A DNA stretch of 64,000 bases from NCBI RefSeq assembly GCF_003568865.1, contig NZ_CP031115.1, positions 2,604,001 through 2,668,000 on the forward strand. The letters are read 5' to 3'. The position numbers and the translations under genes were made by a program. Positions 1 to 64,000 of this stretch are shown one piece after another; the stretch's first letter is position 1, and the number at the start of each line of letters is the position of its first letter. Source of the stretch: Rubrobacter indicoceani (GTDB lineage: Bacteria > Actinomycetota > Rubrobacteria > Rubrobacterales > Rubrobacteraceae). The notes under the pieces are model-generated. The model was not told where the DNA came from. It saw nothing but the letters and a program-made list of their open reading frames with translations, and made no database searches.

Positions 1-183
1 CGAATACTTGTCCCGCTTGCCGCAGGCCGGACAATCCCAGACTAGCCTTGCGCCCTGATCCCTTCCTGCCCCGGAGAGGCTTATAGCGAGGAGATCGAAC
101 GTCCTGTCGCGTATGAGATCCTTGTCGTAGTGCTTCCGCTTCGGTTTCGCGGAAGCCACCGTGCGGGTTCTGGAGGCTGTCAC
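1..183 (-). CDS. CHC2 zinc-finger (DnaG-type primase-like) protein, N-terminal part only
   Basis: I read 61 codons on the minus strand from a GTG at 183 to the window edge, with no stop. The end of the visible part, WDCPACGKRDKYS, has the look of the first half of a CHC2 zinc ribbon as found in DnaG primases and plasmid primase-helicases. A basic, disordered-looking stretch comes before it. The GTG overlaps the TGA of the upstream NERD gene (GTGA), so the gene is translationally coupled to the end of the transfer operon. A role in priming the transferred strand or replicating the element is an inference. The catalytic TOPRIM part, if present, lies outside the window. Confidence 0.6.
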   Translation of the reverse strand, partial: MTASRTRTVASAKPKRKHYDKDLIRDRTFDLLAISLSGAGRDQGARLVWDCPACGKRDKYS

Positions 184-722
184 CGCACGTCCCCCTTCGC
201 CGGTCTGACGAACGGTGGTCTGCCGTAGGCTTTCCTTATCTGAGAAGCCATCTCGTAGACCTCACCGATGGAGCATTCCTCGGGAGCTTCGGCGAAGGCG
301 AGCGAGAGATCCCAGACCGGGCTAATTCCTTTCAGCACGTCCTGATCTTCGCCAAGATAAAAGAGTTTGGCTCGGGTGAAGCAGATGATGTTCTGGACAC
401 GCTTTGAACCCGAGCCCAGCTTTGCATCAACATCGTCACAGAGCTCCGAGGCCTGATCTCTGGGATCATCCTTGAAGCACCGATGGTTCAGGTAGAGAGT
501 CCCGTATTCGTCCGCAGTAACCTCTCCTTCCTCGTCCCGAACGACGATCACACACGCCCCCGAAGGTCCAATCGCGAGGAAGTCGATCATCCCGGCCTCC
601 TCGGTTATTAGCTCGTCGAATACATAGAAACCGTGCGCCGCAGAAGACCTCAGAGCCGCCCGTACCAGCTCCCACCTCTCGGAGCGGGCGATCCTCTCGT
701 CCTTTGTCTTTTTCGCACTCAA
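180..722 (-). CDS. NERD-domain (nuclease-related) protein
   Basis: 180 aa. Residues about 25-110 match the NERD pattern: an N-terminal Glu-containing helix, IDFLAIGPSGACVIVVRDEEG (an Asp in the first strand and acidic residues where the family has an E-x-K-type motif), then a DDPRDQASELCDDVD segment equivalent to the family's 'NPLxQA' helix. NERD proteins are predicted members of the PD-(D/E)XK-like nuclease group, often plasmid-borne. The Lys of the usual ETK motif is replaced here (VVRDEE), so catalytic activity is uncertain. The start overlaps the end of the TrbL-like gene by 4 nt (ATGA), and the stop overlaps the next GTG. It belongs to the transfer operon; its role there is unknown. Confidence 0.6.
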   Translation of the reverse strand: MSAKKTKDERIARSERWELVRAALRSSAAHGFYVFDELITEEAGMIDFLAIGPSGACVIVVRDEEGEVTADEYGTLYLNHRCFKDDPRDQASELCDDVDAKLGSGSKRVQNIICFTRAKLFYLGEDQDVLKGISPVWDLSLAFAEAPEECSIGEVYEMASQIRKAYGRPPFVRPAKGDVR

Positions 723-2497
723 TTCTCACGCACCGATGTCTCTGACTTCCAATCGTTCAGACCCGGAGCTGTGGCATCTCTCTGTCGCTTCTGCATGAAC
801 CTTTCCCGGCTCTCATCTCCGTCCTCTCTCTGCTTCAGGTATTTGAGAGTGTTTTTGGAGAGGTTCTCAGCCCGTCGAGCCTGCTGCATCTGATGACGCA
901 AATGCTGCATTTTGAGGATCTCGTTGCGACCCTTACCGCCCACCGAGTTATCGGAACCCTTGCTAGTATCACGCGCACCGGATGAGGCTGCCGCTGCTCC
1001 GGCGATGCTTCCGCCCGCAGACGATCCGCTCATCGCTCCCTTGACGGCGGTTGCGATAGCGGTCTTGGCCGGAACCATAACGGCGAGCGTAGTCGCGGCC
1101 TTCGCAAGCCCTCCGAGACCTCCCCGCCCCGGTAGCTGGACGTTGAAGGCCCACTCCACGACCTTGAACGGTGTCTTGTACATGATCCACATTGTAACTA
1201 TCGCACCTATCGAAACCACCGCTCCGCTTGAGATAAAGCCCAGCGCGTCGGCCTGATCTCCGAAGATAGCCTCCGGTGAGCGCACGACAAGCGTACCTAT
1301 GCCGAGTTCTATAGACCAGAGGGCCGGGATCGCCGCGCAGGCAAGAACACCCCTGAACCACGATCCGGCGAGCGATGAGAGTCCGGGTACGAGCGACGCC
1401 ACGAGGGCAAACGGTCCGGCGATGAAGAGGATCACGTACAGAATGTTCTTCAGCAGAGAGACGATCAGCACCAGCCCACCAACCCAAACCGCTGCAATCA
1501 GGAGAACGATGTTGAAGACGTTCGCGATGGAGACTTGGTTTCCAACGGCGGCCTTGAACAGCTCCCTACCGGCGGAGTCCACATTCCCACCGCTCGGGGA
1601 GAACGCGCCGCTGATCCCGGCCGTTATGTCGGCGAACTCGCCCATAAACTGCGGTAGAAACGCCATCGCCATCCCGACGCCGAGCAGCTTCGGCAGACCG
1701 TGAAAGCCGGCGTAGGCGAGGTCGTAGCTGTCCCCGCGCACCATCAGGAGAATGCCCAGCAGGAGGATGCCGACGAGTATGGCGGGTCTGAGCTTCTCCA
1801 CCCCCTGTGTGTAGAGGCCGATGAGGTCGGAACGCCCCTGGAGATCCGGGAGCGCAAGGACGCTCGTCTCGAAGGCCTCGGACATCGTCTCCAAGGCAAA
1901 CCCGAAAGTGTTGTCCCAGAGCCACTCCAGTATGTCCGTGAAGAACCCGAGTACCATCCCACCGAGACCACCCGCGTCTGGAACCGTCTCGGGAGCTTCG
2001 GTCGGGCTTCCGGTCAGGCTCGTCGCGTCCTCCGCAGACTCCCCGGCGATACAGCCGTCGCCATCCCCGTCCACCCCGAACTGAGCGTCCTCCTCCCGCT
2101 CTCGCAGTTGCTCTTCGGCGCCCTCTGCCTCAAACTTTGCGGCGCAGTCTGGATCGTCACCGGGGGTTTCTTCTGAGGTAGTCTCATCCAGGTCGTTGCT
2201 CTGATCTCCTACGCCACCGGATTCGAGCGCGCCCGCTGCCGGGCCGTTCGAATCCTCAGCGGCGAACATACCGATGCAGCCGTCGCCGTCCACGTCGTTC
2301 GAGACCTGGGCTTCGTTGTCTTCCCGCGCCTGCTCCTCGGGTATCTGCTCTCCGTACCATGTCCGGCAAGCCTCATCGGCCGGGGTTGCCGCTGATGCAG
2401 ACGGTATGAAGACGAGCATTGCAAGCAGGACGGTGCAGGCTATCAGAGAGCGGGCGATCCGGACTGCGTGTCTCGGACTGGCTACAGGGGAGTCCAC
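719..2497 (-). CDS. TrbL/VirB6-like conjugal transfer membrane protein
   Basis: 592 aa with an N-terminal signal peptide (hydrophobic stretch about residues 15-36, ending ASA). An acidic extracellular segment carries two Asp-rich loops (DVDGDGC near residue 68 and VDGDGDGC near 141). These resemble excalibur-type or EF-hand-like calcium-binding motifs, and each is paired with nearby cysteines. Six or more transmembrane helices follow (about 180-465) in the arrangement of the TrbL/VirB6 inner-membrane channel subunit of type IV secretion systems. The C-terminal tail is Gly/Ser/Ala-rich, then basic and probably cytoplasmic. The start overlaps the preceding small membrane gene by 16 nt. It is probably the polytopic core of the mating channel. 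Family assignment rests on topology and operon context, because this family is poorly conserved in sequence. Confidence 0.65.
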   Translation of the reverse strand: MDSPVASPRHAVRIARSLIACTVLLAMLVFIPSASAATPADEACRTWYGEQIPEEQAREDNEAQVSNDVDGDGCIGMFAAEDSNGPAAGALESGGVGDQSNDLDETTSEETPGDDPDCAAKFEAEGAEEQLREREEDAQFGVDGDGDGCIAGESAEDATSLTGSPTEAPETVPDAGGLGGMVLGFFTDILEWLWDNTFGFALETMSEAFETSVLALPDLQGRSDLIGLYTQGVEKLRPAILVGILLLGILLMVRGDSYDLAYAGFHGLPKLLGVGMAMAFLPQFMGEFADITAGISGAFSPSGGNVDSAGRELFKAAVGNQVSIANVFNIVLLIAAVWVGGLVLIVSLLKNILYVILFIAGPFALVASLVPGLSSLAGSWFRGVLACAAIPALWSIELGIGTLVVRSPEAIFGDQADALGFISSGAVVSIGAIVTMWIMYKTPFKVVEWAFNVQLPGRGGLGGLAKAATTLAVMVPAKTAIATAVKGAMSGSSAGGSIAGAAAASSGARDTSKGSDNSVGGKGRNEILKMQHLRHQMQQARRAENLSKNTLKYLKQREDGDESRERFMQKRQRDATAPGLNDWKSETSVREN

Positions 2498-2712
2498 TCG
2501 ACGATCCTCTCGTAAATGAACCAGCCGAGCAGGATCAGGAACATTCCGCCGAAAGCTCTTTCAGCGATGTCGGTGGCGAAGGCGTGCCGGTCTGAGTTCG
2601 TACCAGCCGCCCCTTTGATCAGGATCGCAACAACCAGTCCGATACCCGCCGCCGCAAGCCCCACCCCCTGAAGGATGTTTATCAGCGGGTCCCAGAAACC
2701 GTATCCACCCAT
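2482..2712 (-). CDS. Small two-helix membrane protein of the transfer operon
   Basis: 76 aa with two predicted transmembrane helices (about 12-32 and 52-68) separated by a short polar loop. The size and layout are like VirB2/TrbC-type pilin or VirB3-type proteins, but no signal peptide is apparent. It sits 2 nt downstream of the VirB8-like gene and overlaps the TrbL-like gene by 16 nt, so co-translation is likely. A membrane component of the conjugation machine is the best guess. I cannot choose between pilin-like and VirB3-like from sequence alone, since another gene (14230-14622) looks more like the pilin. Confidence 0.6.
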   Translation of the reverse strand: MGGYGFWDPLINILQGVGLAAAGIGLVVAILIKGAAGTNSDRHAFATDIAERAFGGMFLILLGWFIYERIVEWTPL

Positions 2713-2714
2713 GC

Positions 2715-3494
2715 CTACCGTCCCTCCTCAGAGATCGCTTCAGACTCCTGCACTACCTCGGTGGCGCGCACCTTCCAGGACTCGCCCATACGGGTGAGGG
2801 TCATCTCCTGTCGGTAGTAGAGACGCTCGCCGACCAGATCCCCTCCGGAGCCGTAAGCCTCGCCGGTCTTAAAGGTCGCCGTCCCGCTTACCGTCTCCTG
2901 TGAGGTGCTTTCAAGGTCGAAGCTCGTTAGGATCGCCGCGCTCTTCGTGCCGCTCTCCTCGACCTGACGCGCGTAGCGGGATATCTCCGCACCCCCCGGC
3001 GAGAGTGAGAGATCCGGAGACAGCGACACGGCGGCCACTTCGGCCAGATACTCCGCCTCGTCAGAGCCGGTATAACCGTAGGCGGCTATGACGAACTTCT
3101 CTGCTGCGTAGCGAACCCTTGCCTCATCGGTTCGGGAGAGATCACCCACAGACGCTCCCGTGCCGAGTGGATCGTAGACCCCCGGTTCGTTCCCGGCCCC
3201 ACCCTCCCTGCTTTCCGGGCTCTCGACGGGTACGCCCTCGACCAGCTCATCCGGTTCTGCAGGCCTCTCCGGCTCCGTAGAGGCGTTACCCCGAGCGAAG
3301 GCCGGTTCTTCCGGGACGGTGGAGATGTCGGTGCGCTGGTGCTGTGCGGTCGCGTCCTGCGATGGGTTCGTGTTCCAGCCGAGGACGATTCCGACCCACC
3401 CGACGACGAGGATGGCTCCGGCGGCCAGCCATACGATCACCCGACGCTTGCCAGATGCATCGCGCCGCTCGAATCCTCTGTTTGGCAGGCTCAC
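2715..3494 (-). CDS. VirB8/TcpC-like bitopic transfer protein
   Basis: 259 aa. A short basic cytoplasmic N-terminus leads to one transmembrane helix (about 18-40), a Pro/Glu/Ser-rich linker (about 45-115) and a C-terminal globular domain (about 120-255). The C-terminal domain is an alpha helix followed by beta strands (a YRQEMTLTRMGESWKV segment), as in the NTF2-like fold of VirB8 and TcpC proteins. This topology is typical of Gram-positive VirB8 analogues, which bridge membrane channel and cell wall. The start overlaps the hydrolase gene by 4 nt (ATGA). The assignment is structural and contextual, as VirB8 analogues share little sequence. Confidence 0.5.
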   Translation of the reverse strand: MSLPNRGFERRDASGKRRVIVWLAAGAILVVGWVGIVLGWNTNPSQDATAQHQRTDISTVPEEPAFARGNASTEPERPAEPDELVEGVPVESPESREGGAGNEPGVYDPLGTGASVGDLSRTDEARVRYAAEKFVIAAYGYTGSDEAEYLAEVAAVSLSPDLSLSPGGAEISRYARQVEESGTKSAAILTSFDLESTSQETVSGTATFKTGEAYGSGGDLVGERLYYRQEMTLTRMGESWKVRATEVVQESEAISEEGR

Positions 3495-5860
3495 GGGCTT
3501 TGCCCCAGGTGGATGTGATCGTAGTGCGCTTCGGTGAACCCGATATCCGTGATGAACCCATCCTCGCGGTCGTAGCCGAGTTCGGCGGTCCAGTCGCTCG
3601 GGCCTATGACCTCGTCGGGCCTGCTTCCGACCGGGATGGAGTAGACGATCCTCCCGATGTCCAGGACATCCGGGTCGGTGCCGTTCCCAGCGACCGGCTT
3701 TCCGTCTACCTCCGAGATATCTGCGGTGAGACCGTAGTAGTGAGAGTTGTAGCCGCCACCGAGGCTTGCGGGGAGCGTCGCTCCGTAGGGGTGTCCGGTC
3801 TTGAAGACCGAGACGTAGATCTGATGCCGGGACGTGATCGCCTGCAGCACGGAAACAAGGTTATCGTCCACGACACCGCTTTCAAGATCCCCTATAGCAC
3901 TAGACGATGCCTCGAAGTTCGGGTCAGCAAGCAACTCCGCCGCTCTCCCGGAACCGAGGCTCGTTGGTGACGCCCCTTCACCATCTCCCGGAGAGTCCAC
4001 CGGGGTTCCCATCGTGGCGGCGTACGAGGGGCTTGCCACAAGACCGAGCGCGACGAAGGGCGTGCAATAGGACGGAAGTTCCGCCGCTGCGACCCCCGGT
4101 GCGGAGGGTGCGGCCTCGTTACCCGTCGCGATACCGCCGGATTCTCTTAACCATTCGAGCAGCGGGTACGGGTTCATCGCCCCTGAAGCGGCCTCCGCCC
4201 TTGCGCCCGAAGGGTCGTACCAGCCGAGGTGGAGATGCTGTCCCCTCGACGCCGGCTGGAGTAGCGTACCCGGCGGCCCCTCCCCGGTGCTCCCGACACG
4301 ACCTATGACGTCTCCGGCCTCGACGGTCTCACCGGGGCTTACGGGTGAGGGTTCGACTTGGTGGGCGTAGTAGAGCATATCCCCGGCCCGTACTGGACCT
4401 ACGGACTCCGAAGCCTCGACCATGGTCGTCCAGCCGCCGAGTTCGTTCCAGCCCTGAGAATCCGAACCGGAGGACGCTACGACGGTGCCGGAGGTGATCG
4501 AGTATATGGGCGTCCCGTCCGGCGCGAACATGTCCGTCCCCTCGTGTCCGCCGTGTCCACGTGCCGCTCCCCAGGTGTCCTCGTAGGAATCCATGAACTC
4601 TTTCGGCAGCGGAAACACCGCTTTCTCGTTCCCCTGAACCGAGCCGCCTTCTGTCTCAGAAGTTCCAGAAGACTCGCCACCGGCTTCGGAGACCGGACGG
4701 GTCGTGTCGTCTGGATCGGAGCCGAAGTTCGTCGCCCAGAACTCGCCGTAGCTCGTCTGCGGGTTCTCGACGAGGCCGATGCCGATGACGTTCATCCCGA
4801 CGTTGAGCATCATCGCGTTATGCGGCGGCGAGTTTCTCCAGGCTTCGAAGACCTCCTCCGCACTCTCCTGCCCGGCGGCGATGTTCTCACCGTAGCTTGA
4901 TGCGCTGTAGCCTTCGGTGTTCATCCTTGTTACGAGATCCGCGCCTTCCGGGTAGTAGTCCGAAGGCCCGGTTATGTGAGCCTCCGGGACACCGTAGGAG
5001 TCGTACTTAGCCATGTCGTGGGCGTAGTAGGCGGAGGCTGATGAGATCCTGTCCGAGAGCTGTAGCTCTCCGAGACCGTTGTTTTTGCGATAGGTGTTTA
5101 TGAGATCCAACGCTCCAAGCTCTTCCTCCGAATAAACGGTCTCGCCGGGGTTTCCGACCGTCCCGGCTTCGGTGGCGTAGGCGGGCGTCAGACCGAGTCC
5201 GACGGTCGGTATCGTCGCGGGGGTCGCTGCCATCTCAGCCTCGCCTTCGTCTGCGGCCCGGTACTCTTCGGCCTGAGCGAGAACGTCGTCCACGTACCAC
5301 TGGGCATGGTTGTAGGCGAAGAGCGCGGACTGGTAATCCTCGGGTGCGCCTTCGAGCTTCAGGTAGTTGGCGGCCCCGGGTATTGCGTCTTCCGGGTCGT
5401 AGCGATCCTTTACTCCGTCGCCGTTTCCGTCCACCCCCACCGAGGCCCACGTCGAGGCGAGGAACTGCATCGGACCCCCGGCACCCCAGGAGTTCTCTCC
5501 GCTCGTTACCCCCGGCGCGTCGAGGCGGCCGTGATCCGTCTCTATCTTCCCGACCGCCGCAAGAACCGCCCAGTCCAGCCCGTACTCCCCGGCGGCACTC
5601 CGGTAGATGGAGAGATAGTCCGAAGGGATATCCGAGACAGCCTCCCCCGATGGCTCCTGCGAGACATACGAGGTCGGGGAAGACGGCGGTACACCCTGTT
5701 CGGACTCCCGCTGGCAGACCGTCGCCACCGCCCCGACAGAACTCACCAGCGTTATCACGACGATCGCAAGAGACAGGAGAACCCCGGCGATGATCGCAAG
5801 CAGCATCCGGCGCCCGCGACGGCTCCCGAGGATCACGGCTCCAACCTTCAGCGCAGGCAA
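3491..5860 (-). CDS. Four-domain cell-wall hydrolase (SLT, CAP, M23, M15-like)
   Basis: 789 aa. A membrane anchor (about 20-47) is followed by four recognisable domains. A lytic-transglycosylase fold spans about 85-200, with the catalytic-type Glu at 107 and GAGGPMQFLASTW. A CAP/SCP domain spans about 245-380, with HITGPS, GENIAAG and WRNSPPHN. An M23 endopeptidase domain spans about 415-560, with H439-x3-D443 and H542-L-H544. A C-terminal domain (about 640-789) has the SHxxGxxxD and HYDHIHLG signatures of M15/VanY-like peptidases (H707, D714, H782, H784). Conjugation systems of Gram-positive bacteria use such enzymes (VirB1/TraG/CwlT type) to open peptidoglycan for the channel, usually with two domains. 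It overlaps the VirB8-like gene (ATGA). Confidence 0.8.
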   Translation of the reverse strand: MPALKVGAVILGSRRGRRMLLAIIAGVLLSLAIVVITLVSSVGAVATVCQRESEQGVPPSSPTSYVSQEPSGEAVSDIPSDYLSIYRSAAGEYGLDWAVLAAVGKIETDHGRLDAPGVTSGENSWGAGGPMQFLASTWASVGVDGNGDGVKDRYDPEDAIPGAANYLKLEGAPEDYQSALFAYNHAQWYVDDVLAQAEEYRAADEGEAEMAATPATIPTVGLGLTPAYATEAGTVGNPGETVYSEEELGALDLINTYRKNNGLGELQLSDRISSASAYYAHDMAKYDSYGVPEAHITGPSDYYPEGADLVTRMNTEGYSASSYGENIAAGQESAEEVFEAWRNSPPHNAMMLNVGMNVIGIGLVENPQTSYGEFWATNFGSDPDDTTRPVSEAGGESSGTSETEGGSVQGNEKAVFPLPKEFMDSYEDTWGAARGHGGHEGTDMFAPDGTPIYSITSGTVVASSGSDSQGWNELGGWTTMVEASESVGPVRAGDMLYYAHQVEPSPVSPGETVEAGDVIGRVGSTGEGPPGTLLQPASRGQHLHLGWYDPSGARAEAASGAMNPYPLLEWLRESGGIATGNEAAPSAPGVAAAELPSYCTPFVALGLVASPSYAATMGTPVDSPGDGEGASPTSLGSGRAAELLADPNFEASSSAIGDLESGVVDDNLVSVLQAITSRHQIYVSVFKTGHPYGATLPASLGGGYNSHYYGLTADISEVDGKPVAGNGTDPDVLDIGRIVYSIPVGSRPDEVIGPSDWTAELGYDREDGFITDIGFTEAHYDHIHLGQSP

Positions 5861-5934
5861 GCCCCTCAGGCCCCCGCTTCAGTGTCTCTACTGGTGCGCA
5901 TCCCTCGTCCCGGCTCCGCATCTGCCTCGACCGC

Positions 5935-7218
5935 CTACCTTGGCCCAGAGCGACGTGATAGCGAGTAGTGAACGCCCCATAGCCCGGCGGCGAGCGACAG
6001 CAGACCGGTGGATAGCATGAGCAACTCGGAAACGGACAGACCGCCCGTGTCAGGAAGAACCGCCACCGGGCCATCATGAGTCTCGACGGTCGGCAGCGTA
6101 CCGCTCTCAGATGCAGGCCCGGACAGTACGTACGTCTCGGTCAATGGTTCGCCGGGCGTAGAACCTTCCATCTCGGAAGGTGGATAGACGCTCGGCGTGA
6201 TCCCGCCAGGTTCGGGTGATGTGGCCTCTCCCTGCGGTGTCGTCTGCTCTACGACAGGCATCTCCGGGGCAAGAGTCGTTTCTTCTGGAGACGGGATCTC
6301 CGTTTCGGGTGTGGTCGCCTCTGTGTCCTCTACATACTGGGTGGTTACCGGAGCGTCGTCGGCAGAAGTACTTTCTGTAATTTCCGGGATCGTCTCCTCG
6401 GTCTGTTCCGTGTCGGTGTATTGATCCTCTGCGATGCTTTGTTCAGAGTTTAGAACGACACTTTCCAGACATTCGACGTAGGAGTCATTCTGTGGAATCG
6501 TTAGAACCTCTGCGTATCCGCCTTCGATCAGTTCGAGGTTGAACAGTCGGGGTTGTGCGTTAGGGCTATCCATGCCTGCGATCCGCATTAGACTGGATAC
6601 CAGCCCTGTGTTCTCAGAAGGTCTATCTTCGGCTTCGATCCAGACGTAGGCGAGCAGCCTTCCGTAATCGTCTTTCAGCACCTCGTCCGTCTCCAGCATC
6701 ACCTGTTTGCCTTCGAGGTTTTCAGTGGTGAAGCGAGTTGCTTCCTCGGCTCCGAGTTCCGACTCTGCCACGCTGTCAGTTTCCAGCTCCGGTGCATCAA
6801 CACCGATCATACGAACGGTATCGGCTCCAGCGATCGGCTCGGCCAACTGCAGCGTATCCCCGTCGACTACCCGCTCTACCGTTGCCCGGTGAACGTCACC
6901 GCCCGGCGATGAGGGACACACCGCCTCGCCTCCCAGAAAGGACGTCTCCTCGGTCGTATTCTCCGTCAAACTCGAAGTGTCCTCGACCAGAGTGGTCTCG
7001 GCGGTTGTCTCATCGGACGAAGGCGCGAGAGTACCTTCGTTGTCGCGTTCTTTGCAATGGCCAGCAACGACGTCTCCCGCACGGGCGCATCCGTTTCCGG
7101 CGTAGACACCGCCGATCCTGACCTCGGCTTCCGCTGAGGGGATTGGGAGCAAGAAGACCGCCAGAGCTGGAAACACCCAGAACAAAACGGGTTTTCTAAG
7201 GCTTCTAAAGGTATTCAT
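5935..7218 (-). CDS. LPDTG-anchored staphylococcal-type (thermonuclease) surface nuclease
   Basis: 427 aa. A signal peptide (about 1-31) is followed by a Cys-containing region, an SNase domain at about 110-255 and a Thr/Glu/Pro-rich stalk (about 260-385). The protein ends in a sorting signal: LPDTG at 388-392, a hydrophobic helix, then an Arg-rich tail. SNase signatures are visible: DGDT (D119, D121), the Arg at 136, VDAPE (D141, E144) and DYGRLLAYVW (R187), the set expected for Ca-dependent phosphodiester cleavage. Its ATG overlaps the stop of the 715-aa gene. It should be sortase-anchored outside the cell, inside a transfer operon. Possible roles are degradation of extracellular DNA, cell aggregation or biofilm control, or exclusion; all are inference. 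Confidence 0.75.
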   Translation of the reverse strand: MNTFRSLRKPVLFWVFPALAVFLLPIPSAEAEVRIGGVYAGNGCARAGDVVAGHCKERDNEGTLAPSSDETTAETTLVEDTSSLTENTTEETSFLGGEAVCPSSPGGDVHRATVERVVDGDTLQLAEPIAGADTVRMIGVDAPELETDSVAESELGAEEATRFTTENLEGKQVMLETDEVLKDDYGRLLAYVWIEAEDRPSENTGLVSSLMRIAGMDSPNAQPRLFNLELIEGGYAEVLTIPQNDSYVECLESVVLNSEQSIAEDQYTDTEQTEETIPEITESTSADDAPVTTQYVEDTEATTPETEIPSPEETTLAPEMPVVEQTTPQGEATSPEPGGITPSVYPPSEMEGSTPGEPLTETYVLSGPASESGTLPTVETHDGPVAVLPDTGGLSVSELLMLSTGLLSLAAGLWGVHYSLSRRSGPR

Positions 7219-9362
7219 TGGCTCACTCCCGTTTCGAAGTCGGACACGACTTCGCTCACCTGCTGAATCTGCGGATCCACCTGAGGGGTGGGCATCGATT
7301 CGGAAGTAGGTACGAGCGTAGCGATCTGCTCGACTGAAACTTCGGGCATCGCAGATGGAGTCTGCTGTACTGGTTCGACATATTCCGGCAAAGCCTGAGT
7401 TTCGATCAACCCCGTCGTGTCCGCCTCCGCGATACGAACATTCTCGTCCTGAACGATCTCCGTAGCCTGCTGCTGTACGATCTCCTCGCCCGACCGAATC
7501 TGGGACATATCATTTGGCGGAGTAACTGTGGAAACATTCGTTTCCTGCGGAACGATCTGAGTAAGGCTCGCCTCGGATACTGCGGGATTCGGAGCGATAT
7601 CTACCGCCTGATTCTGATGAGACGCATCTATCCAGGTCTGTCTTGTGGAAACGGGCATATTCTGCGTCCAGGCTCCCGGGTCTTTGAGAGGCTTCGGCCT
7701 ATCCCAACTTTGATTTGCGCCTCGCTCGGATCGATCCGTCCTCCGGGATTCCGTGTCAGGGCGAGCGTTTTCAAAGTTCCGTCCACCCCCTGTGCTTTGT
7801 ATAAGTGGAGGTTCCTGAGAGACGGAAGTGATCTGCTGATCTTCATCCTCGGGTGACGGATTTTCCTCGTCGCCTGGATTGCGTTCTGGCGCAGCATTCG
7901 GATCAGGTTCGGTTCCGTCCAGAACATCGGAGGTCGGGGTGAGCGACTCCGTCGCATCCGGCAAGTCTTCGACGAGAGGAGAGTTCTCATTCTCCGTCTC
8001 GGCAGGGATGACAGGATCGTCCACGTCGGATGGAGGTGATTCACCTGCCTCCAGGTTACTGGTTAGATCTTCCGGTGGTTCCTCACTCTCCGAAAGACCC
8101 GTGCCGACCTCACGCTCCCCGGTGTGTATTTCATCGGCGAGATCTCCAGACGGCTCCTCACTCTGGAGTGTGGAGTTCGAGGGATTTTCGGACTCCTCGA
8201 TCATTTCTTCGCTCGGAGAAGAAACCGGAACTACGATAGCTACATCCGCCTCGTTCTGGGTTTCTAATTCGGTATCATCGGTATCTATGACAGGCTGCAA
8301 TGTCGAGCCGTTGTCTTGTGGCTGATCGCCTTCCTCCGAGGGCGCGGGTTCAGCGGCAACTCCCTGTATCTCTGGCGGGCTTGAAGGGGCTTCTTCGATA
8401 GGCGATTGCTGTACTGGTGCTTCGGATGCCTGGGTTGTCGTGGCCGGAAGCTCTGACACATCCTGCGGCTCTTCAACTCTTTCTGACGGTTCGTACAAGG
8501 TCGTGTCTGTTGGCTCTTCCGGGAGAGTAGATTCTACGGGTGAGGTGTCGGTGATCGGCCCCGACGCACCGTACTCCTCGTCGGTAGCCGTATCGTCTAA
8601 CGGAGCCTCGATGATCTGCGGCTCAGGTGATGCGGAGGCATATTCGATGTCTTCTTCGCTGCTCAGAGGTGCTTCCGGGTTGGGTTGCTCGACCACCAGG
8701 CTGGCCCCGCTGTCTCCTGCTTCCTGTAGCGGTTCTACCGGGTCGTACGTTGCTTCCACCGGAACAGAGGCGTACTCAGGCGGTGAAGGTTCGGCGCTCT
8801 GTTCCGGTCGGGGTGGATCCTGACCGCCCAGTTGAGGTCTCACGGCGTCCGACGATGCAAGCTCTTCTTCACCCGTGTCTTCTTCGCCTTCGAGCTGGGC
8901 GAGCATTGTATCTCCGGCCTCCAGAGCCGCATCGGCGGTGATACCCATGTCGGTCTCCTCAGAGAGAACGGTGTCGAAAGCCTTCCGTGTCTCGTCGGGG
9001 AGATCGGCCATCTCGATCAATTGGCTCTGCTGCTCTGCGCCTATCGCGAGACCGGCGAGCACTTCTGTGCTCGGACTGGCCGCCGAGAGCGCGTATTCTT
9101 CGGCGATCTCCCCGGCCTCAGATGCCCGGTCTTTCGAGACAGACGGGGCGTCGAGGTAGAGGATGGTCTTCGTAGCTTCGGCGTAGGCAATCCCGGCGCA
9201 CTGGTTCATCGTCAGGAGCGCGACGGCGATCACAGCAGCGGCCCTGCGACTCCGACTGCCTCCCATCCGCATCAGGGTGAGGATCGCCCTGCCGGGATCA
9301 CAAGGTTCCCGATGCTCGCCGTGCTTCTGCATCTTCGTCTCTACCTGCTCTACTGCCCTCAT
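7215..9362 (-). CDS. Secreted acidic Ser/Glu/Pro/Thr-rich protein of the transfer operon
   Basis: 715 aa. The ATG at 9362 has a strong ribosome binding site (GGGAGGG, about 7 nt upstream), so I keep it although it gives a 33-residue polar extension before the signal peptide (hydrophobic core about residues 41-60, ending AYA). A later ATG at 9272 or 9266 would give a conventional signal peptide. A short folded-looking region (about 65-160) follows. The rest is low-complexity, strongly acidic and rich in Glu, Ser, Pro and Thr, with no anchor motif. I recognise no family. Position between unknown membrane proteins and the surface nuclease suggests an extracellular stalk, adhesin or spacer in the mating apparatus; that is inference. 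Confidence 0.6.
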   Translation of the reverse strand: MRAVEQVETKMQKHGEHREPCDPGRAILTLMRMGGSRSRRAAAVIAVALLTMNQCAGIAYAEATKTILYLDAPSVSKDRASEAGEIAEEYALSAASPSTEVLAGLAIGAEQQSQLIEMADLPDETRKAFDTVLSEETDMGITADAALEAGDTMLAQLEGEEDTGEEELASSDAVRPQLGGQDPPRPEQSAEPSPPEYASVPVEATYDPVEPLQEAGDSGASLVVEQPNPEAPLSSEEDIEYASASPEPQIIEAPLDDTATDEEYGASGPITDTSPVESTLPEEPTDTTLYEPSERVEEPQDVSELPATTTQASEAPVQQSPIEEAPSSPPEIQGVAAEPAPSEEGDQPQDNGSTLQPVIDTDDTELETQNEADVAIVVPVSSPSEEMIEESENPSNSTLQSEEPSGDLADEIHTGEREVGTGLSESEEPPEDLTSNLEAGESPPSDVDDPVIPAETENENSPLVEDLPDATESLTPTSDVLDGTEPDPNAAPERNPGDEENPSPEDEDQQITSVSQEPPLIQSTGGGRNFENARPDTESRRTDRSERGANQSWDRPKPLKDPGAWTQNMPVSTRQTWIDASHQNQAVDIAPNPAVSEASLTQIVPQETNVSTVTPPNDMSQIRSGEEIVQQQATEIVQDENVRIAEADTTGLIETQALPEYVEPVQQTPSAMPEVSVEQIATLVPTSESMPTPQVDPQIQQVSEVVSDFETGVSQ

Positions 9363-9398
9363 ATGCTTCCCTCCCTGTATCGTTCTGGCGCTTCAGGC

Positions 9399-9614
9399 TC
9401 ACGAGAAGAAACCGCTCCCCGGCTTCGCGCTGTGGGGTGATCTCCTCGTAAACGGATCGCCGTCCTTCTCGATGCTCGGGACGCGCCCGTAAACCCCGTA
9501 TCCCTTCGGTAGCATCGTCGGCTCCCGCCCGAAGCTCTTCGGCCTGAACGCCCCGCTTCCGTTCCTGCCGATCCTCGACGGCCCGAGGCTCGTTGGTGAA
9601 ATATGATCCCTCAT
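9399..9614 (-). CDS. Small basic protein of the transfer operon, unknown
   Basis: 71 aa, rich in Gly, Pro, Arg and Lys, with no membrane segment or signal peptide. The ATG lies 2 nt after the stop of the 290-aa gene and is preceded by a GGGAGGG ribosome binding site about 8 nt upstream, inside the end of that gene. This supports real translation. The ORF fills the gap between two well-supported genes, and its stop is about 36 nt before the next start. I recognise no family. A longer ORF in another frame over the same bases (9298-9684) has no comparable start signal. Confidence 0.5.
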   Translation of the reverse strand: MRDHISPTSLGPSRIGRNGSGAFRPKSFGREPTMLPKGYGVYGRVPSIEKDGDPFTRRSPHSAKPGSGFFS

Positions 9615-9616
9615 AG

Positions 9617-10489
9617 CTACTGCCCTCCCTGCTGTTCTTGAAAATCCTGCTGGCTTCCGCTATCGAAACCCCGCCACCCGACAAGCAGCGGTACGAAGGT
9701 TCCGGGTTCCGCTTCGAAAGAGACCCGGTAGCTCTCCTTACCGGGGATGACGTACGTTCGGGTGATCCGCTCCGAGTTTCCGTCCCGCTCGTCGAGGTAG
9801 TAGGCGTAGCCGGAGAGTTCGCCGTTATCGAGGGCGTAGACAGTTCCGAGGGTCGTGTCCCCGATGCTCTCCGAGGTTTCCAGCGAGTGCGTGGTGACGT
9901 GGAGAACCTCGCCGCTTCGCTGGGCGATGGCGTACACTCCGGTCTCTATGCTGGACTGGCCGAGATCGAAGCCCCGCTCCAGTTGCGCGGCCGTCGGCCC
10001 TTCGAGCGTTACCGTCTCTCCGCCGCCCTCTTTATCAGAAACGATGCCGGACCATTCGAGACCCGCACCCTTCAGGGTGGCCTCACCGTCCTTGACTTCG
10101 AGGCCGTCGAAGGTCACATCGGAATCCCGGATCGCACCACTGGAGAAGGGATTTACTGCGCTCTTCGAGTTCGATTCGACTTCCTCTCTGACAGACGCCT
10201 GATCACTGGCCGGCTCTTCGAGAACCACGAACCAGAATGTCCCGAGTACGAATAGAGCAAGTACAGCCAGGACGAGCGGAGCAGGATTGTCCTTCAAGTT
10301 CTCGAAAAGCCTCCGATCGCTCGCCGTTCGGGTCTTCTCATCACCTGATATTCCGGGCTTCCGTGCTGCGGCAGGATCGGGACTCAACTGCTTCGTTCGC
10401 TCTCCTGCCGTCTTCGGTAGACCTGCCTTACCGTGCTTCTCCTCCTCGAACCAGGAGGGCAGCTTTTTCGTGCTTTTAGGCATCGTCAT
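9617..10489 (-). CDS. Single-pass membrane protein of the transfer operon, unknown
   Basis: 290 aa. A cytoplasmic, charged N-terminus (about 1-68) leads to one transmembrane helix (about 70-92), then an extracellular, beta-strand-rich domain (about 120-275). The start overlaps the VirB4-like gene by 14 nt. An in-frame ATG at 10483 has the better-spaced GGGCAGGG ribosome binding site and may be the true start. The layout (short cytoplasmic tail, one helix, outside domain) recalls periplasm-facing scaffold components such as VirB8, but the sequence is not one I recognise. Co-translation with the ATPase suggests a structural part of the secretion channel. Confidence 0.55.
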   Translation of the reverse strand: MTMPKSTKKLPSWFEEEKHGKAGLPKTAGERTKQLSPDPAAARKPGISGDEKTRTASDRRLFENLKDNPAPLVLAVLALFVLGTFWFVVLEEPASDQASVREEVESNSKSAVNPFSSGAIRDSDVTFDGLEVKDGEATLKGAGLEWSGIVSDKEGGGETVTLEGPTAAQLERGFDLGQSSIETGVYAIAQRSGEVLHVTTHSLETSESIGDTTLGTVYALDNGELSGYAYYLDERDGNSERITRTYVIPGKESYRVSFEAEPGTFVPLLVGWRGFDSGSQQDFQEQQGGQ

Positions 10490-13400
10490 CGCCCTGCCCA
10501 GAGGTAGCGTTGGTAAGCGCGAGGGCGAGTTCTTTGAGGCCGCGATCCGGCGAGATATCCCCCGACGAAGATACAGAGAGACGGTGAATGGGTCGGGAGT
10601 GGGGTCTGCCCCGTCGCTCAGAGTCAGGCTCCCTACCGCCAGCCTTTGGACCGGAGACCGCGAGCAGCGTTCCGTTCTTTCCCCGGAGTTTCTCGGCAGT
10701 CAGGGCAGAGTGGAGTGCCTCGTCCTCGTCCGATGAGGAGCATCCGACAACGGCGTCAGCCCCGAGCAGCCAGTCCTCGGCGTAGAAGTTGCCCTGATCC
10801 GGCCCCGGACAGGCGACGATACAGACGTCGAAGATCTCAGACGCGGTCTCCTTCAGCGCGAAGGAAGGAAGCGACGAGTCCTTCGGCGGTTCTGCGCACC
10901 ACACAGAGGGCGAGGCGCTCCGCTTCAGGTACCCCCCGAGTGCCTCTGCATCAACCCGGTTCCCGTACAGGAACTCATCCAGGTGAGAGTCCGAGCGGTC
11001 TTCTTCGGCATCATGCGTAATGCCGAGGTTCTCCGAGAGCGCACCCTTGCAGGCATCTACGGCGAGGACGTGCTTCCCCTGACGGCGAGCCTCCCTGCCT
11101 AGCATCATTACCATCGCGGCGGCGGTCTCCGGTGCTGCGTCTCCAGAGAACGCGTAGGTCTGCATCCGTGTCTCTTGACTGACGGGTCCACTCGCCTGCT
11201 CGTCTATCGAATTACTGTCAAGTGGATTCGGGCCAGGCTGTTTATCCGCGTTGCGACCGCTTCGGTACTTGGCTTCGAGGCGCGGGTCGGTGTTGTAGAG
11301 TTCCTTCTCGGCTTCGGAGGCCATTACGACCATCGGGATGCGGGCCTGATCCACTATGAGGTAGCCCTCGCCGCGCTGAAAGTTGAGCAGTTCTTCGGTC
11401 TCCTCGTCGGAGAGATCGTGGACTGCTGCGGTGGCTCGGGCGGACATCTGGTGTTCGTGGCGGAAGATCATGTGCGTAGCGGCGAGTTTGAGGATCACAT
11501 CCCCCTGCGAGCTACCAACGAACTCGTTTATCGCCTGCGACGCGAGCCACATGGCGTTGTCCCGCGCCCTCCCGCTCCTATACATCGTCTCCGCGAACTC
11601 CGCGCTCATCGGGTAGGCGAGCAAAGCCCAGCCCTCGTCTATCCAGCAGTCCGACGGCTCGTTCGGATTTGAGAGGACGCCGTTCAGGAACTCGAGTATG
11701 GCGTGCATCACCGGGGCCTTCTGGCGGTTCTTTACCTTGGATATCTGGAAGACGAGGTAACGGTTCGTAAGGTCAACGTTCGTCGGAGCGTCGAAGATCT
11801 TCGACAGCGCGCCGGAATGCCAGCTCCAGAGCTTCTCCAGAAGCCCCGCAACTATCTTGTTCTCCTTTGCGTAGCCGTTCAGGATATCCCAGAATTCCGG
11901 GAAGATCGGAGCCGGGCGCGAGTGCGTCGTCGGGTCTGCCGTGATACCCCGCCTCTCGTACGCCTCGTAGACCGCCCGCTCGATGAAGCTCGCCTCGCCC
12001 CCGGACAGCCCGCCGACCGCTCCGCCCGCTGCACCAGATTCATCTGTCGCGGCCATGAGCGAGACCATGCGCGTGATCTCCTGCGCTTTACCATCGAGTG
12101 CCGAAGAACGAGCCGCACGATACGCTTCCTCGGCCTCCGCACCCTCCGTCTCGTCCTCATCGCCGAAGATGTCTTCGAGAAGGTCGAGGTTCATGTAGTC
12201 TTCGTGGAGATCGAAGGGGTTGATCTTATGCTTCGAACCGGGTGCAATGACCGCGTAAGCTCCACCGATAGCCCTCGCCACCCGTACGTAGCGGCTGTTC
12301 CCCTCCGGGTCTATGACGACCTGACGATGCCCGGCCATCAGGTAGCGTGTAGAGAGGCACTTGATGACAAAGCTCTTCCCCGCCCCCGACTGACCGAGGA
12401 TGACACCGTGCGGGTTCACGAGCCTGCGCGTATCCAGCGTCATCACGGCGTTGGAGCGGGCATCTACCCCGACGAAGACCCCGTCTTCGTGATCTAGCTG
12501 CTGGCCGCCATAGGTGAGGAGACACGCGGTCGGGCGGCTGAGCATCCCGAAGGAGCAGTACCGTTCTGCGAGGTAGTTGCGCCCGAACGGAAGCGAAGAG
12601 AGAAGCCCCTCCCAGGTCTGTTCACGGGCGAGTTTGGTCTCGACCCGCCAGCCGGCGAGGATGTCCTGAACTTCGCGGGACATCGCGTAGAGGTCGTCGA
12701 GCGATTCGGCTTCGAGGTGGACGAGGACGGAGAGTTCGAGATAGCGTTGCCTGCCGGAGTTGATCTCGTGCAGAGCCTGCTCGTTGGTGTACTCCGCTAT
12801 CTCCCGCTGCTGCTCGGAGTTGACGTTGCCGTCTGCGGCGGTACGGCGTGAGGCCCGGAGCGCGGCGACCCGACCGCCGAGGATCGTCTGCGCCTCCTTC
12901 TTCGGGCGCGGCTCGATGTACTTGACGACCTTGACCCGGCCTTCGATGCGACCGAGGTCTGAGAGCATCCCGAAAAAGACCTCGTCCGGCCAGCCGGAGA
13001 CGAACAGCGTCGTGTGAAACCGTCCGTCCACTTCGAGGTGATCGGGGGCGATCCTGACGCAGTCCGGGGCGATAGCATCGGTAACCCAGTCCCCTATACC
13101 GAGCGCGTTCGGCCCAGCCTCCCTGTGAGACTCGGCCTCCAAAACCAGCTTCTCACGCTTCTTCTCTGAGAGCCTCTCGTAGCCGCCCGGCTCCAGCGAG
13201 ACGGGGGAATAGAGGTTCGGGAGAGCGTCGGAATCCTCGTCGAAGTCTCCGAGCTGGCTCCTGATGAAAGCGTCGAGTTCGAGGTCGGTGAGGGCTTCGA
13301 TGCGGCAGCCGAGCCGGGACATCAGGTTGTGAAACGATCGTGCGCGGGTCAGGAGTACCCGGCGGGCGGCTTCGGCTTCCTCCTGTCTCCGGCGAGCGTC

Positions 13401-14243
13401 CTTCCTGGACGGACGACCACCGATACCACCCGTCTTGAGCAGGCCGGACAGCATTCCGACGGGGCTGGACGCCCCGGACTTCCCTCCGGCACGCTCCTGC
13501 TCGGGGTTGTAGTACAGGACGGCATAGCCTTTACGCTCGAAGATGGAGAGGGCGGGGAGCTTTCGTTCGAGATAGGCGGCGTGATCGGCAGCGAAAGAGC
13601 GGAGCTTCCGCCATTCGGGTGGCACGTTCTCGGAGATAGTCCTTCGGAAGCGTCTTGCGTAGCGAGCGGTGGAGCCGGGCTTTGAGCGGGCGATCTCGAC
13701 CCACGGGAAGTCCAGCGCGTTGTACAGATCCGTCGCCGCCCGGAAGACCCGCATCCTCTCGGTGTCCCCGATCATGGACAGGTTGCGCGGTATCACCCGG
13801 AACACAACGACGTACGTTCCGCCGCGGAGCCGGAGCATCTCCCAGTGAAACTCCTCGGTCGGGAGCAGGGTCTGTATCGCATCCCGCATCGAGGCAGGCT
13901 CACCGCTCGCATGGTTCTTGGCTCGCTTGAAGAACACGACCGGACGCAGCAGCGCGAGGAACTTTCGCTCGACAAGGAAGTCCAGATGGTAGCCACCCGG
14001 TGAGCGGTAGAAGGCGAAGAGGATCGCCAGCGGGGCAATCGGCGAGAGGAGGATCGCGGCCCGCTCGGTCGAGAGACCGAAGAAACCCGCGAGGTAGTAG
14101 CAGAAGACGGCGTATCCGACCAGCGTTGCAGCGAGGATCGCAGCCTGGTTGGTCTCGACAGCGATGCCCGCGAGCTTCGTCGTCTTTCTGGCTCCGGCGA
14201 GATCCTTGACTACGGCTTCGCGCACGGGATCATCCCGCCCCAC
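10476..14243 (-). CDS. VirB4-type conjugation ATPase fused to a degenerate MinD/ParA-like domain
   Basis: 1255 aa. The N-terminus has two membrane helices (about 32-75), like the PrgI/VirB3-type segment often joined to Gram-positive VirB4. A long VirB4 region follows, with Walker A GQSGAGKS near residue 617, Walker B CWIDEG near 868 and the ASQAINEF motif after it. Residues about 1027-1255 form an extra domain patterned on MinD/ParA ATPases: an initial strand, a helix, GKHVLAVDACKGALSENLGI, later EIFDVCIVACPGP and LLGADAVV. Its P-loop is replaced by FSGDAAPET, so it should not bind nucleotide in the usual way. VirB4 powers pilus assembly and substrate translocation at the membrane. It overlaps the pilin gene by 14 nt. 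Confidence 0.85.
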   Translation of the reverse strand: MGRDDPVREAVVKDLAGARKTTKLAGIAVETNQAAILAATLVGYAVFCYYLAGFFGLSTERAAILLSPIAPLAILFAFYRSPGGYHLDFLVERKFLALLRPVVFFKRAKNHASGEPASMRDAIQTLLPTEEFHWEMLRLRGGTYVVVFRVIPRNLSMIGDTERMRVFRAATDLYNALDFPWVEIARSKPGSTARYARRFRRTISENVPPEWRKLRSFAADHAAYLERKLPALSIFERKGYAVLYYNPEQERAGGKSGASSPVGMLSGLLKTGGIGGRPSRKDARRRQEEAEAARRVLLTRARSFHNLMSRLGCRIEALTDLELDAFIRSQLGDFDEDSDALPNLYSPVSLEPGGYERLSEKKREKLVLEAESHREAGPNALGIGDWVTDAIAPDCVRIAPDHLEVDGRFHTTLFVSGWPDEVFFGMLSDLGRIEGRVKVVKYIEPRPKKEAQTILGGRVAALRASRRTAADGNVNSEQQREIAEYTNEQALHEINSGRQRYLELSVLVHLEAESLDDLYAMSREVQDILAGWRVETKLAREQTWEGLLSSLPFGRNYLAERYCSFGMLSRPTACLLTYGGQQLDHEDGVFVGVDARSNAVMTLDTRRLVNPHGVILGQSGAGKSFVIKCLSTRYLMAGHRQVVIDPEGNSRYVRVARAIGGAYAVIAPGSKHKINPFDLHEDYMNLDLLEDIFGDEDETEGAEAEEAYRAARSSALDGKAQEITRMVSLMAATDESGAAGGAVGGLSGGEASFIERAVYEAYERRGITADPTTHSRPAPIFPEFWDILNGYAKENKIVAGLLEKLWSWHSGALSKIFDAPTNVDLTNRYLVFQISKVKNRQKAPVMHAILEFLNGVLSNPNEPSDCWIDEGWALLAYPMSAEFAETMYRSGRARDNAMWLASQAINEFVGSSQGDVILKLAATHMIFRHEHQMSARATAAVHDLSDEETEELLNFQRGEGYLIVDQARIPMVVMASEAEKELYNTDPRLEAKYRSGRNADKQPGPNPLDSNSIDEQASGPVSQETRMQTYAFSGDAAPETAAAMVMMLGREARRQGKHVLAVDACKGALSENLGITHDAEEDRSDSHLDEFLYGNRVDAEALGGYLKRSASPSVWCAEPPKDSSLPSFALKETASEIFDVCIVACPGPDQGNFYAEDWLLGADAVVGCSSSDEDEALHSALTAEKLRGKNGTLLAVSGPKAGGREPDSERRGRPHSRPIHRLSVSSSGDISPDRGLKELALALTNATSGQGDDDA

Positions 14244-14622
14244 CGGCGAGACCGGCAGCGATGGAGAGGATCGGGGTTACGATCACCCCGGCGACGATGC
14301 ACCAGAGCGAACCCTTCATCCCCATCGCAGCGTAGGCGTGGGCGTTCTCGTTGATCGAGGCGTATCCCTTCACAAGGAGCGACGCTACGAACCCGATCCC
14401 ACCAACAGAGAACGACAGCGCGGCGAGATAGTTCCTTACGTTGGTGAGAGTCTGCTGTATAGCATCTCCGCCACCCCCAGCGTCCTGAGCAAACGCCGGA
14501 GTTGTACCGGCGAGCAGCACGATCAGTCCAACGGACGCAGCGAATACTCCGTGCCGCAACAGAGCACAGATCACAGATCGTCTGCCTGACGTATCTCTGT
14601 CTTGCGAACTTTCGTTTACCAT
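14230..14622 (-). CDS. VirB2/TrbC-like pilin subunit
   Basis: 130 aa from the ATG at 14622, chosen because AGGAGG lies 6-7 nt upstream and it avoids overlap with the VirD4 gene. An upstream ATG (14715) would add 31 polar residues inside that gene. A signal peptide with Ala-x-Ala-type ending (TPAFA, about 40-45) is followed by a small Gly-rich segment and two hydrophobic helices (about 60-85 and 100-125). This is the classic VirB2/TrbC prepilin layout. Its location between the coupling protein and the VirB4 ATPase fits the usual order of type IV secretion loci. The stop region overlaps the VirB4 start by 14 nt. Confidence 0.65.
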   Translation of the reverse strand: MVNESSQDRDTSGRRSVICALLRHGVFAASVGLIVLLAGTTPAFAQDAGGGGDAIQQTLTNVRNYLAALSFSVGGIGFVASLLVKGYASINENAHAYAAMGMKGSLWCIVAGVIVTPILSIAAGLAGGAG

Positions 14623-14653
14623 CTCCGTCCTCCTGTCTGTGGAGCTACTGGAA

Positions 14654-16303
14654 TCACGCGACTTCTTCCTGTTCGCTGTGAGTTTCTGAGACGTCATCCG
14701 TTTCGCGGGCAGCAAACTCTTCGCGGTACTTTTTCGGGGGTGTCGGTGCGCGTCCGGCCTTCACCGGAACCGGCCTCTGCTGCTTGCCTCGGCGAACCCG
14801 CGAGCAGTGCCACCATCCGCGCGGCAGGTAGACGAGATCCTCCTCGCTAACCCTCGGTACGGTCTGACTTCTGCGCCCGACGGAGAAGGAACCCGGCCCT
14901 CCGAGCAGTCCTTTGCGGGTCGTTCGGTAGTCGCGCACCTCGCGCTCGGTCTGCCCGAGCAGCCGCATCGCCTCCGCAGCATCATCGCCCTGCTGCCCAC
15001 CCGAGATGAGCTTGTTCCGGGCGTTCGTCGCAAGGGCTTCTTTGAGGGGGCTCGGTAGCAGCGAGAAAGACTGGTAGGCGAAGTTGAAGGCCACGTGCCG
15101 CCGCCTCGACTGCGTGATGAGCGACGAGAAGGCGAGGGCCGCTTCTGAGTTGGCGTGGCCTAACATGCTGTGAACCTCGTCTAGGTAGGCGGAGACGGGA
15201 TAGCCGCCATCGGGACGGGCGAGGACGGCCTGGCGGAAGTACTCCATGACCCAGGTAGAGAGCATCCGGCTCGTCGCCGGGGCTGCTCCCTGCGGGACGC
15301 TCACGAGCGTCAGTCCCGGAGAGGTCAGGGCTTCCGTCAGGTCGAGGACGGGATCTCCTGCCTTTGGAGACAGGGCGACCTCGACGATCTCCTGTGCGAG
15401 CAGAGCGTCCATGACGGCGTGGAGTCCGGCGACGAACTGGGTACGTTCCCGCTGTCCGTACTGACCGTAGTAGAGATCCTCCCAGTAACCATGTGTCCTG
15501 CGCGGAAGCCCCTTCGCGTTCACGGTGAACCTGCGACCCTGAGAGTCCCGCTCGACGCCGAGTACCTTCCTGCGGAAGCTCTCGTTCTGGACGAAGCGGT
15601 CGAGATCGGACATCGTCGCTACCCGATCCCTGCGCTCGAAGTAGGTGCATACCGCGAGCACGGAGTGCCGAAGGAACATGGAGTTGAAGTTCTCGAAGAA
15701 CTTCTCGTCACCCGAGGCCGCAGCCGACTGGAATGCCGTAACAGCACGCTCGGCGGCGTCCACCTTATCTCCCGAGAGGGGATTCCATTTCATGGTGGAG
15801 CCATCGTTTGCTCCCGAGTAAGTGAAGTAGCGGATCGGGACGCCGAGCCAGCGGGCAAGCGGGAGTAGCTTTTTGCCAAGATCCCCCTCGGTCTCGACCA
15901 CGAAGACAGAGAGACCGTTCCTCAAGTCCTGATAGGCGAGCCACTCCATCGTAGAAGTCTTCGCCTGTCCCATCGGGGCAACCATCTGAAGCCCGGTAAA
16001 CCTGTCCGAGAGCGGCAGGTAGAGCGGGACTCGACCGAAGGCACCGAGGGTGCGGTAGCCGATCATCACCTCCCCTGGTCGTCTGAAGAGTGCATCGTGG
16101 ACGCGGCGAACAAACGGCCCGGTAGCGTGATGCGCTCCCACAAAGCCCGCACCGCAGGCGAAGAGTCCGGCGGTTCCGAGAGCAAGGTTGACCGGGTTCT
16201 GCGCTGCACCGAGCAGCTCCGGCCCGCTGTCTCTGAGGCTCGCCCCAAGCTCGTAGAAGAATCCGGTCTCAGCGGGAACGCGGTTCATTTCAGGGGGGAT
16301 CAC
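14654..16303 (-). CDS. VirD4/TraG-type coupling protein
   Basis: 549 aa. An N-terminal membrane segment (about 36-58) leads to an FtsK/VirD4-like ATPase. The P-loop is APMGQAKTS (109-117): Lys115 and Thr116 are kept, but two glycines of the consensus GxxGxGKT are replaced by Ala. Walker B is SAYLDEVHSM (D375, E376), followed by ITQSRRRHVAFNFAYQS, equivalent to the family's sensor region. The tail (about 500-549) is charged. Coupling proteins bring the relaxase-DNA substrate to the channel. The GTG start overlaps the stop of a small upstream ORF. The pilin gene follows after 31 nt. No relaxase is visible beside it. Confidence 0.8.
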   Translation of the reverse strand: MIPPEMNRVPAETGFFYELGASLRDSGPELLGAAQNPVNLALGTAGLFACGAGFVGAHHATGPFVRRVHDALFRRPGEVMIGYRTLGAFGRVPLYLPLSDRFTGLQMVAPMGQAKTSTMEWLAYQDLRNGLSVFVVETEGDLGKKLLPLARWLGVPIRYFTYSGANDGSTMKWNPLSGDKVDAAERAVTAFQSAAASGDEKFFENFNSMFLRHSVLAVCTYFERRDRVATMSDLDRFVQNESFRRKVLGVERDSQGRRFTVNAKGLPRRTHGYWEDLYYGQYGQRERTQFVAGLHAVMDALLAQEIVEVALSPKAGDPVLDLTEALTSPGLTLVSVPQGAAPATSRMLSTWVMEYFRQAVLARPDGGYPVSAYLDEVHSMLGHANSEAALAFSSLITQSRRRHVAFNFAYQSFSLLPSPLKEALATNARNKLISGGQQGDDAAEAMRLLGQTEREVRDYRTTRKGLLGGPGSFSVGRRSQTVPRVSEEDLVYLPRGWWHCSRVRRGKQQRPVPVKAGRAPTPPKKYREEFAARETDDVSETHSEQEEVA

Positions 16304-16482
16304 GTCTTTCCCAGCCTCTTCTCGAAAGTGAAGCAGGCCGGGGGTTGATGCTGCTGAGGGGGGATAATCCCCGACCTGCGAACTTGTCTGTAAATCTCAT
16401 TCATGTCTCTCCAGATGGGTTGGCCGGGTCGCATCAGTAGTCTGAAGGTGGTTGTGTGCGACCCGGCGGCCGTCAGTTTCAC
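16300..16482 (-). CDS. Possible small coupled ORF before virD4
   Basis: 60 codons from the longest start, or 34 from an internal ATG at 16404 that lies close behind GGAGAG. The stop overlaps the GTG of the coupling-protein gene (GTGA), the same arrangement seen at other junctions of this operon. The peptide has no recognisable motif. It fills most of the 323-nt gap between the LuxR-type gene and the coupling protein. It could be a leader peptide or chance; support is only the overlap and the weak ribosome binding site. A complementary-strand ORF over the same bases is equally long, which lowers confidence. Confidence 0.25.
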   Translation of the reverse strand: MKLTAAGSHTTTFRLLMRPGQPIWRDMNEIYRQVRRSGIIPPQQHQPPACFTFEKRLGKT

Positions 16483-16626
16483 TGCACTTGTCTGGCTTCC
16501 TCAAGATGCCCCTCCTCTCCTCCGAGGATCTTTCACACGTAGAAGTCTGGGAGATGCTCGTGAGGAACGCACCGCGAGAAATGGTGGTCTTACCCTGCAA
16601 AAACTAGTGGCTTCGAAACGAAATTT

Positions 16627-17160
16627 TTAGATCAGACCGGACTCTCTGGCTCGTCGGATGGCTTCGGTCGCAGAGGAGACGTTGAGGTTCCGGTAGAGAT
16701 TACGCTTGTGGTAGTTGACCGTGTGGATAGATATTCGGAGTCTCGCAGCCATATTCTTAGCGGAGAGACCCTCTTCGAGAAGTTGCAGAACAGCTAGTTG
16801 CTGATCCGTTAGCGGGGTAATACCTGGCGTTCTGGATGCTGCGACGGCATCTATCTTTCGCGAAGCATCCGGGGTATCGCTGATACCGCTCAGGAGTTGA
16901 ATGAGAGCACTGCGCAACAGGTCTGAGTAAAGCTCCGTATCAGCCGGTTGCTCTATATGGCCGTTTCCTGATGGTTCCGGACACAGCAGGATTCCCAGAA
17001 TGACTCTCTGACCGCCGACCTTAGCCTCGTCTGTCGTAGGTAGAGACTGGTGCGTGTCTGCATTCGTATCGTGTTCGAGCAGGATGCCCCTGCCGACACC
17101 GCACGCTGAGATCGTCCTCTTGGCATCCGGGTCTCTGGCTCGTTCGTAGTTCTGCCTCAC
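16627..17160 (-). CDS. LuxR-type helix-turn-helix regulator
   Basis: 177 aa. A C-terminal LuxR/GerE DNA-binding domain (about 117-177) has LTDQQLAVLQLLEEGLSAK, then a recognition helix ISIHTVNYHKRNLYRNLNV. The N-terminal 115 residues show no receiver, PAS or autoinducer domain that I recognise. The GTG start overlaps the TGA of the helicase-loader gene, so it is translated with the replication proteins, and the transfer genes follow after a 323-nt gap. That position suits a regulator that switches between maintenance and transfer; this is inference. Confidence 0.75.
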   Translation of the reverse strand: MRQNYERARDPDAKRTISACGVGRGILLEHDTNADTHQSLPTTDEAKVGGQRVILGILLCPEPSGNGHIEQPADTELYSDLLRSALIQLLSGISDTPDASRKIDAVAASRTPGITPLTDQQLAVLQLLEEGLSAKNMAARLRISIHTVNYHKRNLYRNLNVSSATEAIRRARESGLI

Positions 17161-17972
17161 GAGTTACCGGTCAGCCTTCGGTGATCCATGCCGCGCATAA
17201 CGAACCGCTCGCACATTGCGCTAATCCTCGACCGAACGGCCTCGTCGTAGCGTTCGGAGAGTACCGGGCCTCTGTACGAACCGTCCCGAACAGTCGGTAC
17301 GTTTGTGGAGACGATAACGGTCGCCCCGGAGTTCTCCAGGGTATCGAAGAGTTCGTAGATGATGGAATCTACATTGGCGGAGACGTGTTCCTTGCCGAGG
17401 TCGTCGAGCAGCACGACCTCGCTCGAAGCTACGGACTCGATGATCGCTCTGCGGCTCTCGCCTCCGTAGTCCGAATACGAATCCTGAACCTCGGAGACGA
17501 GCCTGACGACGCTGTAGTATCCGGCAACTCTACCTCGCTCCAGTAGTCCTCTACCGATACCGACCATCATGTGGGTCTTGCCCCGTCCGGGAAGCCCCAT
17601 CAGGAGCATTCCTCTTCGCCGCTCGCCAGAGATGATCTTCTGAGCTTCTTCGAGAACTGCCACTGCACCTGGCTCCGACGAGTCGAAGCTTTCGAGAGTC
17701 ATATGGACATCCCGGTCTATCGCGTCCAGTCGGGATCTCAGACGGGATATCCTTCCGCCACACCTGCACACTCTGTCCGAGTTTGAGCGATGATCCCGCT
17801 CGTGAGTCAGTCCATCACAACGGCTGCACCGCTCGGCCTTCTCGCTCGGAGTTTCTTGTAATCCGTTTGTCTCGCGCTTGAGAACATCTGCAAAGCCTTC
17901 ACCGGAGTTTGCGGAGAGCATCCGCTTGACAGTCTCGGATACGCCGTGCATCTCGTCCCTCTGCTCCTCCAT
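17157..17972 (-). CDS. DnaC/DnaI-like AAA+ helicase loader
   Basis: 271 aa from the ATG at 17972 (GGTGAGG six nt upstream); a GTG at 17984 would add four residues and overlap the previous gene. Visible are a Cys-rich zinc-binding segment (CSRC...CRC, about 49-71), Walker A GLPGRGKT (about 126-133), Walker B VVLLDDLG (about 186-193) and a sensor-1-type VSTN. The C-terminal ERYDEAVRSRI segment, with its arginine, fits sensor 2 of the DnaC/DnaI/IstB group. Helicase loaders deliver the replicative helicase to an origin. Here it probably serves the element's own replication, together with the upstream winged-helix protein. Confidence 0.75.
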   Translation of the reverse strand: MEEQRDEMHGVSETVKRMLSANSGEGFADVLKRETNGLQETPSEKAERCSRCDGLTHERDHRSNSDRVCRCGGRISRLRSRLDAIDRDVHMTLESFDSSEPGAVAVLEEAQKIISGERRRGMLLMGLPGRGKTHMMVGIGRGLLERGRVAGYYSVVRLVSEVQDSYSDYGGESRRAIIESVASSEVVLLDDLGKEHVSANVDSIIYELFDTLENSGATVIVSTNVPTVRDGSYRGPVLSERYDEAVRSRISAMCERFVMRGMDHRRLTGNS

Positions 17973-17973
17973 C

Positions 17974-18798
17974 TCACACCTCACCTTCGAAGAGATCTTC
18001 GCTCGCCCCGATCACAGCGATACTCTTCTTTACCAATGGCTTCGAGACTCCGTATGCGCTGACCTGAAGCACATCGGCCCAGGCCTGGGAGGGCTGTATC
18101 TTCGGGTTCTCGCTCCGGCGAGTCGTGTAGTGCGTCGCCCAACGCACCATCTGAGCGCGGGTTGCGCCGTGCTTCTCGATCAGCACCTTTGCGTATGCCC
18201 CGACCTTCCCAATACCGTCTTCATCAAGTGGAACATCTAGCAGCTGAGCCTGAAATCCGATCATCTCGACGTAGGTATCCGCCCGGTGCGGCAAAGCATC
18301 CCCTGACGGATCACCTGACGGTTCAAACCCCTTACGGCTCCCCGGAAGACTCTTCCGGCCGCCCGGCGGCAAACTCTTCCGCCCGTGAGTACGTTTCTCG
18401 CCGCCGGCAAAGTTTTCCGCTGGCTCGTCTTCGACCATGGAATCGCCCCTTCTCGGTGGCCTTAGCCTATGTGCCGGAGCGAGGAGCCAGATACCATCGC
18501 TCGTGTACTCGCCGCGTCCTCTCCCTACTCTCTTCCTCCGGTGTTCGCGGCGGATCTTCCCGTAGGCGTGCTCCAGGTTGTGCAGATGCTCCCTGACCGA
18601 CCTTTCGGTCATGTCCGTCATCTCGGCGAGTGTTCCCTGCCCGCAGTAGGCGTACCCAGTCTCATCCGCAAACGTCGCAACAGCAGCGAGCACGCTCTTA
18701 GCTCCGGGATCGCCTTTCCACGACCTCCTGCCGCTCCCGAGATCACGCCACTTCCCGAGCCGCTGCTCGTAAGCCCAGCTCTGCGCCCAGACACTCAC
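17974..18798 (-). CDS. Winged-helix replication-initiation-type protein
   Basis: 274 aa, GTG start. Residues about 30-90 form a winged-helix domain with GDPGAKSVLAAVATFAD and a recognition region LAEMTDMTERSVREHLHNLE, as in plasmid RepA/DnaD-like and phage replication proteins. A Gly/Lys/Ser-rich linker (about 115-165) follows. A C-terminal helical domain (about 170-250) has MVRWATHYTTRR and an IQPSQAWADVLQ segment, which recalls DnaD C-terminal or phage O-like domains. It is the first gene of the replication/transfer operon and is immediately followed by the helicase loader, the usual arrangement for an initiator. Two palindromes (19026-19075) lie in its promoter region. Confidence 0.6.
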   Translation of the reverse strand: MSVWAQSWAYEQRLGKWRDLGSGRRSWKGDPGAKSVLAAVATFADETGYAYCGQGTLAEMTDMTERSVREHLHNLEHAYGKIRREHRRKRVGRGRGEYTSDGIWLLAPAHRLRPPRRGDSMVEDEPAENFAGGEKRTHGRKSLPPGGRKSLPGSRKGFEPSGDPSGDALPHRADTYVEMIGFQAQLLDVPLDEDGIGKVGAYAKVLIEKHGATRAQMVRWATHYTTRRSENPKIQPSQAWADVLQVSAYGVSKPLVKKSIAVIGASEDLFEGEV

Positions 18799-19025
18799 CG
18801 TAATCTATCTCCAGAACTACCGAAAGCACCAGGCACAGCGCAAAACTTCACCACCCTCACCCTGCCGAGTCCTCCACAGACTGCGCAAACAGACCCCTGC
18901 AAGCCCTCAGTTCGACCCTCGCAGAGAAAACAATGCCTACCTACTCCCACGCAGACGAGCCGCCTCAGCTCCCCGCTCCGCCGTCCCTTCGTTAGACCCC
19001 GCCCAGCAGCCTCCATCAGCACACC

Positions 19026-19040
19026 ACCGATACTTTCGGT
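19026..19040. promoter_or_regulatory. Inverted-repeat operator, site 1 (ACCGA-5nt-TCGGT)
   Basis: Perfect 5-bp inverted repeat ACCGA/TCGGT with a 5-nt spacer. It lies between the divergent replication operon (start 18798) and the XRE gene (start 19086). Two more copies of the same design are at 19059-19075 and 20786-20802, so it is a likely binding site for one regulator, with the XRE protein next door the first candidate. Confidence 0.6.
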
Positions 19041-19058
19041 AAACCAACAGCGGCATAT

Positions 19059-19075
19059 TACCGATATGTTCGGTA
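19059..19075. promoter_or_regulatory. Inverted-repeat operator, site 2 (TACCGA-5nt-TCGGTA)
   Basis: Perfect 6-bp inverted repeat, centred 34 bp (about three helical turns) from site 1. A TACAAT hexamer (19074-19079) overlaps its right arm and could be the -10 box of the XRE gene, whose ATG is at 19086. A bound repressor here would block that promoter. Confidence 0.65.
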
Positions 19076-19085
19076 CAATGTCAAG

Positions 19086-19586
19086 ATGGAATCTAATAGG
19101 CTCACCGTGCAGGCAGATGGACTCCCTGAAGTCTTGAGGGTGTATCGTCGGACGGGTATGCTCTACTCCAGAGTTTCTACCGAGAAAACGAGTAGTCTGG
19201 AGTCTGTTCTGGCTGAGGGTGGATACACTTATTTCGGGCGTGCTTTCGAGCGGCTGCTGAAGTCCAGGGGGTTGAACCAGAGTTCTTTTGCTGAGGAGTG
19301 CAGAAGGCGGGGCTTCGAGGTCGGGCGTCTGGGGAAGCGGCGGGCTGTAGGGCAGCGGAGCGTCTCTGACTGGATGCACGGCAAGACGGCGTGTCCAAAG
19401 GAACTTCCGGTCTATGCTGATGCGATCCTAGGCTTTTCGGAAGAAGAGTGGGCGGAGTTCGGGGTTGCTTACGCCTACGGTCAGACGGTTTCTGAGGAGG
19501 ACTTCGAGGACATCCTGCAGTTCAGGAAATTCTACAGTTCGAGGCTCTCTAGTGAAAGATCCTCCGAGGGTTCACCGAAGGGCTAG
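19086..19586 (+). CDS. XRE-type helix-turn-helix regulator
   Basis: 166 aa. A central XRE-like domain (about 50-125) reads FGRAFERLLKSRGLNQSSFA, then a long loop and RSVSDWMHGKTACP, the usual recognition helix and its follow-on. The N-terminal 45 residues and acidic C-terminus are unfamiliar. No ribosome binding site precedes the ATG, and a -10-like TACAAT ends 6 nt upstream, so the message may be leaderless. It is divergent to the replication/transfer operon with two palindromes between them, so it probably represses itself and that operon. Its stop overlaps the end of the convergent PIN gene by 4 nt. Confidence 0.7.
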   Translation: MESNRLTVQADGLPEVLRVYRRTGMLYSRVSTEKTSSLESVLAEGGYTYFGRAFERLLKSRGLNQSSFAEECRRRGFEVGRLGKRRAVGQRSVSDWMHGKTACPKELPVYADAILGFSEEEWAEFGVAYAYGQTVSEEDFEDILQFRKFYSSRLSSERSSEGSPKG

Positions 19587-20023
19587 AGTAGTCCTGCTTT
19601 CCACAGCCTGACGAACTGTGAGGCGTCGAGGACTCCGACCGGAGGGTTCTGCATATCTAAGATGTTGCTGTCGCCGCTTATGAGGTATGAGGCTCTTGTG
19701 AGTACCGCAGCGTGTACGTAGGGGTCGTCTTCGGGATCTGTCGTGTATTCCGGTACCTGCCCGGCATCCCCGACCTCTATCTCCTGGATAAAGAGCCTGA
19801 GGCGTCTCACATAGGTGGATATCTCCGCTTCGCTCCACCCGAGGCGTTTCTGTATCTTCGGCCTTGCAAGGACGTCTTCTAGCTTAGGGAAAAGCTGGGA
19901 TGGAGCGAGGATATCGAAGTCGTAGGGACCTTCTGAGAGGGCGTGATCCAGGATGCGTGCCGGGCCTCCCCTACCGCTCAGCACTGCAGATACGCACACG
20001 TTCGCATCAACGACTACCTTCAA
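19583..20023 (-). CDS. PIN-domain toxin (COG1569-type)
   Basis: 146 aa, spanning a whole PIN domain: VVVDANVCVSA at the start (Asp6), a central ARPKIQKRLGWS segment typical of the COG1569 group, and DPEDDPYVHAAVLTRASYLISGDSNIL with the later acidic residues. PIN toxins are Mg-dependent ribonucleases. The gene lies 10 nt after a Phd-like antitoxin gene, the standard antitoxin-toxin order. It probably stabilises the mobile element. Confidence 0.8.
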   Translation of the reverse strand: MKVVVDANVCVSAVLSGRGGPARILDHALSEGPYDFDILAPSQLFPKLEDVLARPKIQKRLGWSEAEISTYVRRLRLFIQEIEVGDAGQVPEYTTDPEDDPYVHAAVLTRASYLISGDSNILDMQNPPVGVLDASQFVRLWKAGLL

Positions 20024-20033
20024 ATCCTGCGTC

Positions 20034-20327
20034 CTACGATCCGGCTTTGGAGGATGAGCCCTCTTCTTTGACCGCTGCCATCTCTTCTGAGACGAGGCTC
20101 TCTATTTCTTTCTCGGAGAGATCCGAGAATGACTCCCTCGCCCGCCTAGTAGCCTCAATGACGGAGCGACGTTCTTCTTCGAGCAGCCGGTACAGTCTCA
20201 TTGGAACTAGGGCGAACGCCTCTTCACCGCGACGCTCGACTACTACAGAGCCGCCACGTTCTACGTCCTGAGCCACCTGACCAAGCGACCTGCGGAGCTT
20301 CTCCAAAGGAATGTGATCCACCGTCAT
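20034..20327 (-). CDS. Phd/YefM-type antitoxin
   Basis: 97 aa. The N-terminus (IPLEKLRRSLGQVAQDVERG, then VVVERRGEEAFALVPMRLYRLLEEER) follows the Phd/YefM DNA-binding fold: a helix, a beta hairpin 'xVxVxRxGxxxAxLVPxxxY', and a helix. The acidic, disordered C-terminus would wrap the toxin. It is 10 nt upstream of the PIN gene. Tandem repeats just before its start (20357-20373) may be its operator. Confidence 0.75.
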   Translation of the reverse strand: MTVDHIPLEKLRRSLGQVAQDVERGGSVVVERRGEEAFALVPMRLYRLLEEERRSVIEATRRARESFSDLSEKEIESLVSEEMAAVKEEGSSSKAGS

Positions 20328-20356
20328 TGCTACCTTCCTACTACGAAATATCTAAC

Positions 20357-20373
20357 ACCGTGCGAACCGTGCG
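20357..20373. promoter_or_regulatory. Tandem repeat upstream of the toxin-antitoxin operon
   Basis: ACCGTGCG occurs twice with a 9-nt period (20357-20364 and 20366-20373), about 30-46 nt upstream of the antitoxin start. Position and repetition suit an autoregulatory antitoxin operator; binding is inference. Confidence 0.4.
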
Positions 20374-20409
20374 GTACACATGATAGCACTCAACGTATCG
20401 AGCCATCCG

Positions 20410-20775
20410 TCAGCGATCCATAAGCCACTCGTCGAGTTCGCGGACATTGTAGAGGATGCTCCGCTCGCTTATGTAGTGGCGTGGCAGGCTCGGGGCGAGC
20501 CGCTCGAACTGTTTCTTTGTGCGTTTGAGATGAAGCCTCGCTCCTTCGGCATCGAGCCACTCCTCCCGCCTTACGGAGGCAAGCTCCTGAGTTGTACGAG
20601 CTAAGCTTTCGGAGATCACGGACAGAGTGTAGGCAACATCTGATAAAGCAGAAGTCTCGAACTGGCGAAGGGCTTCTCTGGTTTCGGCGAGCACCCTCGC
20701 GGACTCGGCGGAGCTCGCTGGGGGAAGATGTTCTACTCCCCTGACACCACCCGTACCTGGCTTCTGATCTATCAC
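20410..20775 (-). CDS. Excisionase/MerR-like helix-turn-helix protein
   Basis: 121 aa. An N-terminal coiled-coil-like segment (about 25-70) leads to a C-terminal HTH_17/excisionase-type domain (about 71-121) with EEWLDAEGARLHLKRTKKQF and a closing Tyr-x-x-x-Glu-Leu-Asp-Glu-Trp-Leu pattern. In the family this domain binds DNA, commonly as an excisionase or AlpA-like regulator. A TACCGA-5nt-TCGGTA palindrome lies 11 nt upstream of the start, linking it to the same regulator as the transfer operon. A directionality factor for excision is plausible, but no integrase is visible nearby. Confidence 0.6.
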   Translation of the reverse strand: MIDQKPGTGGVRGVEHLPPASSAESARVLAETREALRQFETSALSDVAYTLSVISESLARTTQELASVRREEWLDAEGARLHLKRTKKQFERLAPSLPRHYISERSILYNVRELDEWLMDR

Positions 20776-20785
20776 AGGAATATAT

Positions 20786-20802
20786 TACCGAAATAATCGG
20801 TA
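20786..20802. promoter_or_regulatory. Inverted-repeat operator, site 3 (TACCGA-5nt-TCGGTA)
   Basis: Perfect 6-bp inverted repeat identical in its arms to 19059-19075, placed directly upstream of the excisionase-like gene. The matching arms and spacer at a second, separate promoter are the main reason to treat these as a regulon. Confidence 0.65.
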
Positions 20803-21271
20803 TAACACCAGTTTTTTCGTTTCTGTAGGTTTCGACTACTTTGACTGATTGTTACTTGCGCGATAAAAGTAGCCGCCAGGGCTCGTGAATGATCCGAATG
20901 CATACGCCGAATAATCTCTTTTGATGTTACGAGCTACCGTCTAGTGATGTTCATGCTGCTCCAATCAGCAAGACTTGCGGCGTCAGTTCCTGCGGTTTTC
21001 TGTTAGAGTTTGTTCATAACGAGTTTGATACTTGTGAAGCAAAAAACCTCCGATCTGTCCGATGCAGACGATGTGCTTGGTGTCTACGAGCAGAAGGACG
21101 TGCGAACCGACTGAATCCGAATTGCGATATGTAGTGGAAGAAGTCTAGCGATACTGTCATTCTCTCCGCAATCCAGATGAAGTTCTACCTTATACCTTTG
21201 TGCAGAGCAGAGCGATGGTTTGTGTGCCACATCGATGCTTGCAGATTACAAACTATGCTTTAAATGGATTA
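20803..21271. other. Gene-less stretch between the regulator gene and the restriction system
   Basis: 469 nt of noticeably lower GC than the flanks, with no ORF that I can support and no clear repeat or hairpin. It separates the element's core from the restriction genes and could be an old insertion junction. Confidence 0.4.
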
Positions 21272-22012
21272 TTACAGATCTTCAAGAGACAGGATGAAGC
21301 GTGCCCTCCCCTTGATCGAAGCAACGAACCGCTCGAAAGTCATGTCGAGGGCGGGCTGGACAACCTGAGACTCAGGCTCTTTTGAGGAGACAACGTAGCA
21401 GGTAGCGTCGTAGAGTTCCTCCAGATAGAGTCGCCGACAGAAAAGCTCGGATCTCTTTTGATAGGAAGCTTCGTCAAAAAGGGGATCTACCGGGAAGGCT
21501 GGGGAGGTTCTCTGGCGAGTAGGGTTCCTTGATTTCTGTTCGTCGGCGATCATAAAGAAGTAGCCGAGCCAGGGCTTCGTGGGACCGAGAAGTTGCTCCC
21601 GAAAGGCGGTTCTTACGTCTTCAGCGCTTCCCACCGCCTCCTCTATTCTGTTGTTCATGTTGTTTCCGAATGAGCTTGCAATGGATTTCAGCTCCACGGC
21701 GGCAACAAGGTTTTCATTATGTACGACGAGTAAATCCCACTCCTTTGTCGGCCGGTAGTAGCCGGGAAGGTCGAGACCGGAATGCATCCGAATAGATTCT
21801 TCAGGGAATCCCTCGTCGGCAAAGACCTGCGCTATAAGCCGGGTGAGGGATTTCATCTGCTGTCCGCCGGTCACGTCGGCCCGGCCTCCGACGTCCACGA
21901 CACCTCGATCTTCCTGACGACGTCTCTGCCCAGCCCTAACTCTCCAATAGTCCTTTACCGACTCTTCAAACTCCACCTTGTATGACACGTATAGTTTTCC
22001 TCTCCTGCTCAT
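21272..22012 (-). CDS. XhoI/PaeR7I-family type II restriction endonuclease (copy A)
   Basis: 246 aa. The core closely follows the PaeR7I/XhoI family: GGRADVTGGQQM, LPGYYRPTKEWDLLVV, AAVELKS, FGNNMNNRIEEAVGSAEDV and KPWLGYFFM. D93, E107 and K109 fit a PD-(D/E)XK active site. Family members cut CTCGAG; this is expected here but not shown. It lies 58 nt downstream of a second, divergent family member and shares the same methyltransferase gene. The GG-x-T-GG segment before the core, typical of PaeR7I, is present in this copy and absent from copy B. Confidence 0.85.
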   Translation of the reverse strand: MSRRGKLYVSYKVEFEESVKDYWRVRAGQRRRQEDRGVVDVGGRADVTGGQQMKSLTRLIAQVFADEGFPEESIRMHSGLDLPGYYRPTKEWDLLVVHNENLVAAVELKSIASSFGNNMNNRIEEAVGSAEDVRTAFREQLLGPTKPWLGYFFMIADEQKSRNPTRQRTSPAFPVDPLFDEASYQKRSELFCRRLYLEELYDATCYVVSSKEPESQVVQPALDMTFERFVASIKGRARFILSLEDL

Positions 22013-22070
22013 CGGCTTAAGATCAACTCTACGAATGAGTGGTCTTTGAATTATCTTTAGAAAACCGAAC

Positions 22071-22823
22071 TTAAGGCCCGGTTGACGGCCGGCTACTTGC
22101 TCGGTCCTTGACCTTGTTCACAAACTGCTCGAACCCAAGCTTAGGATCCGGCTCTTCGACAAGCGGCTCATTACCGATCTCCTTTACAACGAGCAGACAT
22201 GCCGCGTCATAGAGCTGGTGGGGCTTGCTCTGAATCAACCGTTTACAAAGGATCGCGTATCTTTTCAGATAGCTGGCGTCCTCAAACTCTTTGTCCCAGC
22301 CAAGCTTCTTGTTTGAGCTGAAGAGCGTCCGCTTCGGTTTACGAATCTTGTATAACTCTTCTGTACCTTGAAGGATCACCATGTAGCCGAGCCAAGGCTC
22401 GGTAGGTTCGAGCAATTTCTGACTGTACGCAGAGCGGAGATCGAAGGCGCTCCCGAGGGCTTCTTCAACGCGGTTGTTGACATTTTTTGCCGCAGATGTA
22501 GATACAGACTTGAACTCTACAGCTGCTACAAGGTTATCGTCCTCGAACGCAACGAGGTCCCAGTCTTTCGTTACCCGGTAATATCCCGGTAGAGTTAGCC
22601 TAGCACCGCTACGCTCCCGCAGCCGCTTCTCACCTTCTTCGGCCGACCTCGTGAGCACGTTTTCTTCGTTGAACCCAGCCTCTACAAATATTTCCCTTAC
22701 GAGATCACCTACGGCCCGTAGGTGTCTGTCTGCTCGGACGCTCTGTTCGCTGCTATAAACTTTCTTCAGTGCCTCTTCGAGCCTTTCACTGTAAGAACCG
22801 CTCTCGGACTTACGACCCGGCAC
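22071..22823 (-). CDS. XhoI/PaeR7I-family type II restriction endonuclease (copy B)
   Basis: 250 aa. The same family core is visible: LPGYYRVTKDWDLVAF, AAVEFKS, KNVNNRVEEALGSAFDLRSAY and EPWLGYMVI, with D89, E103 and K105 as the probable catalytic set. It differs from copy A in the N-terminal third and has an insertion near 65-75 (EKRLRERSG) and another near 155-180, so the two are old paralogues rather than a recent duplication. Its GTG is one nt after the methyltransferase stop, with AAGGTG upstream, so they are co-translated. Confidence 0.8.
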   Translation of the reverse strand: MPGRKSESGSYSERLEEALKKVYSSEQSVRADRHLRAVGDLVREIFVEAGFNEENVLTRSAEEGEKRLRERSGARLTLPGYYRVTKDWDLVAFEDDNLVAAVEFKSVSTSAAKNVNNRVEEALGSAFDLRSAYSQKLLEPTEPWLGYMVILQGTEELYKIRKPKRTLFSSNKKLGWDKEFEDASYLKRYAILCKRLIQSKPHQLYDAACLLVVKEIGNEPLVEEPDPKLGFEQFVNKVKDRASSRPSTGP

Positions 22824-22824
22824 G

Positions 22825-24531
22825 TTAAACCGGCACCTTGTCTATGCCATAGACCTCAAGGGCGACCTCTGTTGCAAGGTTCACGTCCCTTTGCGAAAAG
22901 GCTCTTCGCAGCCTCTCAGCCTGATCTGGTGCGATCTCCTCTGGTCTTGGAACCCTTATGCGCCTCAAGTACTGTGCCTGAAAGCGAAGGTAGCCGTTGT
23001 TCATCTTGACCGCGTAGCACTCGATAAAAAACTGACAGACTCCTGAGAGCAGGATACCTCCGAGCACGCTGAGATCCCAAGTCTCGGAGGTTATATGGTA
23101 GAGGTTATGGTGCGGGTAATACTCTCCTCTATCCAAAACCGGATGGGCGACGTTCTTTATATCCGGTATGAGAAGCTTCTCCCTGCAAACGAGAGCGTAA
23201 TCGACCTTATCGATAGTTTTGTACCAACGAGACGGGTTCTTTCTCGCAACGTGTCGTTTGGAGAGGGCTTCGCGGGCTGCTCCGAGGTATGCACCGAGCT
23301 TCGGATATGTCCCCAGATCCGCGAGTTTACCGTTTCTCTCCCAAGGGTTAACGAGATAGGTGCCCGACCAGTTGAGGGTTCCGGACCTCGTATCGCCGGC
23401 CATCGCAAGAGGCAGGAGCCGATTCCGCTCGACCACCGAGGCATCCCTTGTCAGGAATACTCGGTCGGCACCAGTCGCCACACCGATACCCACCTTCGTA
23501 CCTGTCTCTGCGTCCTGAAGGGTTGGGAACCTTCTCTCAAGGTCGTAGAGAAGCTTAAGCCTACCCGGTGAGGCATTTGGCCAAGGATCAGAACCTCTAA
23601 ACCACTCGTCAACAACGACGTGCCTCACAGCACTGTGTTCGGAACTGGTACTGCGGTCTTCAAGAGACTTTACGGCGGCGCTCATTCGGACGCTCTTCAC
23701 CGCAGCGGTCAGGCTCTTTACACCTTCCAAAGATGGAGTGCATTCGACCTTGGCTACAACAACCCGGCCTTGTTCTTGCGTGCGACGAACCGTTGTGATG
23801 GCCGGATAGGCAAGCACCTCCGAGTGGAAAGCGTCTGCTCCGTAGAGATCCACGACGGCCTCGACCGAGTAAGCACCGGAAGAGATCATCTCCCTGAGAC
23901 GAGCACCGTACTGATTGAGCATCCACCGATCAGCACACACAAACGAACACACTCCGTTCGACGCAAGCATGTTAAGAGCGCGCTCGTAGAACCCAACGTA
24001 GAGGTCGGACCGACCCGACATCGTGCGGTAGCGTTTTCTGTAGACCTTCATAGCTGTCTGCTCGATCATCTCCAGACGGACGTAGGGAGGATTGCCAATT
24101 ACGAAGTCCACGCCGCCTCCGAGTGCTACAAGATCCAGTTCCCCGTCAAGTAGAAAATCTGAGCATCGGATCCAGCCCCCGGCAAGCTCCTCCGACAGCA
24201 CTCTGTTCCATCCAAGCTCAACAAGGACTGAAGCAACCCTCATACGGCTTTCCCGAACCGCCCGATCATCGAGATCAAAGGCGATAATCGAGCTGGCGCA
24301 CTCCCAGATGGAACGCCCCTGGCTCCGACAGGAGGCTGAGAGCCTCTCTGCCATCGCCTGAAGGAACTCACCCGATCCGCAGGACGGCTCGACGGCTACA
24401 GCGTCAACGAGGTTCCTGCCCGCCTCGTATCCAGCGAGGTCGAGAACGAGGTCAACGGTCCAGCTTTTCGTGTAGACAACCCCAGGTTCGGAGGTCTTTG
24501 AGGTAGACATTTTCTGACTCGCTCTGAACAT
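22825..24531 (-). CDS. Gamma-class N6-adenine DNA methyltransferase of the XhoI/PaeR7I-type system
   Basis: 568 aa. Motif I is VEPSCGSGEF (47-56) and motif IV is NPPY (147-150), the order of gamma-class adenine methyltransferases. The C-terminal half is a target-recognition region. Size and genetic neighbourhood match the modification enzymes of XhoI/PaeR7I systems, which methylate the adenine of CTCGAG. An ATG eight codons in (24510) is an alternative start. It is the first gene of the restriction operon, so protection would be expressed before cutting. Confidence 0.8.
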   Translation of the reverse strand: MFRASQKMSTSKTSEPGVVYTKSWTVDLVLDLAGYEAGRNLVDAVAVEPSCGSGEFLQAMAERLSASCRSQGRSIWECASSIIAFDLDDRAVRESRMRVASVLVELGWNRVLSEELAGGWIRCSDFLLDGELDLVALGGGVDFVIGNPPYVRLEMIEQTAMKVYRKRYRTMSGRSDLYVGFYERALNMLASNGVCSFVCADRWMLNQYGARLREMISSGAYSVEAVVDLYGADAFHSEVLAYPAITTVRRTQEQGRVVVAKVECTPSLEGVKSLTAAVKSVRMSAAVKSLEDRSTSSEHSAVRHVVVDEWFRGSDPWPNASPGRLKLLYDLERRFPTLQDAETGTKVGIGVATGADRVFLTRDASVVERNRLLPLAMAGDTRSGTLNWSGTYLVNPWERNGKLADLGTYPKLGAYLGAAREALSKRHVARKNPSRWYKTIDKVDYALVCREKLLIPDIKNVAHPVLDRGEYYPHHNLYHITSETWDLSVLGGILLSGVCQFFIECYAVKMNNGYLRFQAQYLRRIRVPRPEEIAPDQAERLRRAFSQRDVNLATEVALEVYGIDKVPV

Positions 24532-24605
24532 AGGCTAAATATAGCGGATTGAGCCGACAGGTCGGGTAGGCTTCTGCTCTAAAGAATTATTGCCTAACGG
24601 CATCT

Positions 24606-27600
24606 CTACTCCGCTCTTTTCGTCCTATACTTGGATCTCCGGTTGTCGAAGGCGGGCATGGTGCCTTCCAAAACGTTTACAGCCGTCTCGTTGATGTCGA
24701 AGTCCTCAAGAGGACCGGAGGTGTAGGTGATGCTATTGCCCCCCTTTCTGTCGATGGAAGCCCACACTATTTGCTCGGCGTCCCCCACGACAGCGATGTT
24801 CGGGTTGTGAGTGACCAGGAAGAGCTGGCGGTGCTTCTTGGCTTCCCTGATGCACGGAACCAGAAGTTCCGAGATGGTCTGGTTGTCTAGGTTCTCGTCA
24901 GGCTGGTCGATCACCAGCGGACCGTCTTCCTTGTCGATCAAGAGGTAGAAGAGGAGCAGGAGCGTGCCCCTTTCTCCGGGAGACAACTGGCTAAGCTCCT
25001 TATCGCCCATCCGCAGCGAGTACCTAGGCTTTAAGTAGTCGAGGGAGAAGACGTAGTCGTACAAGGACTGAGGGGAGTAGCCTTGCTTGAGCTGTTCTGA
25101 CACCTCGATCTGACCCCCGTTGCCCGCCCTTTTATCGCAGCGTAGGTGCCCAACCACGTCGTCCAGAAACTCCAGCATGCTCGCCTCATCTTGGAAGTCG
25201 TACTTGTCCAAGATTTCCGCTAGCAGGGAGCCACCATCAGGACCCCAGAAAGAGCCGCTCTTTCCCCGATTTATCTGATCGAAGAAGCGATTCTCGAAGC
25301 CCTCCTCCGCGATGGAAACCTCGAAATTGAGGTCGAACTTGCCCTCGGCGAGCGGGTGGCCTTCGATGAACCTCTGCACAGGATCGTACAAGTCGCGGTA
25401 TATGTCGGCGAGCCTCGTGATCTCACGGTGTATCTCAGCGGCCTTCTTGCGTCGCAAACGGTAGGCGTCTTGCAGTCTTTGGGGAACCTCCTTCAAGTCA
25501 CTCACAAGCCGTTCGGTGTGCTTGAGGGACCCTATGGTGTCTTCGGAGCCCACCAACTCCTGACGACGGACGTTCCACGCCTCCAAAGCAGAGAGGTACG
25601 CCTCGTGTTCCTTGCCCAGTGTGTCCAGCTGCGCCTGGAGGGCCAGGATGTCCTCCTCGGCCGACCCCAGTCTCTCCGCGTGGCCGTCGAGGTTGTCGGC
25701 GTCCAGCAGTTCGTCGGAGCGGTCTCTGAGTAGTTCGTACAACTTCCGGGCCTCCTCCAGGGGGGTGAGGTCCACCTTGAGCTCCACCACCTCGCCCGTT
25801 TCGATCCCAAGCTCATTCAGTCCCTCTGACAATTCGGCCTCGGCCGTCAGGTAGCGGTGGCGGATGTTCTCGACCCCCGAAATAGCCTTCTCGGACGCCG
25901 AGAGGAGCCGGGTGAGCCTCTTCAACTCCGCCTGTTCGGCCGCAATGAGTTCCACCCAGAGTTGTCGCTCTAACTTCGCGCGTTCGAGTTCGTCCGAGAC
26001 GTCCGCCTCTCGCTCTTGGGACTCGGGATTCGTGCCGGGCCGGGGCACCTCGCGCGGCTTCGCCTCTTCGTGCGCGGCCAGCTCCTCACGCTTCGCGTCG
26101 AGGCGCCTCTCCAGGTTCTTGCGGTAGTCCTCCGTCGAGCGTTTCTCCAGCGCGACGATCCGCACATTGAGCGAGGAGAGTTCGCCCGCCAACGCATCCA
26201 TGGCTTCATGGGTTTCGTGGGTCTTGTAGTCCAAGAGTTCTCCGAGAGACTGCGTGTCCAACCGGTCGGCGTCCCCGACGTGGGAGAAGATTACGGATTC
26301 GAGTTCTTCACGGAACTTTTTGCCCTCCCCGCGTGCCACCTCGTTGCAGATTGTCTCCAGGTAGCTCTGGGGGATGTACTTGATCGACTCCACAGCATAG
26401 CCGTCGACTTCGTCGTCCAACCTCTTCGTGACTTGCTTGCCGCTCTTCCAGGTCAGGGTGGCCTCGAAATGCTCGGCCTTGTTGTCCTTAGGCTCTTTGA
26501 ACTTGTCCTTCTTGAGAAAAGAGAAGGCATCTGCTTGCTTCGTATCACCCAGCAGTCCGAGAACGTCCACTAGAGCACTCTTGCCGCTGCCCTTGTTCCC
26601 GATGATTGCTACGAAGTCGGCGTTGAACTCAATCCGGTCGTCGAACCATCTCTCATCAAGCGATGAACTGGCGACCTTGCCGATACTCACGGACTGGACG
26701 TACTTCGTCGCGTTCTTCCTAACGATTCCCACCTTTAGGGGCTCCTCACCAACGAAGATGCGCTCGTCAGGTTCCTCAAGGGCATGCAGAAGTCCCTCAA
26801 AGGTTGGGGCGGCCTTGATCCACGTGTGGCAATTCCCGATCCTGTCCTTCTGCGTGAAAGCACTCGAGAACCGGTGCGCATCGCTGCAGTCCAGCAGCAG
26901 GTCGTTCACACCGGCTTGGCGCAGCGAGTCCTTAGCACTCTTCCACTCGCCCGGCGTCTTGGACGCGACGAAAACTAGGTCGGCTGCGTTGATCACGTCC
27001 TTCTTGTCGGCCGCGTGCGAGTTCCACTTGATGTTCGCCCATTCGGTCTTGCCGACAGCGGTAAGATGCCTGCCTTCGAAGTGGTGGAAGTCTAACCTTT
27101 CGCGGATGTCTTCCAGCTTGAAGGTGAGGTTGCTGAAGCCTACGTGCAGAGGTGAAAGGTTACCGCCTCTCTTTTCCTTTGGTGTGGATTCGGTGATGAG
27201 TTTGCCGAGTTCTTCTAAGCTCTTTCTGGTGATGTTCGAGTTCCACTTCCTGGCCAGACTCGCGTGGTCCGGCGCCAGCCGAAAGCTGTTAGAGAGCGTG
27301 TTGATCAGGTGGTGCTCGATAGTGTCGGCGTCCACCTCGTCGGAGAAGATGACATGGTAGTTGACTCGGCTGAGGCCAGACTCCGTTCCTCCGAACTTGT
27401 CCAGGCGCAACTCTACGACTGGAAGCAGAAGCTCGATGTTCTCTAGGCGACCTTGTCTCTTCTCCTTGAGCACCTTTTTGTAGCCGTCGAGAAAAATGTA
27501 GTCGTTGATGCCAAGAACCTTGAACTCAGGCGGCAACGACTCTAAGTCCTGTAGAAACTTTTCCCATACGGCCTTGTTGCTTCCGCCGTAGTCCTGCACC

Positions 27601-27683
27601 AACGACTCGGGGGTGTGCACGTGGAGGTCCCACTTACACCAAGTCGATCCTCCCGGGTACGCTAAAGTCGATGTCTCCTTCAT
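24606..27683 (-). CDS. TrlF-like PHP-domain/SMC-type ATPase
   Basis: 1025 aa. The N-terminal PHP metallo-phosphoesterase domain has KWDLHVHTPES (H21, H23) and LLLDCSDAHRF near 265. A P-loop GNKGSGKSALVDVL (about 363-376) opens an SMC/Rad50-like ATPase. A long coiled coil (about 480-760) follows. The distal half has the ABC signature LSPGERGTLLLL near 898, Walker B PLVIDQPDENLDN near 917 and a Thr-His-Asn H-loop near 953. This layout matches TrlF-type AAA-like ATPases, which are common in defence islands. A nuclease controlled by DNA-dependent ATP hydrolysis is a fair model, not proven. Codon use is more GC-rich than the next genes to the right, which suggests separate acquisition. Confidence 0.75.
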   Translation of the reverse strand: MKETSTLAYPGGSTWCKWDLHVHTPESLVQDYGGSNKAVWEKFLQDLESLPPEFKVLGINDYIFLDGYKKVLKEKRQGRLENIELLLPVVELRLDKFGGTESGLSRVNYHVIFSDEVDADTIEHHLINTLSNSFRLAPDHASLARKWNSNITRKSLEELGKLITESTPKEKRGGNLSPLHVGFSNLTFKLEDIRERLDFHHFEGRHLTAVGKTEWANIKWNSHAADKKDVINAADLVFVASKTPGEWKSAKDSLRQAGVNDLLLDCSDAHRFSSAFTQKDRIGNCHTWIKAAPTFEGLLHALEEPDERIFVGEEPLKVGIVRKNATKYVQSVSIGKVASSSLDERWFDDRIEFNADFVAIIGNKGSGKSALVDVLGLLGDTKQADAFSFLKKDKFKEPKDNKAEHFEATLTWKSGKQVTKRLDDEVDGYAVESIKYIPQSYLETICNEVARGEGKKFREELESVIFSHVGDADRLDTQSLGELLDYKTHETHEAMDALAGELSSLNVRIVALEKRSTEDYRKNLERRLDAKREELAAHEEAKPREVPRPGTNPESQEREADVSDELERAKLERQLWVELIAAEQAELKRLTRLLSASEKAISGVENIRHRYLTAEAELSEGLNELGIETGEVVELKVDLTPLEEARKLYELLRDRSDELLDADNLDGHAERLGSAEEDILALQAQLDTLGKEHEAYLSALEAWNVRRQELVGSEDTIGSLKHTERLVSDLKEVPQRLQDAYRLRRKKAAEIHREITRLADIYRDLYDPVQRFIEGHPLAEGKFDLNFEVSIAEEGFENRFFDQINRGKSGSFWGPDGGSLLAEILDKYDFQDEASMLEFLDDVVGHLRCDKRAGNGGQIEVSEQLKQGYSPQSLYDYVFSLDYLKPRYSLRMGDKELSQLSPGERGTLLLLFYLLIDKEDGPLVIDQPDENLDNQTISELLVPCIREAKKHRQLFLVTHNPNIAVVGDAEQIVWASIDRKGGNSITYTSGPLEDFDINETAVNVLEGTMPAFDNRRSKYRTKRAE

Positions 27684-28251
27684 TACCTACAGCAATCCTC
27701 GTGTATCGTTCTCTGCCAGATGCGCACGCCCAAACCCCTTCATGTACTGCCGACTGCACCACAAGTATGACAATTGAAGCATTATATTGCCGCTGTAGAG
27801 TTCGCGCCTTCACGAAAACCTGCAAAGTCTATCCAGCACGCAGTATATTTTTGATCAGGAACATCTCCTGTGAAGAGGCTCAAAACTATATAGTCTCGCG
27901 CTCAGAGGCAGCTAGCAATCTTCTTTGAAGTCCGTTTTAAATCCTTCATAGCGCAGCTTATCGTCGCCAGAGGAACCGAGACGCTCCGCCTAAGCTCGAA
28001 CATGTAGAACTGTTGTTACCGGGTAACTCGGTTGAGCTTCAAACTTTGCTACTGTGGACTACGTCGCCTATCTCGTCCCGTATGAGGTGAGTTCTAGTTT
28101 GACACAGTTTAGCGTCTCTTAAGAACTGATGACTTGGAACATAGAATTCTTTGCCCGGTCTCCATAGCAAATCAATTTGACATGGCAATTCGTCATTTAA
28201 GAGCTTTACAATTGCACAGCATCTCAACATACGAAGAGATAGGCTGACACA
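27684..28251. other. Divergent intergenic region between the PHP-SMC and SIR2 genes
   Basis: 568 nt, AT-richer than the genes on either side, with no ORF I can support. It must hold promoters for both divergent genes. A TTGACA (about 28176) and a TTACAAT (about 28206) are present but spaced too far apart to call one promoter. Confidence 0.4.
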
Positions 28252-31200
28252 GTGATAGATAGTGGCTTCCTAGATCAGCCACAGGTGGAGAGAATCCGGG
28301 AACGCTTATGGAGCGGACGCGAGTTCGGGCGAGCAGCTGTAATGATTGGAGCGGGCTTCAGTCGCAACGCGATGCGCAGTTCGCTAGACACCCCTGTGTT
28401 CCCGCTCTGGGTTGATCTCGCAGGGGCAATGTACGATGCTCTGTACCCGTTGAACTCCGCAAGTCAGGTAGCTCGCGAGGACGACAAGAAGAGGAAGACG
28501 GCGAATGCTACAAGGCTAGCGAGTGAGTTTAAAACATCCTTCGGCCGTCCGGCGCTAGACAAACTTTTAGCACAATCCATACCTGATGAAAGCTACGAGC
28601 CCGGTCCTATCCACGAAGATTTGCTGTCCTTACCTTGGTCGGACGTGTTCACTACTAACTACGACACCTTACTGGAGAGGGCGCGGTTAGCCGTACACGA
28701 GCGGAAGTACGAACTGGTTCACGCCTCTTCCAACGTACCCGCCCAAACCAAGCCCAGGATAGTTAAGCTGCACGGCAGCTTTCCTTCTCATAGGCCCTTT
28801 GTCATTACAGAAGAAGATTTCAGAGTCTATCCCGCAAAGTCGGCTCCTCTCGTCAACCTGGTACAGCAGTCGATTATGGAGAATGCCTTTTGCTTACTCG
28901 GCTTCTCGGGCGACGATCCCAACTTTCTGAATTGGACAGGGTGGGTTCGAGACAATCTGGGACCCTCAACTCCACCTATCTACCTGGCGGGTTTGCTGAA
29001 CCTTTCGGGTCCTCAACGCCGTTTGCTGGAGAGCCGTGGAGTTACTCCAATAGACCTCTCGCCACTGTTTCCGCAATCGGAGTGGCACGACCCCTCTATG
29101 CGGCATGCTCGCGCGACGGAATGGTTCTTATCCAACCTTGCCGAGGGCAGACCACCAAGAGTTGACCGCTGGCCGCTTTCTTCCAAGTCGAGGCTACGGT
29201 GTCGGAGCGAGGGGTTGCCTGAGATACCAAGCGGTCCCCAGCCTATCCCTGAGCCAGGACCAGACATGCCGCTGCCAATGACACCGGTAACCGTTGAAGA
29301 CCTCGAAAACCTGTTAGAGAGATGGAGTAGTAGTCGGGCGTGCTACCCGGGATGGGCCGTGGCACCTAGCAGAAACAGGGACTCTCTATGGCGCGGAACA
29401 GAGCATTGGATCTACGCTATCTTAGACTCCACGGCGAGCCTAAATATCCCAAAAGACATGTTCTTGTTGTACGAGCTAAACTGGCGGCTGGAGAGGTGTT
29501 TGGTGCCTCTCTTCTCGGGGTGGGATGACAAGATCGCTTCGATCGTCGAGGCTTACAACCCCTTCCCGCATCTAATCGAGATTCCGAGTGCCACCGTACG
29601 GCCCGATGTCGCCAGGTATAAGGATCTCGATTGGAAGTCGATAGCGGAATGCTGGATAGACCTTACCTTCGCGCTAGCCCGCTTGGCAAGAGAAGACCAG
29701 GACGAAGAACGTTTTCGGCACTGGATGGATCAGCTGAAGAATCTGAAGGGTAGAAGTGAGGACTGGCAAGCTCGATGGTTCCATGAAGAGAGCTTGTTCC
29801 ACCTTTTCCGCCTGGATCAAGAAAGGGTACATCTTACGCTAGCACAGTGGCCGGAAGCGTCAGCTGCGTCTTCCATATGGGAGCTGAGGCGAGCAGCCTT
29901 GCTAGCTGAGCTAGGGCTTCTGGACGAGGCAGAGAGGATAGCCCAGCGGACGCTGGGGATCTTGCGCTCCCGAATGCAGCCGTATAGCGCCGATCATGCG
30001 CTCTTTTCGCAGGAGGGTCTTGCGCTGGTGTTGCTAGAGGGCATCAAGGCGAACAGCTCTGATTATGGAGAAGGGATGCTCTTTGAATCGCGCGACCGGT
30101 TACACGAGCTGGAACGGTATAGATGCAACCCCTGGGTCGAGATCGAGAACCTAGAGGGAACGGTCGTTGGTGTAGCCCCTTCTTTGCGCGAGTGGCAGCA
30201 GGAAACGCTCCCGGGATTCGATCCAGGACATCAAACTACCAACACAAACATGTCTGCAGGACTCAATGTCAACCCCATATTACCGGCCTTTGCACTGCTT
30301 AGGATGGCAGAGGATGGCGCCTTGCTTGCCAGGGTGGGTAGCGTCAACAGGTTCTCCGAGACGCTCCTGACCGCAACTCGTTGGATCGAGCCACACGCGC
30401 CGTTGTGGTCCTTTACCTCGATGATCCGCTTAGCGAAAGAGAAAGAGTTGCTGCGACTTTGGGACAGGGCCTATGTCGCCGCGCTACCCCCAGAGATTGT
30501 AAACCGTCTATTTGACGTACTGTTCAACTCGCTAGTTCAGTCAACCAGGCAGTTGGTTAATAACCCTGGTCAGATCGACGTTCAGTGGAGAAGCTTCTCG
30601 CAGCGTCAGGTAAAGGTAGCTTCGGAGCTCCTCTCGCGACTTTCTATTCGTTGTTCAGGGGAGCAACGAGAAAAGTTGTTTGATCAGGCCAAGCAGATGT
30701 ACGAGCTGCCGCTCTTCAGAGAACACCACCTGCTCCACGATTGCACGAAAGCTTTGTTCAAGCGGTTGTTGACATACGGCATGTCGCGAGATCAGATCAT
30801 CCAACGGGTCCCGGAACTATTGAGCTTGCCCGTCCTCGGTGATACAGGCGTTGAGACTAGTATCATCGATACTTGGATGGACCCTATCAATTTGCTCCAA
30901 TGGGATTACAGAAAGAAGCTACCTACTGACCTGGATAGGTCTAACTGGACCTCACCTATCGAAAATCTCAATCGTTTGGTATACAGCGGCACCCCCGAAG
31001 CAAGGAAGAGGGCTTCGGTCAGGCTCGCTTGGCTCTTCGACGCCGGAGGTTTGACCGCCGAACAAAGCAAGGCTTTCGGTGAAGCTTTATGGTCGCGAGT
31101 ACACGAGCAGACGGGGCTTCCGTCTGATACGAGCTTCCTACCCTACGCTTTTCTCTCCCTGCCTGAGCCGGAGCCGGGCAGAGCTAAAGATATCTATCGC

Positions 31201-32193
31201 AGGTACGTACTCTCCCTGGATTTTGTGAGATCGGTGCAGTGGCAGGCAACTAACGGTAACAAAGTTCAAAGCATCACATTTAGCCCAGGCGAGGAGGGCC
31301 TTCCAGAACTACTGCTCAGGTCCACGGTTCCTCTAAAACCGCCAAGTCTCGAAGATAAGCAAATTTTCATCGACTGGAGCTTGGACGAAGCGGTCCAGAT
31401 TCTGAGAAAAGTGATTGCTCTATGGGACGAAGAGAAACAAGCCCTGACCCCACATTTAGCTAACGATGCACTGGAACCTTTGGGAGGTGTGAGTCAACGT
31501 ATCGAGGGTAGGCTAAGGTTAGTCTCCATGGCTCTTCTGCCAAGAATGGCAGGAGCGGAAGATGCAGACAAGGTTGCGGTACAGCAGTTTATGGACGAGA
31601 TTGAGCAGACGGGCGTGCCGGTGGCGTCCGCGCTCCCGATGCTCCTCTACGTGAACAAAGGCCTTGAAGAACGGGTAGCCAATAAGATCTCTGCCGACCT
31701 GGATTCCGGCGTTCAGGCACGTGCCAGGTCCGCAGCGCATGGAATCCGTCTATGGATCGAACACGCTGAGCAAGGGAGCATCCCGGCGCCGCCGGGAAGC
31801 CTCCTTGATAAGCTTATCAACCGGACCCTCACTCGGAAGCCGTCGGCTCTGAACACCGTGCTCAGCGTTCTGAGGAGCTTGCTGAATCAACACCCGGGAG
31901 CGTTCAGCGAGCGTCAGTTGGATGCTATAGCAGTGTCACTTCAAGACCTGCTCGACGATACTCAACTGCCCCCTCATGGAGCAAGGGATCGTGAGGAACA
32001 GATCGCATCATTGCTCCCAGTGGGGTGGAGACCCGAGTACCGCTGGTTGGCCGCGCGGGTCGCATACCGCCTGTTTCAAGCGTACGCCAGTAGAGACGGC
32101 ATTTCATTCCCCGACGTATTGCAAAGGTGGAAGCTGGCGTGTGCAAATGACCCCTTGCCTGAAGTTAGGATGGCTTGGCTGCCAGAGGAATGA
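28252..32193 (+). CDS. Large SIR2-domain protein, defence-associated sirtuin type
   Basis: 1313 aa, GTG start. The N-terminal SIR2-like domain (about 20-290) has GAGFSRNA (33-40), VFTTNYDTLLE (TTNYD 134-138), VKLHGS (about 171-176) and LLGFSGDDPN (about 215-224), the residues that form the NAD pocket. The remaining thousand residues are alpha-helical and repeat-like, without a motif I recognise. Standalone SIR2 proteins of this size with a long helical C-terminus include the DSR anti-phage NADases, which sense phage proteins and deplete NAD. I infer the same role. The following CoiA-like gene is on the same strand 191 nt downstream. Confidence 0.75.
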   Translation: MIDSGFLDQPQVERIRERLWSGREFGRAAVMIGAGFSRNAMRSSLDTPVFPLWVDLAGAMYDALYPLNSASQVAREDDKKRKTANATRLASEFKTSFGRPALDKLLAQSIPDESYEPGPIHEDLLSLPWSDVFTTNYDTLLERARLAVHERKYELVHASSNVPAQTKPRIVKLHGSFPSHRPFVITEEDFRVYPAKSAPLVNLVQQSIMENAFCLLGFSGDDPNFLNWTGWVRDNLGPSTPPIYLAGLLNLSGPQRRLLESRGVTPIDLSPLFPQSEWHDPSMRHARATEWFLSNLAEGRPPRVDRWPLSSKSRLRCRSEGLPEIPSGPQPIPEPGPDMPLPMTPVTVEDLENLLERWSSSRACYPGWAVAPSRNRDSLWRGTEHWIYAILDSTASLNIPKDMFLLYELNWRLERCLVPLFSGWDDKIASIVEAYNPFPHLIEIPSATVRPDVARYKDLDWKSIAECWIDLTFALARLAREDQDEERFRHWMDQLKNLKGRSEDWQARWFHEESLFHLFRLDQERVHLTLAQWPEASAASSIWELRRAALLAELGLLDEAERIAQRTLGILRSRMQPYSADHALFSQEGLALVLLEGIKANSSDYGEGMLFESRDRLHELERYRCNPWVEIENLEGTVVGVAPSLREWQQETLPGFDPGHQTTNTNMSAGLNVNPILPAFALLRMAEDGALLARVGSVNRFSETLLTATRWIEPHAPLWSFTSMIRLAKEKELLRLWDRAYVAALPPEIVNRLFDVLFNSLVQSTRQLVNNPGQIDVQWRSFSQRQVKVASELLSRLSIRCSGEQREKLFDQAKQMYELPLFREHHLLHDCTKALFKRLLTYGMSRDQIIQRVPELLSLPVLGDTGVETSIIDTWMDPINLLQWDYRKKLPTDLDRSNWTSPIENLNRLVYSGTPEARKRASVRLAWLFDAGGLTAEQSKAFGEALWSRVHEQTGLPSDTSFLPYAFLSLPEPEPGRAKDIYRRYVLSLDFVRSVQWQATNGNKVQSITFSPGEEGLPELLLRSTVPLKPPSLEDKQIFIDWSLDEAVQILRKVIALWDEEKQALTPHLANDALEPLGGVSQRIEGRLRLVSMALLPRMAGAEDADKVAVQQFMDEIEQTGVPVASALPMLLYVNKGLEERVANKISADLDSGVQARARSAAHGIRLWIEHAEQGSIPAPPGSLLDKLINRTLTRKPSALNTVLSVLRSLLNQHPGAFSERQLDAIAVSLQDLLDDTQLPPHGARDREEQIASLLPVGWRPEYRWLAARVAYRLFQAYASRDGISFPDVLQRWKLACANDPLPEVRMAWLPEE

Positions 32194-32384
32194 CAATTGC
32201 TACATTCTTGACTAATCCGCTCCTCGAAGCAGGGCTGCTCCAGATAAGATTAAATCAACGTGGTTATGTAGATAGAGCAACGTGCTTCCGTAAATACAAA
32301 TCCACTAGCTCGCTCTTTGAGGACAGTATCGAAATATCTAAATTGCGATCTAAAGAGTTCAACTCATACACCGACAACTGAGCT

Positions 32385-34367
32385 ATGCGCATAGAGCAGT
32401 TGAAGACGATCTCAAAAACTTCCGATCTCAAGCATCAGTACGCCATTCTGGACGACAAACTTCTCTGCGCCCCGGATCTCCAGTCCGCGTACGGCGCAGA
32501 TAGCCGACATCCCGACCTTCGGAAGATTGTATGGGCATCCAAGAATCGTCGTCTCAAGTGTGCGGTCTGTGGCTCGATCCTCAAGCGCATGTTTGGTTCG
32601 GTGAAGAGGTGGCATTTTGCCCGGTTTCCGGGTCAGGTTGCGTGCGATCACGAGAACGAAACTGTCGAACATCGCCGCTCCAAGATCTCACTCTACGAAG
32701 CTCTCTCATATTCACTCGGTCTTGAGTGGAGCGTTTCGCTGGAGGAACGTCTATCGAATGGTCGTCGCCCGGACGTTCTCGCTACTCACGTCAGCGGGAC
32801 GAGGGTCGCCTTCGAAGTGCAGTATTCGAACCTCTCCGCTCAGGACTTCCAAGCTCGTCACGCCGACTACAGGAGCATCGGCGTTCGAGATGTGTGGATG
32901 CTCGGAGACAGACGGCAGGATCTGGAGCGCGATGCCTTGCGTGAACTCCTGAGTGCTACAAACGGCCAGCGAGTTATCTATATCAGAACGTTTAGTGAAA
33001 CGGAAGAGGTCACGGTACAGGAGGCGATTTTTGAAGATCCGGACAATAGAGTCTTCGGTATAGGTGGATACCTCGAACCCGGCTCGGTGGCGAACGGAGG
33101 TATCGTTGGTATCTGGGAGCATTACGGTCTTCAAAGTCTGGCACTGGCATCTGATGGAACCTTCCGCACACCGGCTGATGATCGCTTCGATGAACTCCAG
33201 AGAAGTGTCGCAACAAAGATTCAGCTTGAAACAAAACGCAGGGAGGCCGAGAAACTTCGTCTCAAAAGACAGCGTGAACGCTTGCGTAAGCGTCGAGAAG
33301 CCGAGGAAGCCCGTCTTCAAAAACAGCGTGAACAGAGACGCAGAAGAGAAGAAGAGTATGAACGCAAACGCCTGGCAGAGCAAGAGAAAAGGAGGTGCGA
33401 GGATAGGAAATGGCGTGAGTCCCCTAAACGAGAGATCGTTCTATCTAGGATAGGTGAAGAGCTGCTCGCAATGTTCGAGGTCGAGCGGGAAGAGGATCTC
33501 CACATCTATCGACCGCCCGGATACTGGAAGTCGGCTCTGTACCTCTCCTGTATACACGATAGACCCCCGAAATCCTTCATAGACTGGCTCGACGTAATGA
33601 ACAAGGCTATGAATTGCCCGCACGATCAGGCTCGAAAAGGACACTTTGCACGGGAAGCGGTTTATGAGTTTCGTCGTATTCTGGAGCGAGAAGAGCTGAT
33701 CGAGTTCGTCCGCAAAGATGACAAGGGTTACAAACGGTACTGGAGAACTCCACCTTCCATCGAAGAGAAGCAGCGGGCGGAGAAAGCTCGCCAGAAAGCA
33801 TTTCGAGCAGAACAGCAGCGCAAAGAACGAGAAGGAGATACTCGCCGGGAAGCATTACTGAAGAGACTTCAGGAGAACGCCGCCCTGCGAAGACCTGCCC
33901 CTCCCGAAATCTCTCCCGACAGTACCACGCCATTTGTCGAACCTCTTTCGGCTGAGCAGCGCAGGAGCAGAGAAGCAGCCAAGGCAAAATGGATTGACTC
34001 CGAAGACCGTAGGGTGTTAGCAGAGAATGTCGGACAGAAGCTCATGAACGTTCTTGAGAGCGACCATGACGCGGATCGCTATATTCTGGTTCATCCGGGA
34101 GAGTGGAAGGGTTTTCTATACACCCTGTTTCTACAAGGCAAACCATACGGAGAAAAACTCGACATCCGAGCTATGACGGAGATCATCTTAAAGAGATATG
34201 CAGTCGGAGATCTAGGTAAAGTCGTAACCGCGACAGTTGGATTTCTGGACACGATTTGTACGAGAAACGCAGGATTGCACAAAATAGACAGGGACGACTA
34301 CGTTACCGCAACGCCCGCAAAGATCTGGAGATGCGCAGAAGGCGCGTTGGGTAAAACATTTAGATAG
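32385..34367 (+). CDS. CoiA-like nuclease-domain protein with a long charged helix
   Basis: 660 aa. An N-terminal Cys pair (C59, C62) and HFA motif are followed by the CoiA-type nuclease region (about 85-170): ETVEHRRSK, YEALSYSLGLEWSVSLEE, RRPDV (D130) and FEVQYS (E144, Q146), then RSIGVRDVWMLG. This is the PD-(D/E)XK order known for competence protein CoiA. A highly charged Arg/Glu helix spans about 265-340. Two similar C-terminal domains follow (about 350-450 and 540-650), both with a YILVHPGEWK/IYRPPGYWK-type repeat. Natural competence is unlikely in this setting. It may act with the upstream SIR2 protein or alone as an anti-mobile-element nuclease. Confidence 0.65.
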   Translation: MRIEQLKTISKTSDLKHQYAILDDKLLCAPDLQSAYGADSRHPDLRKIVWASKNRRLKCAVCGSILKRMFGSVKRWHFARFPGQVACDHENETVEHRRSKISLYEALSYSLGLEWSVSLEERLSNGRRPDVLATHVSGTRVAFEVQYSNLSAQDFQARHADYRSIGVRDVWMLGDRRQDLERDALRELLSATNGQRVIYIRTFSETEEVTVQEAIFEDPDNRVFGIGGYLEPGSVANGGIVGIWEHYGLQSLALASDGTFRTPADDRFDELQRSVATKIQLETKRREAEKLRLKRQRERLRKRREAEEARLQKQREQRRRREEEYERKRLAEQEKRRCEDRKWRESPKREIVLSRIGEELLAMFEVEREEDLHIYRPPGYWKSALYLSCIHDRPPKSFIDWLDVMNKAMNCPHDQARKGHFAREAVYEFRRILEREELIEFVRKDDKGYKRYWRTPPSIEEKQRAEKARQKAFRAEQQRKEREGDTRREALLKRLQENAALRRPAPPEISPDSTTPFVEPLSAEQRRSREAAKAKWIDSEDRRVLAENVGQKLMNVLESDHDADRYILVHPGEWKGFLYTLFLQGKPYGEKLDIRAMTEIILKRYAVGDLGKVVTATVGFLDTICTRNAGLHKIDRDDYVTATPAKIWRCAEGALGKTFR

Positions 34368-34406
34368 CCTTCAAACTACCCGTCGTTGCGTTCCATGGGC
34401 GCTCGA

Positions 34407-34934
34407 CTACTCGCTGCTATAACTGAGCCTCTCTACCTCTTCTCTCAAATCGTGTGAGTGTGATCTGAACCCGTTTTCGACCATTCGCCGGAGCAACTCG
34501 TTGCCTTCACGGAGACCCATCTTGCCCTCCACCACTTCCCGGGCCAGTATCCCATATGTGCCTACTACACCGAACCTTCGCCGCAGAGCCTCGCGTCGGG
34601 CGTCGAGGTCGTCACTGATGAAGATCCACATCCCTCCGGTAGAGCAGACGGCAATCGAGGCGGCCTCACCCATACCGAAACCCCTATCTCGCAACTCGGT
34701 GAAGATGCCGTACTCCCAAGAATCAGCGTAGAGAGGCTGCACCTTTATCCAACCGTCATCCACAGCACGCTGGATAGCTTCCGGGTATGGACTATTCTCT
34801 GCTTCCATCAGAACCTCGCGCGTGACAATAAGCCGACCACCGTAACGACTACGGAGTATGTCCATACGCCCTGCGGAAGAGAAGTTGGAGACTGCGGTGT
34901 TGTCCAGAATAAACTGAGGGTTGTCGGTCTCCAC
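34407..34934 (-). CDS. PIN-like protein (DUF3368-type)
   Basis: 175 aa. The DUF3368 pattern is clear: FILDNTAVSNF (Asp11), GMGEAASIAVCSTGG, then IFISDDLDARREALRRRFGVVGTYGILA. These provide the acidic residues of a PIN nuclease site. It lies 9 nt after the ImmA/IrrE-like gene in an XRE-ImmA-PIN operon. Such trios are predicted toxin-antitoxin-like modules in which the PIN protein is the effector. Confidence 0.75.
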   Translation of the reverse strand: METDNPQFILDNTAVSNFSSAGRMDILRSRYGGRLIVTREVLMEAENSPYPEAIQRAVDDGWIKVQPLYADSWEYGIFTELRDRGFGMGEAASIAVCSTGGMWIFISDDLDARREALRRRFGVVGTYGILAREVVEGKMGLREGNELLRRMVENGFRSHSHDLREEVERLSYSSE

Positions 34935-34943
34935 CCGGGCAGC

Positions 34944-35765
34944 CTAGGCGAGCCGGGACTCGCCGACCATTTCTTCCTGCCCGGAGAGACGCAAAGGCAC
35001 CCCTACCTCTTCCAGAAAGTCTGCCGCCGCAACCCTGTCAATTCCCATAACTTCCGCGAATCGCGAGAGGGTTATCCTCTCATTCTCATACGACCTGACC
35101 GCAAGCTCCACCAAAGGTCTCGGACGCCTTAGCGGCTCCTCGTCCTGCTTCAGTTCTTCCTTACGATCCTCGTCCGGGTTATAGCCCAGGCGACGATCCA
35201 GAGACCACACACTGCCAATGTCTTTCAAGCGATCATAGTCCGATCGCTTTACGAAACCGAGCTGCATAAGGTGTAGCAGAGCCACACTGTAACTCACTCT
35301 GAAATGCCACCTGAGATGAATGACGGTTTTTTCGTCGATACCACCGCTCAGAGATCCGAGGTCGTCGAGTACCTGTAGCACCCCCTCACGGGGCATCAGG
35401 AAGTGTCTGGCAAAAGCGTAGGCGTAACGCTCAACCTCCTCGTTCTCATTGTGCCGACCGCAGACGATAGCCTTCACCATCTCTCTATCCTTGAGACTGT
35501 GACAATACTCGTGGGCAGCAGTGGTGGTCTGACGGCCCTTGGTACAGTGAGTGTTTATCAGGACGCACGAGCCGATTTCCTGCGAGTAGGTGAAAGCACC
35601 GAACAGGTTGTTGCTCTCGAAGGGAGCTTCGACGACAAAGATTCCCTCCTCCTCCATAAGCGCGACCATGTCCCACACAGGCTGCACGCCTAACCCAAGC
35701 CGCTGGCGAGCCTCTGCGGCAAAGGTCTCTGGCCCCAGTTCCAGCAAAGCTCTTCTAGTACCCAT
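34944..35765 (-). CDS. ImmA/IrrE-family metallopeptidase
   Basis: 273 aa. The COG2856 zinc site is present: AAHEYCH (H85, E86, H89), and further on NENEEVERYAYAFARHFLMP supplies the third ligand Glu. The C-terminal domain (about 130-270) includes a second HTH-like segment (RITLSRFAEVMGIDRVAAADFL). In the family, ImmA-type proteases cleave an adjacent XRE repressor after a stress signal (ImmR/ImmA of ICEBs1; IrrE/DdrO of Deinococcus). Its start overlaps the XRE gene end by 11 nt. Confidence 0.8.
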   Translation of the reverse strand: MGTRRALLELGPETFAAEARQRLGLGVQPVWDMVALMEEEGIFVVEAPFESNNLFGAFTYSQEIGSCVLINTHCTKGRQTTTAAHEYCHSLKDREMVKAIVCGRHNENEEVERYAYAFARHFLMPREGVLQVLDDLGSLSGGIDEKTVIHLRWHFRVSYSVALLHLMQLGFVKRSDYDRLKDIGSVWSLDRRLGYNPDEDRKEELKQDEEPLRRPRPLVELAVRSYENERITLSRFAEVMGIDRVAAADFLEEVGVPLRLSGQEEMVGESRLA

Positions 35766-36126
35766 CGATAGCCTCCTCCAACGACCGTCTGAGATCTGCT
35801 TGATCCCGGCACATACCCAGAAACTCGTCGAGTACCCTATGGTCCATCGGCTCTACATCCCCTGCAGAGCGAAGCAGCGCCTCGGTCGGAAGCCTTCCGC
35901 AGTCGATCTCAGCTTCGTTTCCACTCTCCAAAAGCGACGCTATAGGAACCCCGTACAGCTGCGCCATTGTGGCGAGGATGAGCCCCTCTATTCTCTGCTC
36001 ACCATTCTCCATCTTGGAGATCGCACTACGCGGCAGCTTCAGCCTCTCGGAAACCTCCGCCTGACTGACGCCCGCTCGCTCCCTCGCATCGGCGATCCTC
36101 GCGGCAAGCTCTCTACGTCCAACCAT
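35755..36126 (-). CDS. XRE-type repressor paired with ImmA/IrrE
   Basis: 123 aa. HTH_3 domain at about 5-62: ARIADARERAGVSQAEVSERLKLPRSAISKMENGEQ, a textbook XRE domain. The acidic C-terminal half may bind the protease partner. An AGGAGG lies about 10 nt before the ATG. A perfect 8-bp inverted repeat (36146-36168) lies just upstream, in a promoter region shared with the divergent Qat operon. It probably represses both directions, with relief by the ImmA-type protease; the second half of that statement is inference. Confidence 0.75.
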   Translation of the reverse strand: MVGRRELAARIADARERAGVSQAEVSERLKLPRSAISKMENGEQRIEGLILATMAQLYGVPIASLLESGNEAEIDCGRLPTEALLRSAGDVEPMDHRVLDEFLGMCRDQADLRRSLEEAIDGY

Positions 36127-36145
36127 GTTGTTGCAACCTCCTCTC

Positions 36146-36168
36146 TAATGTTCTACAATCGAACATTA
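36146..36168. promoter_or_regulatory. Inverted repeat between the XRE/ImmA/PIN operon and the Qat operon
   Basis: TAATGTTC, 7 nt, GAACATTA: a perfect 8-bp inverted repeat. A further half site GTTC lies near 36191-36194. The spacer contains TACAAT (36154-36159), a good -10 box for rightward (Qat) transcription. A repressor bound here could control both operons. Confidence 0.6.
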
Positions 36169-36211
36169 TTAGTATACCAATAAACTTAGTGTTCTAAACG
36201 GAGGTATGAGC

Positions 36212-36382
36212 ATGGCAAAGAATCCGCCGAAGGGTCCGGGACGTAGGGGTGCGGTCAAGGAGCGTAGTCAGGTCAAGAACCCAAAAACCGGCCGCTACGT
36301 GAAGCGCGACCGTGATTCGGGACGGTTCATGGATCAAAAGGCCGACGACAAGCCTTTCAAGGGCGTGAGAAGGGAGCGGTAG
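36212..36382 (+). CDS. Small basic protein preceding the Qat genes
   Basis: 56 aa, Lys/Arg/Pro-rich. The ATG at 36212 has GGAGG seven nt upstream; an in-frame ATG at 36206 is too close to it. The sequence contains NPPKGPGRRGAVKERSQVKN, then NPKTGRYVKRDRDSGRFMD and ends KPFKGVRRER. I recall similar short proteins beside other bacterial defence operons, but cannot name a family. The stop is 4 nt before the qatA GTG, so it is the first gene of the operon. A basic, probably DNA- or RNA-binding accessory is a reasonable guess. Confidence 0.65.
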   Translation: MAKNPPKGPGRRGAVKERSQVKNPKTGRYVKRDRDSGRFMDQKADDKPFKGVRRER

Positions 36383-36386
36383 CGGC

Positions 36387-38375
36387 GTGTGGTCGGACAA
36401 CGAGGCCGACGTAGATCTCCTACGCTACGCTTACCTGGCGTCCGGTGTATCCAGGATAGTGGGATCTAAGCATTTGCTACCGACGACAGTCGGTGTGTTC
36501 GGCGATTGGGGCAGCGGCAAGTCTAGTCTGCTCAAGATGATCCAGAAGGATCTTGAGGTGGAGCCAGAGGTCATGTGCCTGACCTTCGACGGCTGGCTGT
36601 TCGAAGGCTACGAGGACGCGAAGACCGCCCTGATGGGCACCATACTCGACGCCGTCCAAGACCGCGTGAAGGAGGACGCCACCCTTCGAGAGAAGGTTAG
36701 TGAGCGTCTGAAGGACCTGAGGCAGCGGATCGACTGGCTGCGGCTTGCGGCCATGACTGGCAGATTTGCGATACCCGTGCTGACAGGCTTGCCGGATTCA
36801 GGCGGGGGCGTGGACCCATCCGGGATGGCGGGGGACATCGCAAGCGGGGCCAATACCCTAACCCCCGCTGATGCGCAGGGTCTACTCGACAAGGTTCCCA
36901 AAGGCGAGGAGAACCTGCGCCGCAACATTCGAGAGTTCCGTGAGGATTTCGCGAAGCTCTTGGCGGAAGCGAAGATAAAGACCCTCGTGGTCTTCATCGA
37001 CGACCTGGACCGCTGCATGCCGGACACGATCATCGAGACTCTCGAAGCTATCAAGCTCTTCCTCTTTGTGCCCGGCACGGCTTTCGTGCTGGGGGCCGAT
37101 GAGCGCCTCGTGGAGTACGCGGTGCGCCTGCGGTTCCCCGAGTTGCCGAACGCCGAGATCGAGGTGGGCCGGAACTACCTCGAGAAGCTGGTGCAGTTCC
37201 CGATGAGGATACCTCCGCTCAATACCGTAGAGGTGCAATCCTACGCCAACCTGCTATTCGCGCAACTCGACCTTGGCCCCGATTCGAACGACTACAAGAA
37301 GGTCTGCGAGGCGGTGGCGCGGTCCGGGGCCGACAGCGTTTCGGAGCTATCGTTCGACCTCCAGGCCGCGCGGAGCCTCCTTTCCGAGACCTCCGTCCCC
37401 CCGCAGTTGGAGCTGGACCTCGACCTCGCTGCCCAGGTAGCGCCGATGCTAGCGCCGGGTCTGGGTGGTAATCCCCGACGCGTCAAGCGTTTCCTCAACA
37501 CCTTGCTGTTGCGCATGGCGTTGGCCGAGGATCGCGGCTTGGAGTTGCAGCGGCAAGTTCTCGCCAAGCTCATGATGCTCGAGTACGTCAGGCCCGGTTT
37601 CTTCAAGAAGCTGGCCGAACTCCAGGCGAACCAAGGCGGCAAGCCGAACGAGTTGGTGGAGACACACCTCAAAGAGCACTTAGGGAGTGAAAGCGACGAT
37701 CCGAAAGCAAACGGTCGGGAGGGTTCTGACGAGGCGAGCAAATCACGATCCGGGGCGCGCTCTCGTAGCAAGACGGAGGGCAAGCCACGCACGCCGACTC
37801 AAGAGGATCTTTCTGCCGACGTACGAACGTGGCTGGCCGACGATTGGATGCGGAAGTGGCTGGCGTCGGAGCCTACGCTGGAGGCCATCGACCTCCGCCC
37901 CTACTTCTACGTCGCGCACGACAAGCTGGGCGCACTCGATGGCTCGCCGCTGAAATTGACGCCGGCGGCCGTGGAGGTACTCAATCGACTCCTCAGCGAC
38001 CAGGGGGCCACGCGCAGGCTAGGGCTCAATCGCTCCGAACAGCTCAACGCCCCAGAGGCCAACGCCGTGTTTCAGGCACTAGCGGAAAGGATACGGCGAT
38101 CCGAAACACTGGGGCCGGGGTCACCGCAGGTAGTGCTGTTTGAATTGCTGGAGCACCGGCCCGAGCTCGTACCCCAACTGGTGGCCTTGTACGAGTCCCT
38201 GCCCGAACCAAAGATCACCCTCGAAACGCCCGGACTGCTGCGCCAAGTTGCGGAAGGCACGCCAAGCGCTGCGGCGGCGCGAGGTCTCATAGGGCGCTGG
38301 AGCAGGTCCGCCGCCAAGACGGAGCTCGCCGGTGCGGCGGAGACGATACTGGATCGTCCGTGGGAGGGCAGCTAA
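36387..38375 (+). CDS. qatA: QatA: KAP-family P-loop NTPase of the Qat defence system
   Basis: 662 aa, GTG start with AGGGAG 10 nt upstream. Walker A GDWGSGKSS (39-47) and Walker B VVFIDDLDRC (D205-R209) with the DDLDRC signature define the KAP NTPase family. A hydrophobic segment (about 118-136) sits between them, where KAP proteins carry membrane helices. A long helical C-terminus follows, with a low-complexity charged linker near 435-475. It is the first of four genes in the exact qatABCD order. Qat (Gao and colleagues, 2020) protects against phages. The mechanism is not settled. Confidence 0.85.
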   Translation: MWSDNEADVDLLRYAYLASGVSRIVGSKHLLPTTVGVFGDWGSGKSSLLKMIQKDLEVEPEVMCLTFDGWLFEGYEDAKTALMGTILDAVQDRVKEDATLREKVSERLKDLRQRIDWLRLAAMTGRFAIPVLTGLPDSGGGVDPSGMAGDIASGANTLTPADAQGLLDKVPKGEENLRRNIREFREDFAKLLAEAKIKTLVVFIDDLDRCMPDTIIETLEAIKLFLFVPGTAFVLGADERLVEYAVRLRFPELPNAEIEVGRNYLEKLVQFPMRIPPLNTVEVQSYANLLFAQLDLGPDSNDYKKVCEAVARSGADSVSELSFDLQAARSLLSETSVPPQLELDLDLAAQVAPMLAPGLGGNPRRVKRFLNTLLLRMALAEDRGLELQRQVLAKLMMLEYVRPGFFKKLAELQANQGGKPNELVETHLKEHLGSESDDPKANGREGSDEASKSRSGARSRSKTEGKPRTPTQEDLSADVRTWLADDWMRKWLASEPTLEAIDLRPYFYVAHDKLGALDGSPLKLTPAAVEVLNRLLSDQGATRRLGLNRSEQLNAPEANAVFQALAERIRRSETLGPGSPQVVLFELLEHRPELVPQLVALYESLPEPKITLETPGLLRQVAEGTPSAAAARGLIGRWSRSAAKTELAGAAETILDRPWEGS

Positions 38376-38378
38376 CTC

Positions 38379-39242
38379 GTGGGCACGTCCAGCTCCTATC
38401 CTGGCCCTCCCGGAACGACCCCGCTCCTGCCGCCGTGGGCCGACGAACCGGTGCCGATGCCCGAAGACCTGCGACCCGACGGGAATGATAACGATAACGC
38501 ACCGGACACGGACGAGTCGCCAGACGGAAACACGCAAGACGGGCTCGACTCGCTAGAGCCTCTTGTATCCTGGAGGGGGCCCAAGACCTTGATGACCAGG
38601 TGGGCGCGCGGCGACGACTCTGTTTCGTTGGGTTCCGTCGCGCGGTCTTACGTTAGGGCCAGCGGAGGCTCTAGGGGAGCGACCGCGTCCTCCGTCTCCG
38701 GGAGAGCGACGACGGCCAAGATCGGCGGCTTCCTCGCGGATGGGCTGCGCAACGGCTTCGCGCAAGCGGCGCAAAACCTCGGGCTCGTGAACCTCGTCGG
38801 GCGTGACGCCCAGTTCGTCCTCGCCTCCTTCATAGACCTTCTGGTGCCGGCCGGGGCGTTGCTCGAGGCCGCCGCCGCACGCAAGGCGGGCATCGAGACC
38901 TTGTCGGAACTATTCAGGCGATTCGACGTCGAGACAAACGGACTCGCCGCGCTCGATGCTCTCGACTCCACAGGGATGCTGGAAGTGGTGCAACTTTCGG
39001 TCACAAATTTCGTGAACGAACGGTTCCAACAGGAGTTGGTCTCTCGGATCGAGAGAGGCGCCATCTCGGAACAGAGGGCCAACACGTTATCCAGCGAAGT
39101 AAAGGGGTTCATCGCGGGCATCGTCAAGCTGGACCTTAGGGGCGTTGATCCCGTCGGGTTTGACTGGCGCGGTGCTCCCGGGGCGTCGTTCGTGGCACGG
39201 ATCTACCGGGCGGCATACTCGCTTCTCGGGGACGCCGCATGA
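38379..39242 (+). CDS. qatB: QatB of the Qat defence system
   Basis: 287 aa, GTG start 4 nt after the qatA stop, with GGAGGG upstream. The N-terminus (GTSSSYPGPPGTTPLLPPW, then a Pro/Asp/Asn-rich acidic linker) resembles QatB proteins, which begin with a Gly-Thr-Ser-x-Ser-Tyr-x-Gly-Pro motif. A helical domain (about 75-280) follows. No enzyme motif is visible; its function in the family is unknown. The stop overlaps the qatC start (ATGA). Confidence 0.8.
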   Translation: MGTSSSYPGPPGTTPLLPPWADEPVPMPEDLRPDGNDNDNAPDTDESPDGNTQDGLDSLEPLVSWRGPKTLMTRWARGDDSVSLGSVARSYVRASGGSRGATASSVSGRATTAKIGGFLADGLRNGFAQAAQNLGLVNLVGRDAQFVLASFIDLLVPAGALLEAAAARKAGIETLSELFRRFDVETNGLAALDALDSTGMLEVVQLSVTNFVNERFQQELVSRIERGAISEQRANTLSSEVKGFIAGIVKLDLRGVDPVGFDWRGAPGASFVARIYRAAYSLLGDAA

Positions 39243-40564
39243 GCTGGCACGTCGTCTGCCTCGCCGGTCCCGAGGACCGTTTCGCCCCCGCCCTGTCCCC
39301 CGCCGACGAGGCGCTCGTGGTCCCGCTCGACGTACCAGGACACCCGTATTCGTTGAGGACGACCGTACCCGATGTGTTGGCCGAGTATGGCATCGTACCC
39401 TCCGATGCGGCACGCGACCTTCTAAACGCGGCCGTGGCAGCATATACGGCCGATGTGCGCATACCCCGGCGGTCCACGTTCGACGGCTGGACCCGGGACT
39501 TGACGCTACACCTCCCCGTGCGCAGCGCCCGCTGGTCGGAAGGAGCCGGGGTGCTGACGAATCTGCTCCGTTTCCTCACGGGGGACCACTGGACCGTCGA
39601 GGTGAGACGAGCTCCCGATTCCTACAGTCCGTTACAAGGCGATGTCCCTCGCCGCGGCGCCCGCGAACTGGCAGCTGAAACGGTCTGCCTATTCTCGGGG
39701 GGTCTCGATTCCTACATCGGCGCGGTGGATCTTCTTGAGAGCGGTGGCCGGGCGGCCCTGGTTGGGCATCACAGCGCAGGGGGAGGTGCTACCAGCACCT
39801 CCCAAAAAGGGGCCCTGGCGGCCTTGCGCGCAGAATACACCGAAGAACGCACCCCCCTCCTCCAGTTTTGGATTTCGCCCCCGAAGGGTGAAGAGCGCGC
39901 CTCCGAGATTACCACCCGGGGCAGATCGATCCTCTTCCTAAGCCTCGGCGTCGCTGTAGCGGACGGGCTACAAGCCGAGCGGTTACTCGTTCCGGAGAAC
40001 GGTTTGATCTCCCTCAACGTTCCACTGACAAACTCCCGGCTCGGAAGCCTCAGCACGCGCACCACTCACCCCTATACGATGAAGCTGTTCCGGGAGCTGC
40101 TTACGTCCATAGGCGTGGACGTAGGCGTGGAACTGCCGTACAGGTTCCGCACGAAAGGCGAGATGTTGTGCGGGTGCGTGAACGATGAGCTTGTCGTGCC
40201 GGGGTTGCTCGCGACCATGTCTTGCTCGCACCCGGGCGCGTCCAGGTTCGCTGGAAAGAGCCCGAACATCCACTGCGGCTACTGCGTGCCGTGCGTGATC
40301 CGGCGGGCCGCCGTGGCGTCTTCCGGGCTTTCGGACCCTACCGCCTACGGGACAGAGGATCTGTCGCGTCCACCGGAGGGTGACAGTGGTTCCGACCTTA
40401 GGACGCTGAGGATAGCCCTCGACCGGTATCGGAAAGCCCCTCCCACCGTAGCAGACGTGCTCGTACCCGGTCCCCTGCCGGGAACAGACGAGGAACTAGC
40501 AGCTTACCTGGATGTGTTCAGCCGCGGACTCGACGAGGTGAGGGACCTGCTGATCATCGGTTAG
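39239..40564 (+). CDS. qatC: QatC: QueC-like PP-loop protein of the Qat defence system
   Basis: 441 aa. An unfamiliar N-terminal domain (about 1-145) precedes a QueC-like ATP-pyrophosphatase: SGGLDS (153-158) is the PP-loop, and C329, C346, C349 and C352 (HCGYCVPC) form the QueC-type zinc site. QueC makes preQ0; defence-linked QueC relatives use related chemistry to modify nucleic acids or proteins. The zinc cysteines and PP-loop are intact, so an active enzyme is expected. It overlaps qatB by 4 nt. Confidence 0.85.
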   Translation: MSWHVVCLAGPEDRFAPALSPADEALVVPLDVPGHPYSLRTTVPDVLAEYGIVPSDAARDLLNAAVAAYTADVRIPRRSTFDGWTRDLTLHLPVRSARWSEGAGVLTNLLRFLTGDHWTVEVRRAPDSYSPLQGDVPRRGARELAAETVCLFSGGLDSYIGAVDLLESGGRAALVGHHSAGGGATSTSQKGALAALRAEYTEERTPLLQFWISPPKGEERASEITTRGRSILFLSLGVAVADGLQAERLLVPENGLISLNVPLTNSRLGSLSTRTTHPYTMKLFRELLTSIGVDVGVELPYRFRTKGEMLCGCVNDELVVPGLLATMSCSHPGASRFAGKSPNIHCGYCVPCVIRRAAVASSGLSDPTAYGTEDLSRPPEGDSGSDLRTLRIALDRYRKAPPTVADVLVPGPLPGTDEELAAYLDVFSRGLDEVRDLLIIG

Positions 40565-40578
40565 AATGCCGGAGAGCT

Positions 40579-41343
40579 ATGCGCCTCTTCGACACACACT
40601 GCCATCTCGATCTCTACCCGGACTATCGCGGTGTGATTGATGAGATCGAGCGTGCCCGGATCTACACCATCGCGGTTACCAACGCGCCATCCGTCTTTCG
40701 TCGCTCCTCGCAAATCGCCGAAGGCACGCAGTTTGTCAGGACCGCAATAGGATTGCATCCAGAGCTGGTCGGTCAACGCTATGGGGAACTGGGGCTATTC
40801 ACGGAACTGCTCGGCGAAACGAGTTACGTGGGCGAAGTCGGACTGGATTTCGTGTCCCGAAACCAAAGAGATCGTGACTTGCAGAAGAAGGTTTTTAGAA
40901 TCATCTTGGAACGGTGTGCAGATCAAGGCGACAAGTTTATCACGGTGCATAGTCGACGTGCCGCTGGGGACGTGGTGGATATGGTGGGCAGCGCGTACCC
41001 TGGCACGGTGGTACTACACTGGTTTTCTGGTTCCTCGAAAGTTCTGGAGAGGGCTCTAGAGAACGGGCTCCTCTTCTCCGTCAACCCCGCCATGCTGGCA
41101 AGCGAGAAAGGGCGTCAACTCATTGCGAAAATACCCCTCGACAGGCTACTTACGGAAACCGACGGCCCCTTCGTACGGGTAGGGGACAATTCTGCACGGC
41201 CCCGCGACGTTGCCGCCGTGGTATCCAGGTTAGCCGAGCTGAAGAATCTTGATCCAGACAAGGTGGCGGAAGCCCTGTTCGACAACTTTCGTGACGCGTT
41301 GACCCCAGAGCACAGGCCACGACTTCAATGGGTTCAAACCTAG
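40579..41343 (+). CDS. qatD: QatD: TatD-family nuclease of the Qat defence system
   Basis: 254 aa, full TatD length. Metal-binding motifs: FDTHCHLD (H7, H9), GEVGLDF, TVHSRRA, LHWFSGS and TETDGPF. TatD enzymes are Mg-dependent DNases of the metallo-hydrolase fold. A GGAGAG lies before the ATG, 15 nt after qatC. It closes the four-gene Qat operon. Confidence 0.85.
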   Translation: MRLFDTHCHLDLYPDYRGVIDEIERARIYTIAVTNAPSVFRRSSQIAEGTQFVRTAIGLHPELVGQRYGELGLFTELLGETSYVGEVGLDFVSRNQRDRDLQKKVFRIILERCADQGDKFITVHSRRAAGDVVDMVGSAYPGTVVLHWFSGSSKVLERALENGLLFSVNPAMLASEKGRQLIAKIPLDRLLTETDGPFVRVGDNSARPRDVAAVVSRLAELKNLDPDKVAEALFDNFRDALTPEHRPRLQWVQT

Positions 41344-41581
41344 AACGCGAAAACTTCGATCGAAGTGGTTGGGAGGACGTCGTCTCATAGTCGCCCGGCG
41401 GCAGAAGACCATCTGGATTAAAGTGCGGCAACCTCAGAAGGCCCGTGTATCCAGTTCACCTCGTCTACAACACTACACTCATTCGCTTAACTTATCTGTT
41501 CTGTACATACGCACATTTCGGTTCTTGTATTGTTTAATGGCTTCCGTTACATATGTGGACATAAAGCCGCATTGGTCACTC

Positions 41582-43393
41582 TCAAGTCTGATACTTGAAA
41601 GTATTGTCGATGTTCTTGAAATACACGCCAAGAGTCTTTGGGTCGGCTTCTATAAGGCCCGATCTCAGTGGCTCCCAATCAGTCCCCTGTCTCCGTAATT
41701 CGACTTTCAGTTTCTCGTAGGGAGAGTCCTCGTTACCGTATCTGCGTTCATACGTGAACGTACTCGCCGGAGGGTGCGTAGCCTGTGGCCCCTGCTTCAA
41801 GCCAGTTGGCTCCAAGTTCATTGCTACGAGCGCGAGCAAAGCCTCGAACTTCTGGAAGGCCTCCACATACTCTGTATCAGTAGCAATATAGTCTTCGAGA
41901 GCCTCTCTCAACGTTTTGTGCAGATACTCCGTCATAGGCAAATCGTATTGCGTATCAGGGAAGATATAGGAAGTGTAATCGCTCCGACGGAGGTGCCGCG
42001 TAAAGTCGACTGGATGCAGACCGTATCCGATTGGGAGCAACTGGGAGCTGGGCGTATGCACGATCTGCACTTCTCTTACAATAGCCCGAAGAAGCGGCCA
42101 GTTACCCACAAGCGCACATATGATGCCAACGGCATACAACAAGCGAACTGCCGGATAAAGTTTCATCTGTCTCCATAGTGAGTCAAAATATCCATCTGCG
42201 GACGGTGGCTCCTCTACGGCCGCCCTGAAAATTTTAACGAAAGGCTCTATCTGGTCTTCTCGTGACCAGTAGGCTCCGGTAACGAGTACCTTGAGTGCTG
42301 TCTCGCACAGCGTATCGTAAAATCCCAAACGTTTCTGAACCTCTCGAACTATCTCTTGAGGATCGTATCCCTCACCTGAAGGAAAAGTATCATTGGAGAA
42401 AACTGTTCTTCTCAGTTCAGAAGCAACCTCGACGGCAAAATCGTGCAGCCTTATGCGGTACTTGTCCTCTGACAGATAGCGTTTGACGTTTGCGACAGCC
42501 ACTGCCGGGCCGAGAGGATCTCCTTCTGACAAGGAGTTCAAAGCCTCGATCTTCTCCTCCAGCTTCGAGAAGAAACTATCCGCTCCCTCTGACTCTATTA
42601 TTTCACCGTCCAGAGCCTGCGCCAGTTCTGCTTCTTCCTGTTTGGGCTTTCGGTAAGAGACCCAGTATGTCGTGTATCTGCGGCTCCTCGCTCTTCTGAG
42701 AGCGTCCTTCAGCGCGATGTCCGATGTTCCAGACCAACCGCAAACGATCAACCCGTACTCGTCGAAAATCTTGTCCAAAAGGAGGTTAGTCTCTGGATCA
42801 TAGCTTTCCAGTTCCTGCGATGTGTTTTTGATCCTGGTATCCAGGTAGTCACCGTTGATCTTCACCACTGTAATCCCCGCATGTTGTAGCGGTTCAGCGC
42901 CCAATACAGAGTCCGGGGTTGCGATAACGGTCGGCGTTATTCCCTTGGCTTCTAACGCCCTCTCCGTGAGCCTGTCGAAGTTGGTCGTGAGTATCACGCT
43001 CAGGTAACCTCGGACAACCAGACTTGCTATCGCCTCGTGAGCCGTCGTGGGAACCTTCTTACCTTCCTGCCGTTCCAGATCGGTCGGCTCGAAATACTCT
43101 TTCAACAGGTTACGCCGTTCTGTTTGGGAACGTGCCAGCCCGCCGATTACTTCGGAATAATCTGGCTCCCGGCCAAATTGCTCCTGATGCCACTTCAAGG
43201 GGTCGGCAAGAGCATCATCTTCGACACCGTCAGAGACCATAGCTTTTTTGACCAGATCGAGCGTGATTTCCCAGCCTGTAGGAATGCTAGCCGCCCGGGA
43301 CAATCCAGATCCCAGTAGTAAGGCGTATGAGCCGGGCTTAGCGGTTATCGAAAGTGCCAGAGATACAACTGGATCTACACTGAACTTACCCAC
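41582..43393 (-). CDS. SIR2-like protein with a helical C-terminus
   Basis: 603 aa. SIR2-type NAD-binding motifs lie in the first 230 residues: LLLGSGLSRAASIP (GSGLSRAA 28-35), TTNFDRLTE (136-144), VKINGDY (about 177-183) and VCGWSGTSD (about 217-225). The gap between them and the rest of the protein is unlike the 1313-aa SIR2 protein at 28.3 kb, so they are distant relatives. The C-terminal 370 residues include probable hydrophobic helices near 425-445. It is probably an NAD-consuming effector of another defence system. It is convergent to qatD and 106 nt downstream of the TOPRIM-like gene, so the two may form one unit. Confidence 0.7.
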   Translation of the reverse strand: MGKFSVDPVVSLALSITAKPGSYALLLGSGLSRAASIPTGWEITLDLVKKAMVSDGVEDDALADPLKWHQEQFGREPDYSEVIGGLARSQTERRNLLKEYFEPTDLERQEGKKVPTTAHEAIASLVVRGYLSVILTTNFDRLTERALEAKGITPTVIATPDSVLGAEPLQHAGITVVKINGDYLDTRIKNTSQELESYDPETNLLLDKIFDEYGLIVCGWSGTSDIALKDALRRARSRRYTTYWVSYRKPKQEEAELAQALDGEIIESEGADSFFSKLEEKIEALNSLSEGDPLGPAVAVANVKRYLSEDKYRIRLHDFAVEVASELRRTVFSNDTFPSGEGYDPQEIVREVQKRLGFYDTLCETALKVLVTGAYWSREDQIEPFVKIFRAAVEEPPSADGYFDSLWRQMKLYPAVRLLYAVGIICALVGNWPLLRAIVREVQIVHTPSSQLLPIGYGLHPVDFTRHLRRSDYTSYIFPDTQYDLPMTEYLHKTLREALEDYIATDTEYVEAFQKFEALLALVAMNLEPTGLKQGPQATHPPASTFTYERRYGNEDSPYEKLKVELRRQGTDWEPLRSGLIEADPKTLGVYFKNIDNTFKYQT

Positions 43394-43499
43394 TATCGCA
43401 CCTCACTGATCACGATTTTGCATGCTCCTGAAGCTTGCGTACTAAGCGTACTAGCTAAGCCTCACCCTGATCCCGCCCCTTAGTATCCGCCTTTTCTAT

Positions 43500-45302
43500 C
43501 TAACTGAGGGGGTCACCGAAGTACCCTGACATCTGGTTCTCTTGCTGTATGTCGCGCGTTACGGGCTGGTAGTTCGTGCTGGCCAGCTCGACCACCTCCC
43601 CAAGCATCTTCACCAGGGGCCTCTTGGCCTCACCCTCCTCGTCGAACTCCTCCTCGGATGCCGACAGGATGATGTCGACCAGCGTCTCGAGCAGCTTGGT
43701 CTTCTTCAGGCCGTAGTCAAGCTTCTCTTTATACAGTCGTTTGAGGGGGTCCCCTACTTCGCCGAACCGACTCTCGCACGCCGAGATTTCGGCGACGTCG
43801 AACGTGTACCTGTTCCTGCTCACTGCTGTCATCGCGCGGGCAAGCTCCCCGTGGCTGAAGTTGTCGAACTCGATGCTCTTGTCCCACAGATGGATGTACT
43901 CGGGCCTCGTGAGCTTCCGTTCCGCATGCCTCGAACGAGCTTTCACCAGTTCCTGCTTTACCGCGGGTGCGCGGCCCTCATTGTCCAGTATGACAAAAAC
44001 AAAAGTCTGTCGGCTGTGATGATCGTCTATGAAGCGTTCAAGAGTGCCGAACCTGTCCCGACCTTGTCCCGTGAAGTTCGATATGCCCTCGAGGTTCTGA
44101 ACCTTGATGCCGAGCCTCGCGACGGTCGTGCCGAACAGCCCGTCGATGAGCCGGGGGAACTGCTCGTACTCGCCGTCACCCTCGACGAGGAGAAGCAGCT
44201 TGGGCTTGGGGTTCAGGTTGTAGTGGTTGGTCAGGAGCTCGAGGTACTCCAACTCGTTCGCGGACACGCCCTCGCCATATAGCGTGTCTGGCCTCCACAT
44301 CGGGGACTCGTCCGGCGGGTCGAGTATGACGCCGGTCAGATCCTCGTAGAAGAGACGCAGCATGTGCTCCATCGCGTAGAGGCTCTGGGCGTAGAGGGCG
44401 GAGCCCTTCAGCCTCTTCCTCTGGTCCACTGAGATGAAACTCACGAGTCCGTACCACTTTACCAAGGGGTCGGCCACCTTGGCCTCGGAGGCGAGACGTT
44501 CCTGTATGCGCTTCACGTCGTCGGCTGTCACGTCGAGGTCGTCGAGCACCGCTGCGGCGTTCCACCTCCGACAGTATTCGTAGAAGTCCGGGTCGGAGTC
44601 CTGCCCGAAACCCGACACTCGCATGGTCCTGCGGTCGGACTGGGTAAAGGGAAAGTACCTGTTGGATATGGCTTGGCAAATTGCCGCCTCGAACTCCCCG
44701 CTGACACCGTCCTTTTGAAAGCGCGAGATCAGGTCTTGAGAACTCTCCGCCATCCTGCTCGTCAGGCGATGAACCTCTTCCTCGTTGTAGTCGAAGTAAT
44801 CTTCGGTCCGAACCAGCATGGTTGTAGACGTGACGAGGTTCGACAGAGCGTAGACCTGAAAGATCGAGTAGTAGCTACACACCTCCCTGCTGCGGTCTTT
44901 GAGCGCCTTCCAAGGCTCGAAAATCCACGACGACGGCTCCCACAATAGTCCCGCCTCCAAGAACCTGTAGGCATCGTCTTTCTCGAAAGAGAAGCCGATG
45001 TGAAGGTTCTCGACCCCGCCTTCCCAATCCTCGCCCTCTTCGAGCTTTCCGCGATAGACCTTCTTCCCGTCCACCTCTTCGAACTTCAATCTGGTCTGAG
45101 GGTGTTCGTCTTCGTTTTCCGGGTACTGCATTCGAGCGATGGGAAGAAAGATGCCGAGTTCCTCAAAGCGCTCCAGTTGTATTTCGGTGGTTCGTATGCC
45201 CCGTTCTTTGCAGTACTTGACGAAACGCTTTACAGGCAGAAGCGGACACACAATGAGCAGCTGGTTGTCGATCAAGTACTGCATGTCGAAGGTCGAGGCC
45301 AT
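43500..45302 (-). CDS. Uncharacterised protein with a C-terminal TOPRIM-like domain
   Basis: 600 aa. Residues about 1-360 are helical and unfamiliar. The C-terminal region looks like the TOPRIM domain of OLD-family nucleases: PKLLLLVEGDGEYEQFPRLI (Glu374 in the first motif), a middle helix, and FVFVILDNEGRA (about 435-445) as the DxD-type motif with the second Asp replaced by Glu, then a long loop. No ATPase domain is present, unlike OLD. It is the outermost gene before the tRNA fragment. Position in a defence island and the adjacent SIR2 gene suggest a two-gene defence system; I cannot match it to a named one. Confidence 0.6.
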   Translation of the reverse strand: MASTFDMQYLIDNQLLIVCPLLPVKRFVKYCKERGIRTTEIQLERFEELGIFLPIARMQYPENEDEHPQTRLKFEEVDGKKVYRGKLEEGEDWEGGVENLHIGFSFEKDDAYRFLEAGLLWEPSSWIFEPWKALKDRSREVCSYYSIFQVYALSNLVTSTTMLVRTEDYFDYNEEEVHRLTSRMAESSQDLISRFQKDGVSGEFEAAICQAISNRYFPFTQSDRRTMRVSGFGQDSDPDFYEYCRRWNAAAVLDDLDVTADDVKRIQERLASEAKVADPLVKWYGLVSFISVDQRKRLKGSALYAQSLYAMEHMLRLFYEDLTGVILDPPDESPMWRPDTLYGEGVSANELEYLELLTNHYNLNPKPKLLLLVEGDGEYEQFPRLIDGLFGTTVARLGIKVQNLEGISNFTGQGRDRFGTLERFIDDHHSRQTFVFVILDNEGRAPAVKQELVKARSRHAERKLTRPEYIHLWDKSIEFDNFSHGELARAMTAVSRNRYTFDVAEISACESRFGEVGDPLKRLYKEKLDYGLKKTKLLETLVDIILSASEEEFDEEGEAKRPLVKMLGEVVELASTNYQPVTRDIQQENQMSGYFGDPLS

Positions 45303-45684
45303 AAGCTCAATTAAACTCTACCGCGTACAAATACCAACACCGCAGCCAGCGACGTAGGAGACAGGGTGGGAAGCTACGACGCAGGAGATCGCCAAACTCA
45401 GACAACAATTCCCCTAATAGGTGGCTACCGGATCTAGATTGGAACCAAGGCTAAGTGATTCAGAGTCAATGTACTAGTACAACGTTTTGGGGTCCGGACG
45501 ATGTATAGAATTTGACTAGAGAACTCCATGGTATAGACATGTTAATACCACCGTCCGTACCACCGAGCAAATCGGGACCCGATGGGATCGGACGGGACCT
45601 ATCGACTATCCTAAACGGCAGAAGCCCCGTTTCTTAGGTCCAAACGGATCGCAACGGGGTCTAAACTCGCAGCGAGCGATCCCC
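45303..45684. other. Gene-less stretch at the right end of the element
   Basis: 382 nt with no ORF I can support. Stop codons are frequent in every frame. It holds GC-alternating repeats near 45571-45600 (GGGACC and relatives) but no clear hairpin. It carries the promoter of the TOPRIM-like gene. Confidence 0.4.
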
Positions 45685-45726
45685 TACGAATCAGAAGGTC
45701 GCAGGTTCGAGTCCTGCCGAGCGCGC
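45685..45726 (+). repeat. tRNA-Arg(ACG) 3' fragment, probable attachment site
   Basis: The sequence starts inside the anticodon loop (CTACGAA, anticodon ACG at 45687-45689). It continues through the T arm (GCAGG TTCGAGT CCTGC) and the 3' acceptor strand CGAGCGC. The required 5' acceptor strand (GCGCTCG), D arm and 5' anticodon stem are absent upstream, so it is not a working tRNA. Integrative elements that insert into a tRNA 3' end leave exactly such a fragment at the far end. On this reading the element lies to the left and host DNA to the right. No CCA is encoded. Confidence 0.65.
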
Positions 45727-46173
45727 ATCTAAGATCGAGGTGCAGCGGGGAGAGCTTCCCCGGCTTTACGCTACCGATCTTCGGCACGGTATGAACTCGA
45801 CCTTGGATTTGTCTGGATCTGTACTTCACGTAGCTTTTGTAGCTGACCGAAAGGCGGTCGTGGTCCATGCTGACCGTGAGCTACCCGGACTAAGCCTGTC
45901 GGCGACGAGGTCCTTACCGGTGAGATGAGCTGCCTCTTCGCCCCAGCCTCGTTTTTACACGTCGCCATAGGACGAGTACGACCACCATCGAAGTTCTCCG
46001 CTCACAGCCGCACCTCGAAGTGTCTATCCTTTTGCTCGCAGGTACTGCCGTCGCCGTTCGCTTCTCGAGTTTCCCAGCCGCTCCATGCATGTTTATGTTG
46101 ACTCGACGCTCACTACACGTGTACTGGGCAAACTCAATGAACAACGTTCAGACAATTTCTCGGGGAGTAGGGT
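45727..46173. other. Gene-less stretch on the host side of the tRNA fragment
   Basis: 447 nt without a supportable ORF. It leads up to the frameshifted membrane-protein gene, whose GGGGAG ribosome binding site is at about 46159. I see no other feature. Confidence 0.35.
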
Positions 46174-46984
46174 ATGTTTCAGAGATTTTTCGCCTGGCTC
46201 AGTCAAGGCTGGTTGGGCGAGCAAAGCATCGTAGTCAGGATACTTGTCTGGGGGCTTGCTGCCATCGTCGCGATCTCGGTTCTGGACGCGGTAGCTCCGC
46301 TTATGTTCTTTGTGATCCTGCTCGCCTCGGTCGTGCTGCTTATCCTGTTCGTCATCAAGCTCGTTGACCGTCAGCCAAGCCTTACGTCCGGCCTCGGCTC
46401 CGCTGGAGCCTTCGCTCTGGCGCTTGTCTTCGGCCTTATGTGGTTCGCCGGGGCATCTGCCGGGAACGTCGAGTCGGAGACGGCTTCCGGCCAGAGCGAG
46501 CGGCAGAAGCCCATCGAGGAAACACCGCCGCCCGAGGAGCTGAAGCCGGTAGAAGATCCGGTCGAAGACTTCAAGCCGGTGGTAGAAGAAGCGGCACGGG
46601 AGAAAGAGGCCCAGGCAGTAGAACCGGAGCCTCTCGAAGAGGAATCGGAACCTGCCGGGGAAGAGCAGGCGGCAAGCGAGACGGAGGAAGAAAGGTTCTT
46701 CGACGGTCTCTTCGAGGAGGTCGAGCCGGATCCGGTAGTAGAGCCCGACCCGATAGTCCTCTCGGGGGCGGGTCCGGCGGCTACGGAGCCGGTCCAGCTA
46801 GAGAGCGGCCTCGCCGTGATGACACGTGTCACATCAGGGGTCGGCGAACTTTATCGTGGATCTGCTAGATGAAGAAAGCTCCTCGGTTTCGATGATGGGA
46901 CTCGCAGACGAGATCGGCCCCTACGACGGCATCTACGTTCTCTCCGTGCAGGCCGACGGTCCCTGGACCATCGAGATCGAGTAG
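46174..46984 (+). pseudogene. Membrane protein with acidic stalk, broken by a frameshift near its end
   Basis: The first 218 or so codons are open: two or three transmembrane helices (about 22-60 and 75-95), then a Glu/Pro-rich stalk. In this frame the protein ends early at 46872. From about 46829, a +1 shift gives SHQGSANFIVDLLDEES, then IGPYDGIYVLSVQADGPWTIEIE and a stop at 46984. That tail has the pattern of a known extracellular domain (xHxGxxNFIVxL...GPYDG...VxADGPWTIxI), which supports one original gene. The break lies in a perfect palindrome TGACACGTGTCA (46820-46831), so a sequencing or assembly slip is also possible. Confidence 0.55.
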
Positions 46985-47256
46985 CACCCCGCACATCCCC
47001 CGCCGTCCCGAACGGGCTGTGGGCGACGGCGGCTTCCTCCACCGCCTCGGTCAGCCTGAGATCTATCAGGGGCTCGATATGGATCTCCTTGACCGTCTTC
47101 TCCACGCTACGCCGCCCGGCGAGGTCGGGAGCGGGCGTCCGGGTCGTCGGTCTCCCCGCCCTCCGGGTCTGAGCGTGTCGAGTTCGACGTAGACAGCGTC
47201 GCCCTTCCCCCGCACCCCGCCCGGTGGTGTCTTCCTCCGTCTCGTGGCATAGAGAA
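46985..47256. other. Unassigned stretch, possible gene remnant
   Basis: A minus-strand reading from a GTG at 47105 starts plausibly (KEIHIEPLIDLRLTEAVEEA) but then runs antisense to the frameshifted gene. It may be a remnant of a small protein. I see no complete gene. Confidence 0.3.
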
Positions 47257-47278
47257 AGCCCCCGGTTTCCCGAGGGCT
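47257..47278 (-). terminator. Hairpin terminator after the LPDTG protein gene
   Basis: A 9-bp stem with one mismatch (AGCCCCCGG/CCGAGGGCT, 4-nt loop), 23 nt beyond the stop of the minus-strand LPDTG gene. It is followed on that strand by TTTCTCT, a weak U tract. Confidence 0.5.
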
Positions 47279-47301
47279 GCTCCGTCTGGTTGCCTTTGCT
47301 T

Positions 47302-47799
47302 TTAGCGTTTGCGAATCAAGAGCCCGCTGCCCAGGAGCAAGGCGCCCGCGCCGAGAGCTATCAGGGACACGCCGCCCGTATCGGGAAGAGTCGTCATGGC
47401 CGGTGCGGCCTCGGGAACCTCGGTAGAGGCAGGCGCCTCCGGCGCAAGCCGTCCTGAATCTACAAGCCCCTGCCGCAAAGCCTCGACGCAGTCCGGGTCT
47501 CCTTCACCGGCCCCCTCGCAAACACCATCAGCGGGACCGGGTTCAGTAAAGCCGGATGTTGCCGGAGCGGATAGCGAGTCGAGGCACGCTACAAACTCTT
47601 CGTCAGTAGGAAGACCCTCGCAAGCAAACGGGTTATCTTGAGCGGCCTGCGCGGCTTCGGGTGTCGTGCAGAAATCTCCCTGCTCGACCAGTCCTTCCAG
47701 ACAATTCCCTCCTGAATTGAGGAAGCTCTGCGCCACAGCGGGCGACATAGACATCACTATCATTGCTAAAGCGATCGACAGTAGCAGTAGCCTCTTCAT
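47302..47799 (-). CDS. LPDTG-anchored secreted surface protein
   Basis: 165 aa. A signal peptide (about 1-23, ending AVA) leads to a Cys-containing mature part (pairs near 33/44 and 60/72, 93/103) and a Pro/Ala-rich linker. It ends in LPDTG (138-142), a hydrophobic helix and a basic RKR tail. The small cysteine-bonded domain is not one I can name. The same LPDTG signal is used by the surface nuclease in the transfer operon. A partial sortase gene is at the right edge of the window. A hairpin terminator follows. Confidence 0.7.
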   Translation of the reverse strand: MKRLLLLSIALAMIVMSMSPAVAQSFLNSGGNCLEGLVEQGDFCTTPEAAQAAQDNPFACEGLPTDEEFVACLDSLSAPATSGFTEPGPADGVCEGAGEGDPDCVEALRQGLVDSGRLAPEAPASTEVPEAAPAMTTLPDTGGVSLIALGAGALLLGSGLLIRKR

Positions 47800-48305
47800 T
47801 CTCTCCCCTTTGTCCCTTTGCCTGAACTTGCTTGACGGAGGAAATCATAGATACGTATAGTGCATTCTGTCAACTTCGCAGGCGTCGCAGCAAGCAGCTT
47901 CGATTTCCGGCAGTTTCGCCGCCGAGTAGCGTCGGCTCCAGCCCTGCATCCCAGCCGGGGAAGAGCCAGCCGAAACGTCGTGTGGAGCATCGGGAGAGCC
48001 GGCACCAGCGCGGCGAGCGGCCCGGGCAGGAGTTCCACATGGCTGCGCTCGTCCAGTTCCTTTCGGCTTCGGCTTTGGGCCTGTGAAAGCCCCCTCCGAA
48101 AAGGAGCCGGACGGGCAGGGCGTTGCAGTCAGGTCAGGCGGTCTTGCGGTAGAGATCCTTCACGGTGTCCACGCTGGTTAGCGGCTCAGGCATCCGGGTA
48201 AAGCCTCATAGCTCAAAGCCGAGCGGCGGTGTAAGACCGGGGCCCCGCCGGGCTTCATTTAGACGGCTCACGGCACTTAACAGCAATCAGAGGTCGGGAG
48301 TAACT
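47800..48305. other. Intergenic stretch, no gene called
   Basis: About 506 nt between divergent genes. A short stem CTCC/GGAG (about 48091-48103) lies in the middle. I see no ORF with a sensible start signal, and the reading frame of the next gene is open into this region only by chance. Confidence 0.35.
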
Positions 48306-48719
48306 TTGTCGAGGGTCGTTAAGGTGATCGGGAAGCTGTCTCTTTTCGTTCGTGTGGCGCTGCTTTGCAGCATCGTGTTGAATATCTCCGGGTTAGCGTT
48401 CGGCCTCTTCTACGAGGGGTTTTTCTTTGACAACCTTGCTCACTTTCTGTCGTGGTTTGTCCTTGTGAGCCTGATGGCGGAGCTTGCCTACCTTTACGGT
48501 GCTCTGCCTGTCGTCTCGCATCGCCGGGCATTTGTCATAGGCGCAAGCGTCGGCCTCGTCGGTGGGGTGGCGTGGGAGGTTATCGAAATCCTTGTCGACC
48601 TGCTCCCCGTGTACATCTACAATCCGCCCCTGGACTGGGTTTCCGACATTCTTTTCGGCGCCCTCGGTGGGGCCGTCGGTGCGTGGAGGACAAACGCCTA
48701 CCTCTCCGGCAGGCGCTAA
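48306..48719 (+). CDS. DUF2238/YjdF-like membrane protein
   Basis: 137 aa from the TTG at 48306, chosen because GGGAG lies 5 nt upstream and the longer open frame from 48165 gives a polar N-terminus with no membrane character. Four transmembrane helices are visible. Conserved-looking motifs are FDNLAHFLSWF, GLVGGVAWEVIEI and DWVSDILFGALGGAVGAW, the pattern of DUF2238/YjdF-type proteins, with His and Glu/Asp residues in the membrane. The function of the family is unknown. Confidence 0.6.
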   Translation: MSRVVKVIGKLSLFVRVALLCSIVLNISGLAFGLFYEGFFFDNLAHFLSWFVLVSLMAELAYLYGALPVVSHRRAFVIGASVGLVGGVAWEVIEILVDLLPVYIYNPPLDWVSDILFGALGGAVGAWRTNAYLSGRR

Positions 48720-49052
48720 AGAGCATGGTTTCGTCTTCGGCTTGTTCACCCCGGCTTCCAAGCATTCAGTAGAAAAGCCCCCGGCAGCCCTCGGAGCGAA
48801 GGCTGCTCTGTCCGGTCTTTGCGGCCGGGTCAGCGTTGCAGCTTCAGAACCATGCGCTTCAGCTTCAACAGCAGCCGAGAAACCTGCCTCGTCCGGCCTG
48901 CGCTCCCTGAGTTATCCGACCGCATCCCCCCTGCGGTTGATGAGCGCGATAGATAGCCGCGTCCGTGTCCACTCTGGCGCTGGATCGAACCACATCGTCT
49001 TCGTACTCGCCGATCCGCCCGCTGCTGCAGCGGTTGTCCCCCCGGTGCGCCT
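48720..49052. other. Intergenic stretch, no gene called
   Basis: 333 nt with a GC-rich stem GCAGCC/GGCTGC (about 48785-48810) just after the membrane-protein gene, which may act as a terminator. No ORF has a supportable start. Confidence 0.35.
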
Positions 49053-50051
49053 CTAGGAGAACGGCTCGCTCTTCAGCCAGTCGAAGGTCTCGCGGATCGT
49101 TTCCGGGACGCTGCGCATCGTCACGCCGAGGCTGTCGCGCCGGGTGAAGTCGAACCGCGTCGGCTCTTCGGGCTCGCCTTCGAGCGGGGCCGGGAGCTGG
49201 GCATCCGGTACGTAGCGGACGATCTCGGCGTAGATGTTCTGCCACGGCACGCTGTCGTAGACCGCGAAGTAGCGGCCCCGTGCGTCCGGGGCCTCGTAGG
49301 CGGCGAGGAACAACTTCGCCACGTCCTCCACGTGGCTCAGCGACATGGAGCCCGCCGGAACCCGGTCGTGGCTGGCGTTTTCGCCGCGATAGAGCCGGGC
49401 GGGCATTTCCATGCTCGCGCCTTCGAGGTGCTGCGGCAGAACGACCGGGCCCAGCATCATCGTGGGGAGCATGATCGCAAGCCTCATATCGTGGGCGTCG
49501 CAAAACTCTTCAGCGGCGCGCTCCATGACGATCTTCTCTGCGGCGGTGAACTTGCCGTCGTCCATCTGTTTTTCGGGGTCGGAGACGGCGTTCTCTTCGG
49601 TCTTGACGGCGACCGGTTCGGGCGGGTTGGTACTCGATGTAGAGGAGCAGAGTACCACGTTGCCCACGCCCTGACGGTTCGCAGCTTCGAGCACGCCCAG
49701 ACAGCCGTCACGCACGGGACGCACCACCTCTCTAAAGCCCCGTTCCCGGTCCAGCTCCCGTGCGGGCGTGCCGTCTTTACCGTGGTAGATCGGTGGGAAG
49801 CAGGCGATAAAGACCGCGTCCGCCCCTTCGAGCGGAGCATCGAAGCTCGCGCCATCCGAAGTGTCCGCTGAGAACAGAGTCAGCCGCTCCTCGGCGCCGG
49901 GCAGGGCCATCAGATGGGGCCTCTTGCTCTTATCATCCGCGTCGCGCATCGTGCCGTGGACGTGGTAGCCCTTCTCCAAGGCTACCTTCGTGATCTGAGA
50001 CCCCACCAGCCCGCTCGCTCCTGCAACACAGAGTATTCCGGCATCGTTCAT
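49053..50051 (-). CDS. NAD(P)-dependent epimerase/dehydratase-type protein
   Basis: 332 aa, atypical/extended SDR fold. The nucleotide-binding motif is VAGASGLVGSQI at about 9-20. Further on are VFIACFPPIY, VVLCSSTSSTNP as the catalytic-Ser strand, and a YxxxK-like position replaced by FTAAEKIVME (Phe instead of Tyr), so normal dehydrogenase chemistry is doubtful. The closest general group is dihydroflavonol-4-reductase/NAD-epimerase-like proteins. It sits upstream of, and on the same strand as, the alcohol dehydrogenase remnant. Substrate unknown. Confidence 0.65.
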   Translation of the reverse strand: MNDAGILCVAGASGLVGSQITKVALEKGYHVHGTMRDADDKSKRPHLMALPGAEERLTLFSADTSDGASFDAPLEGADAVFIACFPPIYHGKDGTPARELDRERGFREVVRPVRDGCLGVLEAANRQGVGNVVLCSSTSSTNPPEPVAVKTEENAVSDPEKQMDDGKFTAAEKIVMERAAEEFCDAHDMRLAIMLPTMMLGPVVLPQHLEGASMEMPARLYRGENASHDRVPAGSMSLSHVEDVAKLFLAAYEAPDARGRYFAVYDSVPWQNIYAEIVRYVPDAQLPAPLEGEPEEPTRFDFTRRDSLGVTMRSVPETIRETFDWLKSEPFS

Positions 50052-50085
50052 CTAATATCCTTCCGTTGTTTTTCGGAACCGACAA

Positions 50086-50985
50086 CTACGGGCGGAGCGC
50101 GCTCTCCACTCCGCCCGAGCCCGTGGCGTTTATCGTCGCTACTTGTCGTTTTACCAGTCGAGGTGCATTCTGCCAGAACTCATCCGGGCGCCAGGGCCTG
50201 ACCATTGCCTTGATGGACTCGCGTTCGTCCATCGTCCGGTAGCCATCGGGGATACCGGAGATCTCGACGGTCCTGTCGAAGACGCGACCGGGTTCTATCT
50301 TTCCTTCGAGGATGTCCGGCAGGAGATCCTCCATATACGCCCGAACCGGAGCCGGACCACCGCTTACCGTAACGTTGCCGAAAAAAGTCCGGCATCGAGG
50401 CGGGAATAGTCTTGTCCTGTGGAACGCCTACCCGACCGACCGCCCCACCGGGACGCGCTATGCCGATGGCCGTCTCCATCGCCTGCTCGTAGCCAACGCA
50501 CCCCAGCACGGAGTGGACGCCGAAGCCCCGGGTGAGCTCGCGCACGCGCTCGACGGCTTCCCCCCCGCGTTCGCTTACGACATCGGTCGCACCGAACTCC
50601 TTTGCGAGCGCGATGCGGTCATCATGGCGGCCCATTATGATGATCTGCTCGGCCCCGAGACGCTTGGCGGCAACAACCCCGCACAGCCCGACCGCTCCAT
50701 CCCCGACGACCGCCACGCTCCTGCCCGGCTCTACCCCGGCAGCGACGGCGGCGTGATGGCCGGTCCCCATTACGTCCGAGAGCGTGAGGAGCGACGGCAT
50801 CAGCGCATCGTCCTCTCCGACCGGCAGCGCGAAGAGCGTCCCGTCGGCGAACGGAACTCACACCGCCTCGGCCTGCGCGCCATCGTAGCCCGGATTACCG
50901 AAGAAGCCTGCATGTACGCACGCGGTGTTGAGACCCTCGCGGCAGAAATCGCAGGTTCCGTCGGAGAACCGTTTAAAGGCGTCGG
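50086..50985 (-). pseudogene. Zinc-type alcohol dehydrogenase pseudogene
   Basis: Several pieces of one alcohol dehydrogenase can be followed on the minus strand. CDFCREGLNTACVHAGFF (zinc-binding region) is followed by an in-frame TGA (50858-50860, where CGA is expected), then LPVGEDDALMPSLLTLSDV and AVVGDGAVGLCGVVAAKRLG (NAD-binding). A one-base shift at a run of six A's (50380-50385) changes the frame before GNVTVSGGPAPVRAYMEDL and the C-terminal part. The N-terminal 80 or so residues are missing, replaced by a recombinase remnant. The three lesions make it non-functional. Confidence 0.75.
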
Positions 50986-50997
50986 CCTGGGGGTGCG

Positions 50998-51297
50998 GTA
51001 TGACATGGGCAGGGTGTTCATGGTCTGGTCTATGCGGGCGTGGTCAGAGATCTTCTGCAGCGCTTTCACCGGTCCATTTGACTCCATCCAGAGCGTGGCG
51101 AAGGTGTGTCTCAAAGGGTAAAAACGCGCTTCCTCAGGAAGTCCGGCTTCGCTCGCAAGCGGCCTGAGGTGTTGCCGGAGGATGTTGTTGCGGTTCGTGG
51201 GGATGCCGTTCCCCGGGGGAAGACGAGATCCCGGGCTTCGAGGGGTCCTGATCTTAGATTTCCGACCCCGCTTTAATGCTTCGACCGTCCCGGGCAT
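50998..51297 (-). pseudogene. Tyrosine recombinase (integrase) C-terminal remnant
   Basis: About 100 codons keep the end of a phage-type integrase: NNILRQHLRPLASEAGLPEE, then RFYPLRHTFATLW (the R-x-x-R/H-x-x-R region) and KISDHARIDQTMNT. The catalytic Tyr position, expected after MNT, is lost (LPMSY). The N-terminal half is absent and the reading frame runs on into alcohol dehydrogenase sequence. It marks an old insertion or deletion that destroyed that gene. Confidence 0.6.
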
Positions 51298-51895
51298 GAG
51301 GTAGATGATTCTCGACCGGGATCTCCGATTCTTCGAGAGGTCTTCGCTCTCCGGTACCCGGCCTCCTGGGAAGGTGCGCTCAGTTGCCTTTCGGACATCA
51401 GGGAAACGGAAGCCATGACCTCGACAAGCAGTCTGCAGGGAGATCCGAAAGTCGGATAAGAGTTTTCGCGTGGCGCAATGAAGCTCCTTCCAACTTTCTC
51501 GGGCACGCTCGTTCTGAATGGGTTCCCATAGCTTCTGCCACCCGGGGAGTTTCGCCCCGCTCGGGAGACGAACTCCAGACCGCCTCTTCTCGGGCGCACG
51601 TCGCCGTGCTGGTGGCTAGCGGTCGAGACCGAACCGGGCGACCTGCTCGACGGCGGGGAACGAGCTTGTGACGACGTTGTGAACGTCTCCCCGACGGTGG
51701 TGCAGAGAACCTTGATGATCTAGAAACAAACCGTTGCTAGAGCGTGCCGGATGTAACCTCGGCCTCTCCGCCTACGGGCTGGGCCGCCGTGTTGGTGTAA
51801 CCATTCGCCGCGAAACATCGGAACTCCCTCGCTCCGGCGTTGTTTCGAGGTATGAGATCCACGCGGAACGTACACTTACCTTTTTCAAACTCCTG
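51298..51895. other. Gene-less stretch upstream of the recombinase remnant
   Basis: 598 nt with no recognisable gene; the short ORFs on both strands have no start signals and compositions typical of chance. Given the decaying neighbours, it is probably degraded insertion DNA. Confidence 0.35.
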
Positions 51896-52321
51896 TCATG
51901 TTTTACCGCTCCGCCCGAACGTCACGGCGTGCAACAACATCCCGACTAGCATCGCCGCGACAAAAGCCACAATGGGCCAGACCTCAGCGACCACGGCAAC
52001 CAGCGCCGGACCGGGACACAGCCCGACAAGCCCCCATCCCACACCGAACAGAACCGCCCCGCCGAGGAGCTTCGCGTCGAGGTCGCCTTTTTCAGGCAGG
52101 TAGAACTTCTCTTCCAGAAGCGGCCTCGGGCTTTTAAGAATAAACCGAAACGTCGTGACGGTTACAAGGAGCGCGCCCCCCATGACGAAGGCGAGCGTCG
52201 GGTCCCAATCGCCCGCAAAGTCAAGAAATCCCAGTACCCTGGCCGGGTTCATCATCCCCGAAACAGCCAGCCCAAGCCCGAACAAACCTCCGGTCAGCAG
52301 CGCTACGATAACCCTTGACAT
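51896..52321 (-). CDS. YeeE/YedE-type transporter half (DUF6691-like)
   Basis: 141 aa from the ATG at 52321, which has a strong GGGGAGGG upstream; the longer frame starts inside the neighbour gene. Four or five transmembrane helices are visible, with GLFGLGLAVSGMMNP at the start and GVGWGLVGLCPGPALV (Cys at the pore motif) later. The YeeE/YedE family moves thiosulfate or related sulfur compounds; paired half-size genes are usual in actinobacteria and proteobacteria. It lies 14 nt after the other half. Confidence 0.8.
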   Translation of the reverse strand: MSRVIVALLTGGLFGLGLAVSGMMNPARVLGFLDFAGDWDPTLAFVMGGALLVTVTTFRFILKSPRPLLEEKFYLPEKGDLDAKLLGGAVLFGVGWGLVGLCPGPALVAVVAEVWPIVAFVAAMLVGMLLHAVTFGRSGKT

Positions 52322-52335
52322 ACAACCCTCCCCTT

Positions 52336-52752
52336 CTAGAAAACGTGCCGGACGATGAACACGGTGACCATCGCGACCACGAAGAACGTGATAGTGGCGA
52401 CGATGGACCTCTTCGAGAAGCGGGCGATACCGCAGACACCGTGACCGCTCGTGCACCCCGAGCCGAGCCGCGTCCCGAACCCGACCAGTAGCCCGCCCAG
52501 CACGACGAGCGGCAACGAAACGTCCAGCTCCACCAACCCTTCCCGCCCGACTACCGCAACGTATCCAACCGCAGCAAAGAGCATCCCGACCACAAACGCG
52601 ACCCTCCAGAGAGATTTCTCGCCCTTGGTGAAAATCCCGCCGACAATGCCGCTTATTCCAGCAACCCTACCACTCAACAGCAAAAGCAAGGTCGCCGAGA
52701 GCCCGATCATAACCCCCCCGACCAGCCCACTGAGCGGTGCAAAATTCTCCAA
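52336..52752 (-). CDS. YeeE/YedE-type sulfur transporter half
   Basis: 138 aa, four or five transmembrane helices. It carries the family motif LGSGCTSGHGVCGIAR (C100, C107), with LSATLLLLLSGRVAGISGI in the first repeat. The cysteines relay sulfur species in the characterised YeeE. The gene is divergent from an ArsR regulator, with the ATATAGYAATAT motif (52826-52837) in the gap. The MBL-rhodanese and TauE-type genes on the other side complete a sulfur-handling module. Confidence 0.8.
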   Translation of the reverse strand: MENFAPLSGLVGGVMIGLSATLLLLLSGRVAGISGIVGGIFTKGEKSLWRVAFVVGMLFAAVGYVAVVGREGLVELDVSLPLVVLGGLLVGFGTRLGSGCTSGHGVCGIARFSKRSIVATITFFVVAMVTVFIVRHVF

Positions 52753-52825
52753 GACCGATCACACCTTTCCACTACTTCTACAAAGAGATACGTCCATATG
52801 AGACATATCTATACTCTAAACTACC

Positions 52826-52837
52826 ATATAGTAATAT
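52826..52837. promoter_or_regulatory. ATATAGTAATAT element before the YeeE/YedE and ArsR genes
   Basis: Near-palindromic AT-rich element in a GC-rich background. The reverse complement of the element at 53264-53275 (ATATTGCTATAT) is ATATAGCAATAT, differing from this one at a single base. Likely operator of the ArsR protein encoded between them. Confidence 0.55.
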
Positions 52838-52898
52838 ACCGTTTTGAGTGTGGCCGTGATCCGGAAAGAGGTATGAAGTGTCTGGCAGGAGAAAAGAA

Positions 52899-53225
52899 AT
52901 GACCGGGGGCGGGTTTCGCCTGATCTCCGAGCGCTTCAAGGCTCTCTCCGAGCCGATGCGGCTGCGTTTGATCTACGCCCTCATGGACGGCGAGAAAACA
53001 GTCGGTGAACTCGTCGAAGAGACCGACAGCCTTCAGGCAAACGTCTCCAAACACCTCGGTATCCTTCTCGACGCCGGTATCCTCGGTCGCCGCAAAGAGG
53101 GTCTCAGAGCCTACTACCGAATCACCGACGAAACCATCTACGAACTCTGCGACCTTGTCTGCAGCTCCCTCGAACATCGTCTCGCCGCAGAACTCCAGAG
53201 CCTCTCTAACCCCCGGCAAAACTAG
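52899..53225 (+). CDS. ArsR/SmtB-family regulator of the sulfur module
   Basis: 108 aa from the ATG at 52899 (AGGAG seven nt upstream); a GTG at 52878 would add seven residues. The winged helix is clear: FKALSEPMRLRLIYALMDGE, VGELVEETDSLQANVSKHLGIL and GLRAYYRITD. Two cysteines (CDLVC) lie in the C-terminal helix; no CxC metal site in the recognition region is present. ArsR proteins beside persulfide dioxygenase-like genes often sense persulfides (SqrR/BigR type). That use here is inference, as is binding to the two ATATAGYAATAT elements. Confidence 0.75.
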   Translation: MTGGGFRLISERFKALSEPMRLRLIYALMDGEKTVGELVEETDSLQANVSKHLGILLDAGILGRRKEGLRAYYRITDETIYELCDLVCSSLEHRLAAELQSLSNPRQN

Positions 53226-53263
53226 AAACCTCCCACAGATACCGGAAAACTTGCACATCTATA

Positions 53264-53275
53264 ATATTGCTATAT
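53264..53275. promoter_or_regulatory. ATATTGCTATAT element before the MBL-rhodanese gene
   Basis: Second copy (opposite orientation) of the element at 52826-52837, about 39 nt before the start of the MBL-rhodanese gene. A shared operator would join the two transcription units in one regulon. Confidence 0.55.
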
Positions 53276-53313
53276 AGTGATTTAGTGTAATATAAAAGAC
53301 GAAAGGAGCGAGG

Positions 53314-54723
53314 ATGTTATTTGAGAGGGTTTACGACGGGGATCTCGCCCACGCCAGCTTCGTTATCGGGTGTCAGAAGAGTAGTGAAGCGGTCGTTGTG
53401 GATGCGAGGCGGGACATCGGGGTCTATCTCCGCCTCGCCGAAGAGAATGGTATGGAGGTAGTTGGCGTAACGGAGACGCACATCCACGCCGACTACCTCT
53501 CAGGGTCACGTGAGCTTGCCGCCGCGACCGGGGCGCGGCTGTACCTCTCCGGCGAGGGCGGCGAGGGCTGGCAGTACGAGTTTGAGGGTGAGAGGCTCAT
53601 GGACGGGGATGAAATCCGCATCGGCAACATCCGTTTGAAGGCTCTTCACACGCCGGGTCACACCCCGGAGCATCTCTCTTTCCTTGTAACGGACGGCGGG
53701 CAGACCGATGAGCCGGGATATCTTCTGAGTGGAGATTTCGTGTTCGTCGGGGATCTCGGCAGGCCGGATCTGCTCGACGAAGCGGCGGGCAGCGAGGACA
53801 CCCGCTTTGCAGGTGCGAGTCAGATGTACCGGAGTCTCAGGGAGAAATTCCTGCCGTTGCCGGACTACGTGCAGGTTCATCCCGGACACGGTGCGGGGAG
53901 CGCGTGCGGCAAGTCTCTCGGGGCCGTTCCGTCCTCGACCGTCGGCTACGAGCGGCTCTTTTCGTGGTGGGGCAGATACCTCGAAAGCGGAGATGAAGAA
54001 GGCTTCGTGAAGGAGCTTCTCTCCGGGCAGCCGGACGCTCCGGCGTACTTCGGGCGTATGAAGCGGCAGAACCGGGGCGGGCCGGAAGTTCTGGGCAGAC
54101 CTTCGCCTCTTCGGGAATACGACCCGTCGGAGGTGGAAGCGGGTATGGAGTCGGGGGGGCTGATCCTCGTAGACACCCGACCTGTCGGGAGCGTTCACAG
54201 AGGGACGGTTCCGGGTGCGCTGGACGTCCCGTACGGTAAGAACTTCGCTAGCTGGGCGGCCTGGGCGATAGACCCGGAGGTCGACGGGAGGGAAATAGTC
54301 CTTCTGGCGACGGACGCCGCCGACGCGTCGGAGATGCGGAATCGCCTGCTCTGGGTCGGCATAGACCGCGTAGTCGGGTACGTAACGGGCTTCGAGGGGC
54401 TGGAGGAGGCCGTTCCGCGTTTGCTCCCTCCGGAAGACCTCGATGCTCCGGGGGGATCCGCATTCGTACTGGACGTGAGGACGAAGGGCGAGTACGAGGC
54501 AGGGAACATCCCCGGTTCAGAACATATACAAGGTGGGCGCGTTCTGTGGAATCTGGATGCGCTTCCGAGGGATGGGCGGATCGTCACTTACTGCGGGAGC
54601 GGAGCGCGAAGTTCCGTGGTCGCGAGCGTTCTGCGGGCAAACGGCTTCGACGTCTCCGAACTAGACGGAACCTATGGTTCGTGGGCTTCCCGGCAGAGGC
54701 GGTCGGTCGGAGCGAGCGCGTAG
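53314..54723 (+). CDS. MBL-fold persulfide dioxygenase-like protein with two rhodanese domains
   Basis: 469 aa. The N-terminal metallo-beta-lactamase domain (about 1-235) has THIHADYLSG (H56, H58, D60), HTPGHTPEH (H116), SGDFVFVGDLGRPDLL (D141) and HPGHG, the ETHE1/persulfide dioxygenase pattern with the single-iron ligands. A first rhodanese domain (about 265-365) lacks the active Cys (LLATDAADAS). The second (about 380-465) has YCGSGARSS with Cys427. Size and order match CstB/BlhA-like enzymes that oxidise persulfides and move sulfane sulfur. A strong AAAGGAG lies upstream. Confidence 0.8.
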   Translation: MLFERVYDGDLAHASFVIGCQKSSEAVVVDARRDIGVYLRLAEENGMEVVGVTETHIHADYLSGSRELAAATGARLYLSGEGGEGWQYEFEGERLMDGDEIRIGNIRLKALHTPGHTPEHLSFLVTDGGQTDEPGYLLSGDFVFVGDLGRPDLLDEAAGSEDTRFAGASQMYRSLREKFLPLPDYVQVHPGHGAGSACGKSLGAVPSSTVGYERLFSWWGRYLESGDEEGFVKELLSGQPDAPAYFGRMKRQNRGGPEVLGRPSPLREYDPSEVEAGMESGGLILVDTRPVGSVHRGTVPGALDVPYGKNFASWAAWAIDPEVDGREIVLLATDAADASEMRNRLLWVGIDRVVGYVTGFEGLEEAVPRLLPPEDLDAPGGSAFVLDVRTKGEYEAGNIPGSEHIQGGRVLWNLDALPRDGRIVTYCGSGARSSVVASVLRANGFDVSELDGTYGSWASRQRRSVGASA

Positions 54724-54776
54724 TGAGTGGCTTCAGGATCATCCGGATGTTCGCTGCCGAGCGGAGATGCGTGTAG

Positions 54777-55553
54777 GTGATCGCGCTTGACCTTGCGCTA
54801 GCGGTCGTGATCGGGGTTTCGCTCGGCCTGCTTGGTAGCGGCGGCTCGATACTGACGGTCCCCGTGTTTGTCTACCTTCTCGGATATGACGCTAAAGTAG
54901 CCGTCGCCGCGAGCCTGTTCGTGGTAGGCACGGCGAGCCTTGCAGGCGCGCTCGGGCATGTGAGGCAGGGAAACCTCGACCTCCTCATGGCCCTCACCTT
55001 CGGGCCGTTTGCGATGCTCGGAGCGTACCTCGGGGCGGACCTCGCCCGAATATTCTCCGGCGCTGCGCAGCTTGTGCTCTTTGCGGTCTTGATGCTCGTA
55101 GCGGCCTTTTTCATGCTCCGGGACGCAACAGAAGGCGGCAGGCTCGGCTACGAAGGTCCGGCCGGGACCCTCTGGAGCCCGTTTATGCTGGCGAAAATAG
55201 GGGCACAGGGCCTCGCGGTCGGGGTTCTGACCGGGCTTGTCGGGGTGGGTGGTGGGTTCCTCATCATCCCGGCGCTTGTTCTTGTGTGCGGCGTTGATAT
55301 GAAGCGGGCGGTCGGGACTTCACTTCTGATCATCTTCCTCAACTCCGGCTCCGGGCTTCTCGGATACGTCGGACAGGTCTCGCTGCCCTGGGGCTTCCTT
55401 GCGCTGTTCACGACTTTCTCGGTCTTTGGCATCCTGATCGGTGCGAGGCTCTCGCGCTACGTATCTCAAGATACCCTCAAGGAGTACTTTGCCCTTCTGC
55501 TTATCGTAATAGCCGCTTTTGTACTGGTACAGAACACGAGCCCGTTCTCCTGA
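54777..55553 (+). CDS. TauE/SafE (TSUP)-family permease
   Basis: 258 aa, GTG start with GGAG upstream. About eight transmembrane helices in two related halves. Family motifs: GLLGSGGSILTVPVFVYLLG, AVAASLFVVGTASLAGAL, and in the second half GLVGVGGGFLIIPALVL and AVGTSLLIIFLNS. TSUP proteins export or import sulfite, sulfonates or thiosulfate. It follows the MBL-rhodanese gene by 53 nt on the same strand, so sulfite or thiosulfate export from persulfide oxidation is the natural guess. Confidence 0.8.
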   Translation: MIALDLALAVVIGVSLGLLGSGGSILTVPVFVYLLGYDAKVAVAASLFVVGTASLAGALGHVRQGNLDLLMALTFGPFAMLGAYLGADLARIFSGAAQLVLFAVLMLVAAFFMLRDATEGGRLGYEGPAGTLWSPFMLAKIGAQGLAVGVLTGLVGVGGGFLIIPALVLVCGVDMKRAVGTSLLIIFLNSGSGLLGYVGQVSLPWGFLALFTTFSVFGILIGARLSRYVSQDTLKEYFALLLIVIAAFVLVQNTSPFS

Positions 55554-55836
55554 GCTTCTTTGGAGCGATTCGCGTTAAAGACCGCGAGCAACTCGGACGC
55601 CCGGCCACCCAGTTCTCAGGCAAACGGCTTTCGGGTCGAGAATCGAACGCCGACACGGTCCCCCGTACACCGGCCCCGAACCGTCGTCCACCTCGAGACC
55701 CCGCGCCGAGGCGCTCCCCGACTCCAACGAACCGGGAGCAGGATATGCCTCGACGGTCGAGTTTCCTGCTTCGGCCCGGCAGCCGGGTTGTGGACGGCGT
55801 GATCCTTGCAGACCCGTTCCGCCCCGAAGCTTTCGG

Positions 55837-56190
55837 TTACTCCTTCTTGTGTCGCAGCCCCCAGGCGCCTCGCTCGGTCTCCACGTCTGCGGAGAACGGG
55901 GCGGCGGGGTCCGTCTGTACCGAGCTTTTCTCTATCTTGATCTCCTTGACCCGACTCGCCTCCACGTCGAGGATGATCTCGTCGTCGCCGGTGATCTCTT
56001 TAACGTGGTTTACCGGTATGTTGAGGTCTCCCTTGAAGAGCCCTTCGACGCGTACCGTGAAGTCCGAGTCCCTGACCTCGCCCAGGTCACCGACCTTCTC
56101 CCGGTCGGAGCCGAGCACCACTGCTCCGGTGGCCTGCAACTGGGGAAGGGTCTGTAGAGATTTTTCGGAGTTGCCGCTGCTGTTGTCCAT
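55837..56190 (-). CDS. PRC-barrel/DUF2171-like protein
   Basis: 117 aa. A polar N-terminus (about 1-20) is followed by a beta-rich domain: GAVVLGSDREKVGDLGEV, DFTVRVEGLFKGDLNIPVNHVKEITGDDEIILDVEASRVKEI (two halves of the barrel). This is the PRC-barrel/DUF2171 pattern, seen in small stress-related proteins and RNA-processing factors. The acidic tail varies. The gene stands alone with a G-rich ribosome binding site. Confidence 0.6.
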   Translation of the reverse strand: MDNSSGNSEKSLQTLPQLQATGAVVLGSDREKVGDLGEVRDSDFTVRVEGLFKGDLNIPVNHVKEITGDDEIILDVEASRVKEIKIEKSSVQTDPAAPFSADVETERGAWGLRHKKE

Positions 56191-56379
56191 TTTTGGAGCC
56201 CCTCTGATAAAAGCCTGAAACCGTTGGCGGAAGTACTACCGTCACGGGTTCGTTGCCCCTAATGGCTTCGGGCTAATCACAAGGGGGTGTGCCGTCCGGC
56301 GACGCGCGGGGCTTCCCGGCCCGCTGATACGGCCCCGCCATCATGGAGCGGGCCTCTGATAAAAAGGCTCCGGCCCGGC

Positions 56380-56604
56380 TTACCGCTCCTCTTCGAGAAG
56401 GCCCGTAACCTCTTCTTCGACGCGGTCTTCTATCTGGGTACTCCGCTCGTTTATCTCCTGGTTTACGCGCTCCTCGACCCTCTGCTGCTGACGGTTTATC
56501 TCCTCGTCCGCTCTCTGGCGCACCTCGTCCTCGACGGCTCCGCAGGCCGCGGCTGACAGGACGATAAAAACCAGGAGTGCTCCTCCGGCGAGTTTTCTTT
56601 GCAT
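56380..56604 (-). CDS. Small lipoprotein with a coiled coil
   Basis: 74 aa. A lipoprotein signal (LSAAAC, Cys21) leads to an almost entirely charged, helical mature part with heptad-like QxxVxER and RVxxE repeats. GGAGG lies upstream of the ATG. Such short, membrane-tethered coiled coils are common but not assigned a function. Confidence 0.6.
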   Translation of the reverse strand: MQRKLAGGALLVFIVLSAAACGAVEDEVRQRADEEINRQQQRVEERVNQEINERSTQIEDRVEEEVTGLLEEER

Positions 56605-56713
56605 GGCGCTCCTCCGATCTGGACAGAGCGAGTCTAGCAGAGACCGCGATTTTGATAACCGTGCCTGCTTCGGTCTCTTCTTCTCCGTTCCGCCGGATGC
56701 GTCCCGGCAAACG

Positions 56714-56737
56714 AAAAGCCCCCGGTTTTCCGGGGGC
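56714..56737 (-). terminator. Strong hairpin terminator after the RTX lipoprotein gene
   Basis: Perfect 8-bp stem GCCCCCGG/CCGGGGGC with a 4-nt loop, followed on the minus strand by TTTT. It lies 35 nt downstream of the RTX/DUF11 gene stop. Confidence 0.7.
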
Positions 56738-56771
56738 GAATCGTTCGGTCGCTGTCGGAGCCGGCGTATCG

Positions 56772-57740
56772 CTACTGTCTGACCGAGTTCCTGCCCGGTC
56801 CGCCGTTCAGGGTGTCCTGTCCCGGCCCGCCACGCAGCGTATCGTTCCCTGCGCCGCCGAGGATGGTGTCGTTGCCGAGTTCACCGTAGAGCGTATCGTT
56901 GCCGTCTTCTCCCTCTATCCGATCGTCGCCATCACCGCCACGAGCTATGTCCTTGCCAACCCCGCCGAGGATGACATCGTTGCCGAGTTCACCGTAGCCC
57001 GTATCGTTGCCCGCGCCGCCGCGAAGCACGTCGCCGCCGCCGAGACCGTACATAAGGTCGTTGCCGCCCGCGCCGCAGATCACATCCCGCCCAGCGGTGC
57101 CGCGAAGGATATCGTTGCCCGGAGTACCGGTGATAGTGCAGACGTTCGAATTGAACTCGTTGACAAGTGTCGTGATGGTGACGGTGTTGTTCTCCTGCGG
57201 GTCCGGGGGCACCGTCGGGAAGCCCTCGCTGCCTTCGGCCTCTCGAAGCTCCAAGGCTTCGATCTGACGCTCCTGAGTGTTGTCGGGCGTCTGCGGTTCG
57301 GCACAGGTCAGGGTGCCCTCGTCCGAGATCACGGCGACCGCCGTGGACGAACTGCACATCTGCGTCTCGGCCGTGTTCCTTATCCTGCCGACCTCGGTGG
57401 GCGTAACGGCGATGTCAACGGTCGCCTTTGCGTTGAGCGCAAGGGGGCCCAGCGTACAGAGAACCCGGTTCTCAGCATCGGCCGGCTGACAGACCCCCTG
57501 GCTCGGTGCAGCGGAGATAAAGTCCACCGACTCCGGCAGGGCATCGGAGACAAGGACGTTCGGTACGCCCTGATTGTTCTGATCCGACCCCGACTGGAGG
57601 TTCGTGACTTCGAGGGTGTAGGTCAGGGGACGTCCTTCGGTCGCGGGGTCCGGGCTGGCGGTCTTGGTTATGGCCAGATCGCACCCGGCAAGCATTGCCA
57701 TAATCGCCCCGAGCGCAGCAAGCTGCAGGATCTTCCTCAT
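56772..57740 (-). CDS. Lipoprotein with DUF11 and RTX-type calcium-binding repeats
   Basis: 322 aa from the ATG at 57740, which has GGGAG 4 nt before it and gives a proper lipoprotein signal (MLAGC, Cys20). A DUF11-type immunoglobulin-like domain (about 22-150) has TKTASPDPATEGRPLTYTLEV. A C-terminal series of about seven nonapeptide repeats (GGAGNDTLxGGxGxD, about 200-320) forms a calcium-binding RTX beta-roll. It has no adhesin, lipase or toxin domain. A structural surface protein is likely. RTX repeats on a Gram-positive-style lipoprotein are uncommon. Confidence 0.75.
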   Translation of the reverse strand: MRKILQLAALGAIMAMLAGCDLAITKTASPDPATEGRPLTYTLEVTNLQSGSDQNNQGVPNVLVSDALPESVDFISAAPSQGVCQPADAENRVLCTLGPLALNAKATVDIAVTPTEVGRIRNTAETQMCSSSTAVAVISDEGTLTCAEPQTPDNTQERQIEALELREAEGSEGFPTVPPDPQENNTVTITTLVNEFNSNVCTITGTPGNDILRGTAGRDVICGAGGNDLMYGLGGGDVLRGGAGNDTGYGELGNDVILGGVGKDIARGGDGDDRIEGEDGNDTLYGELGNDTILGGAGNDTLRGGPGQDTLNGGPGRNSVRQ

Positions 57741-58103
57741 GATGCTCCCACTTTCTCTCTCCGCTTTTCTCTGTTGGGTCGAGTTTACGTTCTCACCCCC
57801 CGGGGTTTCGCGCCTCACTCAAACTACGTAGTTTCCGAACCCGGTCGTAAACATTACCCGGTGCTAGCACCTGTCTTTCGGAGCGCTGCATCGCGGTCCG
57901 TCCCCGGTCACGCCCCCGAGCCGGAAGCATCCGCGTCCACTATCCCCGCCGAAAACCGTTGCGGCGCCTACCCTCTTCGGGGGCTCCCGGGGCGGCTGAA
58001 GACACGGCGGAGGCGGTCATTGCGGTTTCTTGTTCCGGGTGGTTTTTGCGGATCGTCCTGCAGATCATTTTCCGGCTCGGACAACGGGCCTTTTGACCGG
58101 TCT
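57741..58103. other. Intergenic stretch, no gene called
   Basis: 363 nt between two minus-strand genes. No ORF with a start signal and no hairpin that I can support. Confidence 0.35.
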
Positions 58104-58760
58104 CTACATCTCCATGCCGGGCATGGCTTCCTGCATCGGCGCGGGCTCTTCGCCCATGCCCCGGAGCATGTCCTGCATGATCGCGATCTCCTTCTGCTGA
58201 GAAGATGAGACTGCCCCGGCGAACGACTCTACTTCGGGTCGGTCTGTTTCAGCGAGAACGGCGTCGGACATCGGGATCGCCGCGCCGTGGTGTTCGATCA
58301 TCAGCCGCAGAAACTCCGCGTTCATCTCGTCCGGCTCCAGTTCAGAGAGCGTCGCGACCTCCTCCCTTGTTGCCATGCCGGGCATGAGGTCGCCGGGCTG
58401 CATCTCGTGCTCCATCCACGCCATCTGCGGCTCGCTCCCGGTCTGAGGCAGACCCCAGACCGAGAGCCATCCCTGCATCTGGCCGATCTGGGCCTGCTGC
58501 GTCAGCACTATGTCGCTCGCCAGAGTGCGGACTTCTTCATCTTCGGTTCTGCGCTCCGCGATAAAGGCCATCTCGACCGCCTGAGCGTGATGAACGGCCA
58601 TGTCGCGAGCGAAACCGGCCTCCGCCGAAGAGTTCCCCGGCGGCCTCCCGGAGATATACAGAAAGATGGCGACGGCGGCCACGAGGGCCGCAAGCGCCGT
58701 GAGAACCACGTAGGCCCCGGCCCACGCAGGCTTTTCTCCGACCCCTTTCCCGGGTATCAT
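58104..58760 (-). CDS. DUF305-family membrane-anchored protein
   Basis: 218 aa. One transmembrane helix (about 15-38) and an extracytoplasmic four-helix domain with two characteristic histidine pairs: FARDMAVHHAQAVEMA and LRLMIEHHGAAIPMSD, then Met-rich stretches (LMPGM, MPGMEM). DUF305 proteins are ferritin-like in fold and are often linked to copper handling. The start overlaps the DUF3105 gene (ATGA), a common actinobacterial pair. Confidence 0.8.
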   Translation of the reverse strand: MIPGKGVGEKPAWAGAYVVLTALAALVAAVAIFLYISGRPPGNSSAEAGFARDMAVHHAQAVEMAFIAERRTEDEEVRTLASDIVLTQQAQIGQMQGWLSVWGLPQTGSEPQMAWMEHEMQPGDLMPGMATREEVATLSELEPDEMNAEFLRLMIEHHGAAIPMSDAVLAETDRPEVESFAGAVSSSQQKEIAIMQDMLRGMGEEPAPMQEAMPGMEM

Positions 58761-59392
58761 GACGGGGTTCCTACCCCGCCGGTGCAGGCCGCACCGAATT
58801 CCGGGGTCTGCGGTCCCTGACGGAACGCCTGGACGAACTGCTCCAGCTCCGGGGCACCCGCATTCTCGAGCTGGAGCTGCTTGCCCCAGGCGGTCGCCAC
58901 TATGGGCGAGGGGAGGTCCTCGACCGGGCTGGCGAGTATGTACGTCTGGCCGCTTGCAAGCTCACTTACGGTCTGGCGCTGCTCTTCGGGCAGCTCGGGG
59001 GAGTAGGAGATCCAGACCGCCCCGTGCTCAAGCGAGTGAACCGCGTTCTCGCTTCTTATCGGCTCGGCGTAGAAGCCGCAGTTCTGCCACGCCGGATCGT
59101 GCTCCCCCCCGGCCGGCGGGGTCCGGTCGTAGTCAACGGTCGCGGTCGTGTGCTGCCCCGCCGTGCCCACGTCAATGGTCTCGGTCCCCTCGGGTTCGCC
59201 GCCCGTGGCCTGCTGGTTGACATCCAGGTAGATCACGACCGCAAGCGCGATTATCACCGCGGCCACCAGGCTGGCGGCCACGATCAAACCAACGGGGAAC
59301 TTTCGCTCGGGCATCCGGACCACCCGCCCGCCGGAACCGCCTCTGCCGCCTGCGGGAGTGCCTCGCCCTCCCGGTGAGTTCTTGTTCGCCAT
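58757..59392 (-). CDS. DUF3105-family membrane-anchored protein
   Basis: 211 aa from the ATG at 59392 (GGAGG eight nt upstream); an upstream start adds five residues. A Gly-rich cytoplasmic N-terminus (about 1-30) leads to one transmembrane helix (about 35-58) and a C-terminal DUF3105 domain with YDRTPPAGGEHDPAWQNCGFY and AVHSLEHGAVWISY. The His/Cys residues of the domain suggest metal binding. It is co-translated with the DUF305 protein. Function in the family is unknown. Confidence 0.75.
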   Translation of the reverse strand: MANKNSPGGRGTPAGGRGGSGGRVVRMPERKFPVGLIVAASLVAAVIIALAVVIYLDVNQQATGGEPEGTETIDVGTAGQHTTATVDYDRTPPAGGEHDPAWQNCGFYAEPIRSENAVHSLEHGAVWISYSPELPEEQRQTVSELASGQTYILASPVEDLPSPIVATAWGKQLQLENAGAPELEQFVQAFRQGPQTPEFGAACTGGVGTPS

Positions 59393-59511
59393 TTTTTCTA
59401 CCTCCACTTTGTCAGCTGTATCCTGCGAATCCGTCGCGCCCGCCCGGTAACGCCGACGACCGAGCCCGTACCGGCCCGGTAGACGTTACCGAAAAACCTC
59501 GGTCCTTCAGA

Positions 59512-59790
59512 TCAGGCTTTCGGCGGTCGAAACAGAGCGCTTGTAAAGGTCTGGCTGGACATCGCGCGAGACCTGAAGCTCACCGGAGAATGCCCGACCG
59601 AAACGCTCCGTAACAGAGACGAAACCACGCTCAGAACCCCGGCCACACAGGCCGTCGCGGCCACTCCGAGGGCGGAGTGTATGCCGCTGGGATACCCTTG
59701 ATCCCGGCAGTCCACTGCCGGGTACACCGACACGAAAGCCGACACGACGATGGCGACGACGAAGACCGGGATGTTTCTTCGAGCGTACAT
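59512..59790 (-). CDS. Possible small membrane protein, unknown
   Basis: 92 aa with two hydrophobic segments (about 8-26 and 38-62) and a polar tail. No good ribosome binding site and no family resemblance that I can see. It lies just downstream of the Nramp remnant, so it could be part of the same decayed region. Confidence 0.3.
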   Translation of the reverse strand: MYARRNIPVFVVAIVVSAFVSVYPAVDCRDQGYPSGIHSALGVAATACVAGVLSVVSSLLRSVSVGHSPVSFRSRAMSSQTFTSALFRPPKA

Positions 59791-59799
59791 CGGTGTTCA

Positions 59800-60177
59800 G
59801 TATATATCCCTTTCGAGAAAGCTTGCCTCCAGCCGGAGAACGCCCGGTAGAGCAGAAACAGGTTGAGGGAGACGATCAGGGCAACGAGCCTCGTCAGACG
59901 GTGGTTGACGAGCGAACCCACGATGTTCCTGTTGTGGCAGAACACAAGGAGCGGTATCCGGCGGCTGACAAACCCCTGCATCACGACCTACCCGGCCATC
60001 GTACCGACCGGGGAGCTGGAGAACGCGCTCGCCAGCGGCGCGATGCCGAGGAGGATCGCAAACCCGCCGCGCTCCAGGGCTGCGAACTGCCCGAAGGCCA
60101 CGTCTTGTGTCGGTTACGTCTGCAAGGCCGCGCGAGTTGGAGACCGCAGCCGCGATGCTTAGCAGGCTTGTGTCCAT
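59800..60177 (-). pseudogene. Nramp/MntH-family metal transporter remnant
   Basis: Pieces of an Nramp C-terminus can be followed across frames: MDTSLLSIAAAVSNSRGLADVTD, then FGQFAALERGGFAILLGIAPLASAF and SSSPVGTMAG, a TAG where Gln is expected (before VVMQGFVSRRIPLL), and NIVGSLVNHRLTRLVALIVS followed by LNLFLLYRAF. At least one frameshift, one nonsense codon and an internal deletion are visible. The N-terminal half is absent. It lies next to an intact Zn/Cd exporter, suggesting an old metal-homeostasis cluster. Confidence 0.65.
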
Positions 60178-60281
60178 CGTCCCGGCTATCCTATCGCGCT
60201 CAGGACCTCTACCAGCTCGAACCGGAAGATGCGTCGCTCCTTGCTCTCCATACGCCCGACGACCCGCCTCCAGGCTTGCCG

Positions 60282-62489
60282 CTACTTCCGGTTGAAGAGC
60301 CTCAGGCCGTTCAGCGTTACGGCAAGAGAAGTACCCATATCGGTCAGGACGGCGAGCCAGAGCGTGATCAGACCAAAGGGCGCGAGCAGGACAAAGACTC
60401 CTTTTATGGCGATCGAGACAGCGATGTTCTGTTTCAGAACCCTCTCGGCCCGGCGGGAGAGTTCTATGGCGCTGGCAAGCTTCGGGAGGTCGTCCTGCAT
60501 CAGGGCGACGTCGGCGGTTTCGAGGGCGACGTCCGTCCCGGCGGCCCCCATGACGAACCCGACCGACGCGCTTGCAAAGGCGGGGGCGTCGTTTACCCCG
60601 TCCCCGACCATCCCGGCCCGACCATACTTTCCGACCAGTTTCTCGACGGCGGCGACTTTCTGCTCCGGCAGCAGCCCGGCCCGGTAGGAGATGCCGAGCT
60701 CTTCTGCGACCCGGCGGGCGGGGGCCTCGGCGTCGCCGGTCAGCATCACTATCTCCCTGATGCCGGAGGCCCGGAGCGAGGCTATCGCCTCCCGCGCGTC
60801 TTCGCGCACCGCGTCCGCAAGACCGAAGACCGCGAACGGACCTGCCGCCTCGTTTCCCAGTATGACCGGGGTCTCTCCGGCCTCCTCCACCGCCGCAAGG
60901 GCGTCGCTTATCGTCGTGAGGTCAGAGCCGCGCTCCCTGAAGAGGCGCGGGCTGCCGACGAGGTATCTCCTCCCCTCGACCGTCCCCTCGGCCCCGCGCC
61001 CGGCGATAGAAGAGAAGCCGCCGACCTCCGGCAGTTCTCCGTCTTCGAGGCGTTTCCGCGCCGCGGTGAGGATGGCGAACGCCAGGGGATGCTCGGAGCG
61101 ACGCTCAAGGGCCGCAGCGAGCCTGAGAGCCTCCCTCTCGTCCACATCGTTTCGGGCGATGATCCTCGACACGACCGGGCGACCTTCGGTGAGGGTTCCG
61201 GTCTTGTCCATCGCGAGCGCCTTCAGATGACCCGCGTTCTCCAGGGCTTCGCCGCCTTTTATAAGGATGCCGAGCCGGGAAGCCGCGCCGATGCCCGAGA
61301 CGACCGTTACCGGGGTCGAGATCACGAGCGCGCACGGGCAGGCGATGATGAGCAGCGCGAGCGCCCGGTAGAACCAGGTCCCGAAGTCGCCGCCCGCAAG
61401 CGGCGGCACGACCGCGAGGACCGCCGCAATCCCGACGACCACCGGGGTGTAGACGCGCGAGAAGCGGTCTATAAGCCTCTCGACCGGGGCCTTCGTCGCC
61501 TGCGCGTCCTCGACGAGGCGGGAGATCCTCTGCAGCGTCGAGCTCTCGGCTGTGGCGGTAACGCGCACGAGCACGCCGCCGCCACCGTTCAGGCTCCCGG
61601 AATACACCTCGCTCCCGACCGCCTTCTCGACTGGGACGCTCTCCCCGGTTATGGGTGATTCGTCCACCGTGGTCGCGCCCTCCACGACCTCGCCGTCAAG
61701 GGCGAACCTCTCCCCCGGCCTCACGATAAGCGTATCGCCGGGGCGCACGACTTCGGTCAACACCTCTTCCTCGACGCTGCCGCGTTTGAGCAAAACCGTG
61801 TCCGGCGTGAGGCGGGCGAGGGCACGCACCGCCCCGCGCGTACGGTCTATCGCAAAGACCTGAAGGGCGTTCCCGGCGGCGAACAACACAACGACCGAAG
61901 CGGCCTCGGCCCACTCGCCGATGGCCGCGCCACCCACGACCGCGAGGCTCATCAGAACGTTCATGTCGAGGTTGAAAGCGCGGACCCCGGCAAGGGCGGC
62001 CCGGAAGATCGGAAGCCCCCCGACCCCTATCGCCGCCACGTAGAACCCGACCCGCAACACATCCGGCCCGCCGGAGAACCCCAGCGCAAGGCCCAGAACA
62101 AAGAACACCGTCGCCACCACGACGGAGACGGCCCTCGGGGTCTTCCAGAATGAGCCGCGCTCGACAGCGCCGGCGCTCTCGACCGAGTAGCCGGCGTCCC
62201 GGACGGCTTTTTCGATCCTCCCGGCTTCTACCTCCGGGCCGTGCAGCGCGTCGAGCCGTCCGCTGGCGAAGTTCACCGTCGCCCGGTCTACGCCCGGCAG
62301 CCGCGCTACGCTCTTCTCCACCGTCGCCGCGCAACCGGCGCAGTCCATCCCCCCGACCCTCACGATGGTCCTGTCGAGTCCCCCGGTGGAGCTTTTCCCG
62401 GACGGCTCGTTTTCGCAGGCTTCTTCTACGACGGGCTCCGCTACCGCCTCCCTCTGCCCGAGGACCGGGAGCATCTTTCTCCCGCTCAC
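60282..62489 (-). CDS. P1B-type heavy-metal ATPase (Zn/Cd-type exporter)
   Basis: 735 aa. An N-terminal HMA metal-binding domain (MDCAGC at 48-53) is followed by eight or so transmembrane helices. The CPC motif is ACPCALVISTP near 383, the phosphorylation site is DKTGTLTEG near 426, then SEHPLA of the HP motif and GDGVNDAPAF near 626. The last membrane helix carries LTDMGTSLAVTLNGLRL, the Asp-Met-Gly signature typical of Zn/Cd/Pb pumps rather than Cu pumps. The ATG overlaps the ArsR-type gene, so it is co-translated with its regulator. Confidence 0.9.
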   Translation of the reverse strand: MSGRKMLPVLGQREAVAEPVVEEACENEPSGKSSTGGLDRTIVRVGGMDCAGCAATVEKSVARLPGVDRATVNFASGRLDALHGPEVEAGRIEKAVRDAGYSVESAGAVERGSFWKTPRAVSVVVATVFFVLGLALGFSGGPDVLRVGFYVAAIGVGGLPIFRAALAGVRAFNLDMNVLMSLAVVGGAAIGEWAEAASVVVLFAAGNALQVFAIDRTRGAVRALARLTPDTVLLKRGSVEEEVLTEVVRPGDTLIVRPGERFALDGEVVEGATTVDESPITGESVPVEKAVGSEVYSGSLNGGGGVLVRVTATAESSTLQRISRLVEDAQATKAPVERLIDRFSRVYTPVVVGIAAVLAVVPPLAGGDFGTWFYRALALLIIACPCALVISTPVTVVSGIGAASRLGILIKGGEALENAGHLKALAMDKTGTLTEGRPVVSRIIARNDVDEREALRLAAALERRSEHPLAFAILTAARKRLEDGELPEVGGFSSIAGRGAEGTVEGRRYLVGSPRLFRERGSDLTTISDALAAVEEAGETPVILGNEAAGPFAVFGLADAVREDAREAIASLRASGIREIVMLTGDAEAPARRVAEELGISYRAGLLPEQKVAAVEKLVGKYGRAGMVGDGVNDAPAFASASVGFVMGAAGTDVALETADVALMQDDLPKLASAIELSRRAERVLKQNIAVSIAIKGVFVLLAPFGLITLWLAVLTDMGTSLAVTLNGLRLFNRK

Positions 62490-62851
62490 CGCGATACGCC
62501 CTCGACCACGGCGTCTCCGAGAACCGCCGATACGAGCCGCCGCCCTTCGTCCGATAAACCGTACATGACCATCTTCCCGTTCCGGCGCGACTCGACAAGC
62601 CCCGCCGACTTAAGAGAACGCATGTGGTGCGAGATAAGGTTCTGAGGGCGCGAGGAGATCCAGGCCAGATCGCAGACACACAACTCCTCCGCCCGCGTCA
62701 GGGCAACCGCCAGGGTCAGCCGCGTCGGGTCCGAGAGCGCCCGCGCCCGCTCCGCCGCCTTATCAGCCGCCCGAAGCCCCGGCAAACGGTCCCGAATCCC
62801 CTCCGCCGCCGGAGCGTCTATACACAGGAGATCACAGCGATCCTCACTCAT
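62486..62851 (-). CDS. CadC/CmtR-like ArsR-family metal sensor
   Basis: 121 aa. The ArsR winged helix has RALSDPTRLTLAVAL and the metal-binding ELCVCDLAW motif (C58, C60) at the start of the recognition region, followed by SSRPQNLISHHMRSLKSAGLV. Extra cysteines near the N-terminus (C6, C10) match the CadC type, which uses four thiolates for Cd/Pb. It represses the downstream ATPase in related systems; metal binding lifts repression. An AAGGAT lies before the ATG, and a tandem repeat (62867-62881) upstream may be its operator. Confidence 0.85.
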   Translation of the reverse strand: MSEDRCDLLCIDAPAAEGIRDRLPGLRAADKAAERARALSDPTRLTLAVALTRAEELCVCDLAWISSRPQNLISHHMRSLKSAGLVESRRNGKMVMYGLSDEGRRLVSAVLGDAVVEGVSR

Positions 62852-62866
62852 AGCTACATCCTTACA

Positions 62867-62881
62867 TACGTTGATACGTTG
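62867..62881. promoter_or_regulatory. Tandem TACGTTG repeat before the metal-sensor gene
   Basis: TACGTTG occurs twice with an 8-nt period, about 16-30 nt upstream of the regulator start. It is a candidate operator or part of the promoter. It lacks the long inverted repeat usual for CadC, so confidence is low. Confidence 0.35.
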
Positions 62882-62946
62882 TCTGTAAGGCTATCACTGC
62901 GGCGGGGCGGGGGCAATCCGGGTGGAGTTCGGGTCTTCGGTTGTGC

Positions 62947-63621
62947 TCAGGCGGGTATCTGTCTGGCGTAGAGTTCGAAGGGTTCGCCGCTCCGGCTGAC
63001 CCTGTTTTCCGAGTGTATCCACCCGAGGCGTTGGTAGAAGGCTCCTGCGCCCCGGTCGCCGGGGTGGGTGACGAGTTCGAGCCGGTCGAGCCCGAACTCC
63101 CGGGCGCGTTGCTCGTAGAGGTCCACGAGGGCTCGTCCGATACCAAGACCCCGGAGGTCTCTCTCTACGACAAGGTGGGCGAGCAGCCCCACGTTCTCCT
63201 TCCGTTCCGGCTCTTTCCGAGAGTCCTTTCGAGCAAGCGAACGCACGACGCCCCGGGCGTAGCGAGTGCCACGACTCTTGAGCAGGTCCCACCCGAGGCC
63301 GGGGTCGGCGATGGAGCGGGTTACGGCCCGCAACGCCAGCGGCGCGCCATGGGTTTTCAGAAGAAAAGAATAGTGGGCCGGCGTATCCAGGATGCCCGTC
63401 AGGACGCCGTGGATTTCGCCTCCGGCCTGGTCCGCCGCCACCATAACGTCCGCATGGGGGCTTTGCAGGGAAGCCAGGTAATAGCGTTTCATAAACCCCT
63501 CACCGAACCGGGAGATAAAGTCCGCCGAAAGCCCGTCGAGGTGCAGTTGCGCGGCCTGGATGCATTCCGGCGCGGCCAGAGAGCGGGTGTAGATCCGGTA
63601 CCTGGTCTCTTCCCCCGTCAT
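62947..63621 (-). CDS. GNAT-family N-acetyltransferase
   Basis: 224 aa. The acetyl-CoA site is LVVERDLRGLGIGRALVDLYEQRA (R/Q-x-x-G-x-G/A pattern), and the C-terminal strand/helix DRLELVTHPGDRGAGAFYQRLGW completes the fold. The N-terminal part (about 1-110) is longer than average. Substrate unknown. The ATG overlaps the stop of the sortase gene, so the two are co-translated. Confidence 0.75.
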   Translation of the reverse strand: MTGEETRYRIYTRSLAAPECIQAAQLHLDGLSADFISRFGEGFMKRYYLASLQSPHADVMVAADQAGGEIHGVLTGILDTPAHYSFLLKTHGAPLALRAVTRSIADPGLGWDLLKSRGTRYARGVVRSLARKDSRKEPERKENVGLLAHLVVERDLRGLGIGRALVDLYEQRAREFGLDRLELVTHPGDRGAGAFYQRLGWIHSENRVSRSGEPFELYARQIPA

Positions 63622-64000
63622 GCGGAGGACTCGACCAGTTCGGCCTGCACTATGAGCCGCTGGGAGTAGTCCGGGAGGGTGCAGGTCTGGAGGGTCAGGA
63701 TATTCCTGCCCGGCATCGGCTCCGTTACCGAGAGGTCGGTCGGTTCCACGATGAACTCCCTGAATACCCGGTACGTGTACTCCGTTCCCTCGGAGTCCGT
63801 TACGTAGACCTCATCGCCGTTCTCGAGCTTGCCGAGGTCGTAGAAGGCGAGGAAGCTCGGTGAGCCAGGATAACCGAGACGATGCCCGGCGATGTAGACG
63901 TTCGCCCCGTCCTGCCAGGGAAAGCCCGTCCCCTGCAGGTGCGTCGCGGCGTTTGAGTCAAGGGCTTCGGTGTCGCTTCCGGCAGCGTCGGGTACCTCGA
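63618..64000 (-). CDS. Class E-like sortase, C-terminal part (gene continues beyond the window)
   Basis: I read about 127 codons ending at a TGA at 63618-63620. The catalytic set is present: THLQGTGFPW, YIAGH (catalytic His), ILTLQTCTL (TLxTC, catalytic Cys) and the Arg in DYSQRL. The His-x-Gly and TLQTC context fits class E sortases of actinobacteria. Sortases join LPxTG-type proteins to peptidoglycan. LPDTG proteins occur in this window at 5.9 and 47.3 kb; whether this enzyme serves them is inference, since class E usually prefers LAxTG. The GNAT gene overlaps its stop. Confidence 0.85.
   Translation of the reverse strand, partial: EVPDAAGSDTEALDSNAATHLQGTGFPWQDGANVYIAGHRLGYPGSPSFLAFYDLGKLENGDEVYVTDSEGTEYTYRVFREFIVEPTDLSVTEPMPGRNILTLQTCTLPDYSQRLIVQAELVESSA

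Follow-up and report, generated by a model that had tools for sequence, protein, structure and literature searches.

The VirB4-family T4SS ATPase encoded in the window (the whole 64-kb stretch of DNA that was analysed) ends in a domain that is predicted to have the MinD/ParA fold and appears to have lost its ATP site, and this tail is a constitutive part of VirB4 in Rubrobacteraceae rather than a one-off fusion. In one relative an intact MinD/CpaE-like ATPase is encoded directly downstream of the tailed VirB4, and in two further relatives the same ATPase family is fused behind a tail-like dead domain, an arrangement new since the earlier note on this DNA. A dead domain with an active relative beside it or fused to it suggests a docking part that couples the export of DNA to its positioning. 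The way in which a secretion motor reaches its site, or a conjugation machine its DNA, is an open question for which the usual answer is loose protein–protein contacts. With a dead lobe fixed to the motor and an active counterpart that is a neighbour in one relative and a fusion partner in two, the pair allows a clean test, in two pieces, of whether a T4SS is steered by ParA/MinD cycling. The gene and its parts, in window coordinates, are:

10476..14243, minus strand: tail-bearing VirB4-family T4SS ATPase of 1255 aa, GTG start, assigned from Pfam and NCBIfam matches and from relatives.
12372..12395, minus strand: intact Walker A of the VirB4 motor, GQSGAGKS, residues 617–624, from sequence and the AAA_10 match.
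11166..11273, minus strand: unconserved linker, approximately residues 991–1026, from dN/dS and the longer linkers of relatives.
10479..11165, minus strand: predicted degenerate MinD/ParA-fold domain, residues 1027–1255 (229 residues), from AlphaFold, Foldseek, VIA-align and profile comparison.

The window VirB4 belongs with the T4SS ATPases of its name by virtue of an AAA_10/TraG-type P-loop NTPase with Walker A present: residues 607–667 match Pfam AAA_10 (PF12846; 46.2 bits, cut-off 27.5), and P-loop_TraG (PF19044) matches the same region (37.1 bits, cut-off 25.8). The NCBIfam VirB4 models align partly, to approximately residue 972, and all score below their curated cut-offs; the CD1110-family model NF045971 gives 204.9 bits, under a cut-off of 325 bits that, as an equivalog threshold, is passed in none of 39 Rubrobacteraceae genomes. 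For residues 1027–1255 no Pfam or NCBIfam family rises above noise, and the tail is an unannotated domain that these two collections miss and that is present in every informative Rubrobacteraceae VirB4 examined. GC by codon position stays gene-like through the tail to its end, and a frameshift or read-through artefact is ruled out by nine frames (the window and eight homologues) that are open to the end of the tail and by the purifying selection described below. The host genome is 3.08 Mb in three contigs, with the window at 2604001–2668000 of contig 1; Rubrobacter marinus and R. tropicus are among the relatives of the host.

The earlier note had read a MinD/ParA fold in the last 229 residues of VirB4; the coordinates it gave are correct, with the domain opening exactly on a methionine (residue 1027), and the structure prediction and Foldseek search that it proposed as a check bear the fold out. 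Comparison of the tail sequence with PDB sequences gave no useful match (best E 0.13, unrelated). AlphaFold2, supplied with an alignment of five tails (the window, L040, L041, L042 and L044), returned a model of the window tail with a mean pLDDT of 79.8 and pTM of 0.83 in which strands and helices alternate in a Rossmann-like manner, and the R. marinus plasmid tail gave a pLDDT of 76.0 and pTM of 0.79. Searched with Foldseek against the PDB, the window tail model has McdA, MinD, ParA-family proteins and CooC leading the matches listed (best E 7.7e-7, to McdA), and the matches listed for the R. marinus plasmid tail are led by FleN, a Borrelia partition protein and MinD (best E 4.3e-7). VIA-align ranks MinD first for the window tail (6riq_C, Z 17.5, rmsd 3.1, 197 residues), with a second MinD structure, 3q9l_A, at Z 17.4. 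Among the structural matches listed (the best 50 per search) there is no TadZ structure, an absence that carries no weight. A fold unrelated to SIMIBI NTPases is ruled out by the Foldseek matches for both tails and the VIA-align matches for the window tail, and the VirB4 tail is, as modelled, a MinD/ParA-fold domain.

By profile the tail is closer to CpaE-type ATPases and to the partner-type ATPases described below than to Soj, Mrp or ArsA. An hhalign comparison between nine tails and six ATPases of CpaE-like or partner-like type gave a probability of 97.4 and an E of 1.5e-11, a score inflated by CpaE rows that had been picked with the tail profile. When single sequences were compared with the tail profile, three CpaE-type proteins were on top (scores 48–51), followed by two partner ATPases (37 and 28), by a BY-kinase and Soj (25), and by six unrelated or T4SS controls (at most 17.1). 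The first rank of the CpaE proteins is partly a matter of selection, because these rows were found using the tail profile, whereas the active halves of the partner proteins were not. The CpaE/TadZ model TIGR03815 matches one of nine tail members, at an E of 0.044 that is not significant.

The segments of the tail that correspond to the nucleotide site and its surroundings are:

11124..11150, minus strand: Walker A remnant FSGDAAPET, residues 1032–1040; KGGxGK is absent in 11/11 domains.
11052..11066, minus strand: LAVDA strand with the invariant Asp of the VDAD motif, residues 1060–1064, from alignments.
10800..10829, minus strand: Walker B equivalent DVCIVACPGP with Asp replaced by Ala, residues 1139–1148, from alignments.
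10743..10784, minus strand: tail signature YAxDWLLxADAVV, residues 1154–1167, with Y and W invariant in 9/9 rows of alignments A1 and A6.

In a joint alignment of 11 tail-type domains (nine VirB4 tails and the two N-terminal domains of the tandem proteins described below) the deviant Walker A KGGxGK[ST] is gone from all 11 and the Walker B Asp is replaced throughout by A, P, V or C, with the first Asp of VDAD kept in every domain. As the loop and the Walker B Asp are missing, tail-type domains are predicted not to bind ATP; an active ATPase with an unusual loop was rejected on sequence, and the earlier description of the VirB4 tail as a pseudo-ATPase without a P-loop agrees with the sequences of all 11 domains. 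Positions invariant in the nine tails are A5, G8, V33, V36, D37, A38, D113, Y128, A129, W132, E158, G172 and L213.

Substitution rates indicate that the tail is under purifying selection and that the linker before it is not. Between the window and the relative G001, dN/dS is 0.27 for the tail (229 codons), 1.6 for the linker (residues 1001–1026, 23 codons only), 0.03 for the motor core and 0.14 for the N-terminal part; three further pairs give 0.29–0.42 for the tail, values that are rough as dS is high there. Plasmid-type relatives have longer, low-complexity linkers ahead of the tail. Between the window and G023 the tail is 43% identical and the motor 84%, and from this faster evolution the tail surface would seem to be only loosely constrained. 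The tail could be a slowly decaying remnant of a fusion with no function of its own, consistent with its lost active site and with its being the fastest-evolving of the compared parts except the linker, but this is very unlikely given a dN/dS of 0.27–0.42 in four pairs and the sharing of the tail, with frames intact and the YA..W and VDA positions invariant, by VirB4s with an overall identity of about 35%. The methionine exactly at the domain start is present in all five chromosomal-type genes, with purine-rich DNA before it, as would be expected if an internal start there yielded a free dead domain beside the fusion and hence mixed assemblies; however, plasmid-type genes are without such a methionine, which may instead be the leftover start codon of an ancestral separate gene, and we consider internal initiation extremely improbable.

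VirB4 genes were counted with NF045971 across the 39 Rubrobacteraceae genomes, eight of which contain a total of 12. The C-terminus is reached in 10 of these, one of which is cut by a contig end 25 residues into the tail, and the tail is present in all 10; the remaining two stop earlier, at contig edges. An oddity of one genome's VirB4 is ruled out by these 10 informative proteins, and because the whole-protein identities of relatives to the window VirB4 span 94% to 33%, the fusion is old within Rubrobacteraceae. The tail profile matches six genomes of the 39 in the class, and in a 396-genome sample of the phylum its strong matches are confined to Rubrobacteraceae, with four weak matches outside (E 6e-6 to 5e-5) that are CpaE/TadZ- or Ssd-type ATPases. 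Searching 72,556 plasmids by tblastn with the R. marinus plasmid tail recovered two Rubrobacter plasmids only, and neither this search nor that of the 396-genome sample yielded a tailed VirB4 from outside the family. A scan of named genomes gave six loci, every one in Rubrobacteraceae; a whole-protein profile scan of viral contigs gave no relative, and the phage-record matches listed cover the motor region of VirB4. The earlier remark that no common VirB4 has this tail thus stands outside Rubrobacteraceae in the data searched and fails within the family. The same note had set against its own reading the case of a tail that is an ordinary part of its VirB4 subfamily, and that is what is found within Rubrobacteraceae (10/10), though the tail is apparently undescribed; among open-licence papers we found no description of a VirB4–MinD fusion or of the Rubrobacter VirB4 tail.

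The genes around virB4 in the window include:

14654..16303, minus strand: VirD4/TraG-like coupling protein (PF12696, 21.9 bits, just under the cut-off of 22).
14230..14715, minus strand: VirB2/TrbC-like pilin candidate (PF04956, E 0.0018; PF18895, E 0.0044; both under cut-off).
9617..10489, minus strand: product of the gene next downstream of virB4, with a single apparent hydrophobic segment and no family match.
3491..5860, minus strand: cell-wall hydrolase with SLT, CAP and M23 domains, all clear matches.
719..2497, minus strand: TrbL/VirB6-like membrane protein (PF04610, 23.2 bits, under the cut-off of 25.9).

The hydrolase domains are clear, and the VirD4, pilin and VirB6 matches are weak and below cut-off. 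Relatives annotate TraM-recognition and T4SS DNA-binding proteins where the window has the VirD4-like gene, R. tropicus has an annotated 'pilin' at the position of the VirB2/TrbC-like candidate, and the annotated gene order of two Rubrobacter plasmids is similar to that of the T4SS-type cluster in the window. A Replic_Relax gene is located just to the left of the window, which would suit a tail that acts as a ParA-derived, VirC1-like substrate adaptor and binds DNA, a Replic_Relax-type relaxase or the relaxosome. DNA binding by ParA normally requires ATP, which the tail should not bind, and we regard such an adaptor as improbable. ParA-family proteins do join relaxosome and channel in other systems (PMC4949242, PMC8716806).

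Contig 7 of the relative G004 carries on one strand a VirD4-like gene, two small genes, the tailed VirB4 (1351 aa) and, after 137 bp, a gene for a 571-aa protein, located where the window has the 9617..10489 protein. This product combines an ATPase domain, whose P-loop is intact (SPKGGVGKSS), with approximately 300 residues of low complexity; it scores above cut-off for CbiA (33.4 bits vs 25.4) and AAA_31 (29.5 bits vs 27) and is, judged by these matches, a MinD/CpaE-like ATPase. Over 255 aa its ATPase domain shares 57% identity with the C-terminal half of an approximately 600-aa protein encoded by the R. tropicus plasmid (G020), and G035 has this tandem protein too, 75% identical to the G020 version. 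The N-terminal half of both tandem proteins is a dead domain resembling the VirB4 tail, with E values of 4.7e-56 and 4.4e-54 using profile A6, which includes them, and of 6.1e-9 and 3.9e-10 using profile A1, which excludes them. Fusion of two domains is classically taken to indicate that they associate physically, and the fused dead and active domains of G020 and G035 are such an indication for this pair. The suggestion in the earlier note that the tail could localise the secretion ATPase or connect DNA partition with transfer gains indirect support from the intact ATPase beside the tailed VirB4 of G004 and from these two fusions.

The partner ATPase family is present in three of the 39 Rubrobacteraceae genomes, all three among the eight with VirB4 matches (hypergeometric 0.006, uncorrected for kinship or shared plasmid carriage), and this co-occurrence could reflect no more than the carriage of both genes on plasmids. 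In R. tropicus the plasmid gene for the tandem protein lies approximately 55 kb away from virB4; its product is the sole AAA_31 match on that plasmid, on which no ParB_N match was found. Of nine tailed-virB4 neighbourhoods that were read (the window, G004, G035 twice, G001, and the chromosome and plasmid of both G020 and G023), G004 alone has the ATPase. The dedicated family is absent from the window's genome and from 35 of the 38 other Rubrobacteraceae genomes, G001 included, and no CbiA or AAA_31 match is present within the 64-kb window. Possible partners in trans in the host, as named by sequence reading, are two plasmid ParA-like proteins and, besides these, a chromosomal ParA, Mrp, a BY-kinase and an ArsA-type protein; no CpaE or MinD was seen among the sequences read. 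A tail found in 10/10 informative VirB4s alongside a dedicated ATPase family found in only 3/39 genomes is what would be expected of a role in cis, in which the dead MinD domain would need no ParA partner and would control the assembly or the ATPase activity of the motor by packing against either the VirB4 hexamer or the membrane protein encoded downstream; VirB4 motors do work as oligomers. However, the unconstrained and often long linker is more in keeping with a lobe on a tether than with a rigid regulatory domain, and dead and active domains are fused to each other elsewhere, and we consider a role in cis somewhat unlikely.

Starting from the fold, the loss of the site, the retention of the tail across Rubrobacteraceae, the purifying selection, and the adjacency or fusion with an active relative in three genomes, we propose, with about an even chance of being right, that the tail is a catalytically dead, tethered MinD lobe through which an active ATPase of the ParA/MinD/CpaE type docks on the VirB4 hexamer. 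Fused to the VirB4 C-terminus via a floppy linker, the tail would serve as docking lobe or adaptor, with six dead lobes displayed by the hexamer, each of which would join an ATP-bound MinD/ParA/CpaE-type ATPase much as two MinD/ParA subunits join each other. ATP would be bound and hydrolysed by the partner only, which in cycling would recruit or position the secretion motor, or deliver the DNA substrate and so couple partition to transfer. The partner would be the ATPase encoded beside virB4 in G004, the tandem dead and active protein on the R. tropicus plasmid, and presumably another ParA acting in trans in the window's genome. A stronger form, in which the lobes make up a dead CpaE/MinD ring of six obligate one-sided heterodimers with a mobile ATPase whose nucleotide state sets when and where the DNA secretion motor assembles, seems to us rather unlikely; if true, it would be a covalent link of DNA positioning to DNA export and a separately evolved parallel to the CpaE ring around CpaF. 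The docking role is testable because of the evidence for a partner ATPase.

Among known systems, the CD1110-type VirB4s of Firmicute and actinobacterial plasmids (NF045971) resemble the window VirB4 in a motor region that aligns at ~205 bits; unlike it, the three related plasmid VirB4s inspected, from Embleya, Miltoncostaea and Aneurinibacillus, are 641–661 aa in length (643, 661 and 641 aa, respectively), have a separate PrgI gene upstream, and have no tail. The Agrobacterium VirB4 carries polar targeting regions of its own (PMC4234268), and VirB4s in general therefore need no pole-seeking tail. MinD, ParA and McdA share the fold of the tail (Z 17.5 for MinD; E 7.7e-7 for McdA with Foldseek), whereas the tail is without KGGxGK and the Walker B Asp. 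ParM resembles actin rather than MinD. Together with VirC1 of Agrobacterium and the gonococcal T4SS ParA/ParB, the R1 ParM is a partition-type protein that works with a T4SS: ParA-like VirC1 brings the relaxosome to the T4SS and ParM binds the VirB4-like TraC (PMC4949242), and gonococcal ParA/ParB bind the relaxase (PMC8716806). These are free active proteins, in contrast to a dead domain fused to VirB4.

The CpaE/TadZ proteins have a MinD-like fold and the nearest sequence profile among those compared, a rank that owes something to the choice of the CpaE rows with the tail profile, and, like the VirB4 tail, they are tied to a hexameric secretion motor; PMC13170226 reports CpaE dimers modelled as a ring around the hexameric Tad motor CpaF and a homologue in E. 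rectale with a deviant Walker A. In the window, the tail is preceded by VirB4 and the linker and has T4SS-type neighbours, with no N-terminal receiver-like domain and no Tad pilus locus. CpaE/TadZ stands alone as a protein, has a receiver domain, and retains ATP binding and dimerisation, whereas the VirB4 tail, with neither receiver domain nor P-loop, is covalently part of the T4SS motor.

In all five chromosomal-type virB4 genes (window 11163-11180 and loci L010-L013), the dead domain, a MinD/ParA fold lacking a P-loop that forms the VirB4 tail, begins exactly at a Met codon, and purine-rich DNA lies ahead of this codon in each. Judged from sequence, this Met could be either the relic start of a formerly separate gene or an internal start.

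A similar dead domain is joined to a P-loop-bearing MinD/CpaE-like ATPase in a protein of the R. tropicus plasmid NZ_CP045120.1:

L038:7717-9522, tandem dead+active MinD protein, annotated 'hypothetical'

A PASTA Ser/Thr kinase adjoins it, and in G035, another Rubrobacteraceae genome, a Ser/Thr kinase-like ORF likewise precedes the tandem protein. In a search of NZ_CP045120.1, the tandem protein alone matched AAA_31 and nothing matched ParB_N.

Within the T4SS operon of the window, and to the left of the window in the same genome, are the following:

3491-5860, SLT transglycosylase, CAP and M23 peptidase domains combined in a single protein
5935-7218, SNase-type nuclease
Contig 1, 2600551-2601315 (L090:16051-16815), Replic_Relax-family protein, left of the window

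The nuclease has LPDTG near its C-terminus, then a hydrophobic stretch and a basic tail, the arrangement expected if sortase anchors it. The Replic_Relax gene adjoins a frame of 881 aa that weakly matches DNA primase, so the T4SS element may extend beyond the window.

Elsewhere in the window are:

21272-24531, neighbouring pair of genes for XhoI-type endonucleases, with an Eco57I-like methylase alongside
24606-27683, SMC/AAA protein, following these genes
28252-45302, cluster with two SIR2-like proteins, CoiA-like nuclease, KAP NTPase and TatD DNase

The last of these also contains a weak match to an OLD-like TOPRIM, and its gene content resembles that of a defence island.

At its N-terminus (window 13900-14243) VirB4 opens with a pair of hydrophobic segments that we read as PrgI-like; a Pfam search of VirB4 did not match PrgI there. 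In other actinobacterial and in Firmicute plasmids PrgI is encoded by its own gene upstream of virB4.

Follow-up and report, generated by a model that had tools for sequence, protein, structure and literature searches.

A conserved putative operator between an XRE-ImmA-PIN module and an S38-headed Qat operon in Rubrobacter indicoceani

The window analysed here is a stretch of 64,000 nucleotides of Rubrobacter indicoceani (positions 2604001-2668000 of contig 1, genome 3.08 Mb), in which genes for an XRE-family repressor, an ImmA/IrrE-type M78 metallopeptidase and a PIN-domain protein lie on the minus strand, divergent from a QatABCD operon on the plus strand (Table 1). The three minus-strand genes form one predicted operon, with an 11-bp overlap between xre and immA and a 9-bp gap between immA and pin, and PADLOC models recovered the KAP ATPase QatA, QatB, the QueC-like QatC and the TatD-like QatD, all present and in order. 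The earlier note had described a perfect 8-bp inverted repeat with TACAAT in its spacer, placed between these divergent operons, and our analysis bore out both statements; it had missed the small gene S38 (36212-36382), which separates the operator from qatA, as well as a third half-site (36187-36198) and a second predicted promoter that faces the first. The S38 stop codon is followed by the qatA start after 4 nt, and an upstream in-frame ATG of S38 is found at 36206. With xre and S38-qatABCD divergent and 85 bp apart, the XRE-M78 module is thus located at an immune-operon promoter. The module is surrounded by a defence island within the window, comprising DSR2 (2e-243), a PDC-S65 SIR2 protein (4.1e-184), a type II restriction enzyme (2.7e-60) and a methyltransferase (2.8e-181), at 28252-32193, 41582-43393, 21272-22012 and 22825-24531. 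The 660-aa product of the gene at 32385-34367 contains a CoiA nuclease domain (1.5e-12) and had no PADLOC match, and a CoiA-family gene also occurs near S38 in Spirosoma (L149).

Table 1. Genes and predicted regulatory features at the locus (window coordinates)
Feature	Position	Strand	Evidence
PIN-domain nuclease, 175 aa, putative toxin/effector	34407..34934	-	PADLOC PDC-S70, E 1.5e-13
ImmA/IrrE-type metallopeptidase (M78, HEYCH) with C-terminal UPF0175-like domain	34944..35765	-	Pfam M78 2.1e-14, UPF0175 2.6e-7
XRE-family repressor, 123 aa	35755..36126	-	HTH_31 2.1e-12, HTH_3 5.7e-12, PADLOC capH 1.8e-5
Putative operator O1, TAATGTTC-N7-GAACATTA	36146..36168 (conserved core 36150-36164)		Inverted repeat and comparison
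Third half-site, TAGTGTTCTA (36187-36196) and conserved GTTCTAAAC	36187..36198		Direct repeat D2; over predicted xre -35
Predicted S38-qatABCD promoter, TTGCAA-17-TACAAT	36131..36159	+	Consensus only; TATAAT in G037 and G011
Predicted xre-immA-pin promoter, TTTAGA-16-TATACT, extended -10	36171..36198	-	Consensus only
S38, basic protein, 56 aa, heads qat operon	36212..36382	+	PADLOC PDC-S38 5.2e-29
qatA, KAP ATPase	36387..38375	+	PADLOC QatA 1.6e-149
qatB	38379..39242	+	PADLOC QatB 1.2e-35
qatC, QueC-like	39239..40564	+	PADLOC QatC 3.5e-117
qatD, TatD-like nuclease	40579..41343	+	PADLOC QatD 1.4e-87

The ImmA/IrrE-type protease, as the earlier note had classified it, has a complete active site, with H85, E86, H89 and E112 invariant in 14 aligned sequences and HEYCH as its HExxH motif, and CapP and IrrE are among its nearest relatives of solved structure. 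A profile search returned a cro/C1-type HTH protein (9vzy) first, followed by CapP (7t5t, 1.4e-12), IrrE (3dte) and an IrrE orthologue; the fold search with the ImmA model gave CapP as the best match (3.5e-6) with IrrE/PprI next, and PADLOC matched the protein to capP (4.4e-8) and also to RmrA. CapP bears a C-terminal GAF-like domain. No GAF-like domain was evident on ImmA, the C-terminal third of which was modelled as helices and matched UPF0175 (30.6 bits against the curated Pfam cut-off of 27.9 bits). According to the available text of PMC10904395, the GAF-like domain of PprI is required for activation by ssDNA; with a UPF0175 domain and no evident GAF-like domain on ImmA, an ssDNA trigger cannot be assumed here. 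COG2886 (UPF0175) is listed among the antitoxin families of PIN genes in the accessible part of PMC2701414, and the UPF0175-like domain here does lie beside a PIN gene, but fused to the protease and not as a free antitoxin. The PIN protein, of an RNA-cutting type and 68-70% identical in L029 and L031, gave no Pfam match at 0.01, and its acidic residues were read as catalytic by eye. Because PIN follows 38 distinct ORFs among 84 M78 ORFs (39 rows, one gene being entered twice), its presence beside the protease is ordinary.

The arms of the inverted repeat, TAATGTTC and GAACATTA, are 100% complementary and separated by N7, and TACAAT occupies 36154-36159 inside this spacer. Dinucleotide shuffles of the intergenic region produced a perfect inverted repeat of at least 8 bp (spacer up to 20) in 1.8-2.7% of cases, and repeats of that class were present in 18 of 810 window tiles of 79 bp and in 2 of 22 tiles with similar GC; the 8-bp repeat alone is thus weak, marginal evidence (shuffle p about 0.02-0.03). 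The degenerate core pattern GTTCNANNNTNGAAC had two sites in the 3.08-Mb genome, O1 itself and window 41332-41346, the latter 5.2 kb from O1, at the 3' end of qatD and flanked by convergent genes, which we took as a chance match. Such a genome-wide scarcity fits a local regulator, and a dispersed XRE regulon was ruled out at this pattern. No LexA box was seen by eye against its consensus. The two promoters predicted by consensus face and overlap each other, with starts at about 36164 and 36166, and each -10 sits in the transcribed side of the other. The predicted -35 TTGCAA lies beside the start of xre and is poorly conserved, and the consensus scan gave no plus-strand promoter in 36160-37000.

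Two relatives, G037, which belongs to the same family, and G011, carry xre-immA-pin divergent from S38, with ImmA orthologues of 83% identity in G037 and 75-82% in G011. Both are drafts (G037 is 79% complete), and QatC was not found in either. The G011 module is split over two contigs and its S38 is frameshifted and truncated; an integrase gene reaches up to the 3' end of the truncated S38 (L030 2456-3627), as if a mobile element had inserted there. In the three-sequence alignment, which includes G011 with its broken S38, the operator core ATGTTCGATT[G/A]TAGAAC was invariant in 16 of 17 columns, whereas elsewhere in the intergenic region 37 of 67 columns were (p = 0.004). The half-site GTTTAGAAC (9/9 columns) and the xre -10 TATACT (6/6) were likewise invariant among the window, G037 and G011, and so were 17 of the 45 intergenic columns that lie outside the four marked blocks. 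In G037 and G011 the spacer has TATAAT when read on the S38 strand; conservation does not extend to the outer ends of the 8-bp arms, 5+5 being left in G037. Since the GTTC-N7-GAAC core is kept, together with the half-site and both predicted -10 boxes, in two relatives without detected qat, O1 is, as far as its sequence can tell, probably a real site that is older than its tie to Qat.

The earlier note had suggested comparing other Qat loci for adjacent XRE-ImmA pairs. This pairing turned out not to be a general feature of Qat: the XRE-ImmA-PIN module stood beside Qat in 1 of 18 loci, namely this window, and general XRE-ImmA control of Qat was thereby ruled out. Dropped before this count were L189, in which qatA is broken by IS elements, L033, with QatC and QatD only, and nine loci in which a QatC-like gene was present without any QatA match (L034, L035, L056, L174, L177-L180 and L182); L173 was counted, though without a QatB match. 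Two further arrangements were not counted: in L191 an XRE-type gene stands by itself, without a protease, 76 bp upstream of qatA and in the same orientation, and in L125 an XRE-ImmA pair lies about 2.6 kb downstream of qatD. In four of the nine loci with a QatC-like gene alone, a QueC-like, QatC-related gene (~455 aa) overlaps a fused XRE-ImmA gene (~395 aa) with no QatA, QatB or QatD match, a recurring pair (L056 8238-10795, L177 11547-14083, L179 9183-11737, L180 1765-4307).

S38 matched the PADLOC candidate PDC-S38 over positions 1-56 of the 57-position profile and had no Pfam or NCBIfam match. In an alignment (A4) spanning several phyla its identity to the remaining 25 rows was 49-79%, one relative being represented by two rows (L029 and L044), and homologues were found in 65 plasmid records and 16 phage records. 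Twelve of the 16 phage records were streptococcal, and in a staphylococcal phage (L155 3501-3671) the match falls within a group of early genes, some 2 kb away from a cI-like repressor gene, with the gene annotated at that position on the opposite strand. Four weak profile matches (best 0.023) were the only ones in the PDB, and the fold search returned nothing at E 0.001 (model mean pLDDT 75.7, four sequences), so the S38 fold gave no lead. A DNA query with the Vibrio S38 gene gave no match in E. coli.

We then considered the neighbours of S38 in 30 loci: 18 from plasmids (of the 65 records), chosen by eye for host variety and not randomly, 11 from genomes, and 1 from a phage (of the 16 records). 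Among the genome loci, three were weak (E ~1e-9 to 1e-10, in short loci only) and two others lay at contig edges; L068 and L074, which came from the ImmA scan, were left out. A Cap-type regulator (XRE-M78, WYL or CapK/CapS-like) stood beside S38 in 16 of the 30 (12/18 plasmid, 4/11 genome and 0/1 phage loci), compared to 0 of 17 other Qat loci (p = 1e-4), the latter figure being by HMM with CapK/CapS not among the HMMs run. Three of the 16 (L128, L152 and L144) rest on Pfam or annotation and not on our own HMMs; the HMM-only count was 13/30 versus 0/17 (p = 0.0015), and it was 10/27 (p = 0.004) minus the window and its two relatives. A narrower count of 16/26 (p = 2e-5), from which the phage locus and the three weak loci from genomes had been dropped, is superseded by the fuller one. 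In the other 14 of the 30 loci such a neighbour was absent or out of view. XRE-M78 genes are divergent from S38 in the window, G037, G011, G123, Synechococcus and Rhodococcus, and on the same strand in Spirosoma and Geobacter (the latter via a weak M78 match). WYL genes are the neighbours in six plasmid loci, in each case divergent from S38, and a GHKL ATPase and winged-HTH pair, CapK/CapS-like, precedes it in two Vibrio plasmids (L128, L152). Palindromes at 13 S38-regulator intergenic regions were strong in L068 and L145, had a shuffle p < 0.07 in the window, L030 and L147, and were no better than shuffles in L029, L074, L143 and five of the six WYL loci.

The genes downstream of S38 varied: Qat in the window, CBASS-type genes in L129 and L128, a multiubiquitin-ThiF operon in L068, and nuclease-like genes (L150, L151), an Abi_C protein gene (L186) or genes of unknown function in other loci. 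L068, an acidimicrobial genome found via the ImmA scan, has xre, immA (M78 1.1e-16; UPF0175-like 0.009, under the cut-off) and a PIN gene (3.5e-26 with our own HMM, without a Pfam match), divergent from S38, Multi_ubiq (1.2e-21) and a DUF6791-ThiF-DUF6527 protein, and is thus the window's xre-immA-pin/S38 cassette with a different payload. Since the cassette faces another operon in this genome, and since no Qat was detected in the two relatives that have S38 and the operator, Qat seems to be an exchangeable payload of the cassette.

The proposal of the earlier note that one switch serves both sides therefore holds in a changed form: the operator-promoter region is conserved and shared, and qat follows closely behind the first predicted regulated gene, but the direct partner of the module is S38, not Qat. 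We lean towards a CapH/CapP-like, protease-released repressor that governs both operons from overlapping promoters. The XRE protein would repress both, from O1 (36146-36168) and the half-site near 36187-36198, acting leftward on its own xre-immA-pin promoter and rightward on that of S38-qatABCD. With the predicted starts a few bases apart and each -10 in the other's transcribed side, RNA polymerase would probably occupy one promoter at a time. Upon a stress signal ImmA would cut, and probably destroy, the XRE repressor, the loss of which would turn on S38 and Qat on one side and yield extra ImmA and PIN on the other, with PIN probably held back by the UPF0175-like domain of ImmA. Qat defence would thus probably be switched on by stress.

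Alternatively, XRE-ImmA-PIN may be a self-contained, autoregulated three-component toxin-antitoxin system that shares the intergenic region with S38-qat by chance, in which case XRE would act on its own promoter only and Qat would be constitutive or otherwise controlled. The trio is widespread (PIN after 38 distinct genes among 84 M78 genes), was predicted as such a system in 2009 (PMC2701414, in its accessible part) and is absent from 17 of 18 Qat loci, all of which suit this reading. We nevertheless judge it unlikely, as S38 faces the regulator also in L029, L030 and L068, and the operator holds the predicted S38-side -10, which makes an independent rightward promoter hard to arrange. XRE could also be mainly an activator or positional switch that blocks its own promoter and frees polymerase for S38-qat, so that Qat would be on in normal growth and cleavage would bring Qat down and PIN up; the predicted promoters do face and exclude one another, but O1 covers the predicted S38 -10, so a bound repressor should block it, and CapH and ImmR are described as repressors in the literature accessible to us, which renders this scenario improbable. 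That the repeat is a chance palindrome and not an XRE operator, with conservation stemming from core promoter and ribosome-binding elements, would agree with its marginal p of about 0.02-0.03 and its counterparts in 2 of 22 similar-GC tiles, but we give this little credence, since the GTTC and GAAC arms are invariant without being promoter hexamers and 16 of 17 columns are retained versus 37 of 67.

Returning to the protease-released repressor of both operons, we note that 'two-layer defence with a protease sensor', as the earlier note put it, is a known idea: XRE-M78 repressor-protease switches on immune operons are already known, as is the XRE-M78-PIN trio, and the Qat case is the new part. 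The conserved, shared putative operator offers a direct, testable route to inducible Qat, by which a switch of known type would reach Qat via a tiny, almost unstudied protein that accompanies several of these switches across widely differing bacteria. The literature searched, mostly without subscription papers and with supplements outside its scope, yielded no function for S38, no account of S38 as a companion of three regulator classes and no XRE-ImmA control of Qat; the control of Qat is also undescribed in the accessible portion of the structural paper PMC13279940. S38 is the most interesting lead: one tiny conserved protein beside three unrelated immune-regulator classes suggests a shared component of regulated bacterial immunity. 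As a tentative and still doubtful extension, S38 (~56 aa, ~60% identical across phyla) might be the dedicated first gene of damage-switched immune operons, induced first whichever the sensor (XRE-ImmA, WYL/CapW, CapK/CapS) and the weapon (Qat, CBASS, ubiquitin-like operons), and it might prime, license or restrain that weapon; in the window, a single protease would then release Qat as well as restrain or free the PIN nuclease.

Among known systems, protease-released control of adjacent immune operons by CapH/CapP has been published (cited in the available text of PMC13373217, in which 'qat' has 0 occurrences). The window resembles CapH/CapP in pairing an XRE gene and a separate M78 protease gene with an adjoining immune operon, CapP being among the best structure matches of ImmA, and differs in its extra PIN gene, in a UPF0175-like in place of an evident GAF-like domain, and in its payload of S38 and Qat; lacking an evident GAF-like domain on ImmA, it is CapH/CapP-like and not a member. 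CapK/CapS, CapW and VapKSC likewise adjoin immune operons, but belong to other protein families, and the accessible sections of PMC13373217 and PMC9122588 name no S38-like small protein with them. Makarova predicted in 2009 that the XRE-COG2856-PIN trio acts as a three-component toxin-antitoxin system and tabulated 60 COG2856-PIN pairs; the trio shares with our module the XRE, protease and PIN genes in one predicted operon, and here too PIN may be toxic and neutralised by a partner, whereas that paper, in its accessible part (PMC2701414), ties the trio to neither an immune operon nor S38 and does not mention a UPF0175-like domain. ImmR/ImmA (ICEBs1, TnSmu1) and DdrO/IrrE (Deinococcus) share an XRE repressor that is cleaved by an M78 protease, together with autoregulation and palindromic operators (PMC10233336, PMC12565409, PMC10904395, in their available text), but their targets there are mobile-element or DNA-repair genes, and IrrE/PprI, unlike the present ImmA, needs its GAF-like domain for ssDNA activation. 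Finally, the QatABCD operon of the window differs from the other Qat loci in being preceded by S38 and a divergent XRE-ImmA-PIN module, an arrangement present in 1 of 18 loci.
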